This document shows positions 1-31,697 of a stretch of DNA of 31,697 nucleotides, one piece after another (the first letter of the stretch is position 1; each line of letters starts with the position of its first letter). The stretch is from IMG/VR virus record IMGVR_UViG_3300033993_002755, positions 1 through 31,697 of that record; one strand, given 5' to 3'. The DNA is from a virus. Below the pieces are notes generated by a model. It was not told where the DNA came from and did not search any database. It was given only the letters and a program-made list of their open reading frames with translations. Both the position numbers and the translations under genes were made by a program.

Positions 1-1
1 A

Positions 2-178
2 TGCCGCGAGACAAAAGCGGATGAACCCGAGAGTGGCCCGTGCGGCGTGTGCCTCAAGTGCGCCGAGGAACGCGGTGCGGAATGGGCGCTCGATAGCGTC
101 GGATGGAGCCGCAAGGACGACCGTCGTTCTATCGCACGGCGCGTCTGTGCCGATGTGAGGAAGGGACGAAAGCGATGA
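2..178 (+). CDS. C-terminal fragment of a small cysteine-motif protein
   Basis: This is the open end of a gene that enters from the left edge; only the last 58 codons are present. The frame is open from base 2 to a TGA. It contains a cysteine cluster near its start (CGVCLKC), which could bind a metal, followed by a charged tail rich in Arg and Lys ending RKGRKR. I do not recognise a family. The DNA is far richer in GC than the genes that follow, with G or C at most third positions, which supports real coding but of different origin. Its stop overlaps the ATG of a 14-codon open frame (175-219) that ends directly before the next gene; that frame may only serve translational coupling. Confidence 0.5.
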   Translation, partial: CRETKADEPESGPCGVCLKCAEERGAEWALDSVGWSRKDDRRSIARRVCADVRKGRKR

Positions 179-219
179 TCCAACGACCTTGCGAAGGACA
201 CGCTGGAGGAGGTGCCTGA

Positions 220-519
220 ATGAAGAAGTCTAAGAGTACACAAAAGCGGTCTATGTATAAAGAAGAAAAACTTTTTGTAGCTCGCGTCAACCTAAGTGGA
301 CTATACCATAGCAAGCCCATCGCAGTCTTCTATCAAGAAGATAACTGGTATGCTTCTAAAGACGGAAACGTCGTAGTCGATTTAAATGCCCCCAATAACA
401 AACCTAGTTGCACAGACTTTGTCTCCGCCGTAAAAACTGAGGTGGAAAACTGGATCGCAGGGGCTTCAGCAGCAATGCGTTGCGTTCATGAGTGGTCTAG
501 GATGGTGGACGACCGCTAG
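220..519 (+). CDS. hypothetical protein, 99 aa
   Basis: I do not recognise a family. The protein has a basic start (MKKSKSTQKR), then a segment with the pattern of a small beta-rich fold (LFVARVNLSG, PIAVFYQEDNWYASKDG) and a more helical end with Trp residues. The start is well supported: a strong GGAGGAGG ribosome binding site lies 7 nt before the ATG. Base composition drops sharply from GC-rich to AT-richer exactly around this gene start. It is followed after a short gap by the SbcD-like nuclease gene on the same strand and may be co-transcribed with it. Function unknown. Confidence 0.65.
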   Translation: MKKSKSTQKRSMYKEEKLFVARVNLSGLYHSKPIAVFYQEDNWYASKDGNVVVDLNAPNNKPSCTDFVSAVKTEVENWIAGASAAMRCVHEWSRMVDDR

Positions 520-556
520 AAATACGCTACGCTAGCCTTAATAAGCGAGTTAACCT

Positions 557-1711
557 ATGGTGGATGTAATGATTGATGAATTCGTTGTGTTCTCTGACCA
601 TCATGCGCATACTTTTCCCTTTGGGGCTAAGGAAGAAGCCTACGAAAACTATTTTGTTAACTCACGTCTAAAAGCTTCGTATGATGTAGTAGCAGAGATA
701 CAGAAGTACGTAGCATCCAATAACATCAAGAAAGTATTCTTCTGTGGCGACCTGTTTCACACACGAGAAGCAGTCCCAACTGTCGCACTAAACTTAATGC
801 ACAGGGCCATTTCTTCTTTGGCCTCTGTAGCGCGAGTTTGGATGATGCCAGGGAACCACGACTACGCAGACAGAGACGGCAAAATTCACAGTCTAGAAGT
901 GTTTAAACGAATTGACGGGTGCAGAGTAATAGACTGGAATACTCCATCAGACACTCCTGGCTTGGCTCCTCGTACCTTGCGTATGTACGGATTACGCAAG
1001 GACACAGTAACCTACTCTTTTGTACCGTACACCGACGACAGACAGCAAGCTGCAGAGTGCATCGCCACTGCAGCAAATTCTACCCTTCCAAATGAGCCCC
1101 ATATCCTATTCGCGCATTTAGGCATTCAAGGCGCAAAGGTTGGCTCAGATTACGTACTCGTCAGTGACAACGACGTCAGTGTCAGTGACATCCCTTGGCA
1201 GAAGTTTGCTGGTTGCTTTTTTGGGCACTATCACGAACATCAGCAGCTATTTAAGAATGGTTGGTACGTTGGCGCTACTCACCAGCATAACTGGGGAGAC
1301 GCCAACACCAAGCGCGGATTTCTTCATGTGAAGGTCTATCTAGACCATGTTGATTTCGATTTTGTCGAAACTAAAAGTGCTCCTAAGTTCATCCTGTCAA
1401 AGGAAGGGTCACAGACTAAGCCAAGGCCAATGGATTTCGTGAGGATCTTAACTAGCAAGAAGCACACTCCTGCGGAAATAGACTCTCTGCGCCAATCGTC
1501 CGGGGCTGAAAACTGTGAAGTAATATACATGCCTCCTGAGGTGCAGGCTGCTACACTTGAACTTTCCGAGGAGAATCTGTCTCCAGTTGCAATGGTTCCT
1601 GCTTGGGTTAAGGCAAACGAAGCTTGGGTTAAATCCCATCTTCCTGGAATTGAGAAATCTGACCTTGTAACATATGGCAAGACTCTTTTAGTCGTTGCAA
1701 ATGCAGAATGA
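557..1711 (+). CDS. SbcD/gp47-like metallophosphoesterase, recombination nuclease subunit
   Basis: Predicted catalytic subunit of an SbcCD/Mre11-Rad50-type nuclease, the phage version being T4 gp47. The family cuts DNA ends and hairpins using two metal ions and works with an SbcC/gp46 ATPase. The calcineurin-like motifs appear in order: DHHAH (about residues 14-18), GDLFH (64-68), GNHD (99-102), AHLG (186-189) and GHYHEH (223-228). The length of 384 residues is normal for the family. A capping and C-terminal region follows, of low recognisable similarity. The ATPase partner lies about 300 bp downstream on the same strand, so the two are probably one operon. A second in-frame ATG twelve bases in is an alternative start; neither has a strong ribosome binding site. 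Confidence 0.9.
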   Translation: MVDVMIDEFVVFSDHHAHTFPFGAKEEAYENYFVNSRLKASYDVVAEIQKYVASNNIKKVFFCGDLFHTREAVPTVALNLMHRAISSLASVARVWMMPGNHDYADRDGKIHSLEVFKRIDGCRVIDWNTPSDTPGLAPRTLRMYGLRKDTVTYSFVPYTDDRQQAAECIATAANSTLPNEPHILFAHLGIQGAKVGSDYVLVSDNDVSVSDIPWQKFAGCFFGHYHEHQQLFKNGWYVGATHQHNWGDANTKRGFLHVKVYLDHVDFDFVETKSAPKFILSKEGSQTKPRPMDFVRILTSKKHTPAEIDSLRQSSGAENCEVIYMPPEVQAATLELSEENLSPVAMVPAWVKANEAWVKSHLPGIEKSDLVTYGKTLLVVANAE

Positions 1712-1790
1712 GCTAGACGTATTACTACTGCTTGTATTAGCTTTACTAGTAATTCAGCTAGGTATGTGCTGCGGTGCGGCCTACCTGTGA
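1701..1790 (+). CDS. small predicted membrane peptide, 29 aa
   Basis: A short frame overlapping the end of the SbcD-like gene by 11 nt. After a short polar start (MQNELD) it encodes a continuous hydrophobic stretch of Leu, Val, Ile and Ala, then a Cys-Cys pair, typical of a one-span membrane peptide. Position, overlap and composition support a real gene, but its size limits certainty. It lies between the two nuclease subunit genes. No family recognised; it could be a holin- or spanin-like small peptide or have no function. Confidence 0.4.
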   Translation: MQNELDVLLLLVLALLVIQLGMCCGAAYL

Positions 1791-1803
1791 TACTGATGTT
1801 GAC

Positions 1804-2040
1804 GTGAAAAACTCAATAAAAGTTGTTGTTGACCGCAATGTTGGGCACGTAGTTACACTTACTGCCACTGTTGAGATTTCCGTGGCAAATGGAAAAGCAG
1901 ACTTAGCGGATCTGCTCAGTAAGACGATTGTTGAGCAAGTACGAAACAAAGTCGCAAACTACACAGATGGTACTTACGTAGTACGTATGCAATGTGTTAT
2001 TTTGGAGCAAGCAAATGCAACTGACAAACCTGAAGATTGA
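1804..2040 (+). CDS. hypothetical protein, 78 aa
   Basis: No family recognised. The protein reads as a compact alpha-beta unit: a beta-like N-terminal half (SIKVVVDR, VVTLTATVEISV), a helical middle (KADLADLLSKTIVEQVRNKVANY) and a final beta-like segment. The start chosen is a GTG that avoids overlap with the small membrane peptide; an upstream GTG at 1774 would add ten residues. Neither start has a clear ribosome binding site. The 3' end overlaps the start of the SbcC-like gene by 26 nt, so it probably belongs to the same operon as the nuclease pair. Confidence 0.6.
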   Translation: MKNSIKVVVDRNVGHVVTLTATVEISVANGKADLADLLSKTIVEQVRNKVANYTDGTYVVRMQCVILEQANATDKPED

Positions 2041-3934
2041 GAACTTTGGGTCTATCGGCAAGATATCTTTGCCGCTCAATAAACCAGGGCTGATCTTAGT
2101 CACAGGAGTCAACAAGGACGCACCAAACGCAGACTCAAACGGCTCAGGTAAAAGCCTACTGTTTGAGTCTCTTTGTTGGTGCTTGTGGGGCGAAACTGTC
2201 AGAGGCTTGTCTTCCGATGAAGTGGTTAATACCGCCACAGGCAAAGACTGCTGTGTTTCCTTGACCATAGAGGAGCACGGTAGTACTTACGTAGTATCAA
2301 GGCACAGGCTGGATACTAGGGCCAAGAAACCAAATGATTTAGTTGTAAGCAAAGACGGAATGCTGCTGAGCACCTCTGGCAAGGTTAAGACTATGCAAGA
2401 GGTGGTTAATCAGCTTGTTGGTTTCGACTTTGATACCTTCCGGGCTATGATGCCCGGAGCTGGCATAAAGGTTGCTAGCTTGACAGACAAAGCGATCAAG
2501 GAATTGCTTGAATCGCTACTTCAGACCGACCAACTTGCTCAGGCGTACGAAACTGCGCGAGGTAAACTAAAGACTTTGGAAGGGGATATCCTAAAGCACA
2601 CAACTCAGCTACTAGCCTTGAATGCTAAGTTGACTGGAGACAGTGCTGACGTAGGAAATCTGCGTACCGTCAAGCTTCAGCTTGAAGAGTCACTGCGCCA
2701 GCGTAGAGCGGCGCACACAGCCAGAATTTCTTCTTTACAAGCAGAAATCTCTGAAGCGGATATTCAGCTGGCACAAGAGCAAGAGCTGACAAACGCGCAT
2801 TTTGATTACCGCACTAAAGCAAATCGCATAGAACAAGATATCCTGCTTGAGAGTCTAGAACCGCTGAAGACTGCACTTGCCGCAAAAGATGCGCTAATTC
2901 AGCAAGCGTCTTGGGACGAAGCTTTTGCTCGCAAACAAATTGGCATGACAAACGCTGCTATAGAGCAGGCGAACAACCTAGGTGCTACTTGTGACTCCTG
3001 CCACCAACAAGTTCCAGTAGCTCATACGCAGGCGGTAATAGGTAAACTGCAGGCTGATTTGGATTCTCATAAGAAAAACCTGATATCCGCAACTAACCTT
3101 ATTTCTTCGTTAAAAGCACAAAAACGTGACTTAGAGCGCGAAGAGATGACAGTAGTTGAGGAAAAGCGCCGAGCGGTAAAGCAGCTGCGCGAGGCAGAAG
3201 AAGCAGTCAAAGCAAAGATCGATGCTCTAAAAAGTGTAAAGATGTTACGTGAGCGCGCAATAGCTGACTTGGTAAGAGAGAAAGCCAGCCTGGATAGCAT
3301 ACGCACAGATTCACGGGATTTCGATTCTCTAATCGCTGAGAAAGAAGCAGCGATACAGACTACGAAAGAAAACATTGCTAAACAAGAAGGTGTGATCGCA
3401 ACTTTGGAAGCGGAAGTGAAGCTTTGCTCTTTCTGGGTTGAAGGGTTCAGCCCTGCAGGATTGCGTAGCTTCATGCTAGACTACGTTACGCCAATTCTCA
3501 ACGACAGAGCAAAGTACTACGCTGACTTGCTCACGCACGGTGAAATGTCTGTTTCTTTCTCTACAAAGACTGCTTTGAAGAGTGGACAGGAGAAAGACAA
3601 ATTCACTATCACCTGCCAACAAGCACACGGAGCTACTTCCTACCGTGGAGCAAGCGCAGGAGAGCGTGCCAGAGCGGATTTAGTGATTGCCATGGCACTG
3701 GGAGACCTGGCTCAGTTCCGCACGGCTAAGCAGCTTCCGTGGAGATTCTTGGACGAGCCATTCGAGTCTATTGACCGCTCCGGCACAGAGGCCATAGTAC
3801 GCCTATTGAACGACCAAAAAGCCAGGTATAATACTGTGTTCGTAGTTACCCACAAACCTGACTTCAAAGAGTTGTTCTCTCAGCAAGTGACTGTTGTTAA
3901 GGAGAACGGAGTTAGTTCTCTTCTTGAGGAGTAA
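2015..3934 (+). CDS. SbcC/gp46-like ATPase, recombination nuclease subunit
   Basis: Predicted SMC-like ATPase that partners the SbcD-like nuclease upstream, as T4 gp46 does with gp47 in end processing for recombination-dependent replication. Visible features in order: an N-terminal beta sheet (LTNLKIENFGSIG), a Walker A P-loop NGSGKS near residue 50, a long coiled coil interrupted by a zinc-hook CDSC motif near residue 330, a second coiled coil, then the ABC signature YRGASAGERAR and Walker B FLDEPFESID near the C terminus. About 639 residues, typical of phage SbcC homologues. The start chosen has GGAG eight bases upstream and gives the usual N terminus; an ATG seven codons earlier is open too. 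Confidence 0.9.
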   Translation: MQLTNLKIENFGSIGKISLPLNKPGLILVTGVNKDAPNADSNGSGKSLLFESLCWCLWGETVRGLSSDEVVNTATGKDCCVSLTIEEHGSTYVVSRHRLDTRAKKPNDLVVSKDGMLLSTSGKVKTMQEVVNQLVGFDFDTFRAMMPGAGIKVASLTDKAIKELLESLLQTDQLAQAYETARGKLKTLEGDILKHTTQLLALNAKLTGDSADVGNLRTVKLQLEESLRQRRAAHTARISSLQAEISEADIQLAQEQELTNAHFDYRTKANRIEQDILLESLEPLKTALAAKDALIQQASWDEAFARKQIGMTNAAIEQANNLGATCDSCHQQVPVAHTQAVIGKLQADLDSHKKNLISATNLISSLKAQKRDLEREEMTVVEEKRRAVKQLREAEEAVKAKIDALKSVKMLRERAIADLVREKASLDSIRTDSRDFDSLIAEKEAAIQTTKENIAKQEGVIATLEAEVKLCSFWVEGFSPAGLRSFMLDYVTPILNDRAKYYADLLTHGEMSVSFSTKTALKSGQEKDKFTITCQQAHGATSYRGASAGERARADLVIAMALGDLAQFRTAKQLPWRFLDEPFESIDRSGTEAIVRLLNDQKARYNTVFVVTHKPDFKELFSQQVTVVKENGVSSLLEE

Positions 3935-3941
3935 TACAAAG

Positions 3942-4289
3942 ATGAAAGTTGAACTGATTGACGCTAGAGGAGGAGACTACATCACTGCGCAAGGACAAGT
4001 CTTGCGTAAGTTGATAAAACAGCGTATACAAGATTTAGAGACCGCGTACAAGCGGCTAGTAGACCGAATGAACAACGAGATACCTGATAAGTCAGACGCT
4101 GTTACTTTGATGATTGCGCTTTCCGACAATGTTGCACTGAACGAACGTGCCTTGTTTTTTAAAGCTTGTGTAGAGCGCGCGGCCTATTTTGACCGAGAAA
4201 TCCGAGAGCTTAATACTCTGGGACAGTCCTTCAGGGAGGATGCTGTCTACCAAATTACACTAAAAGACGCTATCAGGTACGGTCTTTAA
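3942..4289 (+). CDS. hypothetical helical protein, 115 aa
   Basis: No family recognised. The sequence is strongly helical and charged, with heptad-like stretches (KQRIQDLETAYKRLVDRMNNE and the region around ACVERAAYFDREIRELN), so it may form a helical bundle or coiled coil. The ATG chosen follows a GAGGAG that overlaps the end of the SbcC-like gene; a start further upstream would run inside that gene and is less likely. It sits directly after the recombination nuclease genes and may be an accessory subunit, but that rests on position only. Confidence 0.65.
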   Translation: MKVELIDARGGDYITAQGQVLRKLIKQRIQDLETAYKRLVDRMNNEIPDKSDAVTLMIALSDNVALNERALFFKACVERAAYFDREIRELNTLGQSFREDAVYQITLKDAIRYGL

Positions 4290-4316
4290 ACCAGAGTAAT
4301 ATATGAGGCCATGAAT

Positions 4317-5579
4317 ATGCGACATCACATACTGTTCTTGCTTTCCTTGCTGTCATTCGGTTGCACTGTTCCTCCGCGTGTACCTGGACTGCCTGATGCG
4401 TATGTGCTGCCCCCGCCTACATTAGACGGCTATGTTCCTCGGCCTGTATGCATACCTGGTATGGATAGCGGCATAGCGAATGACTTTTATCATTGCGGAA
4501 GCTGCGACAATGCTTGTCCAGCAGCGACTACGGATAGGTGTGACATAGACCGCTGCATGTGCGGAACGTCTGACCCCTGTGAATCTGCTACAGAGGAGTG
4601 CAGATTTGGCCTATGCAGAGCCGTTGATACTTCTGGGCAAAACTGTGAATTTGATAGGGAGTGTGGTGCGCCTGAGAGCGGGTTCGGTTGTATCTTAGGG
4701 CACTGTTCTAGGATCGAGTGCACCTTCGAGATTTGTGATGCACTAGACAACGACTGCGATGGAAACATTGATGGCGATGAGCGTGGCCCAGTAGCGCGGT
4801 ACTGTTACGATGACGATACTGTGGCCACAGGCACTGTGCTCTCACCCTGCAGGCGAGGAGTACAAGTTTGCTCTTACGGAGAATGGCAAGCCTGTGAAGG
4901 TGCTATTTCACCAGCTGACGAGGTAGGGCTATTTGCCTGCGACGGGTACGACAACAACTGCGACGGATGTGTAGACGGTACGCTAGTATCTAGTGCGTGT
5001 TCACCTGCGGTTAATACTACGTTCGATATTGTATTTGTTCTTGATACGTCGGGAAGCATGTCAGATGAGATTGGTACGATAGTGAGCGTAGTTAGCACGT
5101 TCTCTGGCATGTTCTCTGGAAACCCAAACTTTAAGTTTGCGATTGTACAGGCTCCAGAACCTGGCTACCTTCCTAGTTTACGAGAGTCTTCTTCTAACGT
5201 ACTTCTGCCCCTATCCTCTTACGAAGATTTTATAGCAGCTTTTGTCATTGACAGATTGCGAGGCTCGGTTGCTCCAGAGCCTACGTTGGACGTTATATGG
5301 GAGATTGGGAATGATACTCTGGACGTTGGGTGGAGAGACTCGTCTGCGAGAGTGATAATTCTCTTCACAGATGAGGAAGGCCAGAGTTACCGTCCCGTCA
5401 CCGTTACTGAGTCTGAAATGTGCGCACAGCTAACGAACGGCGAAGTATTCTACTACTTCACGGCACCGGAATACCGCGATGACTGGGACCTTTGCGGCAC
5501 TTACTTTCGGTTAAGAACTGATGAAGCCCAGGTATTAGCTGACCTTACAACAGTGGTTTCAGACCCCTGCAGAAGGTAG
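4317..5579 (+). CDS. lipoprotein with Cys-rich repeats and a von Willebrand A domain
   Basis: Probable secreted lipoprotein. It begins with a signal peptide ending in SFGC, an imperfect lipobox with Cys16 as the likely lipid site. The first half is Cys-rich and includes two CDxxDNxCDG repeats (CDALDNDCDG near residue 140, CDGYDNNCDG near 208), a calcium-type motif common in myxobacterial surface proteins. The second half is a von Willebrand A domain with the metal-site motif DTSGS near residue 243 and FTDEEG later. The start chosen has GAGG eight bases upstream; an ATG two codons earlier is too close to that site. Unusual cargo for a phage: possible roles are modifying the host surface, excluding other phages, or adhesion. 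Confidence 0.8.
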   Translation: MRHHILFLLSLLSFGCTVPPRVPGLPDAYVLPPPTLDGYVPRPVCIPGMDSGIANDFYHCGSCDNACPAATTDRCDIDRCMCGTSDPCESATEECRFGLCRAVDTSGQNCEFDRECGAPESGFGCILGHCSRIECTFEICDALDNDCDGNIDGDERGPVARYCYDDDTVATGTVLSPCRRGVQVCSYGEWQACEGAISPADEVGLFACDGYDNNCDGCVDGTLVSSACSPAVNTTFDIVFVLDTSGSMSDEIGTIVSVVSTFSGMFSGNPNFKFAIVQAPEPGYLPSLRESSSNVLLPLSSYEDFIAAFVIDRLRGSVAPEPTLDVIWEIGNDTLDVGWRDSSARVIILFTDEEGQSYRPVTVTESEMCAQLTNGEVFYYFTAPEYRDDWDLCGTYFRLRTDEAQVLADLTTVVSDPCRR

Positions 5580-6776
5580 TCAGCCCCAAATTGAATACTT
5601 ATTAGCAAACCCAGCTGCGCTTCCCACTCTTGTCAGCGCGCCTGTACCAAATGACGCAGTCCAAGACGTGCCGGGTTCAGCCGAGCCAACGCGCCAAGCT
5701 CCTGTCCATCCTCCGCCAGTGGGTATGTTAACAAACTGATTCGCTTGAAACACAGCGTCTGTAAGCTCTGCTACTTGCTCGTAGGGTAGTGCGCGCGTAG
5801 CATAGCCCATGCCGTTGAACCAGCCTTCGTTAGCTCCGTCCGCGCCCGCAATTACTCCTGCCGCGCTGGTACCCAGGCACAAGCTTCCTCCTACAGCGAC
5901 TGATGAGCCGAACACAGCGCCTTCGTATACTGGAGTTCCGTTAATATAGAACCTAGTAGTGATGTCTCCCGCCGAGTGATTCCAAGTAAGGACCATGAGT
6001 GTCCATTTGCCGACCATGGAGCGATCTAGCCACATTGCTTGCCTACGGTTTCCTGTGTCCGTGATAAGCTCGAATCCTCTAGCGATAGGATTAAACGCGT
6101 TTTCAGTGTAAAAACACACACCACCACCAGCTGCTGCAGTATTGTTCCTAGTTCCACAAAAGTAGCGGTTGTCATATTGTTCCGCTCCCAGGGTTGGGTT
6201 ACATAAAAGTGCGAGTGTGCCGCTAGGAATGGCTAGAGGGTCGGATCCAAGGGTCCAGTATCTAGAGTCGTCTAGATAAGTAGCAGGTGCAAGACCACCA
6301 ATAGAAGGTATCGTGTTAACTGCTGCGCCGCCGCCCCCTGCTCCGTTAGTTGCGAGAATGAACCAATCGTTACCATCAGGAGCAAGCAGCACTGATTGCA
6401 GTGGGGACGACAAAGTTAGTATGCTAGCACCTTCAATCGTGTCTGACCCTGTGGCTAGTATGCGTACAAGGTTGCTTGATACATCAGCCTTTTTTACGTA
6501 GAATATCTTAGAGGTACCGTAGGTTATGTCTATTAGGGAAGAAGCTACTGGTAATGTAATGTTTACGTTGCCTCCAGTCGCGTCCGCGATTATCAAACTA
6601 TTAGAGCTGCTAGCTACGTAACTTGTGGTAACTTCAACAATGTCCACAGCAGGGGCAAAGCCCCGGTACACGCTTTCTAGCAAGTAAGTAAGATTGCCGG
6701 TGGCTTTACCCAAGTTATGAGTAATGTCACCTTGTATCAACTTACGAAGTTCTTCAAACAACTCAGATGTTGTCAC
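5580..6776 (-). CDS. LamG-like tail or adhesion protein
   Basis: Predicted virion or receptor-binding protein of 398 residues. The N terminus is helical (TTSELFEELRKLI), like an attachment segment. Residues about 45-150 are beta-rich and repetitive. After a Gly-rich linker (GAGGGGAA) comes a region matching the concanavalin/LamG sandwich: GKWTLMVLTWNHS, RFYINGTPVYEG and SLCLGTSAAG are the usual strands, followed by a Gly/Trp-rich end. The GTG start has GAGG seven bases upstream. It is the only leftward gene in the first 17 kb, has its own consensus promoter, and its stop abuts the stop of the lipoprotein gene with no base between. Confidence 0.75.
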   Translation of the reverse strand: MTTSELFEELRKLIQGDITHNLGKATGNLTYLLESVYRGFAPAVDIVEVTTSYVASSSNSLIIADATGGNVNITLPVASSLIDITYGTSKIFYVKKADVSSNLVRILATGSDTIEGASILTLSSPLQSVLLAPDGNDWFILATNGAGGGGAAVNTIPSIGGLAPATYLDDSRYWTLGSDPLAIPSGTLALLCNPTLGAEQYDNRYFCGTRNNTAAAGGGVCFYTENAFNPIARGFELITDTGNRRQAMWLDRSMVGKWTLMVLTWNHSAGDITTRFYINGTPVYEGAVFGSSVAVGGSLCLGTSAAGVIAGADGANEGWFNGMGYATRALPYEQVAELTDAVFQANQFVNIPTGGGWTGAWRVGSAEPGTSWTASFGTGALTRVGSAAGFANKYSIWG

Positions 6777-6837
6777 GCGCTACCTCGTAGCTGAACTTGT
6801 AATACCGCAGCATTTACATTGTCAGCTGGTAATAGGT

Positions 6838-6866
6838 AATGTAACTTACTCACGCTTATTTGTCAA
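6838..6866 (-). promoter_or_regulatory. sigma-70-type promoter for the LamG-like gene
   Basis: Reading leftward, a perfect TTGACA is followed by a 17-base spacer and TACATT (4 of 6 matches to TATAAT). It lies about 60 bases upstream of the LamG-like gene, in the gap before the divergent dNMP kinase gene. The spacing and the perfect -35 make this one of the best promoter candidates in the window. Confidence 0.55.
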
Positions 6867-6914
6867 CGTAGGCATACGTCCTTGTGGTCTACACAAAAAC
6901 TGCTAAGAAATGGA

Positions 6915-7724
6915 ATGACGATGCACAGGACTAGGATAATTGGCGTATCTGGACAACTAGGGTCAGGCAAAGACACTGTGGCTGAGCATTTGATCCACGA
7001 ACACGGCTTCGCTAGGATGGCACTGGCGGACCCAATAAAACGTTTTGGCTATCATGTCTTTCTTTTCACAGAGCAGCAACTCTGGGGTGCTTCGCAGTAT
7101 CGCAACTTTGAGGATCCCAGATACCGGGAAGGAAGTAAGGCGTGGGGCGCAGCTGAGGGCCGCGTAGTTCTTCTTGGTCTAGACTTTTGTAGGTCTTTGC
7201 TTGGTACGGACGAAGTAGAAGATGCGTACAAAGCCTTAATTCACTGGTTCTTTTGGCTGCGAACTGAGCATCCTAATTTGTCTCCAAGAGTGATGCTGCA
7301 GGCGCTAGGCACAGAGTGGGGACGAGAAGCGGTCCATGAAGACATATGGATAAACGCGCTGATTGCACAAGCCAGAACACTTCTACACGAGGATGGAAAT
7401 ACTAAGGAATGGGAGTACGACCCGCTAAAAGGCTTGACACGACAAGACAAGCTACGAAAAGCAGCACGAGGAGTCGTAGTTTCGGATGTTAGGTTCTCAA
7501 ACGAACTTGCCGCTATTCGCGCTGAGGGGGGAAGTATTATTCGTGTAGTTAGACCTGCGACGGATTCTCAAGCACAAGAAACTGGTATCGCAGGTCATGC
7601 ATCAGAAGCACAGGAATTTACTATGGACAAGTTTGATTTCTTGGTGCAGAACGAACATTCGCTGAAAGAGTTGTACCAAGGTGTGGACACCTTCATGTCA
7701 ATATTTGATGTTACCCATCATTGA
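6915..7724 (+). CDS. deoxynucleotide monophosphate kinase
   Basis: Predicted phage dNMP kinase (T4 gp1-like) of about 269 residues, which phosphorylates deoxynucleoside monophosphates for phage DNA synthesis. Evidence: an N-terminal P-loop GVSGQLGSGKDT near residues 10-21; a helical lid region; VSDVRFSNELAAIRAEGG in the C-terminal third followed by IIRVVRP and a HASE motif, the pattern seen in this family. ThyX follows 8 bases later, so both steps from dUMP towards dTDP are encoded side by side. The start is either of two close ATGs (6915, 6921); the second has a better placed GGA. A longer GTG start upstream is open but unlikely. Confidence 0.85.
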   Translation: MTMHRTRIIGVSGQLGSGKDTVAEHLIHEHGFARMALADPIKRFGYHVFLFTEQQLWGASQYRNFEDPRYREGSKAWGAAEGRVVLLGLDFCRSLLGTDEVEDAYKALIHWFFWLRTEHPNLSPRVMLQALGTEWGREAVHEDIWINALIAQARTLLHEDGNTKEWEYDPLKGLTRQDKLRKAARGVVVSDVRFSNELAAIRAEGGSIIRVVRPATDSQAQETGIAGHASEAQEFTMDKFDFLVQNEHSLKELYQGVDTFMSIFDVTHH

Positions 7725-7732
7725 GGCACAAA

Positions 7733-8593
7733 ATGTATAGTGCAGAAGTAATCTGTGATTCCATTGCTCCTGGAAATGTAAGATTAACTACCATGGTAGT
7801 TACTTTTCCAAGAATTGTGTTGGCAGAGCAAAATACTCACCGAGTATTCAGCAGGAATACAGCATCCAGTAGAGCTATTCCGGTAGAAACGAGGTGCGCC
7901 GCCATCGAACAAAATCCCTTCGTGCCTGAAGCTTTTGGTAAAAACCAAAAGGGAATGCAGGCGGACACCTTCTTAGCCGAGGAAGAGAACAAAGCCGCTG
8001 AGGCAATTTGGCGTGAGGCGCTTGCTGATTCTTTGCGCCATGCCAGAGCGCTGGCAAAGCTGGGTGTGCACAAGCAGTACGCTAACAGGCTTACTGAGCC
8101 TTTCTCGTGGGTAACGCAGATTGTTACTGCCACGGAGTGGGACAACTATATGAACTTACGCTGCCACAAAGCAGCGCAACCGGAAATAAAGAAGGCAGCA
8201 GAGCTTATGCGAGACGCTCTAATAGCTTCTGAGCCGAAGCAACTGTGTCGCGTAGGAGAATACCACTTGCCGTTAGTGTCTGAAGAAGACAAGGAAGCAG
8301 TTGGTGGCCATCACGAAGCTACAGGCTTGCTACTGAAGCTGTCGGTAGCTAGGTGCGCCGCAGTCTCGTACGAGAAACACAATGTGAAGAAGTCTATAGC
8401 AGATGAAGTTAGCCGACATGACATGCTATTGAGCATGGGACACATGTCGCCATTTGAGCACCAGGCTAGGGTTGCTTCTTTGGACGAGATGGCCTACAAC
8501 ACGTTCTCAGGTAACTTCAGAGCGCCGTGGATTCAGTACAGAAAAACCCTACCGAATGAAGATTGTTTCATAGACAAGGAAAACCATGGATGA
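7733..8593 (+). CDS. thyX: FAD-dependent thymidylate synthase ThyX
   Basis: Predicted flavin-dependent thymidylate synthase, converting dUMP to dTMP with FAD, NADPH and methylene-tetrahydrofolate. The signature motif is present as THRVFSRNTASSR near residues 35-47, the usual RHRxxSxNxxSxR with the first Arg replaced by Thr. The C-terminal part has SPFEHQAR and GNFRAPWIQYRK, both typical of phage ThyX proteins. About 286 residues. The ATG chosen has GAGG six bases upstream; a TTG twelve bases earlier is also in frame. It lies between the dNMP kinase and a small gene with which it overlaps by 8 nt. Confidence 0.9.
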   Translation: MYSAEVICDSIAPGNVRLTTMVVTFPRIVLAEQNTHRVFSRNTASSRAIPVETRCAAIEQNPFVPEAFGKNQKGMQADTFLAEEENKAAEAIWREALADSLRHARALAKLGVHKQYANRLTEPFSWVTQIVTATEWDNYMNLRCHKAAQPEIKKAAELMRDALIASEPKQLCRVGEYHLPLVSEEDKEAVGGHHEATGLLLKLSVARCAAVSYEKHNVKKSIADEVSRHDMLLSMGHMSPFEHQARVASLDEMAYNTFSGNFRAPWIQYRKTLPNEDCFIDKENHG

Positions 8594-8930
8594 TAAACAG
8601 ACAGGGGCCGGTGGACTTACAAAGCAGGAAGAGACAACACTTCTTGCGTATGGCACCATATTTAACCAGCTACTACTGTCGGATAAATTCCGCATGTTTA
8701 TGGATACCTACTACACGGTACAGCGTATAGTAGACGAAGAACAAAAAGAAATTACTTTGCAAGTAATTGAGAATCCGCCTGAGGTTGTGGTTAAGAAGAT
8801 TGCAGAGTTCGCAGGTGAAGCTGCAAAAGAAGAGGCTAGTAAGATTCAGCTGGTCGAAGGAGGTACTATGGGTAAGAAGGTACTAGACCAGGCTATAGCT
8901 AGTGCGAAGAAGGCAAAGCAGCTTCGGTAA
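8586..8930 (+). CDS. hypothetical protein, 114 aa
   Basis: No family recognised. Mostly helical: a segment rich in Leu, Phe and Tyr (LLAYGTIFNQLLLSDKFRMF), an acidic stretch, and a Lys/Ala-rich C terminus (ASAKKAKQLR) that could contact nucleic acid. It overlaps the end of thyX by 8 nt and has a GGAAAA ribosome binding site inside that gene, so it is probably translated with it. The general look resembles small phage virion-assembly or scaffold-like proteins, but nothing specific supports a role. Confidence 0.6.
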   Translation: MDDKQTGAGGLTKQEETTLLAYGTIFNQLLLSDKFRMFMDTYYTVQRIVDEEQKEITLQVIENPPEVVVKKIAEFAGEAAKEEASKIQLVEGGTMGKKVLDQAIASAKKAKQLR

Positions 8931-8974
8931 GCTGGCTTGCAGGGAACAAGTTCAGTGCTATAGATATTTCTACC

Positions 8975-9604
8975 ATGTCTGGGATAGAAATAGGAAAGAA
9001 GTATGGAGCTTGGACAGTTATAGGACCTGAAGCTCATGGTAAGGTCGTATGCCAGTGCGCTTGTGGGCGAACAGAGCACCCTGTAAGAAAGTACGACCTA
9101 CTAAATTCAAAATCTCTGATGTGCAAAAGATGCTCCGTAGGGTTGTCCAAAACAACTCACGGAGCATCGCCTTATGGAAAAGCAAGTCCTGAGTACGTTA
9201 CTTGGGTGCATATGATTCAGCGCTGCCACAACCCTACTAACAAGGACTACAAAAACTATGGTGGACGCGGAATCACTGTGTGCGACATGTGGAGAGACAG
9301 CTTCGAAGCTTTTTTGTTCATGGTAGGAAAGCGCCCAAACATCAAGGACACCATAGAACGCATAGACACTAATAAAGGGTATGAACCAGGTAATGTGCGT
9401 TGGGCTTCTCGTGCCGAGCAGAATGTGAACACGAGGAGCAATGTAAAGCTAACCATAGACGGGGAAACCAAAACTGTGTCCGAATGGTCTAGGGATGAGC
9501 GATGTGTAGTTTCTATGTTCAACATCTACAAACGGCTTGAGCGTGGATGGAACGCGAAGGACGCAGTTTTTCTGCCTTCTAGAGCTAAGTCAGAAAGTAA
9601 ATGA
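8975..9604 (+). CDS. HNH endonuclease, free-standing homing type
   Basis: Predicted HNH nuclease of the kind common in phages as selfish homing genes. The N-terminal part has a Cys-rich zinc region (CQCACG, CKRC near residues 30-52). The nuclease core follows: RCHNPTNKDYKNYGGRGI, then VCDMWRDSFEAF, then IERIDTNKGYEPGNVRW, which is the usual order of the beta-beta-alpha metal site. A C-terminal segment (TIDGETKTVSEWS) looks like a small DNA-binding helix unit. A TATAGAT box about 20 bases before the start could be its own -10 element. No clear ribosome binding site. It separates the thymidylate genes from the WGR and PDDEXK genes. Confidence 0.85.
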   Translation: MSGIEIGKKYGAWTVIGPEAHGKVVCQCACGRTEHPVRKYDLLNSKSLMCKRCSVGLSKTTHGASPYGKASPEYVTWVHMIQRCHNPTNKDYKNYGGRGITVCDMWRDSFEAFLFMVGKRPNIKDTIERIDTNKGYEPGNVRWASRAEQNVNTRSNVKLTIDGETKTVSEWSRDERCVVSMFNIYKRLERGWNAKDAVFLPSRAKSESK

Positions 9605-9605
9605 T

Positions 9606-9944
9606 ATGCTGGATGTCCTGGATACGAAGCACTTAGAGTGCACTAACGAAGGGCACAACAAGTTCTGGAAAGCTGTGCTAGGTAGAGAAACCACTGCACC
9701 CGTCATTGACGGGTCGAAACCTTGGGTAGTGTCGGTAACCTGGGGTAAGATAGGCACGCAAGGAGAAAACAAGGTTGTAAAGAGGTTTACAACCTTGAGC
9801 GCCGCGCACTCTTACTTGCGTGGCAGGGTTAAAGACAAGCTCCAAAAAGGCTATGTATACATACACAAGAAAGAGCCATCAACGGCTACAGAGAAGCCCT
9901 CGGTAACGTACGCGGAGAACACATATGAGTGGGACATCCTCTAA
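9606..9944 (+). CDS. WGR-domain protein, 112 aa
   Basis: Almost the whole protein is one WGR domain, a small nucleic-acid-binding fold otherwise known from PARP-type enzymes and some bacterial proteins. Visible motif: VVSVTWGKIGTQGENKVVKRF, then a helix with Ala and Leu (LSAAHSYLRGRVKDKLQKGY). There is no attached catalytic domain, so it may be a DNA-end or nick-binding factor. The ATG chosen lies right after the HNH stop; a longer start would sit inside the HNH gene. Its 3' end overlaps the following nuclease gene by 20 nt, which suggests that the two work together. Confidence 0.75.
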   Translation: MLDVLDTKHLECTNEGHNKFWKAVLGRETTAPVIDGSKPWVVSVTWGKIGTQGENKVVKRFTTLSAAHSYLRGRVKDKLQKGYVYIHKKEPSTATEKPSVTYAENTYEWDIL

Positions 9945-10440
9945 GCGACTGAACAGCAGGCGGAAGGGACAGTCTGCTGAACGTAGACTCGTGAAATTGT
10001 TTGAAGTCTGGTGGGATGCGAAGTTCTTTCGTACGCCAGGCTCTGGTGCGTTCGCTACCCGTGGTTTTGCTGGCGTAGACACTAGTTCAATGGCAGGTGA
10101 CATTGTTACCCCCGACCAAACTTTTCCGTTCTGTGTAGAGAGCAAAAAAGTTGAGGGGTGGACACTTGAACAGATGCTCACCTCAGACAAAACACACATG
10201 CATAAGTGGTGGGATCAGGCAGTAGAAGAAACACCACAAGGAAAAATACCTTTGTTGGTGTTCACAAAGAATCACGCACCGCTGTATGCGATGATGCGAG
10301 TAGAGGATATGTCCGGTGCACTGGATCTCGTAACATACAAAAATGGTTTTCAGTGCATGCTGCGAGAGCAGCATGTGCGTGTCTTTGCTCTCTCTTATCT
10401 ACTAACGTCTCCAAAAACGAGTTGGATTTATGCCCGGTAA
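9925..10440 (+). CDS. PDDEXK-type nuclease, Holliday-junction-resolvase-like
   Basis: Predicted endonuclease of the restriction-like fold, 171 residues. The order of motifs fits: an N-terminal helix with GQSAERRLVKLFE, then FRTPGSGAF, then MAGDIVTPD carrying the metal-binding Asp, then FPFCVESKKVEGW giving the ExK pair. This is the arrangement of small phage resolvases and Hjc-like or VRR-type nucleases. The later part (WWDQAVEETPQGKIPLLVFTK) has the Gln/Lys segment often seen after the core. A GGAG eight bases upstream supports the start. It probably resolves branched DNA before packaging; the exact subfamily is uncertain. Confidence 0.75.
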   Translation: MSGTSSKRLNSRRKGQSAERRLVKLFEVWWDAKFFRTPGSGAFATRGFAGVDTSSMAGDIVTPDQTFPFCVESKKVEGWTLEQMLTSDKTHMHKWWDQAVEETPQGKIPLLVFTKNHAPLYAMMRVEDMSGALDLVTYKNGFQCMLREQHVRVFALSYLLTSPKTSWIYAR

Positions 10441-10534
10441 TACTAAGTCTGCGCCCATAGTACTTCCTAAGTGCACTAAGTGCGGTAAGATACCTCTACA
10501 CTGTGCTTGTCCAGAGACTGAGCTGAAGAAGTAG
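10430..10534 (+). CDS. 34-residue zinc-ribbon peptide
   Basis: A very short gene, read directly. It overlaps the nuclease gene end by 11 nt and ends 7 bases before the next start. The peptide has a CTKCGK knuckle followed by CAC, i.e. CxxC-x6-CxC, enough for one zinc site, and a Lys-rich tail. The fit between two genes and the cysteine pattern argue for a real gene. Function unknown; it could be a small nucleic-acid or protein adaptor. Confidence 0.5.
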   Translation: MPGNTKSAPIVLPKCTKCGKIPLHCACPETELKK

Positions 10535-10541
10535 GATATAC

Positions 10542-11345
10542 GTGCGAAGAGTTCAATTTGTGGTTGCAGGATCTCACCCTCTACTTTTGTCCGTACGTGA
10601 CCATCTAATCATGTCCGGATACGAGCTAGTCCAGAGGGTAGACCCCGATCGTCCTGTGTTTGTGGTGTTTGGTGCAGAGGTGTACGACATATGCGACGCT
10701 CACAGACTCCATGGCGCGCTAGCCACTCTTCCTCTCGCAGCTCCCGTACTTCTTCTATCCTCTTCTAGCGTGTACGGAGATAGAGAGTTTGATTTGGGTT
10801 TGCGCGCTCCTGTCGCTTCAGATGAAGCACACGGCCATGTCATAACTTCACCGCTAGACCCAGGAGCCATCAGGCCTTTGACTGCTCTTACATTTGAGCA
10901 CATATTTGTGCAACGAGAACAAGGAAAAACTGTAATACTACGCCCGTTTAACGTCTATGGACCTACTGTACTTCATGGTGTGGTAAACAAGTTTGTGCTT
11001 GCAGCTAAGGCCGGGTCACCCTTGCCTGTGCACACCCCCGGAAGACAGCTTCGTACGTTCCTGTTCATTGAAGATTTTCTAGCTGCTGTAGACGCTTGTG
11101 TTTCCAAACTGTTGCGAGGAGGCAGAGGCATCTTTAACGTAGGCTCGGACGAGCAGGTAGACCTTTTGTCCCTAGCAAAGAGCACTTGTCATGCTTTTGC
11201 TATTACTCCCAATATTGAATTTGTTGAAACAGACGAGCGTCATGTGTGGTGGAAGCTACCGTCACTAGATAGACTACGTGCTGTAGGCAGGTGGAAGCCT
11301 ACAACATCTTTGCGCAGCGGCCTGTTTAGGTTAGCTGGTAGATAG
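10542..11345 (+). CDS. NAD-dependent epimerase/dehydratase homologue with degenerate active site
   Basis: Clearly related to extended short-chain dehydrogenases that act on nucleotide sugars: VLLLSSSSVYGD, VILRPFNVYGP, RTFLFIEDFLAAV and FNVGSDEQVDLLSLA are all in the family order. However, the N-terminal GxxGxxG dinucleotide motif is reduced to VVAGSHPLL, and where the catalytic YxxxK is expected the sequence reads PLTALTFEH with neither residue. It may bind without catalysing, or use other residues. The start is GTG with AGGA about six bases upstream. About 267 residues, slightly short for the family. A role in altering host or virion sugars is possible but not shown. Confidence 0.75.
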   Translation: MRRVQFVVAGSHPLLLSVRDHLIMSGYELVQRVDPDRPVFVVFGAEVYDICDAHRLHGALATLPLAAPVLLLSSSSVYGDREFDLGLRAPVASDEAHGHVITSPLDPGAIRPLTALTFEHIFVQREQGKTVILRPFNVYGPTVLHGVVNKFVLAAKAGSPLPVHTPGRQLRTFLFIEDFLAAVDACVSKLLRGGRGIFNVGSDEQVDLLSLAKSTCHAFAITPNIEFVETDERHVWWKLPSLDRLRAVGRWKPTTSLRSGLFRLAGR

Positions 11346-11347
11346 AC

Positions 11348-11376
11348 TTGGTGTTTTTGACCTGATGAGCTATACT
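11348..11376 (+). promoter_or_regulatory. possible promoter for the GC-rich virion-like gene
   Basis: TTGGTG (3 of 6 to consensus), a 17-base spacer and TATACT (5 of 6) lie just before an AAGGAG ribosome binding site in the short gap between the epimerase-like gene and the next. The -10 is good, the -35 weak. Confidence 0.3.
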
Positions 11377-11387
11377 ACAAGGAGTTT

Positions 11388-12209
11388 ATGCCCGATAGAA
11401 TAGTCACGCGTGATACAGCAACTGGTGTGTTGTCCGCCACCTTGGATCCTGCTTCCTTGGCGCCGCCATCTTTAACCCCATTGTTGAACGTCTCCATGAC
11501 TAACGCCGTCACCGCTGCGGCGCAGCTCGGGACGCCCACGTTCGTGCGTCGGTCAGGCGGCTTCAACACTTGGGACGGACTGGGTATTCCGACGCTCACT
11601 GCCGGCGTTTCTGTGCCGTCATACCCGTCGCAGACGGGGCTTCGGTTTGCTCTTTCGGCGACCATCGCGGGCGGCTGGGTCTACCCTCTGTCGGGGCTGA
11701 CCTCCATCCCAGCCAACGGCATTGCGATTGAAGTGGACATCGGAGCGCAGGATTCTGGGATCGAAGTCATGGTGATGCCGATCGCCCGGTTCGCCGCCGG
11801 CAACGTCACCGGCTTCAGCATGCGCCATTTTGACAACCAGTCGCAGATCCAGTCGAATCTGGTCGATCTCGCGGGGCCTGCGCCAAACACGGGAACCGTG
11901 CAGGGTGCCTGGAGTATGAACTACGCATTCCCGACCACGCCGAATCTGAATCGGTCGCTCAACAAGGTCCGCTACGAAGTCGTGGCCGATGGCCCGCAGA
12001 CGCCGGCCCGCTGGCGAGTCTCCGGGTTCGCTTCTAACACAGCCGCCCTCGGCATCGTCCAAACCAACGTTGCGGGGGTGAGCGGCGCTGCGGACGCGGT
12101 TCCCGCGTGGGATGGGCAAGCGAGGCCCACCCTGGGCCTGGGCATCTACCGATTCGGATCGGGCACGGGAAGCATGGTCCTGACGCGAATCCAGGTCTTC
12201 CCACTATGA
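11388..12209 (+). CDS. GC-rich virion or adhesion-like protein, 273 aa
   Basis: No exact family recognised. The protein is Gly, Ala, Thr and Pro rich, and beta-structured segments alternate with turns, with a lectin-like look: a WDGLGIP segment, GLRFALSATIAGG, RWRVSGFASN and a final SGTGSMVLTRIQVFPL. This resembles capsid decoration or tail adhesin proteins. AAGGAG five bases upstream supports the start. After about 17 codons of ordinary composition the DNA becomes strongly GC-rich with G/C third positions up to the stop, then returns to normal in the next gene. That points to a replaced or imported domain. Its stop overlaps the following ATG (ATGA). Confidence 0.65.
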   Translation: MPDRIVTRDTATGVLSATLDPASLAPPSLTPLLNVSMTNAVTAAAQLGTPTFVRRSGGFNTWDGLGIPTLTAGVSVPSYPSQTGLRFALSATIAGGWVYPLSGLTSIPANGIAIEVDIGAQDSGIEVMVMPIARFAAGNVTGFSMRHFDNQSQIQSNLVDLAGPAPNTGTVQGAWSMNYAFPTTPNLNRSLNKVRYEVVADGPQTPARWRVSGFASNTAALGIVQTNVAGVSGAADAVPAWDGQARPTLGLGIYRFGSGTGSMVLTRIQVFPL

Positions 12210-12505
12210 CGCGTACGCCAGGTCCTTTACGAGAATACTATCTTCGTGTCACGAAGAGCAGCGTACTTGAAGGACCTTACACTTTCTACGAGGCCAATCA
12301 TGTTGCTCGAACGGCTACGAGGGAAGCGGCTCGAACAGGTGTGGGACCTATATCCCGAGAACTTGTTGTAAACGTGGGTGCGCGACAAGGAGATCCTCCA
12401 CAGCCGTCAAGTCCAACGCTACGCGTTGTGGCTGTGTTTGTCGCCGGAAGAAAAACCTTGGGCGGAAGTATTGCTCAATACAACAGCGACCGAAATAATA
12501 CTTGA
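12206..12505 (+). CDS. hypothetical protein, 99 aa
   Basis: No family recognised. Start chosen at the ATG overlapping the previous stop by 4 nt. The N-terminal half looks like a small alpha-beta unit (REYYLRVTKSSVLEGPYTFYEANHVARTATREAART), the middle is polar with Pro, and the end returns to a beta-like segment (LRVVAVFVAGRK). Base composition is close to that of the general phage DNA again. Translational coupling to the GC-rich gene suggests a related role, for example as a chaperone or partner, but this is only positional. Confidence 0.55.
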   Translation: MTRTPGPLREYYLRVTKSSVLEGPYTFYEANHVARTATREAARTGVGPISRELVVNVGARQGDPPQPSSPTLRVVAVFVAGRKTLGGSIAQYNSDRNNT

Positions 12506-12529
12506 TTGACACTAAGAAAGGGTTAGGAT

Positions 12530-13252
12530 TTGTCCTGGAGACACCACAAGCAGCCCCGGTCCCCTAAACGGTCAATGCAAGATCAAAAAGTAATTGATAT
12601 GTACAAGGCTGCCTTGTCAACACATACTCCTGAGTATGTGATAGGTATAGACGAGGTAGGTTGGGGTTGCATAGCAGGTCCATTAGTCCTTGGTTGTGCA
12701 GTGTATAAACCTGAGTTCTCACATCCAAAAGTGAAGGACAGCAAGGCTTACACTACTGAGAAATCAAGAGAAGCAGGACTTGAAGTAGTGAAGAAGACGG
12801 CTTTGTACGCCAAAGTGCACACAGTCTCTGTGCACGAGATATCCACTCTAGGGGCGGGTAATGTGCTCAAAGCAGCCGTGCTAAAGTTAGCTACTGACGC
12901 CGTACTTAGTTACCCTAACAGCCTTGTGGTAATTGACGGCACAAATCAGATCAGAGGACTAAAGAACCCACAGGTTTCTTTAGCTCGCGCAGACTCTTTC
13001 GTAGCAGCAGTCAGCGCTGCTAGCATGCTGGCGAAAGTTACGAGAGATCAATACATGTCCGAAATAAGCAAAAGCTACCCGGAATATGAATGGCACCAAA
13101 ACAAAGGATATCCAACAGATAAACATGTACGCCTGTTGAAAGACCAAGGCGTATCCGAACATCACAGACTAAATGTTTCTCTTGTTAAAGCAGCATTGAA
13201 AAAGTACGGAACGTACGAAGAGCATCATTGCATTGGAGTAGACTACCCGTGA
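12530..13252 (+). CDS. rnhB: ribonuclease HII
   Basis: Predicted RNase HII, which cuts RNA in RNA-DNA hybrids, for example primers or misincorporated ribonucleotides. The signature YVIGIDEVGWGCIAGPLV (Asp41, Glu42) is clear; the third acidic residue lies in VVIDGTN (Asp136) and the fourth in RADSFVAAVSAASMLAKVTRD (Asp155). About 240 residues, normal length. The start is uncertain: a TTG with GAAAGGG upstream is used here; an ATG 15 codons later would still keep the whole domain. It ends in a GTGA overlap with the next small gene. Confidence 0.9.
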   Translation: MSWRHHKQPRSPKRSMQDQKVIDMYKAALSTHTPEYVIGIDEVGWGCIAGPLVLGCAVYKPEFSHPKVKDSKAYTTEKSREAGLEVVKKTALYAKVHTVSVHEISTLGAGNVLKAAVLKLATDAVLSYPNSLVVIDGTNQIRGLKNPQVSLARADSFVAAVSAASMLAKVTRDQYMSEISKSYPEYEWHQNKGYPTDKHVRLLKDQGVSEHHRLNVSLVKAALKKYGTYEEHHCIGVDYP

Positions 13253-13458
13253 AGAAAAAGACCATTACGGAGATTAAGTTCGGTGAGCGTGTACTAAGCC
13301 TCCTTCAGGCACCTACGGCATTCAACGAAGTCGTATCTAAGTCCTCACTAGACCGTCTAGCTACGCAAAAGGTACTTGCAAGTTTGCAAAAGCACGGTTA
13401 TATCAGTAAGGACGAAAGAAACTTTTGGGTTGCCGTAGGAGACCCAAGTAATGCCTAA
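13249..13458 (+). CDS. small winged-helix-like protein, 69 aa
   Basis: Start chosen at GTG overlapping the RNase HII stop. The N terminus is very basic (KKKTITEIK), followed by a helical region and a pattern typical of a winged helix: SSLDRLATQKVLASLQKHGYISKDE, with recognition-helix-like content and a final beta wing (NFWVAVGD). It may bind DNA as a small regulator. A TTG seven codons earlier has no better support. It overlaps the following zinc-ribbon gene by 8 nt. Confidence 0.6.
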   Translation: MKKKTITEIKFGERVLSLLQAPTAFNEVVSKSSLDRLATQKVLASLQKHGYISKDERNFWVAVGDPSNA

Positions 13459-13669
13459 GAAGCGCGCACTAGTAGACTCTGAAGGTAATTCTACAGGAAA
13501 TTCCTGGATTTCCTCATCAGAGGATGATGGAGACGAGGACGGTTTCAGGTCGCTGTTGTCTATGCAGGATGACAGCTGCCCTGAGTGCGGCTTCGACGGT
13601 CCATTGAGGTCTACGCGCAAAGGATATAAGTGCCCGAGATGTAGGGCATTGGTGATTCCGAGTGAGTGA
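13451..13669 (+). CDS. zinc-ribbon protein, 72 aa
   Basis: The C-terminal half holds a four-cysteine zinc ribbon (CPECGFDGP, then YKCPRCRALV). The N-terminal half is acidic and Ser-rich (SSSEDDGDEDG), probably disordered. This arrangement resembles small transcription-factor-like or replication-associated phage proteins. It overlaps both neighbours by about 8 nt, so it belongs to the operon from RNase HII to the terminase. Function unknown. Confidence 0.65.
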   Translation: MPKKRALVDSEGNSTGNSWISSSEDDGDEDGFRSLLSMQDDSCPECGFDGPLRSTRKGYKCPRCRALVIPSE

Positions 13670-14642
13670 TATGCTTCCTTTCGATTCTTGGGATGTAAAC
13701 TGCTATTCAGGCACCACTGAGCAGTGTAGACTTGAAGCGTTCTTCGGTCCTGCTGCGTCTGTATTCAACAGCTGCCAGGCAGGCATAACCGCAATACTGG
13801 AAGTCTTAGGGTCTAGGACGCACGACATTCCTGTTGTGCTCCCGATAACGGCCCCAACAGACACGGTGAGCGCAGTTCTCAGAGCAGGAGGCAATCCTAT
13901 CCTGCTGGACATCAATCCAACTACACTACAGCTTGAACCCTCACTACTGAAAGAAGTTATAGACACACTGAAAGCCGTGGTTGTTGTGTTTGACCGGCCG
14001 TGCGGTGCTCCTGTAGATCAAGAACTTTTGTCCCTAACACAGGACTTTCCTACAATCATAGACACGCGCCTACCACCGCAGCTCAATAGCGAAGAAGCGT
14101 GTGTTGGTACCTTTACTGTCTTTGATTTTGGTCCAGTAGTAGGGACTGGTAGTCTGGTGATACACAAGTACTCAGACCAAGTGCACGAGCTTCGGCTTGT
14201 GCGTAGCGGCTTGCTAGGTCTATCTGCAAATATGAATGAGCTTATTTGCTCCCTGGCACACAAGCGACTTAAAGAGCATCCAGATTTAGCAGAGCGAAAA
14301 CAGCACCAGAATAGTATCTTCGCCAAATATGCAAGTCTTCTTGCTGGTAAGAAAGAAATAGTACTGGCCGATTCTAAAGAGAAGCCGTACTGTGCGGTAA
14401 GAGTACAAAACGCGAATAGAGCCATCGCACAGCTGCACGGCTGCAGATTCACTGCAATCAAACCTGTATTTCCTTTGCACACACTACCAATAATGCAGCG
14501 CAGGTGGCAGGAGACTCCTGAATATCCAGTGGCCGAGGACCTAGCCAATCGGCTAGTAGCACTTCCTACTCACCCAGGAGTTTCTGGAAAAGAAGAAGAA
14601 ATAGTCAGTAAATTGTTGGACGTTGATGGAGCGGGACAATGA
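13662..14642 (+). CDS. DegT/DnrJ-type aminotransferase homologue lacking the PLP lysine
   Basis: The protein follows the fold of sugar aminotransferases of the DegT/DnrJ/EryC1 family: FNSCQAGITAILEVLG (cofactor-binding loop), VVLPITAPTDTVSAVLRAGGNPILLDINPTT (typical strand-turn), FPTIIDTR with an Asp for the pyridine ring, and VVGTGSLVIHK in place of the usual GEGG motif. The lysine normally found about five residues before GEGG, which holds PLP, is absent: the segment reads FDFGPVVG. So it is probably not a transaminase; it could be a dehydratase-like variant or a structural derivative. 326 residues. It starts at GTG, with an ATG three codons later. Confidence 0.7.
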   Translation: MSDMLPFDSWDVNCYSGTTEQCRLEAFFGPAASVFNSCQAGITAILEVLGSRTHDIPVVLPITAPTDTVSAVLRAGGNPILLDINPTTLQLEPSLLKEVIDTLKAVVVVFDRPCGAPVDQELLSLTQDFPTIIDTRLPPQLNSEEACVGTFTVFDFGPVVGTGSLVIHKYSDQVHELRLVRSGLLGLSANMNELICSLAHKRLKEHPDLAERKQHQNSIFAKYASLLAGKKEIVLADSKEKPYCAVRVQNANRAIAQLHGCRFTAIKPVFPLHTLPIMQRRWQETPEYPVAEDLANRLVALPTHPGVSGKEEEIVSKLLDVDGAGQ

Positions 14643-15517
14643 AGAAGAAAAAAGACAGCGTAGAGAACAACAAAAAGTTAGTCATAGACTCTACTGCTAA
14701 AAAAGTACACTTAGCAAAGCTACTTCCTGTAGCCCTGCTCTCCGAGCACCCGAACAACTCAAACGTGCAGTCTAAGCACGTATTCAAAGAGCTGAAGGAA
14801 TCTATCCTTACGGGAGGATTTGATGAGCCTCTGATTGTAGTACCGCGCAAAGAAGCCGAGGGTTATTATGTAGTTTCCGGCAACCACAGATTCAAGGCAG
14901 GCAAAGAAGTAGGCTATGAAGAGCTGCCTTGCATTGTGCGCGAAGACTGGGATTCGGTAGAAGCCGAAATCCAGTTGGTGCGTAGAAACTACGTACGAGG
15001 CCAGATAGACCGCGCAGCATTTACTGAGAGCGTAAACCGCTTGTCCTCAGAGCAAGCTCTTGGTCTCGACGTGATTATGGAGCGTATGGGCTTCGAAGAC
15101 GCCGAAGCCTTCAGTGAGTTCTACAAGCAAGAAAAAGAGAAAGAAAAGAGGATGGCCAGCCAGGTGTCTTCTTCCTCTAATTCTGCCGCTCAGCAGGTTA
15201 AGATGATTGATGACCTTGGGGTCATTCTCAGCGTACTGTTCGAGAAATACGGTAACACCGTACCTAACTCATTCTTGGTGTTCCCTATGGGAGGAAAGAA
15301 CCACATATTTGTGCAGATTACACCCGCACTCAAGAAGAGTATAGACGCCGTGACTACTAAGTGTATTGCGGACGGTATGGACATAAACACTGCGCTAGGT
15401 GGATTGTTACAAATAGGCATTCATCATACCAACTTCTTCTCAGCAGGCAAAAAGCCAGAGGTACAAGAAGCAGGGGCAATAGAGGGTGATGCCAATCTGA
15501 ACTTATTGGAGAAGTGA
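14639..15517 (+). CDS. ParB-like nuclease-domain protein
   Basis: The N-terminal third is a ParB/Srx-type domain: a leader strand (LLPVALLSEHPNN), FKELKESILTGGFDEPLIVV, then YYVVSGNHRFKAGKEVGYEELPCIV, where NHR is the conserved nucleotide-binding turn. The middle is charged and helical, and the C-terminal half (about residues 180-280) is a separate unrecognised domain. ParB-like genes directly before a large terminase are common in phages, and here the genes overlap (ATGA before, GTGATG after). A role in genome end processing or packaging control is inferred from position. Confidence 0.8.
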   Translation: MKKKKDSVENNKKLVIDSTAKKVHLAKLLPVALLSEHPNNSNVQSKHVFKELKESILTGGFDEPLIVVPRKEAEGYYVVSGNHRFKAGKEVGYEELPCIVREDWDSVEAEIQLVRRNYVRGQIDRAAFTESVNRLSSEQALGLDVIMERMGFEDAEAFSEFYKQEKEKEKRMASQVSSSSNSAAQQVKMIDDLGVILSVLFEKYGNTVPNSFLVFPMGGKNHIFVQITPALKKSIDAVTTKCIADGMDINTALGGLLQIGIHHTNFFSAGKKPEVQEAGAIEGDANLNLLEK

Positions 15518-17277
15518 TGGGAGACTACCAGCAGCTGTCTGCTCCGACAATCGACGGGGCACCAGAGATAGTAAGGCTGCCTAAGAAGGTAAAGCCGGAA
15601 GACATTACGATAGACGACCTTCGTCATCTTTCGGACGAAAGCTTTGCGCTATGGACGCAAACCTCTGGTGTTACAGTAGACGGTAACCCTATTGACTTCA
15701 ATAGTCACCGATACTTGTTGCCCATATACATGTGCAACGACACTGAAGTTGTGTGGCAAAAAGCAGCGCAGCTAGGTGCTACTGTGTTCATGCTTTTGCG
15801 CCTGATTCACTGGCTGCACACACATCAAGGACGTAAAGCAGGGCTTTACTTTCCTACAAAGGAAGGCGTAGAGAACCTGTCGAAAGACCGGCTAACCCCA
15901 CTGCTTCAGTCCATTCCTGAGCTTAACGGGGCAATAGACCCACAAGACAAACTAGGACTTCGAAAGATAGGTAAGTCGTCTCTCTATCTGTTCCATTTAG
16001 GTGGTGTAGCCTCGAAAGACTCAGTACCTCTGGATTTCGTAGCGTTTGACGAAGTACGTCTGTGTAAAGCGCAAGACATTGACCAGGCTCTAGAGCGCAT
16101 CAGCCACTCTGTGTACCGTGAGAAGATATTCATGTCCACGGCAGGAATGCCTAGCGGAGACATCGCAGCTAGGTTTGATCTGGGTACTCAGCATATCTTC
16201 ATGGCAAAATGCGGTTGCCCTGATGGAGTTGACCTTGCGCGCACATTTCCTGCTTGCGTTGTAGACGACAAGAAAAGAGGAAAGCTTTATCTCCGTTGTC
16301 CAAAATGCAACTACGTGATTAACGATCCTCAAAATGGACGTTATGTGGCGCACAATCCAGGCGCTAGCTACACCAGCTTCCATGTGAGTCAGCTCACATC
16401 GAAGTACATGCCTCTTCGCACACTGTGGGACTTCTATCAGCGCACCACTAACAAGTCCGAGTTCTACAACGCCAAGCTAGGGTTACCCTATATCGATGAA
16501 GAGAACCAAGGCGTAAGCATAAGTCAATTAAAGGCTTGTGTTGACCCAACGCTAGAGTGGGCATCCCCTGGCAAAATAAAGGGAACTGCTATGGGGGTAG
16601 ACGTAGGTGGTGGCTATTGCTACGTAGTAATCGCTGACCTACACGAGAGCAAGAAGCGGGTACGACATGTGGAGATTATTGAAACAGATAATCCTAACTA
16701 CATGGAGAACGGAAAGAGAGTTTCGCCCTTCAAAAGACTGCGCGTCTTGATGAAGGAATATGGCGTTCAATTGTGTGTAATCGACGCGATGCCTAACTAC
16801 GACAGCGTTATCGAGTTCGCTCAAGAGTTTCCAGGTAAAGTGTTTGCTTCCTTCTACGCGAAGGAAGCCAAAGACGTAGTTACTTGGAGCGATAGACCAC
16901 GAACTAAGATATCCATAAAGAAGGCTGGTCCTTTGCTTAAGTTCAAGTACTACTGCGTGTTGTCGAGATACCTGAGTTTAGACGTAGCGCTTAGCCAATG
17001 GGCAGGCACTAATGTTATCTGCCCCGACCCTGACAAGCTGGTGCAGATGTGCATGGATGAGCGCACAAAAGAGCTGCAGCCTGAAGCTATCATGAACCGT
17101 GCGTTCTCCATGCTCACCCGCTTGGTGAAGCGCTTCGACGTATCTAACGAAGAAACAGGAGAGGGGAGGCACACATTCATCTACTCTGGAGGAGACCCAC
17201 ACTTCGCCCATGCGTGGAACTATTGCAACGTCGCACTAGAAAGACTTCGTAGAGGAGTAATCTTCGCTTTCGGATGA
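15517..17277 (+). CDS. terminase large subunit, GpA type
   Basis: Predicted packaging motor: ATPase plus nuclease, about 586 residues. The N-terminal region matches lambda-GpA-like terminases, with NSHRYLLPIY, a deviant Walker A (QKAAQLGATVF, near residues 81-91), Walker B LDFVAFDEV (172-180) and the coupling motif STAGMPSGD (207-215). A zinc-binding insert follows (CGC near 232 and CPKC near 263). The nuclease half starts with GVDVGGGYCYVVI and has a second acidic site CVIDAMPNYDSV and DPHFAHAWNY near the end. The ATG chosen has GGAG five bases upstream; a GTG one codon earlier overlaps the ParB-like stop. Confidence 0.9.
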   Translation: MGDYQQLSAPTIDGAPEIVRLPKKVKPEDITIDDLRHLSDESFALWTQTSGVTVDGNPIDFNSHRYLLPIYMCNDTEVVWQKAAQLGATVFMLLRLIHWLHTHQGRKAGLYFPTKEGVENLSKDRLTPLLQSIPELNGAIDPQDKLGLRKIGKSSLYLFHLGGVASKDSVPLDFVAFDEVRLCKAQDIDQALERISHSVYREKIFMSTAGMPSGDIAARFDLGTQHIFMAKCGCPDGVDLARTFPACVVDDKKRGKLYLRCPKCNYVINDPQNGRYVAHNPGASYTSFHVSQLTSKYMPLRTLWDFYQRTTNKSEFYNAKLGLPYIDEENQGVSISQLKACVDPTLEWASPGKIKGTAMGVDVGGGYCYVVIADLHESKKRVRHVEIIETDNPNYMENGKRVSPFKRLRVLMKEYGVQLCVIDAMPNYDSVIEFAQEFPGKVFASFYAKEAKDVVTWSDRPRTKISIKKAGPLLKFKYYCVLSRYLSLDVALSQWAGTNVICPDPDKLVQMCMDERTKELQPEAIMNRAFSMLTRLVKRFDVSNEETGEGRHTFIYSGGDPHFAHAWNYCNVALERLRRGVIFAFG

Positions 17278-17305
17278 CAAGCACGTTCCGGATGACAACA
17301 CGTTC
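17271..17305 (+). repeat. tandem duplication across the terminase stop codon
   Basis: An 18-base unit beginning CGGATGACAAG and a 17-base copy lacking one G follow each other directly. The terminase stop codon is inside the first unit, so the duplication does not alter the protein end. The second unit contributes the left arm of the hairpin that follows. Confidence 0.7.
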
Positions 17306-17322
17306 CGCTTTCTGCGGAACGT
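17300..17322. terminator. hairpin between convergent genes
   Basis: A perfect 9-bp stem (ACGTTCCGC against GCGGAACGT) with a 5-base loop lies between the terminase stop and the stop of the small leftward gene. The position suits a two-way terminator, but neither side has a proper run of T, so termination strength is doubtful. Confidence 0.45.
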
Positions 17323-17492
17323 TACTTGCTCACTCTAGTGAATTTAAACTCTGCTATGTTACCTGCTAAGTCTAGCTGCGCGATCAACTTATCTAGTGCC
17401 TCGCTTATTGAGCGCCCTTTGACATAAGCGTCAAGTAGCCTACCTTGTTTGGTTAGCACTACAATAAAGTAACACACTTGCATAGCATCCAT
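17322..17492 (-). CDS. hypothetical protein, 56 aa
   Basis: A short leftward gene read directly. It begins MDAMQV, continues with a beta strand (CYFIVVLTKQG), then a helix (SISEALDKLIAQLDLAG) and a second beta-like end (NIAEFKFTRVSK). This alternation of hydrophobic and polar residues suggests a small folded protein, not a chance frame. The first of two close ATGs is used; the second, three codons on, has a GGA five bases upstream. Reading leftward, TTGCTA, a 17-base spacer and TATCCT lie just upstream as a possible promoter. No family recognised. Confidence 0.55.
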   Translation of the reverse strand: MDAMQVCYFIVVLTKQGRLLDAYVKGRSISEALDKLIAQLDLAGNIAEFKFTRVSK

Positions 17493-17550
17493 TACACGAG
17501 GATAACATAAGGCATAGTCCCTAGCAACTCTTACCTTACTTGCTTGTGTT

Positions 17551-17585
17551 AAAGCACGCTGCTAAAGTCCTGGCATGCGTGCTTT
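17551..17585 (+). promoter_or_regulatory. hairpin holding the patatin start codon
   Basis: AAAGCACGC and GCGTGCTTT form a perfect 9-bp stem, extended by TGC/GCA past a single bulged T, with a 10-base loop. The ATG of the patatin-like gene lies in the right arm, partly in the bulge. If the mRNA folds this way the start would be hidden, which suggests control of translation; it could also be an operator at DNA level. Confidence 0.5.
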
Positions 17586-18429
17586 GTGCCTTTCTGGCGG
17601 AGGAAGTAAAGGGGCGTACCAGGTAGGTGCGTTACGCAGGCTCGTTGAGCTTGAAGAACAGTACGACTTGTTTTCGGGGGTATCTGTCGGTGCTCTAAAC
17701 GCTACACTTTTGGTACAAAACCCAACCTTGGCTCCAGGCGTGTCAGTGTTATCGGACATCTGGGCTAGCCTAACTACTCGGGATGTTGCGCGTAAAAGGT
17801 TCTTAGGACCGTTAAGCCTGTTGTGGGCACCGTCTATCTACACTGCAGAGCCGCTAAAAGCCCTAGTTAACCGTAACCTAGACTACGACAAGTTACAGAA
17901 CAGTGGAAAGAAGCTGCAAATAGTAAGTGTGAACATGTGCACGGGTGCCACTGCGATATGTACGGAAAAAGCAGAAAGAAATCTGCTTGTAGACCACATA
18001 CTAGCATCCGCAGTTGCCCCTATACTTTACCCTCCAGTAATAATCAACGAAGAAGCACACACTGATGGGGGCATACGTCACGTTTCCCCGCTAGATGCTG
18101 CTATACACGCTGGAGCTTCACACATAGATTTGATTCTGTGTAGCGGCAAAGCACAATACAGGTGGGACGCTAAAGTAACCAGTATACTTTCTTACGCTGA
18201 TAGAGTAATTGATATCATGTTAGCTGAAATAGCTAACAACGACATAGTGATGACGCAGTTGCACAATAAATTAAGGCGCGCTGACTCTCAGCACGCCAAA
18301 AAAGAAGTGAGTTTAAGGATATGTAGACCAGCCAAGATGTTTGAAGTTGCTTCTTCTGAGTTTGACCCTGCGGTATCTCAGCGTTTGATGAAAGCAGGAT
18401 ACGAAGACGCGCTCATGGCGTTCGGCTGA
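17575..18429 (+). CDS. patatin-like phospholipase
   Basis: Predicted Ser-Asp dyad lipid hydrolase of 284 residues. The oxyanion motif GGGSKGAYQ (residues 8-16), the nucleophile elbow GVSVG (Ser37) and the catalytic Asp in TDGG (Asp164) are all present and correctly spaced, so it should be active. No signal peptide, so it probably acts inside the cell on the inner face of the membrane. Patatins in phages and defence systems degrade membrane lipids; here it could help lysis or alter the host membrane. It is transcribed alone between leftward genes, its start lies in a hairpin, and its 3' end overlaps the convergent methylase by 17 nt. Confidence 0.85.
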   Translation: MRALCLSGGGSKGAYQVGALRRLVELEEQYDLFSGVSVGALNATLLVQNPTLAPGVSVLSDIWASLTTRDVARKRFLGPLSLLWAPSIYTAEPLKALVNRNLDYDKLQNSGKKLQIVSVNMCTGATAICTEKAERNLLVDHILASAVAPILYPPVIINEEAHTDGGIRHVSPLDAAIHAGASHIDLILCSGKAQYRWDAKVTSILSYADRVIDIMLAEIANNDIVMTQLHNKLRRADSQHAKKEVSLRICRPAKMFEVASSEFDPAVSQRLMKAGYEDALMAFG

Positions 18430-18943
18430 TGAACCAGCCCATTCCTGTGAACGCTTGCTCAAACAAAGCGGGTCTTGGCCCCCAATAAGCCAGGAAGGAA
18501 GGAAACAAGGCTGGAGACGCGGCACCCAAGAAAGTAACACGTCCTTCCAGCAATAAAAGTTTGTCTGCGGTAGGACACACCAGCTTTTGAAAGAATTGCG
18601 TATCAGTACGTGCAGGTCCTAGCAGTATAATCTCTGTGTCATTACTTTCTTCTTTTGCACGTTTAGCTTCGTTTACGCACTTCTGTACCCACGGCTTGAT
18701 TTTCCTGCCATATGGTGGGTTGACGTATACCATCCCTCCACACTGCCACGACTCAGCCAGACCGTCTTTGTCAATATCTGGTCCGGAGAACTTCTGCGTA
18801 GCAGTGATTATGCTGTTAGGGTTTGAGCATGGGTCTAGCGCGATGTCTCTGAAATTAACGTAGATTGGCGCTAGGATACGGGGTGGCGTATTCCAATGCT
18901 GGTTGGCACTAGAGGTCATTTTGTTTATCGTGGCGGCGTCCAT
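18413..18943 (-). CDS. phage DNA N6-adenine methyltransferase (Dam-like)
   Basis: Predicted adenine methyltransferase of the phage Dam family, 176 residues. Visible motifs: HWNTPP near the start, LDPCSNP (about 36-42), and the catalytic NPPYG (75-79), followed by helices (VQKCVNEAKRAKEE), then ILLGPARTDTQFF and GRVTFLG. The order and length fit this family, which uses S-adenosylmethionine to protect phage DNA. An ATG nine codons later is an alternative start. It has a promoter candidate just upstream and a convergent overlap with the patatin gene. Confidence 0.85.
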   Translation of the reverse strand: MDAATINKMTSSANQHWNTPPRILAPIYVNFRDIALDPCSNPNSIITATQKFSGPDIDKDGLAESWQCGGMVYVNPPYGRKIKPWVQKCVNEAKRAKEESNDTEIILLGPARTDTQFFQKLVCPTADKLLLLEGRVTFLGAASPALFPSFLAYWGPRPALFEQAFTGMGWFISRTP

Positions 18944-18950
18944 GTGGCAT

Positions 18951-18979
18951 ACCCTAACCCTTATTTCTTGTTATGTCAA
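18951..18979 (-). promoter_or_regulatory. possible sigma-70-type promoter for the methylase
   Basis: Reading leftward, a perfect TTGACA, a 17-base spacer and TAGGGT (3 of 6). The -10 box ends only 8 bases before the assigned start codon, so transcription may begin at or inside it and favour the second ATG (nine codons later). Confidence 0.35.
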
Positions 18980-19032
18980 AGTGCAGTTGCTTTTCACAGG
19001 ATATAAGCTACCTTTAATATTGGAGGTTCTCT

Positions 19033-19194
19033 ATGGTGATCGTACTAGACATATTATCCCCGGATAAAGAAGAGGTAGCCCCCAAGAAGTCTGAAGTAAC
19101 GGAACAACCAAAAGAGACCCTCGTAGATATGCAAAGGCTAACACGAGTACAAGTGATATCCATCACTGGTGAACTAGTAGACATGTACGTTTGA
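19033..19194 (+). CDS. hypothetical protein, 53 aa
   Basis: A short gene with a strong ribosome binding site (GGAGG six bases before the ATG). The peptide starts with a hydrophobic strand (MVIVLDILS), has a charged middle rich in Glu and Lys (KEEVAPKKSEVTEQPKE) and ends with a beta-like part (RVQVISITGELVDMYV). No family recognised. It is the first gene of a short rightward unit and lies 13 bases before the probable virion protein gene, so it may be a small structural or assembly protein. Confidence 0.65.
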   Translation: MVIVLDILSPDKEEVAPKKSEVTEQPKETLVDMQRLTRVQVISITGELVDMYV

Positions 19195-19207
19195 AAACGG
19201 CCAACAA

Positions 19208-19840
19208 ATGCCCACACCTACAAAAGCGGAACTACTTGCACTGCTTCAAGCGGAGAAACTTGGTTCTCCCAAGTCAGATGCTATTCAACAGCACGTTCTT
19301 AGTACTTTCTTAGACAAGAACTATGATACTGAAACAGTAAGCAGAATTATTCATACACCAGGGATAACGCCTAGCACTAACAGTACTGTTCCAGGTGGGG
19401 GACCAGAGCCGATAGCTATAGGAACGTTGCTTGGTCTTCACTTCAAGCGAGACACTGACCTAGTGTATAGCTACTCAAAAATACAAAGCAGCTTTTTGTC
19501 TGATGCTAGCTTCCATGTGCACTGGACCAAGGCAGTAGACACTAACCAGGCTGGGGCAACTGTCAGGTGGCGACTTCGTTACACCGTGTTTAACGGCATA
19601 TCTCAGGACTTGATAGCAGGTCCAACAGGCACAATCATTTGGGATGATACTTACGACGATAGCGGAACTACAAGTAGAATAGTGTATCGCACACCAAACA
19701 TAGCAGCGACAGGATTTGTAGCCAATTATTACGTAGGGGTCGAACTGGGCTTCGTAGCGGCAAACACTACGTTAGCTAATCGTCCAGTTGTAATTTCCTG
19801 TGATATCTTAAGCAGGAATTCTATCAACGAAGGCAACTGA
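19208..19840 (+). CDS. probable virion protein, beta-sandwich type, 210 aa
   Basis: The N-terminal 60 residues are helical and polar; the rest is beta-rich with patterns seen in phage neck, tail or decoration proteins: FHVHWTKAVDTNQAGATVRWRLRYTVF, TIIWDDTYDD and YYVGVELGFVA. The HxHW and VRWRLRY strands are the most telling. I do not know the exact family. The ribosome binding site is weak. The 5' end of the gene (ATGCCCACACCTA) is repeated just after its stop as a short frame, suggesting a past duplication. Confidence 0.6.
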   Translation: MPTPTKAELLALLQAEKLGSPKSDAIQQHVLSTFLDKNYDTETVSRIIHTPGITPSTNSTVPGGGPEPIAIGTLLGLHFKRDTDLVYSYSKIQSSFLSDASFHVHWTKAVDTNQAGATVRWRLRYTVFNGISQDLIAGPTGTIIWDDTYDDSGTTSRIVYRTPNIAATGFVANYYVGVELGFVAANTTLANRPVVISCDILSRNSINEGN

Positions 19841-19845
19841 GCAGA

Positions 19846-19905
19846 ATGCCCACACCTAAAAAAGAGGTCAATCTCGAACCATCAAGTCGTGTCAGTGCTT
19901 CCTGA
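19846..19905 (+). pseudogene. possible remnant of a duplicated gene start
   Basis: A 19-codon frame starts with nearly the same 20 bases as the preceding virion-protein gene (peptides MPTPTKAE and MPTPKKEV) and then stops. It reads as the remaining start of a second copy, or as a very small peptide gene. Its 3' half overlaps a hairpin. Confidence 0.3.
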
Positions 19906-19913
19906 CCCTTGAT
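19881..19913. terminator. hairpin at the end of the rightward unit
   Basis: ATCAAG pairs with CTTGAT, and inside this GTCAG pairs with CTGAC around a 6-base loop. A short T-containing tail (TGACTTTACT) follows on the rightward strand. It lies between the convergent virion-protein unit and the long leftward gene block, a suitable place for a terminator. Confidence 0.4.
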
Positions 19914-19921
19914 TGACTTTA

Positions 19922-20260
19922 CTAGTCTTCCACCACATCGTAGAGGTCTCTGTCTCCAAGATTCCAATCGCCCAGTACGCGATGGATGCCTCCACAAGAT
20001 TCAATAAGCTCACGCACGTCATCTTCAGTGGGGTTTTCGGGAGCGTCACCATCCGGCCACAAAGCCTTTACATCCAGCGTAGCTTCAGCTTCATACCTAA
20101 TGACGAACTTTTTCATTTTACCACGTACCTCTCCGCTGCCTTTGCATACATCGCAGTTGACAGTAAAAGCGCCCTCATCGTCCTCTGCAAGTTCCTCTCC
20201 GCTGCCTTTGCAGGCTCGGCACTCGACCCAATCCCATTCACTAGGCTCGCTCTTTAACAT
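19922..20260 (-). CDS. DnaJ-type zinc-motif protein, 112 aa
   Basis: The N-terminal part has two CxxCxGxG zinc knuckles (CRACKGSG near residue 14 and CDVCKGSG near residue 36), as in the central zinc domain of DnaJ, but there is no J domain or substrate-binding domain. After it come a basic strand (KMKKFVIRYEAEATLDV) and an acidic tail (DLYDVVED). It may act as a stand-alone redox or chaperone-like adaptor. AAAGG in the end of the upstream gene gives the ribosome binding site. It is the last gene of the leftward block. Confidence 0.7.
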   Translation of the reverse strand: MLKSEPSEWDWVECRACKGSGEELAEDDEGAFTVNCDVCKGSGEVRGKMKKFVIRYEAEATLDVKALWPDGDAPENPTEDDVRELIESCGGIHRVLGDWNLGDRDLYDVVED

Positions 20261-20265
20261 TTTCT

Positions 20266-20451
20266 TTAACCTTTCTTAGGGACCAGGTCGTAGTTAAGCC
20301 GCAGGTATTCCATCATGTAGTGCAGCGAGATTACCTTTTCTTTGCAAGAGTAGCTCATGTGTTGTTCGCAGAGTGCGTTAAGTAGGTCGCAAGCTTTAGT
20401 GAGTGACGCGTCTTTCAACTCTGGGTTGATTTCGAATTTATAGTTACCCAT
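20266..20451 (-). CDS. hypothetical protein, 61 aa
   Basis: No family recognised. Helical and rich in Leu, Cys and Met (ACDLLNALCEQHMSYSCKEKVISLHYMMEYLRL), ending in a basic tail. Start chosen at the ATG giving MGNYKFE; a GTG three codons earlier is open too. The gene begins inside the end of the coiled-coil protein gene upstream (about 37 nt overlap) and ends five bases before the zinc-motif gene. Confidence 0.55.
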   Translation of the reverse strand: MGNYKFEINPELKDASLTKACDLLNALCEQHMSYSCKEKVISLHYMMEYLRLNYDLVPKKG

Positions 20452-20918
20452 ATACAGCACTTCTTTCCCCTGCTTAGAGCCGCGTTGGCACTACGTGCTA
20501 CAGCAATCACACACTCTAGTGGTGCTACATCTCCAATACGTCCGGTGTCGTCTGTGCTCACCAATCCCAGCGCTTCTGCTACTTTGACAAAAGCATAACG
20601 TGCTGCGTCGCGTTCGGTACGCATATGCGAGTTTTCTTCGCGAAGCTTTTCTATCGTTTCCTCCGCGACCTCGCACCGAGCTGTGAGCATTTCATTGACC
20701 GTACGGTGCTGGTCTACCTTTAGCACGGATTCTTTGACAGCCGCTTGAGCTGAGCCTTCCATCAGCCTCGCGTTTACGTACTTCCTGTAGATTTCTACAG
20801 CCATGGTTTGCGCTTGTTCTCCGAGCCTAGTTGTGGGCTTGCCCCACCTTGGCAGCGCTCCGTGATAGATCGAGTCGAGCGCGTCCCTTAACTCTCGCAA
20901 GTCTTCTGCGGTAGTCAT
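20415..20918 (-). CDS. hypothetical coiled-coil protein, 167 aa
   Basis: No family recognised. The sequence is almost all helix, with a coiled-coil-like section (AEETIEKLREENSHMRTERD) in the middle, followed by a short unit with Gly and Thr (LVSTDDTGRIGDVAP) and a helical end. This layout resembles many phage proteins of unknown role located among replication or regulatory genes. It overlaps the gene upstream by 4 nt, and the following gene begins inside its 3' end. Confidence 0.6.
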   Translation of the reverse strand: MTTAEDLRELRDALDSIYHGALPRWGKPTTRLGEQAQTMAVEIYRKYVNARLMEGSAQAAVKESVLKVDQHRTVNEMLTARCEVAEETIEKLREENSHMRTERDAARYAFVKVAEALGLVSTDDTGRIGDVAPLECVIAVARSANAALSRGKKCCIWVTINSKSTQS

Positions 20919-21319
20919 CGTGCTTTTCCTTCGTCCATTTTACAGCACCACAAGAGGTATTCAGCTTCTTGCTTAGCCATCCGGCTAACATGTCGATTGC
21001 CCTGGGTAATGGCCAAAAAGTTTAGGATTTCGATGAGGGCGTCTCTCTTGTTTAACGTTCCTGAGGTAACCAGAGTGGTAGACTTCCTGCTTTCATACCT
21101 ACCTATTGCAATTTCCTTGCCTTTTCTCTTATTGAATTGATCTCCAGGCTTTTTCACGAAGGTTATCCGCTCTTGACTACTGTAAGCACACACCCATTCG
21201 GTTGGCGCGTTTATAGAGAACCCAAACCTCACACGATTGCCACTGATGGTGTATGCGATCGTCATAGTCCTGTTAGGGTTATTGACGTCAGGAACATAGG
21301 CAAAATAGAAGTTGGTCAC
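20915..21319 (-). CDS. hypothetical protein, 134 aa
   Basis: No family recognised. The N-terminal half has beta strands (NFYFAYVPDV, TMTIAYTISGNRVRFGFSIN, then WVCAYS), while the C-terminal half is helical with Cys-Cys and charged residues (EAEYLLWCCKMDEG). The GTG chosen has AAGGA ten bases upstream; a TTG 17 codons earlier is in frame but coincides with the -35 element of a likely promoter. The stop overlaps the next start by 4 nt. Confidence 0.55.
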   Translation of the reverse strand: MTNFYFAYVPDVNNPNRTMTIAYTISGNRVRFGFSINAPTEWVCAYSSQERITFVKKPGDQFNKRKGKEIAIGRYESRKSTTLVTSGTLNKRDALIEILNFLAITQGNRHVSRMAKQEAEYLLWCCKMDEGKAR

Positions 21320-21341
21320 TGTGTCAGCTTCCTTTGTAGAG

Positions 21342-21370
21342 AGGGTATGAGCCGAGCAGGCCCGTGTCAA
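21342..21370 (-). promoter_or_regulatory. possible sigma-70-type promoter in the leftward block
   Basis: Reading leftward, a perfect TTGACA, a 17-base spacer and TACCCT (3 of 6) lie directly before the ribosome binding site of the 134-residue protein gene, in a gap between genes. It would drive the last four genes of the block. Confidence 0.35.
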
Positions 21371-21372
21371 GC

Positions 21373-21846
21373 TCAGTTTAGACTGCTTGCAGCGTTGAGC
21401 GGTTCTCCATGAGCATGCATAATAATTGCCATCAACGTTCCGTACATCGCTAATTGAGTCGGGGTAGCTTCTTCGCTAGTCCTGATTTTCTCAAGTAAGG
21501 TGTATACTGTATTAGCGGACAGTAGTTTGACGTTCCCTCCGATGTCCATTGGGCAAAATCCGTTCTTTCCGTACTTGCGCTCAAACATGGCGTTAAACAC
21601 TTCTTTCTCTGGAAGCTCTTCGAACACCATAGGTACCGGCTCGTTATCGTCGCCCAACACAAGAGGCAAAAGCGTGTCTGGTGAGGGCAATTCTGGAAGC
21701 TTCTTGATTTCTTGCGCAGGCTCAGGGGACTGTTGCTGTTTCTCCGTGTTGGGGTAAGCGTTCAACGCCCTCTGAAAAAGGGAGTATGACCACACATTGA
21801 GCTTTGCTGCGATCCAAATTAGCAGGTTTGTATACTGTTCTCGCAT
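21373..21846 (-). CDS. hypothetical protein, 157 aa
   Basis: No family recognised. The N terminus is hydrophobic and helical with Trp residues (YTNLLIWIAAKLNVWSYSLFQRAL), perhaps a membrane-interacting helix. A Pro/Gln-rich linker follows, then an acidic region (GDDNEPVPMVFEELPEKE) and a helical C terminus. The ATG chosen has GAGG seven bases upstream; an earlier start would lie inside the neighbouring gene. Confidence 0.55.
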   Translation of the reverse strand: MREQYTNLLIWIAAKLNVWSYSLFQRALNAYPNTEKQQQSPEPAQEIKKLPELPSPDTLLPLVLGDDNEPVPMVFEELPEKEVFNAMFERKYGKNGFCPMDIGGNVKLLSANTVYTLLEKIRTSEEATPTQLAMYGTLMAIIMHAHGEPLNAASSLN

Positions 21847-21856
21847 GCTTTTACCT

Positions 21857-22189
21857 CTAGTTCGCCAACACTGCCAAGAAAACAAACTCATCATCACCGG
21901 TCCACATATGCCTAGGTGCAACTAGTACCCCTATCCGTTTCTTACTTTCTTCAAACGCCTCGTCAACGTCGTTAAACGGTCCATGAAATTGAACATACTT
22001 AGACATTGTTATTTCCGTTTGGGAGAACTCTTCAGTGTCTATCGTATTCTGCTCTGTTTCATCTAAGAAGCGTTGTATAGACGCCCAGATTATGGCTTTT
22101 CTCATACTGTCAGTGAGTGCGTGATCTCCTATTACTTCAGCAAATTGAAGGGGAAATTCATCATCGAATGGTAAGCCGCCAGCATTCAT
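21857..22189 (-). CDS. hypothetical protein, 110 aa
   Basis: No family recognised. Acidic and mostly helical (MRKAIIWASIQRFLDETEQ, then FNDVDEAFEESKKRIG), ending with a hydrophobic strand (DDEFVFLAVLAN). GAGAGG five bases upstream supports the ATG. It lies directly after the first repeat-family gene in the direction of transcription, separated by about 50 bases that show no clear terminator. Confidence 0.6.
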   Translation of the reverse strand: MNAGGLPFDDEFPLQFAEVIGDHALTDSMRKAIIWASIQRFLDETEQNTIDTEEFSQTEITMSKYVQFHGPFNDVDEAFEESKKRIGVLVAPRHMWTGDDEFVFLAVLAN

Positions 22190-22240
22190 TTTGCCTCTCT
22201 GTCTGTTGCATCAACCAACAACTCCAGCTTAGCACGCGCG

Positions 22241-22663
22241 CTATGCAATAACATCTCTCCTAAGTTCTAGAATACCTAGGATACTCTCATACTCAAGAGA
22301 GGTATTACAGTTGAGTAATGAGTTAGCTAGCTCTAAGGTTTCATTTGAGAGTGGGAGAAACAAGTGATGTAAAGCCTTGGGGATTCCCATCTCCTCCAAT
22401 ATTGCTTCACCGTCACCGTAACCGTTACCGTAACCTTTACCGTAACCTTTACCGTAACCGTCACCGTCACCGTCACCGTAACCGGTACCGTTACCGTAAC
22501 TGTAGTTACCGTTACCGGTACCGTTACCGTAACCGTTACCGTCACCGTCACCGTTACCGTAACCTTTACCGTTACCGTCACCGTTACCTTTACCGTAACC
22601 TTTGCCGTGACCGTCACCGTAACCGTCACCGTTACCGGCACCGTCCCCGTCTAAGGTAGACAT
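22241..22663 (-). CDS. Gly-X repeat protein with conserved C-terminal domain, copy 1
   Basis: Member of the repeat family of this window. MSTLDG is followed by about 40 Gly-X pairs (X is Asn, Asp, Tyr, Lys, His or Thr), then the common C-terminal domain from EAILEEMGIPKAL to SILGILELRRDV. The tract includes the aromatic interruption NYSYGNG. It lies downstream of the HerA-like ATPase gene and, unlike the other complete copies, has no GGAGAGA before its start: the ATG sits inside a perfect 12-base palindrome (GACATATATGTC), with only GAAAG upstream. The Gly-polar part is expected to be disordered or fibrous. Function unknown. Confidence 0.75.
   Translation of the reverse strand: MSTLDGDGAGNGDGYGDGHGKGYGKGNGDGNGKGYGNGDGDGNGYGNGTGNGNYSYGNGTGYGDGDGDGYGKGYGKGYGNGYGDGEAILEEMGIPKALHHLFLPLSNETLELANSLLNCNTSLEYESILGILELRRDVIA
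22409..22650 (-). repeat. (GGTNAC)n hexanucleotide tract, copy 1
   Basis: About 40 near-perfect six-base units, in frame with the repeat protein. The variable base is mostly the first base of every second codon. No stop occurs in any frame of either strand over most of the tract. Confidence 0.9.
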
Positions 22664-22692
22664 ATATGTCTTTCAATACAGAGATGAGTGTA

Positions 22693-24030
22693 TTACGCGT
22701 TCTTCGCCTGATATACGTCAATAGCACGCGTTGCGTCTTCTACTTTGGCCCACGCAAAGTCAGATTGTTGACGCTCAAACTCTGCCCTTGCCTCTTCAAG
22801 TTTCAACTTTAGCAGTTGAAGACTCATGATTTGCTCTGCAACTCCAGTGGAAAACAGCTTCTTAATCTCAATAGGACTCATTGGGCCACGAAGCTCGGCG
22901 CTACAGTCTCGTGACGTGAAAATGGCCGTTCCTGTGGGACGGACCAACAGGAATTGTCGTGGTTGCAAACGTGCGATACTAGATTCTACAACCCGTGAAT
23001 CCTGTGGAGTGGCAGCGCAGATTCCGTTGACTACTCTTGCTCTATCATTCTGTGTCTGCAGGCGTCCAACCAACCAGGTCTGCGCGTTCGACATACCTTT
23101 GTAATCCAAGTCCATTGGATTCTGAGAGCAAATGACGATACCCAATCCATGGGCGCGTGCTTGCTTGAGCATGGTCAGCAGGGGCTTTTTAGTTGGTGGG
23201 TTTGCTGGGTGTGGGGGCATCACTCCGTACATCTCATCCAGTAATAGGCACATTTTGAGATCCGCTGTGCCGGGTTGCTTGCGCATCCAAGAAAGCATTT
23301 CTTCAAGAAACATGCTGATGGCAAAGTTTCGCTCTGCGTCATCGACTAGGTGTGCAACGGAGTAGATTACGACGGGTACTTTTCCAGGCGCGCACTCAAG
23401 CAACCGTGTCACGTCAATGGACACGCCTTCCCTCCATGCTTGGAACGAGGGCGCAGCGAGAAGATTGTTCAGTTTCGCCATCAACTTTCCACGAGACTGA
23501 GCTGGGAACACTTCGTCCAGCGGCAGCATACCCAGGTACTCAAACGGCGGCTCTGCGATGTCGTTTAGGACATCGACGATAGTGCACGGCTTGTTGCCCT
23601 TTAGCCTCCACTGAATGATGTTTGCTAGAAATGTATGCTGTGTAGATGTTACGTCTGCTTTGGTTCCCATGAGCTTGAACAGCGTGGTTACCGTAGACGT
23701 GATTCGATCTTCATTTTCGATGCCTGAAAAGATGTTTACAGCCTCACCGTGATTTCCCCCTGGGGTCAGGAAGCGCAGTGCCATACGTTCGCGTACTTCC
23801 TCAGGCTGCAAAGCTACGTTTGCGATGTCTCCTTTGATGTCACACAGAAATACTGGGATGTTATTTCTAACAAGCTCCTCAACCATTCCGATAATCAAGC
23901 CTGACTTACCGGAGCCTGTGGCACCACAAATTACCGCATGTGTAGTTAACGCAGCTGCCTTCAAGGCAACATTGTGTGTTGCTCCATCAGGAGACGTCCT
24001 AGATCCCAGATTGATAATAGCGTCGCTCAC
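22693..24030 (-). CDS. HerA/DUF87-like P-loop ATPase
   Basis: Predicted hexameric DNA-translocase-type ATPase, 445 residues. Walker A is GATGSGKSG (36-44), followed by a second conserved stretch VFLCDIKGDIANV (60-72). Walker B is LLLDEMYG (262-269); SQNPMDLDYKGMSNAQTWLVGRLQT (302-326) includes sensor-like residues and IARLQPRQFLLVRPTG the C-terminal beta part. These match HerA/VirB4-like and YjgR-type ATPases. The C terminus is a charged helix that could be a coiled coil. The GTG start overlaps the stop of repeat-family copy 2, and copy 1 follows after 29 bases, so the ATPase is embedded in the repeat-protein cluster. No HerA-partner NurA was recognised. Confidence 0.85.
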   Translation of the reverse strand: MSDAIINLGSRTSPDGATHNVALKAAALTTHAVICGATGSGKSGLIIGMVEELVRNNIPVFLCDIKGDIANVALQPEEVRERMALRFLTPGGNHGEAVNIFSGIENEDRITSTVTTLFKLMGTKADVTSTQHTFLANIIQWRLKGNKPCTIVDVLNDIAEPPFEYLGMLPLDEVFPAQSRGKLMAKLNNLLAAPSFQAWREGVSIDVTRLLECAPGKVPVVIYSVAHLVDDAERNFAISMFLEEMLSWMRKQPGTADLKMCLLLDEMYGVMPPHPANPPTKKPLLTMLKQARAHGLGIVICSQNPMDLDYKGMSNAQTWLVGRLQTQNDRARVVNGICAATPQDSRVVESSIARLQPRQFLLVRPTGTAIFTSRDCSAELRGPMSPIEIKKLFSTGVAEQIMSLQLLKLKLEEARAEFERQQSDFAWAKVEDATRAIDVYQAKNA

Positions 24031-24476
24031 TTCGTACCTCTTTGTGAATTAATTAGTTGTTCGTTTCTAAGCTCTAGAATACCTAGGATGCTCTCATACT
24101 CAAGAGAGGTATTACAACTAAGTAGTGCGTTAGCCAGCTCTAAGGTTTCGTTGGAGAGTGGGAGAAACAAGTGCTTTAGAGCATTGGGGATTCCCATCTC
24201 CTCCAATATTGCTTCACCATAACCGTCACCGTAACCGTCACCGTTACCGTAACCGTTACCGTCACCGTCACCGTTACCGTCACCGTCACCGTTACCTTTA
24301 CCGTAACCGTAACCGTTACCGTTACCGTAACTGTAGTTACCGTTACCGGTACCGTTACCGTTACCGTAACCGTTACCGTTACCGTGACCGTTACCGTTAC
24401 CGTTACCGTTACCGTTACCGTTACCGTGACCGTTACCGTTACCGTAACCGTTACCGTAACCGTCTAGCGTGGACAT
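24027..24476 (-). CDS. Gly-X repeat protein with conserved C-terminal domain, copy 2
   Basis: Longest copy, 149 residues. It starts MSTLDGYGNG, has a tract dominated by Asn with Tyr, Asp and His, the aromatic interruption NYSYGNG, and the common C-terminal domain. After SILGILELR the sequence does not end but adds NEQLINSQRGTK, overlapping the GTG of the ATPase gene. That overlap couples this copy to the ATPase. GGAGAG in the last codons of copy 3 provides its ribosome binding site. Confidence 0.75.
   Translation of the reverse strand: MSTLDGYGNGYGNGNGHGNGNGNGNGNGNGHGNGNGYGNGNGTGNGNYSYGNGNGYGYGKGNGDGDGNGDGDGNGYGNGDGYGDGYGEAILEEMGIPNALKHLFLPLSNETLELANALLSCNTSLEYESILGILELRNEQLINSQRGTK
24216..24463 (-). 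repeat. (GGTNAC)n hexanucleotide tract, copy 2
   Basis: About 41 six-base units in frame with the repeat protein, with Asn (AAC) the most frequent variable codon. Confidence 0.9.
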
Positions 24477-24897
24477 ACGTCTCTCTCCTAAGTTCTAGGA
24501 TACCTAGGATGCTCTCATACTCAAGAGAGGTATTACATTTGAGTAGGGTGTTAGCTAGCTCTAAGGTTTCGTTGGAGAGTGGGAGAAACAAGTGCTTTAG
24601 AGCATTGGGGATTCCCATCTCCTCCAATACTGCTTCACCGTTACCGTCACCGTAACCGTCACCGTAACCGTTACCGTAACCGTTACCGTTACCGTAACCG
24701 TTACCGTAACCGTTACCTTTACCGTAACCGTTACCGTAACCGCTGCCGTTACCGTAACCGTTACCGTCACCGTAACCGTTACCGTAACTGTAGTTACCGT
24801 TACCGGTACCGTTACCGTTACCGTAACCGTTACCGTCACCGTCACCGTAACCGTTACCGTTGCCGTTACCGTTACCGTTACCTTCTAGCGTAGACAT
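24451..24897 (-). CDS. Gly-X repeat protein with conserved C-terminal domain, copy 3
   Basis: 148 residues. MSTLEGNGNG start, a tract with Asn, Tyr, Asp, Lys and Ser at the variable positions and the interruption NYSYGNG, then EAVLEEMGIPNALKHLF (Val in place of the usual Ile) and SILGILELRRE, with an added tail TYVHARRLR. It overlaps copy 2 by 26 nt. It is the first copy of its cluster in the direction of transcription; the gene before it is an unrelated hypothetical. AGGAGAG stands before its start. Confidence 0.75.
   Translation of the reverse strand: MSTLEGNGNGNGNGNGYGDGDGNGYGNGNGTGNGNYSYGNGYGDGNGYGNGSGYGNGYGKGNGYGNGYGNGNGYGNGYGDGYGDGNGEAVLEEMGIPNALKHLFLPLSNETLELANTLLKCNTSLEYESILGILELRRETYVHARRLR
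24637..24884 (-). repeat. (GGTNAC)n hexanucleotide tract, copy 3
   Basis: About 41 six-base units in frame, with alternating Asn and Tyr codons over long parts. Adjacent Asn and Tyr units form small inverted repeats (GTAAC-G-GTTAC). Confidence 0.9.
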
Positions 24898-24938
24898 ACG
24901 TCTCTCCTAAGCTCCATACTCAGGGAAGTAGGACATCT

Positions 24939-25403
24939 TCACGCGTCATACATCTTCAGCTTGGTGGCGTCCCCTACAGGCTGGAATACTTGAAGGAACG
25001 CATGCAACGGAAGCTCTGAAACCTCAGCCTCAACGTCCCCTAAAGGGATGAAGTGCACGCTATACACATACACGTTGTCTTCTACGTCTACCGTCAAGTC
25101 AGTAACTAAGAAGTGCCCTTCCAGTTCTTCTGGTCCATGGCGGTATGCCCACTCTACTCCAACAACTGCTTCTAAAAGCTTTGTTGCTACTTCTTTATGT
25201 ATGTTCAATCCGTCCTGTGCTGTCGGTGCACTGACTGCTGCGCGCTCGCTGTACCAGGGGATTACCACTTCTTCAATAATGACAATCGCCGCGCTCTCTC
25301 GAATGCGGCGAAGTGATTTCAACATAGCTGTTATGATCATGTTATCCTTCATCCTCTCCAGATGAGCTTTTATGTCCAGTGGCTTCGGCCAACGCCTGGG
25401 CAC
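24939..25403 (-). CDS. hypothetical protein, 154 aa
   Basis: No family recognised. An N-terminal helical part (LDIKAHLERMKDNMIITAMLKSLRRIRES) is followed by an alpha-beta region with VVIPWYSERAA and a C-terminal beta-rich half (GHFLVTDLTVDVEDNVYVYSVHFIPLG). The start is uncertain: the GTG used here gives the longest form, but ATG codons 17 and 21 codons later have AGG-type sites nearby. It is transcribed just before repeat-family copy 3. Confidence 0.55.
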   Translation of the reverse strand: MPRRWPKPLDIKAHLERMKDNMIITAMLKSLRRIRESAAIVIIEEVVIPWYSERAAVSAPTAQDGLNIHKEVATKLLEAVVGVEWAYRHGPEELEGHFLVTDLTVDVEDNVYVYSVHFIPLGDVEAEVSELPLHAFLQVFQPVGDATKLKMYDA

Positions 25404-25420
25404 TTGCCTGGTCTAGCCTA

Positions 25421-25672
25421 CTAACCTTCCTCAATAAACACAGGTCCCCAAGGTGTTGACAGTAGCACTTCACCAGTATCGGAGCTGGCAAACTTATACT
25501 TAGTCCATTCGTACTTCCTAGAGTTAGCCCATTCAGCGATTAGCATGTCTAGAGTTGCCCTGGTAACTGAAACTCGCTGAATTGGTTTATCTGCGATTTC
25601 GTTAACCAAGGCAAGCCAAGCCACGAACTCATTCGCTGTCGAGAACGAGGTCTTCTGAAGTAGGGTCGTCAT
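25421..25672 (-). CDS. hypothetical protein, 83 aa
   Basis: No family recognised. The N-terminal half is helical (ANEFVAWLALVNEIADKPIQRVSVTRATLDMLIAEWANS), the end beta-like (EVLLSTPWGPVFIEEG). It starts inside the end of the probable small terminase gene, with a 44-nt overlap in another frame. The C-terminal pattern, with a hydrophobic strand ending in Pro-Trp-Gly, is often seen in small phage proteins of unknown role. Confidence 0.55.
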   Translation of the reverse strand: MTTLLQKTSFSTANEFVAWLALVNEIADKPIQRVSVTRATLDMLIAEWANSRKYEWTKYKFASSDTGEVLLSTPWGPVFIEEG

Positions 25673-26417
25673 TCGCGGTCTCTGTGTCTACCACCTCTGC
25701 GTCTTCGATGCCAGGATCAGGTGTTGGTTCTTCCAACGCAACCAACTGTTTAGCTACGATAGCATCTCCAAGGGATTTCTTTGCATCTCCGTTCTTCCAC
25801 GCCTTGATGAACGGCGACACCTCCAAAGTATGCTTGACGTTGATCTCAGCCTTCTTGATCAAGCCCAAGTCCATCAAAAGCTTTGTGTGCTTTTCTCGCG
25901 CCTGCATCACCACTGCTAAGGATTTAGCCTTGTCACTAACTTCCTCTGCTGAGTGGTACAGTTCCCAGGCTCTAAATTCAATTTCTTCGTAAAGAGATGC
26001 AGTGCTGCCTACTACTTCTTCTTGATTTACGTTTTTACCCCTGGATGCTTGCCATTCTTTGATTCTTTTTAGTTCTTTACTAATCCATACTTGGCTCGTG
26101 CCAATGACGTTAGCTATCGCTTCTTGTGATAGGCCGCGCATACGTAGCCTAGCAATCATCTTCTGACGCTCAGTTAGCCCAGTAAACGGGTCTTCAATTT
26201 CCTTAGGAGAATAAGGAATCTGCAACTTGTCGGCGGGCACGTCCGGTACGTCCCCAGCTATTAGCTGAGTTAGTGCCTTTTGCTCTGCGATCTTCTCGTC
26301 TTCCTCGATTTGTTTTTGCAACTTTTCTTGCAGTTGTATCTTTGTCAGCTTGGTGTTCTCTGGTACACCAAGCCGCTTAATCAATTCCTCACGTTCTTTG
26401 TCCTTTGTTCTAGCCAT
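25629..26417 (-). CDS. probable terminase small subunit or HTH DNA-binding protein
   Basis: 262 residues. The N terminus is charged and coiled-coil-like. The middle has LTERQKMIARLRMRGLSQEAIANVIGTSQVWISKELKRI, a clear helix-turn-helix of the sigma-region-4 or terminase-small-subunit kind. A helical region (ELYHSAEEVSDKAKSLAVVMQAREKHTKLLMDLGLI) follows, and the tail is acidic. This order fits small terminases, which bind DNA through an N-terminal helix-turn-helix and oligomerise by helices. A transcription regulator is the alternative. The ATG chosen has GGAG five bases upstream. Its distance and opposite strand from the large terminase are unusual. Confidence 0.6.
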   Translation of the reverse strand: MARTKDKEREELIKRLGVPENTKLTKIQLQEKLQKQIEEDEKIAEQKALTQLIAGDVPDVPADKLQIPYSPKEIEDPFTGLTERQKMIARLRMRGLSQEAIANVIGTSQVWISKELKRIKEWQASRGKNVNQEEVVGSTASLYEEIEFRAWELYHSAEEVSDKAKSLAVVMQAREKHTKLLMDLGLIKKAEINVKHTLEVSPFIKAWKNGDAKKSLGDAIVAKQLVALEEPTPDPGIEDAEVVDTETANDDPTSEDLVLDSE

Positions 26418-26430
26418 GATACTCCGTACG

Positions 26431-26469
26431 CATAAAAGACATGAGGGAGAGCCTTGTGCAGACCCTCCC
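26431..26469 (-). terminator. intrinsic-type terminator hairpin
   Basis: Reading leftward, GGGAGGGTC pairs with GGCTCTCCC (two wobble pairs) around a 7-base loop, and the tail TCATGTCTTTTATG follows. It lies directly after the stop of the 62-residue gene and before the small-terminase-like gene, so it may reduce read-through between the two. Confidence 0.45.
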
Positions 26470-26475
26470 CCATAA

Positions 26476-26664
26476 TCAGCCACCATGCCCTAGCGCTGCT
26501 CGATCTTCGAAGACGAAAGTCTTCTTATACGCGTCGAACCACACCTTAGCTGCCCTATAGAATCTATCTAGCTTTTCAAACTCCATGTCATAGATAGCTG
26601 TCTTGATGTTCTTGGGTAGGTCGGCACACACTCCATTACCGTCCTTCACAAGGACTTTACTCAT
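26476..26664 (-). CDS. hypothetical protein, 62 aa
   Basis: No family recognised. It starts MSKVLVKDGNGV and is mostly helical (IKTAIYDMEFEKLDRFYRAAKVWFDAYKK), ending in a short Gly/His tail. A strong GGAGGGG lies before the ATG, which overlaps the end of the gene upstream by 8 nt. A terminator-like hairpin follows its stop. Confidence 0.6.
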   Translation of the reverse strand: MSKVLVKDGNGVCADLPKNIKTAIYDMEFEKLDRFYRAAKVWFDAYKKTFVFEDRAALGHGG

Positions 26665-26890
26665 TAGGTCCCCTCCACATGAAGAATGCGCTGCTAACTG
26701 CGTACTCGACGAACTCTCCGACTCGGTAGGCAAATACTTCCTCTTTCGTAGAAGTCTTTGCTGCGTTTCGTGCCAGGTCGTCACAGGACTTGATGATACT
26801 CTCTAGCGGCTCGTCGTGGTTCACGACCACATCGTGTCCAGTGGGAACGAAAACACCCTGCTCTCGGCGCAAAATACTGTGCGTGTACAT
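26657..26890 (-). CDS. hypothetical protein, 77 aa
   Basis: No family recognised. The N-terminal part is beta-like (GVFVPTGHDVVVNHDEP), the rest helical (LESIIKSCDDLARNAAKTS, then VFAYRVGEFVEYAVSSAFFMW). GAGG five bases before the ATG supports the start. It is placed in a series of four short leftward genes after a good promoter, and overlaps the next gene by 8 nt. Confidence 0.6.
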   Translation of the reverse strand: MYTHSILRREQGVFVPTGHDVVVNHDEPLESIIKSCDDLARNAAKTSTKEEVFAYRVGEFVEYAVSSAFFMWRGPNE

Positions 26891-26896
26891 TTTTCC

Positions 26897-27229
26897 TCAC
26901 TCAATGACAGTGGTATTAGACGAAGCGTCAAACGTTGCGTTGTTGAACTCTACAGCGTCAGTTTCAGTGGAAAGCTTCTTCGGTCGTCCGGTCAACCATG
27001 TCCTCGGCTCAGCCTTCAGCTTACACAGGTAGTTAATCACTCGTCCCTCTTCCTCCGACTTACGGCTGCGGATCTGGTACCACTTTCCTTCAAAGCAGAA
27101 GGTAGATGATCCGTTCACCTTCACAATATCGGCAAGAGTTTGTTCATAGGCAATCTGTGACTTCTTTACTGCTTCCTCCGCTGCAAAAGAATTTACAATC
27201 AGGTCGGTGATAGACGTGTTAGTTTCCAT
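26897..27229 (-). CDS. hypothetical protein, 110 aa
   Basis: No family recognised. A helical N terminus (ITDLIVNSFAAEEAVKKSQIAYEQTLADIV) is followed by a beta-hairpin pattern (SSTFCFEGKWYQIRSRKSEE) and a region with TWLTGRPKKL, then an acidic and Thr-rich end. AAAGG eight bases before the ATG is its ribosome binding site. It is the first gene after the best promoter of the leftward block. Confidence 0.65.
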   Translation of the reverse strand: METNTSITDLIVNSFAAEEAVKKSQIAYEQTLADIVKVNGSSTFCFEGKWYQIRSRKSEEEGRVINYLCKLKAEPRTWLTGRPKKLSTETDAVEFNNATFDASSNTTVIE

Positions 27230-27278
27230 TTTACTTTTCCTTTACTTATTGTTACTGGGTAATACTCAACCCATTCGT

Positions 27279-27307
27279 ACTGTACTGTCACTGGCTATAG
27301 TTGTCAA
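27279..27307 (-). promoter_or_regulatory. sigma-70-type promoter in the leftward block
   Basis: Reading leftward, a perfect TTGACA, a 17-base spacer and TACAGT (4 of 6) lie in the 88-base gap between two genes, about 50 bases before the start of the 110-residue gene. It probably drives the genes from there towards the small terminase. Confidence 0.55.
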
Positions 27308-27317
27308 CAAGAAATCG

Positions 27318-27788
27318 CTACTCGTTTTCCTTGTCGTCTTTCTCTTCTTCTTCCTCAGGTTCTGTCTCTTCTTCTTCCTCTGGAGCTTCCACAACTACGA
27401 GGTTAAAGAAACCGGGTGTTTGTCTCAAGTCCCAGCCTACCTCTAAAAGCTTTTCTTCATCAAGAACTGCGAAGTCTTCAAGCGCCCAAGAGTAGCTCCA
27501 CAGAGGAGACTTCTTCTTGAGTAGCGTTATGTGTAGTTGCTTTCCATCTTCTCCGAGAATTGGTTCGCGCGACAAAATTCCAGACGTAACAAGCAAGTCA
27601 GCAATGCTGTGACTGAACGCAGTATTTGGGTCACCTAGTAGCTTTACTGGAGTAATATACCCTGTGTTGGTTGGGTATTCTGCACAAAGCAGGATCTTGG
27701 CATTCCTTTCCGCAACATATCTTTTTGTATGCTCTGACATGTCGCCAACGAACGCGCACGGTTGCGTGATCATGATATGCATGGTCAT
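27318..27788 (-). CDS. hypothetical protein with acidic C-terminal tail, 156 aa
   Basis: No family recognised. The first 120 residues look like an alpha-beta fold (ITQPCAFVGDM, AKILLCAEYPTNTGYITP, LHITLLKKKSPLWSY, FFNLVVVEAP). It ends in a run of Glu, Asp and Lys of about 25 residues (EEEEETEPEEEEEKDDKENE), probably disordered and able to mimic nucleic acid or bind basic proteins. Its start overlaps the lipoprotein stop (ATGA). Ocr/gam-like DNA mimicry is conceivable, but only the tail suggests it. Confidence 0.6.
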   Translation of the reverse strand: MTMHIMITQPCAFVGDMSEHTKRYVAERNAKILLCAEYPTNTGYITPVKLLGDPNTAFSHSIADLLVTSGILSREPILGEDGKQLHITLLKKKSPLWSYSWALEDFAVLDEEKLLEVGWDLRQTPGFFNLVVVEAPEEEEETEPEEEEEKDDKENE

Positions 27789-28336
27789 CCCTCTACCCAG
27801 TGAATGCTACAGTTTTCAACACCTGAAACACAGGACAAATCAACCTGCCCCGACGCAGCTACTAGCATAGTCAGCAGGCAGTCATACCTCACACCTCCAC
27901 AGGTAACTGGAAAGCGCACACCCCGGCTACCCACTCCAACCGGCTCCCAATCTCCGCTGAAATAGAGCGGGATAAACACGCTATCGCAGTATTCAGCCAG
28001 TACCTGACCGGTTGCCGTGCAGGTGGAAATCCTTGCTTGTTGTAGATTAACAACTCTGGCATTCACCAAGGGACCGACGCAAGTGTTTCTTTCAGCGCGG
28101 TAGGTTCTTGCTTCGTTGAGTGATAGTCCTGGGCATTCAGGAAATCCTCCAGTGTCGTCGGAAATGACGACATTACGTGCGTCTTCGCCCACTAAACCAG
28201 CAGCATCTTCCATTGTGCTTGCGGTGGCTCCGTCGTCCCTCGTGATGCCTGCATCGCTGTCAATTGTAACGTACACGATGCGCTCCGTACAACCAGTCAA
28301 GCTTGCACACAGTCCTAGAATAATGAAAGGCTTCAT
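27785..28336 (-). CDS. predicted lipoprotein, 183 aa
   Basis: A signal peptide (MKPFIILGLCASLTGC) with a good lipobox LTGC predicts a lipid anchor on Cys16. It is followed by an acidic, Asp-rich low-complexity linker typical of surface lipoproteins in the Myxococcota, then a domain with several cysteines (NTCVGPLVNARVV, ISTCTATGQVLAEYC, FPVTCGGVRYDCLLTM, LSCVSGVENC), probably disulphide bonded. A GGAGA ribosome binding site precedes the ATG. A second phage-encoded lipoprotein in the window, perhaps for superinfection exclusion or spanin-like lysis, but no family was recognised. Confidence 0.7.
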   Translation of the reverse strand: MKPFIILGLCASLTGCTERIVYVTIDSDAGITRDDGATASTMEDAAGLVGEDARNVVISDDTGGFPECPGLSLNEARTYRAERNTCVGPLVNARVVNLQQARISTCTATGQVLAEYCDSVFIPLYFSGDWEPVGVGSRGVRFPVTCGGVRYDCLLTMLVAASGQVDLSCVSGVENCSIHWVEG

Positions 28337-28614
28337 GCTCCGGCTCTCCTTGTATAGACCTCGGGATTGTTTTCTCTATGAAACTTCTCGATCTCGTCTA
28401 CCTGAGAAATCTCCTGTTCTCGTGTGCGAGGATAAATCGTGGTGATGTACAAGTGCTTGGGCAGAGCGTTTACCACTGGATATGTGGTGAATTTGTCTAG
28501 TGACGTATCGTAATATACGAATAGCGGGTCTGTGCCCATCATTCCGTCTGGTGTGGCAAGCCGACCACACTTGACAGTGTCAGTCTCAACCTGTTTTGGT
28601 GTATAGCGCTTCAT
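28333..28614 (-). CDS. hypothetical protein, 93 aa
   Basis: No family recognised. The N terminus is basic (MKRYTPKQVE), the middle has beta-like segments (PLFVYYDTSLDKFTTYPVV, HLYITTIYPRTREQE) and the end is charged. Both its start and its stop overlap neighbours by 4 nt, so it is translated together with the zinc-finger protein gene and the lipoprotein gene. Confidence 0.6.
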   Translation of the reverse strand: MKRYTPKQVETDTVKCGRLATPDGMMGTDPLFVYYDTSLDKFTTYPVVNALPKHLYITTIYPRTREQEISQVDEIEKFHRENNPEVYTRRAGA

Positions 28615-29396
28615 GAATTTTCCTTTCTAAGCTCAAGTATCGCTAGAATGGAGTCTTTAGTTTCTTGCGTTCCATCCAAGAACTCATTTAGCGTGTAAAG
28701 TGCTTCTTCCCCTGGCGAACCATACAACAAGTCCAACAACGCACTGATGCCCTCTGGCGCCCAGCATTCTTCTTCATATGTACGACAGGTAGGGTTCCAG
28801 GCGGTGCGAGCGTTTGTAATGCCTAGGCGGTCTAGAAACTCTTCTTTAGCTTCCTCCAAAGATCGATCGATTTTTCTAAACGTTTTCCAATCCATCCAGT
28901 CTACGTGTGCCTTAAGTTCCTTTGCTTTGTCATTCATGGCTGACAGAAACACGCTTTGTAGGTGGGTGTGCAGCTTTTCGAATCCCATTTCTCGCATCGA
29001 AAATCTGCGAAGCTCTGATTGGCATGCAGGAGAAGCTTGATGCTTCTTTACGCCACGATGAGTTACTAGCTGATTACATACTTTGCACGGGGAGACGTTG
29101 TGCACCTGAACTAAGTGCGCGTACAAAGCTCGCATAGTTGGCTGCACGTTACTGGTGCTGTGTGAGCGGTACACACGTACTACGCCTTCTTCTTCAATCT
29201 GCCAAGAAGACTTGTGCGTCTTCAAGCCCTCGATGCGCTCATCTAGTTGTGGGCACATCTTGCAGTGGACTACTGCTTTTCGGCCAGTGTAGGCCTGCTT
29301 AGTAGGGTCCCAAGCTCCATACACGGAATCAACCGTAAACCTAGACAAGACTTGCGACTGCTGCGCGTATGTCAGTTCACAATTTACAGTGTTCAT
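28611..29396 (-). CDS. zinc-finger protein sharing the repeat-family C-terminal domain
   Basis: 261 residues. The N-terminal half has a CxxC knuckle (HCKMCPQL) and a long His region, then a C2HC finger: CKVCNQLVTH...KKHQASPAC (C-x2-C-x11-H-x5-C). The middle is helical. The C-terminal 48 residues (GISALLDLLYG ... SILAILELRKENS) align with the tail of the Gly-X repeat proteins: similar spacing of Leu, Asn and Glu, and SIL.ILELR at the same end position. This shared tail links it to the repeat family. AGGAAAATATG supports the start. It probably binds nucleic acid or protein through the finger and a common partner through the tail. Confidence 0.7.
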   Translation of the reverse strand: MNTVNCELTYAQQSQVLSRFTVDSVYGAWDPTKQAYTGRKAVVHCKMCPQLDERIEGLKTHKSSWQIEEEGVVRVYRSHSTSNVQPTMRALYAHLVQVHNVSPCKVCNQLVTHRGVKKHQASPACQSELRRFSMREMGFEKLHTHLQSVFLSAMNDKAKELKAHVDWMDWKTFRKIDRSLEEAKEEFLDRLGITNARTAWNPTCRTYEEECWAPEGISALLDLLYGSPGEEALYTLNEFLDGTQETKDSILAILELRKENS

Positions 29397-29409
29397 ATTT
29401 TCCTACGAT

Positions 29410-30357
29410 TCACAATGCGCGAAAGAAAGCTGACGCGTGCTTTGGGTTATTAATCATGCGCAAGCCAGTTGGGCTGATAGCCTTGCACACAAGCTTAACA
29501 ACGTCTAGCACACGCTCCTTGTGTTTCATGCCTCGCGTATGCTTGCCCATTCGCTCATATGATTCTCCGCAGAAGACACACTTACTTCCTGGAATGGAGA
29601 ACTGCTCGTTGCGCACAATGCTGGTGTGGTTGTTCTCGGCCCACCGACGAACTGCGCTTTCATCAACAAGCCATTTCTTTTGTTCGGGTTCTCTAACTGC
29701 GAATGTTGCGGTGTCTAGTGGTGTCGTTAAGTGCAGGTAATTGCCGCTGGGCAAAACGAATCCATTGTGAGTGAAGCTGTAAGCATGCGTAACGTTGCGT
29801 ACCTCAAGGACTCTCGGAACGAGTGTTACGTGCTTATGAAAATGGCTAACCCTGTGAGAGTGCTTGCCCACGGAGGTAACACTGGGTAGCGTCATTACGC
29901 TTCGTGTGAGCTTATCTACTAGCCTTTGTAGTGCAACAACCTCCATAGGACGTTCAGCAGCCTCCTTACTCACCCTGCTGTTGTGAACCTCGATCATGTG
30001 CTCTTTAGTGGTATTGAATGCTGCGCGCATCAAAGGGCTAGCTCCATGCAGTTCCCCCAACTCGTTTCGATACGAGCTAATTGATTGTCCCCGCAAGGAC
30101 TTTACACGTCCCAACGCTGCACGGAACTTAGCAGTGACTGAGAAACAGGTTTCACCTCCCATTTCATGGAACGCTTGAACCGCTTCTCCATGCTTATGCT
30201 CACATTCCGAACCAACGTATAGCACGTTCTGCTTTTTATCGAAGATTACAACAGTATAGTGGGTACCGGATTCTCCATTGTGTGCCTTGGCGAAGGCACA
30301 CGGAACTCTGTCTACGACTACTGAGTGTGCGTTTGGGTTGTTGAAAAAATTTGACAT
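29410..30357 (-). CDS. C2H2 zinc-finger-containing protein, 315 aa
   Basis: No family recognised for the main part. The N-terminal 80 residues are beta-like (HYTVVIFDKKQNVLYVGSE, then TCFSVTAKFRAALGRVKS). A long helical and His-rich section follows. Near residue 265 lies a single finger, CVFCGESYERMGKHTRGMKH (C-x2-C-x9-H-x5-H), with the eukaryotic-like C2H2 pattern, after which a helix ends the protein. GAGG before the ATG supports the start. It stands between the second repeat cluster and the zinc-finger protein that carries the shared tail, so the three may act together. Nucleic-acid binding is likely; catalysis is not evident. Confidence 0.65.
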   Translation of the reverse strand: MSNFFNNPNAHSVVVDRVPCAFAKAHNGESGTHYTVVIFDKKQNVLYVGSECEHKHGEAVQAFHEMGGETCFSVTAKFRAALGRVKSLRGQSISSYRNELGELHGASPLMRAAFNTTKEHMIEVHNSRVSKEAAERPMEVVALQRLVDKLTRSVMTLPSVTSVGKHSHRVSHFHKHVTLVPRVLEVRNVTHAYSFTHNGFVLPSGNYLHLTTPLDTATFAVREPEQKKWLVDESAVRRWAENNHTSIVRNEQFSIPGSKCVFCGESYERMGKHTRGMKHKERVLDVVKLVCKAISPTGLRMINNPKHASAFFRAL

Positions 30358-30381
30358 CTCACACCTCGGTTCAGTTCGTTG

Positions 30382-30798
30382 CTAATCGTTTCTAAGTTCT
30401 AGGATACCTAGGATGCTCTCATACTCAAGAGAGGTATTACATTTGAGTAGGGTGTTAGCTAGCTCTAAGCTTTCGTTGGAGAGTGGGAGAAACAAGTGAT
30501 GTAAAGCCTTGGGGATTCCCATCTCCTCCAATATTGCTTCACCGTTACCGTTACCGGTACCGGTACCGTTACCGTGACCGTTACCGTTACTGGTACCGTA
30601 ACCGTTACCGTAACCGTCACCGTTACCGTAACCGTAACCGTCACCGTTACCGTTACCGTTACCGGTACCGGTACCATTACCATAAATGTAACCGTTACCG
30701 TTACCGTTACCGGTACCGTGACCGTTGCCGTAACCGTTGCCGTTACCGTTGCCGTTACCGGTACCGTCACCGTCACCGTTACCTTCTAGCATAGACAT
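30382..30798 (-). CDS. Gly-X repeat protein with conserved C-terminal domain, copy 4
   Basis: 138 residues. It starts MSMLEG, the only copy with Met at position three. The tract is rich in Asn and Thr, the aromatic interruption reads YIYGNG, and the C-terminal domain (EAILEEMGIPKALHHLF ... SILGILELRND) matches copy 1 in its middle. It overlaps copy 5 by 13 nt. It is the last copy of this cluster before the zinc-finger genes, and its 3' end no longer carries the GGAGAG found in the other copies of this array. Confidence 0.75.
   Translation of the reverse strand: MSMLEGNGDGDGTGNGNGNGNGYGNGHGTGNGNGNGYIYGNGTGTGNGNGNGDGYGYGNGDGYGNGYGTSNGNGHGNGTGTGNGNGEAILEEMGIPKALHHLFLPLSNESLELANTLLKCNTSLEYESILGILELRND
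30541..30784 (-). repeat. (GGTNAC)n hexanucleotide tract, copy 4
   Basis: About 40 six-base units in frame. Thr codons (ACC) create runs of the palindrome GGTACC here, more than in the other copies. Confidence 0.9.
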
Positions 30799-31190
30799 AC
30801 ATCTCTCCTAAGTTCTAGGATACCTAGGATACTCTCATACTCAAGAGAGGTATTAGAACTAAGTAGGGTGTTAGCTAGCTCTAAGCTTTCGTTGGAGAGT
30901 GGGAGAAACAAGTGCTTTAGAGCCTTAGGGATTCCCATCTCCTCCAATATTGCTTCACCGTCACCGTTACCGTTACCGTTACCGTAACCGTTACCGTCAC
31001 CGTCACCGTAACCGTCACCGTAACCGTTACCGTTACCGTCACCGTTACCGTAACCGTAACCGTAACCGTAACCGGTACCGTTACCGTTACCGATACCGTG
31101 ACCGTTGCCGTAACCGTTACCGTCACCGTCACCGTCACCGTAACCGTTACCGGTACCGTTACCGTCACCGTGACCTTCTAGCGTGGACAT
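30786..31190 (-). CDS. Gly-X repeat protein with conserved C-terminal domain, copy 5
   Basis: 134 residues, the shortest complete copy. MSTLEGHGDG start; at the place of the aromatic interruption it has an unbroken YGYGYGYGNG run, so the motif is present without a phase break. The C-terminal domain reads EAILEEMGIPKALKHLF ... SILGILELRRDVCLC. The ribosome binding site (AGGAGAGATG) lies in the last codons of copy 6, which overlaps it by 13 nt. Confidence 0.75.
   Translation of the reverse strand: MSTLEGHGDGNGTGNGYGDGDGDGNGYGNGHGIGNGNGTGYGYGYGYGNGDGNGNGYGDGYGDGDGNGYGNGNGNGDGEAILEEMGIPKALKHLFLPLSNESLELANTLLSSNTSLEYESILGILELRRDVCLC
30957..31176 (-). repeat. (GGTNAC)n hexanucleotide tract, copy 5
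   Basis: About 36-37 six-base units in frame, the shortest of the complete tracts. Confidence 0.9.
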
Positions 31191-31600
31191 ACATCTCTCC
31201 TAAGTTCCAGGATACCTAAGATGCTCTCATACTCAAGAGAGGTATTACAGTTGAGTAGGGTGTTAGCTAGCTCTAAGCTTTCGTTGGAGAGTGGGAGAAA
31301 CAAGTGCTTTAGAGCCTTAGGGATTCCCATCTCCTCCAATATTGCTTCACCGTTACCGTCACCGTTACCGTCACCGTCACCGTCACCGTAACCGCTACCG
31401 TAACCGTTACCGTCACCGTTACCTTTACCGTAACCGTTACCGTCACCGTTACCGTCACCGTTACCGGTACCGTTACCGTCACCGTAACCGTCACCGTCAC
31501 CGTAACCGGTACCGTTACCATAAACGTAACCGTAACCGTTACCGGTACCGTTACCGTCACCGTGACCGTTACCTTTACCTTTACCTTCTAGCGTAGACAT
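31178..31600 (-). CDS. Gly-X repeat protein with conserved C-terminal domain, copy 6
   Basis: 140 residues. MSTLEGKGKG start with several Lys codons, aromatic interruption YVYGNG, then EAILEEMGIPKALKHLF ... SILGILELRRDVCPR. Copy 7 overlaps its start by 13 nt and supplies its ribosome binding site. Asp-rich in the second half of the tract, so more acidic than copies 2 and 3. Same unknown function as the rest of the family. Confidence 0.75.
   Translation of the reverse strand: MSTLEGKGKGNGHGDGNGTGNGYGYVYGNGTGYGDGDGYGDGNGTGNGDGNGDGNGYGKGNGDGNGYGSGYGDGDGDGNGDGNGEAILEEMGIPKALKHLFLPLSNESLELANTLLNCNTSLEYESILGILELRRDVCPR
31349..31586 (-). repeat. (GGTNAC)n hexanucleotide tract, copy 6
   Basis: About 40 six-base units in frame, with Asp (GAC) and Asn codons dominant. 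Confidence 0.9.
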
Positions 31601-31697
31601 ACATCTCTCCTAAGCTCTAGAATACCTAGGATACTCTCATACTCAAGAGAGGTATTACAACTGAGTAGGGTGTTAGCTAGCTCTAAGGTTTCGTTGG
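31588..31697 (-). CDS. Gly-X repeat family member, copy 7 (C-terminal part only)
   Basis: The window ends inside a further copy. The visible part encodes the last 35 residues, from NETLELANTLL to SILGILELRRDVCLR, almost identical to copies 5 and 6. Its stop lies inside the first codons of copy 6. The array therefore goes on beyond this window to the right. Confidence 0.75.
   Translation of the reverse strand, partial: NETLELANTLLSCNTSLEYESILGILELRRDVCLR

Follow-up and report, generated by a model that had tools for sequence, protein, structure and literature searches.

Why would a phage carry many copies of a gene for a small protein in which every second residue is glycine, and what would such a protein do? 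The question is raised by a freshwater bacterial virus (IMG/VR record IMGVR_UViG_3300033993_002755), whose entire 31,697-nt record is the window analyzed here. The window contains six complete Gly-X genes and one partial gene, all on the minus strand, and the multi-copy family reported by a first-pass annotation is real, with profile E-values of ~1e-35 to 1e-37 per copy. Each gene consists of a six-residue start, MS(T/M)L(E/D)G, followed by 36–41 Gly-X pairs and a 50-residue tail. The tracts of the six complete copies are of the low-complexity type first proposed, 72–81 residues long with a Gly content of 48–50%, and X is mostly Asn, Asp, or Tyr. The start originally described, MSTL(E/D)G, fits five complete copies, while one begins with MSMLEG. 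Similarly, the C-terminal domain that had been called invariant is nearly so, with 43 of the first 50 residues identical across all six complete copies. The 3' parts are indeed more alike than the tracts, with a mean inter-copy DNA identity of 0.93 for the tail versus 0.81 for the tract.

The genes occupy two regions of the window. The partial gene (31588–31697), cut by the end of the record, retains the last 35 codons, corresponding to the tail end. It is followed by copies of 140 residues (31178–31600; tail 31190–31348), 134 residues (30786–31190; tail 30798–30956), which overlaps both adjoining copies, and 138 residues (30382–30798; tail 30385–30540), the last of the cluster, with the C-terminus LELRND. 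The second group begins with a 148-residue copy (24451–24897; tail 24481–24636), followed with a 26-nt overlap by a 149-residue copy ending in LELRNE... (24027–24476; tail 24060–24215) and, farther on, by a solitary 140-residue copy (22241–22663; tail 22250–22408). A HerA/FtsK-like ATPase gene on the same strand (22693–24030), which is not a member of the Gly-X family, interrupts this group. Internal copies overlap through AGGAGAGA, which provides the codons for the final Arg-Arg-(Asp/Glu) and the Shine-Dalgarno of the next copy; cluster-end copies have LELRN in place of this ending. The solitary copy still ends in the internal form, AGGAGAGATGT, probably because another copy once followed it and was lost, and GAGTATGGAGCTTAGGAGAGACGT, upstream of 24897, looks like the deletion remnant of a former, shortened tail. 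These two traces suggest that Gly-X copies have probably been lost.

The record is not the compact genome it was first taken for, but one part of a phage genome of ~69 kb or more, which we joined via near-identical records. One of these (L008) is identical to part of the record, another (L010) matches its left end at 100% where the two overlap, and the region preceding it occurs in near-identical versions in three more (L009, L011, and L012). As read from its sequences, this region belongs to a tailed phage and encodes baseplate-type proteins, a DNA polymerase, RecA, and primase-like proteins; a GpA-type terminase is encoded within the window. The two clusters originally recognized are those of the window, one of them split by the ATPase gene, and the phage has a third cluster outside the window, with a CobT-like vWA gene on one side and a MazG gene on the other.

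The wide spread of Gly-X tracts and the gene that usually accompanies them are invisible in the window and were absent from the first-pass annotation. We searched viral contigs for ten G-[NDYH] codon pairs and examined 70 loci among the matches listed, where short proteins with tracts of the Y/D/N or Y/D/S kind prevail and a few long low-complexity proteins also occur. A DUF6948-like gene lies near 56 of the 70 loci (including the L153 contig described below); in ~51 of these it is directly upstream on the same strand and mostly overlapping, and in one (L045) it is fused. A reciprocal search from DUF6948-like proteins gave 383 relatives. Among the best 80 of these 383, all viral loci, which we inspected, 74 have a Gly-X tract within 600 nt downstream, versus 6 of 410 control windows, a rate that may be somewhat high for the whole domain family given a seed alignment drawn from paired loci and contigs many of which may be related. 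As for the remainder of the 80, four contigs end at this point and two show interrupted tracts by eye. The Gly-X ATG is typically located 19 nt inside the DUF6948 ORF, with the same frame offset in 62 of 64 cases. Iodobacter phage PhiPLPE is one cultured phage with the pair, and the pair is present in all four cultured or complete phages inspected; the first DUF6948 query had found nothing in cultured phages, and a more typical member used as query did match. The two DUF6948 groups used are themselves related (hhalign probability 91%). The pairing is well supported, and Gly-X tract genes are widespread in phages, normally behind a DUF6948 gene. We found no open-licence paper that names DUF6948 or describes a Gly-X tract in phages, and paired genes with DUF6948 (PF22253), for example in Pectobacterium phage Koroua and Caudoviricetes sp. 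MW202898, are annotated merely as hypothetical proteins. In two published phages, the Gly-X tract is annotated in the wrong frame or missed altogether.

A model of the DUF6948-like protein built from 51 sequences (pLDDT 88) points to a small Sm/LSm fold of the RNA-binding type. The top 50 matches in a PDB structure search are all Sm/LSm-type, with probabilities of 0.98–1.00 and 3by7 as the best. Because Foldseek E-values are 1.3e-3 at best (all above 0.001) and sequence searches against PDB Sm proteins gave no significant match, we treat this as a fold assignment and not as proof of RNA binding. The proposed pair resembles Sm/LSm/Hfq proteins with low-complexity tails in joining an Sm-like core to a Gly-rich low-complexity part: in Acinetobacter baumannii, the C-terminal domain of Hfq is rich in glycine and repetitive (PMC5663733), and the C-terminal region of Hfq has been described as disordered in solution (PMC10590398). 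Unlike in Hfq, the low-complexity part has a gene of its own in the phages, overlapping that of the core (with a fusion in L045), and DUF6948 is linked to Sm proteins by predicted fold alone. PHROG 18306 holds both parts in one family, aligning with Gly-X tracts at 54–136 and with a DUF6948-like neighbor protein at 153–240; it differs from the window genes in having no tail and from the pair in the order of the parts. Rof/YaeO, an Sm-like inhibitor of Rho (PMC11018626), has no Gly-X partner, but it is small and Sm-like, as the DUF6948-like partner is predicted to be, and might serve as a model for a phage protein altering host RNA metabolism. We tentatively favor, at somewhat less than an even chance, the reading in which a phage Sm-like ring has the Gly-X protein as its low-complexity partner and the window genes form a branch that has multiplied and bears an added helical tail.

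The gene neighborhood bears on which nucleic acid such a pair would serve. In other phages, Gly-X genes lie near RecE, RecT/SSAP, Erf, NinG, clamp loader, and DnaB genes, the strongest-scoring families being those of DNA recombination and replication, and the cultured examples are found near recE/bet, Erf and SSB, ERF, or a Holliday resolvase and XerD. Sm-like folds are able to bind DNA. The Gly-X proteins could then act in recombination or replication, the barrel protein and its tract partner gathering single-stranded DNA, the annealing protein, and SSB, much as the Gly-rich linker of SSB does. Yet such genes abound in early phage regions, and the neighbor tally has no matched background; one scoring family, phrog_1314, labeled 'HNH endonuclease', is really a vWA protein; and the predicted partner fold matches RNA-binding Sm/LSm proteins. 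The partner fold favors RNA and the neighbors favor DNA; we regard a DNA role as unlikely. The same neighbors, mostly DNA-metabolism or unknown genes and not virion genes, lend no support to the variant display suggested at first pass, nor do close relatives, which differ by gain or loss of units and copies.

Like the paired class, in which X is Tyr, Asp, Asn, or Ser, the window genes are small and alternate Gly with X. Unlike the class, which mostly ends at the tract, is single-copy, and overlaps the DUF6948 gene, they have a 50-residue tail predicted to be helical and many copies, and a DUF6948 gene was not found: none matched in the ~69 kb available of this phage, even in a sensitive search, the genome being incomplete past the right end of the window. 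No Gly-X start in the window overlaps a DUF6948 ORF; the copies follow one another, other genes, or the record end. The AlphaFold2 model of the tail is a compact domain of four helices (pLDDT 88, pTM 0.66); the alignment behind it was shallow, and two of the five models were poorer. Searches of Pfam, PHROGs, the cultured phages of INPHARED, plasmids, the PDB, and BFVD folds gave no significant relative and no known family, in agreement with a private C-terminal domain, whose fold is predicted. The match to an already described family that the first-pass annotation named as a refutation thus did not turn up. Folded C-terminal additions are rare in the Gly-X class, occurring in only a few other proteins, none of which resembles this tail; the helical C-terminus of L082 proved unrelated on comparison, and two contigs retrieved by a pattern search with the end of the tail (L025 and L029) were taken as chance matches in another small protein.

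A search for the tail gene in 84,980 species genomes gave a sole match, a 6.8-kb, probably viral contig in a proteobacterial MAG (L151/L153). The same gene and tail (91% identity) recur there as a tandem of two or more copies, the second represented by its start only; the first has an apparent extra base close to the start codon, as read from the sequence. The upstream part of the contig holds a MoxR/vWA pair, a DUF6948 gene that exceeds the Pfam cut-off, and tRNA-Lys. The DUF6948 gene ends ~120 nt before the Gly-X gene, with tRNA-Lys between and no overlap. This contig unites the window-type tail with the DUF6948 neighbor of the paired class, and it is on this contig that the link of the window genes to DUF6948 rests.

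The likeness to the paired class could instead be convergent, the helical tail being the working part, for example in multimerization or host binding, and the tract a spacer unrelated to DUF6948 modules. One large paired group has the N-terminal consensus MxKRTINFEDSQNSYG where the window genes begin MSTLEG, which leaves common descent unproven and convergence possible; the conserved part of the window proteins is the tail, and the known ~69 kb of the phage yielded no DUF6948. The tail may also have a second context, in a zinc-finger-like protein encoded on the minus strand at 28611–29396, whose last ~45 residues (GISALLDLLYG...DSILAILELRKE) resemble it with a BLASTP E of 2e-4 in one comparison and 1 in 5000 shuffles as good, values uncorrected for the number of proteins inspected. 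Against this, the same tail gene sits just behind a DUF6948 gene in L153, and DUF6948 is found in none of 288 other genomes sampled from the phylum of that contig. We judge convergence to be a shade less probable than a DNA role.

In the third cluster, records that are 99% identical hold three copies (L009) or two (L010 and L011), indicating that copy number varies by recombination. The first copy of L011 is a hybrid, with its head from the first copy of L009 and its tail from the second, as expected from unequal recombination. In the L153 contig, whose other genes have no BLASTP similarity to the window phage, the tail has a GC content of 0.41 in surroundings of 0.56 and, at a pS of 0.24, falls nearly inside the diversity of the window phage's own copies; the gene has been transferred between dissimilar contigs. 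Together with the remnants of lost copies, these features would suit a selfish or neutral cassette, prone to recombination and spreading within and between phages, whose copy number is of little benefit. However, pS and pN of the tail across nine copies are 0.20 and 0.04, which places its protein under purifying selection in all copies, and the reading frame is intact in every window copy. Moreover, single-copy Gly-X genes are retained with DUF6948 across many phages, and the cassette has no mobility gene. We give selfish or neutral amplification a slim chance.

The tracts add a further layer, as their DNA is uniform except at one position. In the window, the Gly codon is GGT in 226 of 234 cases, and diversity is 0.60 at the first base of the X codon versus 0.10 at third bases. 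The same holds for 63 of 64 class tracts, where the X-codon first base varies (0.57) and the third bases of Gly and X hardly do (0.09), but the uniform hexamer differs by phage, being GGTNAC here and GGCNAC, GGANAT, GGANAC, GGGNAC, or GGCNAT elsewhere. The amino-acid mix is maintained while the tract DNA is homogenized, and the simplest reading is that frequent gain and loss of units homogenizes the DNA and selection keeps the mix of Tyr, Asp, and Asn/Ser. An excess of repeated four-unit words in the class (376 versus 227 in shuffles) supports such turnover. In the six window tracts, these words number 9 versus 7.7 in shuffles, which argues against slippage alone; unit order there is close to random, a feature only partly explained. 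We dropped codon usage as the cause of the uniform codons, since codon choice in the tracts differs from that of the genome (P as low as ~1e-32), and a DNA hairpin or palindrome, since the hexamers differ among phages. A diversity-generating retroelement target was also rejected, the second base of AAC being mostly A (diversity ~0.14) and only the first varying. Matches to TrAA12-like (PF22807; 22–28.5 bits, below the cut-off of 30.9, in the tract only) and to keratin-like Pfam families reflect composition. That the GGTNAC array itself is functional, whether as a decoy, a hot spot of recombination, or an array of binding sites, with the protein incidental, draws on its one freely varying base per hexamer and the small palindrome GTNAC, but is very improbable, as phages share the amino-acid mix and no DNA motif, and the start codon, the overlap, and the tail show conservation at the level of protein coding.

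In the favored reading of a low-complexity partner for a phage Sm-like ring, the Gly-X protein of the window would combine a flexible tract with a folded four-helix C-terminal domain. Proteins of this type normally come second in a two-gene module that opens with the gene for the DUF6948-like protein of predicted Sm/LSm fold. The Sm-like ring would bind nucleic acid (RNA being the probable kind), with the Gly-X protein serving as the ring's separately made low-complexity 'tail', in which Tyr would act as weak stickers and Gly, Asn, and Asp as spacers. Ring and tract could thereby form a multivalent ribonucleoprotein assembly in early or middle infection. In the window phage, the helical tail may add docking or self-association and may replace or supplement contact with the partner, if the window genes do act with a DUF6948-like protein, and tandem amplification would raise the dose. 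The earlier proposal of a disordered or condensate-like tract anchored by the C-terminal domain is compatible with our findings. Sm-like cores with Gly-rich tails are already known; separate genes, obligate pairing, and a tailed multi-copy branch we did not find described. A stronger version, which we consider rather unlikely, is an undescribed two-gene ribonucleoprotein system in hundreds of phages, in which an Sm-like ring and a separately translated Gly-Tyr/Asn/Asp protein form an RNA condensate or regulator and, in this phage, the second gene has given rise to a multi-copy family that recombines and carries a helical domain for docking.

Annotation overlooks Gly-X tract genes, as the two published phages illustrate. 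If the pairing is read correctly, phages commonly encode an Hfq/LSm-like ring and, in a gene of its own, the low-complexity tail that goes with it. This would provide a simple, testable system for studying how RNA, or nucleic acid more broadly, is reorganized by bacterial viruses. It would also offer a natural series of minimal proteins of low complexity, built from two-letter repeats of controlled composition, to which the window would contribute variants differing in the number of copies, the order of the tract, and the addition of a helical domain.

Gly-X tracts recur in several arrangements outside the window. On the minus strand of contig L081 (positions 2–556), a DUF7666 domain is followed by a Gly-X tract and then by the start of an IDGVPT-type domain, an arrangement that is a further modular use of the tract. 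IDGVPT-type domains also follow the tracts in three other contigs (L040, L069, and L096). Downstream of the DUF6948 gene, the tract of Iodobacter phage PhiPLPE (L156, 1150–1470) carries no annotation, and that of Chlorobiaceae phage CV-1-33 (L157, 2780–3025) is annotated in the wrong frame, reading MAMAMALAMAL....

Three phage contigs that differ in other respects each carry, beside their Gly-X genes, a pair of genes encoding a MoxR/CobS-type ATPase and a vWA protein, an association that may be coincidental: positions 6102–9710 of L010 (the contig that overlaps the left end of the window), 1107–4004 of L151, and 5005–7306 of L083. The family phrog_1314, labeled HNH endonuclease, matches a DUF2201/vWA metallopeptidase-like protein at L151 2256–4004, and the label therefore seems wrong.

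A helicase-like protein encoded on the minus strand of contig L022 (3–3044) and running on into L010 (3–1367) appears to contain two inteins, one located at the Walker A motif and the other at the DECH box, with HINT-type starts (CLHPDTPVML and CVDEYSVIST) and ends reading HNT and HNC.

Within the window, the plus strand encodes a patatin-like phospholipase (17575–18429), a phage gene close to the terminase, and a Cys-rich lipoprotein-like protein (4311–5579) that combines DxDxDG repeats with a vWA-like region. Proteins of this latter style are common in large Deltaproteobacteria-type genomes, which offers a hint as to the host.

Follow-up and report, generated by a model that had tools for sequence, protein, structure and literature searches.

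The window analysed here is a whole IMG/VR record of 31,697 bases, which is only part of a larger phage whose terminase is of the gpA type and belongs to a clade of uncultured large bacterial viruses; relatives were reached through the HerA-like ATPase or TerL. The window is matched at 100% identity by two other IMG/VR contigs, 3300044678_003046 and 3300002408_004669 (1-11296 and 11562-23758), and a short gap between these parts is covered by neither. The minus strand carries a gene for a zinc-finger protein (Z), whose reading frame, strand and length are as given in an earlier note on this DNA (Table 1). Z contains the conserved metal-binding Cys/His residues of a C2H2/C2HC-like zinc finger, and none of the Pfam zinc-finger models matched it above the cut-off. 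The C-terminal end of Z reads QETKDSILAILELRKENS. A second zinc-finger gene, Z2, adjoins Z; its homologue lies near a cluster of tail-bearing genes in G009 (IMGVR_UViG_3300009177_000029), a 169-kb relative retrieved by the HerA-like ATPase query, with a TerL that is 74% identical and extended synteny to the window. In G009, zinc-finger and small genes with the tail stand in a row directly before the Z2 homologue (142715-146629), and a further gene there, at 146114-146629, ends in GGEELAK. The window also encodes seven glycine-repeat proteins (R1 to R7), the tails of which end in SLEYESILGILELR.

Table 1. Features of the window that carry, adjoin or form part of the C-terminal module (all on the minus strand).
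Feature	Position	Strand	Remarks
Z, zinc-finger protein, 261 aa, shared C-terminal module	28611-29396	-	ORF; G009 homologues Z9a and Z9b; conserved Cys/His
Z C-terminal module, residues 211-261	28614-28766	-	helices predicted at 215-225, 230-239 and 244-260 (low confidence)
Z core motif QETKDSILAILELRK, residues 244-258	28623-28667	-	motif ranking from relatives' tails
RBS and start (ATG) of the following gene, 28333-28614, within the final codons of Z (AGAAAGGAAAATTCATGA)	28612-28628	-	
Z zinc cluster C104-x2-C107-x11-H119-x5-C125	29022-29087	-	invariant in Z, Z9a and Z9b (alignment)
Z second Cys/His group C45-x2-C48-x12-H61	29214-29264	-	invariant in Z, Z9a and Z9b (alignment)
Z2, zinc-finger protein adjoining Z, without tail	29410-30357	-	ORF; G009 homologue 146772-147698
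R1 tail (gene 22241-22663)	22244-22396	-	
R2 tail (gene 24027-24476)	24030-24203	-	C-terminal extension contains the RBS of the HerA-like gene
R3 tail (gene 24451-24897)	24454-24624	-	
R4 tail (gene 30382-30798)	30385-30528	-	
R5 tail (gene 30786-31190)	30789-30944	-	
R6 tail (gene 31178-31600)	31181-31336	-	helices predicted at residues 95-101, 106-118 and 124-135
R7 tail	31588-31695	-	truncated by the record end

The (GX)n parts of the R proteins differ among copies and the tails are about 90% alike. These (GX)n parts are encoded by GGTNAC-type hexamer satellites (R genes 22241-31600, L014 5386-6685 and the end of L022), which leave long open frames in the other frames and on the opposite strand. 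Tandem R genes (30382-31697 and 24027-24897) overlap by 13 to 26 bases, and the start of a copy (MSTLE) falls within the last codons of the preceding copy (VCLR and stop). The leader before R3 (24898-24938, CTGAGTATGGAGCTTAGGAGAGACGT) looks like a truncated relic of an R tail, such as the deletion of a copy would leave.

The earlier note had claimed that the tail of Z aligns with those of the repeat proteins and had proposed tail alignment with significance testing as a check, and this alignment gives Smith-Waterman scores of 46-50 with one single-residue gap and reaches both C-termini. Shuffled tails score a mean of 22-25 (SD about 4), which corresponds to p about 2e-4 to 6e-4, and shuffles preserving the hydrophobic pattern give p = 6e-4. 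The Z-R score of 50 also lies above those of all 221 unrelated 60-aa C-termini from the same phages, where the top score is 29 for Z and 35 for R. Two of the three motifs named in the note can be read in the alignment, with SIL.ILELR exact in the Z and R tails and E.L...N..L present, whereas the register of the first, GI.(K)AL..L, is weak, since the N-terminal half of the alignment alone gives p about 0.07 and the alignable point of the wider family is instead the Pro ahead of the helix.

Part of this similarity can be ascribed to translation signals. The Shine-Dalgarno region of the following gene falls on the codons for LR[RK][DE] at the tail ends (AGGAGAGA for R, AGAAAGGAAAA for Z), and the inner R tail end CTTAGGAGAGA is the ribosome-binding site (RBS) of the next R copy, with the Arg-Arg codons supplying the RBS. 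Because the genes overlap and the last codons serve as RBS, the agreement at the final two to four positions may have this cause. Removal of LRRD lowers the Z-R score from 50 to 37 and changes p from about 0.0005 to about 0.014. The similarity of the 3' DNA, also claimed in the note, is clear only for R2 (25/31) and R4, and it falls mostly within the purine-rich RBS stretch; the Ser codons of the Z and R tails differ (AGC and TCC, respectively). In tightly packed operons, an RBS within the last codons can inflate C-terminal similarity. These data raise the alternative that unrelated C-termini have come to look alike by chance, through an amphipathic last helix combined with an RBS in the last codons, for which the RBS coding of LR[RK][DE] in both genes and a p of only 0.014 for Z-R without those residues both speak. 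A pure RBS artefact was rejected, as it explains the last two to four residues only.

The relatives of Z provide evidence that is independent of the Z-R comparison and confirms it. Two Z homologues in G009, Z9a and Z9b, were retrieved via the zinc-finger part and end in QAILGLWELAEMVP and FAMIGLWELADAPL (ILGLWELA and MIGLWELA), and the BLAST alignment of Z 94-256 with Z9a 92-263 includes the tail (E 8e-11 against a small database). G009 also encodes small proteins with similar ends, for example FDSIIGLYELAK and FDSVLGLWELSKAKD, a set that is partly selected because these proteins were first picked by a pattern derived from R and Z. With a motif built from Z9a and Z9b only, Z ranks 6 among 3045 C-termini, and the top seven (S168b, S144, S168a, one chance hit, Zc, Z and S114) comprise five G009 tail proteins, Z and the chance hit; when Z is added to this motif, the next ranks are taken by four G009 tails and then all R. 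In searches from which R was left out, R scores by its last 13-15 residues only (E 0.02-0.25), and profile-profile comparison of the tails gives a modest probability of 34-57.

The alternative of chance resemblance can be weighed against these relatives. When the RBS-coded columns are removed from the motif, leaving 13 columns from relatives' tails, Z ranks 1 and R ranks 2 among the untrained ORFs (3045). Six regex matches are seen in G009 where about 1 is expected by chance, and several G009 genes keep EL although the distance between its codons and the next start is too great for an RBS. Contigs outside the training set, found through TerL or HerA, served as an independent check; in one of them, the protein at G11 6866-7363 has a tail match (E 1.8e-7) four residues short of its C-terminus, and in another, G8 2115-2648 is a zinc-finger protein ending in VGMLELALE with a weak tail score. 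Conversely, a negative control of 3145 ORFs from two more distant relatives and two other contigs yielded almost no matches, with one high C-terminal score (K 33584-33934). Chance similarity of the Z and R tails is thus largely refuted by the relatives as far as sequence can tell, and the resemblance of unrelated C-termini is a highly improbable explanation. On the same sequence evidence, the tails of Z and R are one short C-terminal module in one clade of uncultured phages. The claim of the earlier note that one terminal module stands on unlike N-terminal parts was borne out and proved too narrow, as the module occurs beyond Z and R in at least 12 proteins across four related phages.

In more distant relatives, traces of the module are few. 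A server profile search of the whole distant contigs found no match and was apparently insensitive, and the contigs were then searched locally. Contig K (G398, L082 contig; 165.8 kb, PolA 55%) contains at most one or two candidates, K 33584-33934 ending in AAVDEFFNGYELAFVESEETE (VDEFFNGYELAFVESEETE) and K 94219-94626 ending in WDDVDSFLGGNR, which have other N-terminal parts and are possible distant members of the family by sequence. The 13.5-kb contig L013/L019 has a weak match to the R tail that is internal rather than C-terminal. Among the characterised phages in INPHARED, no relative of the full Z protein, Z9b, the R tail or a small tail protein was found.

The module comprises about 45-70 aa and ends in the motif [DE][SA].[LI]G[LI].EL, extended by [AR][KR]. 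It runs from a helix often starting with P.W, through a helix with A...GL.GD-like residues, to a last amphipathic helix. The alignment of Z with Z9a covers the module as far as residue 256 of Z, and R carries a compact form of the module. AlphaFold models of the Z and R6 tails contain three helices joined by turns, in the same order, at a low pLDDT of about 45-75, and the fold of the module is accordingly predicted to be helical. Its carriers differ in their N-terminal parts, which are zinc fingers (Z, Z9a, Z9b, Zc and G8), small Trp-containing proteins or (GX)n (R). Four members extend 24-67 residues beyond the motif, which shows that the C-terminus need not be free. Tail genes occur in runs, for example at 142715-144954 and 166866-169042 in G009. 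Pfam, PHROGs and NCBIfam gave no credible match for the tails or the tail-bearing proteins, and a PDB profile search with the module gave weak matches only, the best being designed helical repeats. Fold searches were uninformative, with generic three-helix bundles only for the R model (best E 1.3) and middling Z scores of 4-7.6 for the Z protein model, mostly in the central helices 138-195. A literature search found no description of such a module, which is new, small and clade-bound, and of a general kind that is already known.

The distribution of the R genes bears on the age of the tail. R genes occupy three sites in the window; the overlapping contig G004 adds a further site and L022 (RFPR01000115.1), a related contig, yet another. 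At the sites open to comparison, the flanking genes adjoin without R in G009 or G11. A search of G009 for an R gene found none. Since the flanks are joined without R in the relatives, and the tail is present on the Z homologues of the R-less G009, R is a lineage-specific expansion that is younger than the tail. An origin of the Z tail by transfer from R was considered and rejected, because the Z homologues in G009 already have it. A special role of the HerA-like ATPase, with which the earlier note had suggested co-folding the tail, is not supported; R genes lie at several separate places, the ATPase gene adjoins R only in the window, and HerA of G009 has no flanking tail-bearing genes, and it was rejected as the particular partner of the tail.

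L022 contains an R gene, shares synteny with G009 at 127-133 kb, sits in a Proteobacteria MAG and is probably a phage contig from the clade of the window that was binned with a bacterium; a TerL search in 387 genomes from the phylum of this MAG gave no match. In the window, positions 4311-5579 hold a lipoprotein-like ORF that has a von Willebrand-like part and the Cys-rich stretches HCGSCDNACP and DNDCDGNIDG. Lipoprotein-like ORFs of this kind are common in myxobacteria, and this one may hint at the host.

The tail is shared, it is terminal, it stands on several unlike N-terminal parts, and its genes are clustered. When unlike viral proteins share a terminal module, this often points to an interaction hub, and the reading preferred here, which is on balance just probable, is that the tail is a module for docking to one shared protein of phage or host. 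This single partner would be bound by the hydrophobic face of the last helix, by which different N-terminal modules, namely putative nucleic-acid-binding zinc fingers and flexible glycine-rich chains, would be brought to the same place. A common binding partner is suggested by the conservation of a terminal helix on unlike, fast-evolving and co-encoded proteins. In addition, the tail of Z scores 50 against R, its neighbour in the same phage, and 40 and 29 against its own homologues, a pattern that adaptation of the tails to a partner within each phage would produce, as would local recombination. A tentative extension of the docking reading, and a rather doubtful one, is a tag system in which one receptor of the clade, located in a compartment, in the virion or in a captured host complex, would collect a changing set of tail-bearing proteins, tails would co-evolve with the receptor within each phage, and new cargo would be added by module fusion, most recently to (GX)n.

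The tail-bearing proteins might instead bind one another and not a third partner. Self-association is common among short helical modules with a hydrophobic face, and a single phage encodes several tail proteins next to one another, both of which agree with an oligomerisation module, whereas the tails diverge greatly in sequence inside G009; oligomerisation is on these grounds unlikely. The tandem runs of fast-evolving genes, which are unlike between close relatives, and the clear amplification of R as a cassette could also reflect passive paralogy, in which duplication and N-terminal replacement left the tail as a remnant hydrophobic core with no shared partner. Against this, the terminal motif is kept while the remaining tail and the N-terminal parts diverge beyond recognition, which makes passive paralogy a decidedly unlikely account. 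If docking to a common partner is correct, a module defined by sequence could expose a hub used by many uncharacterised phage proteins.

Known systems in which a terminal element directs unlike proteins include capsid-loading tags, and the tail could in principle act in this way, as a tag for loading into the virion or a compartment, like encapsulin cargo peptides or the capsid-targeting sequence of T4. The T4 capsid-targeting sequence of internal proteins is N-terminal and cleaved; it directs different phage proteins to one place and, like the module, is a short shared terminal stretch, and differs from the module in that the latter is C-terminal and is not known to be cleaved. In encapsulins, which have the HK97 fold, C-terminal targeting peptides govern encapsulation (PMC7925596), and these are likewise short hydrophobic C-terminal tags on unlike proteins (PMC7925596, PMC8346489). 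Encapsulin peptides are, however, short, sit on enzymes and serve a dedicated shell, whereas the phage module is longer, predicted to be helical and sometimes followed by more sequence, an extension ill-suited to a simple terminal peptide. None of the tail-bearing proteins could be recognised as part of the virion and no link of the module to a shell was found, and loading into a capsid is very improbable.

The docking reading has its counterpart in poxviral ankyrin-repeat proteins, in which a C-terminal PRANC/F-box-like domain docks to Skp1/SCF (PMC4353913, PMC3185573). No sequence relation was found, as the Pfam hits obtained with the tail members at E values up to 1 include no PRANC or F-box family; the hosts and partners differ, and the N-terminal parts in the phages are zinc fingers, small domains and (GX)n. 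Both systems place a short helical C-terminal module on viral proteins with varying N-terminal repeat or binding parts, a likeness that is analogy and not kinship.
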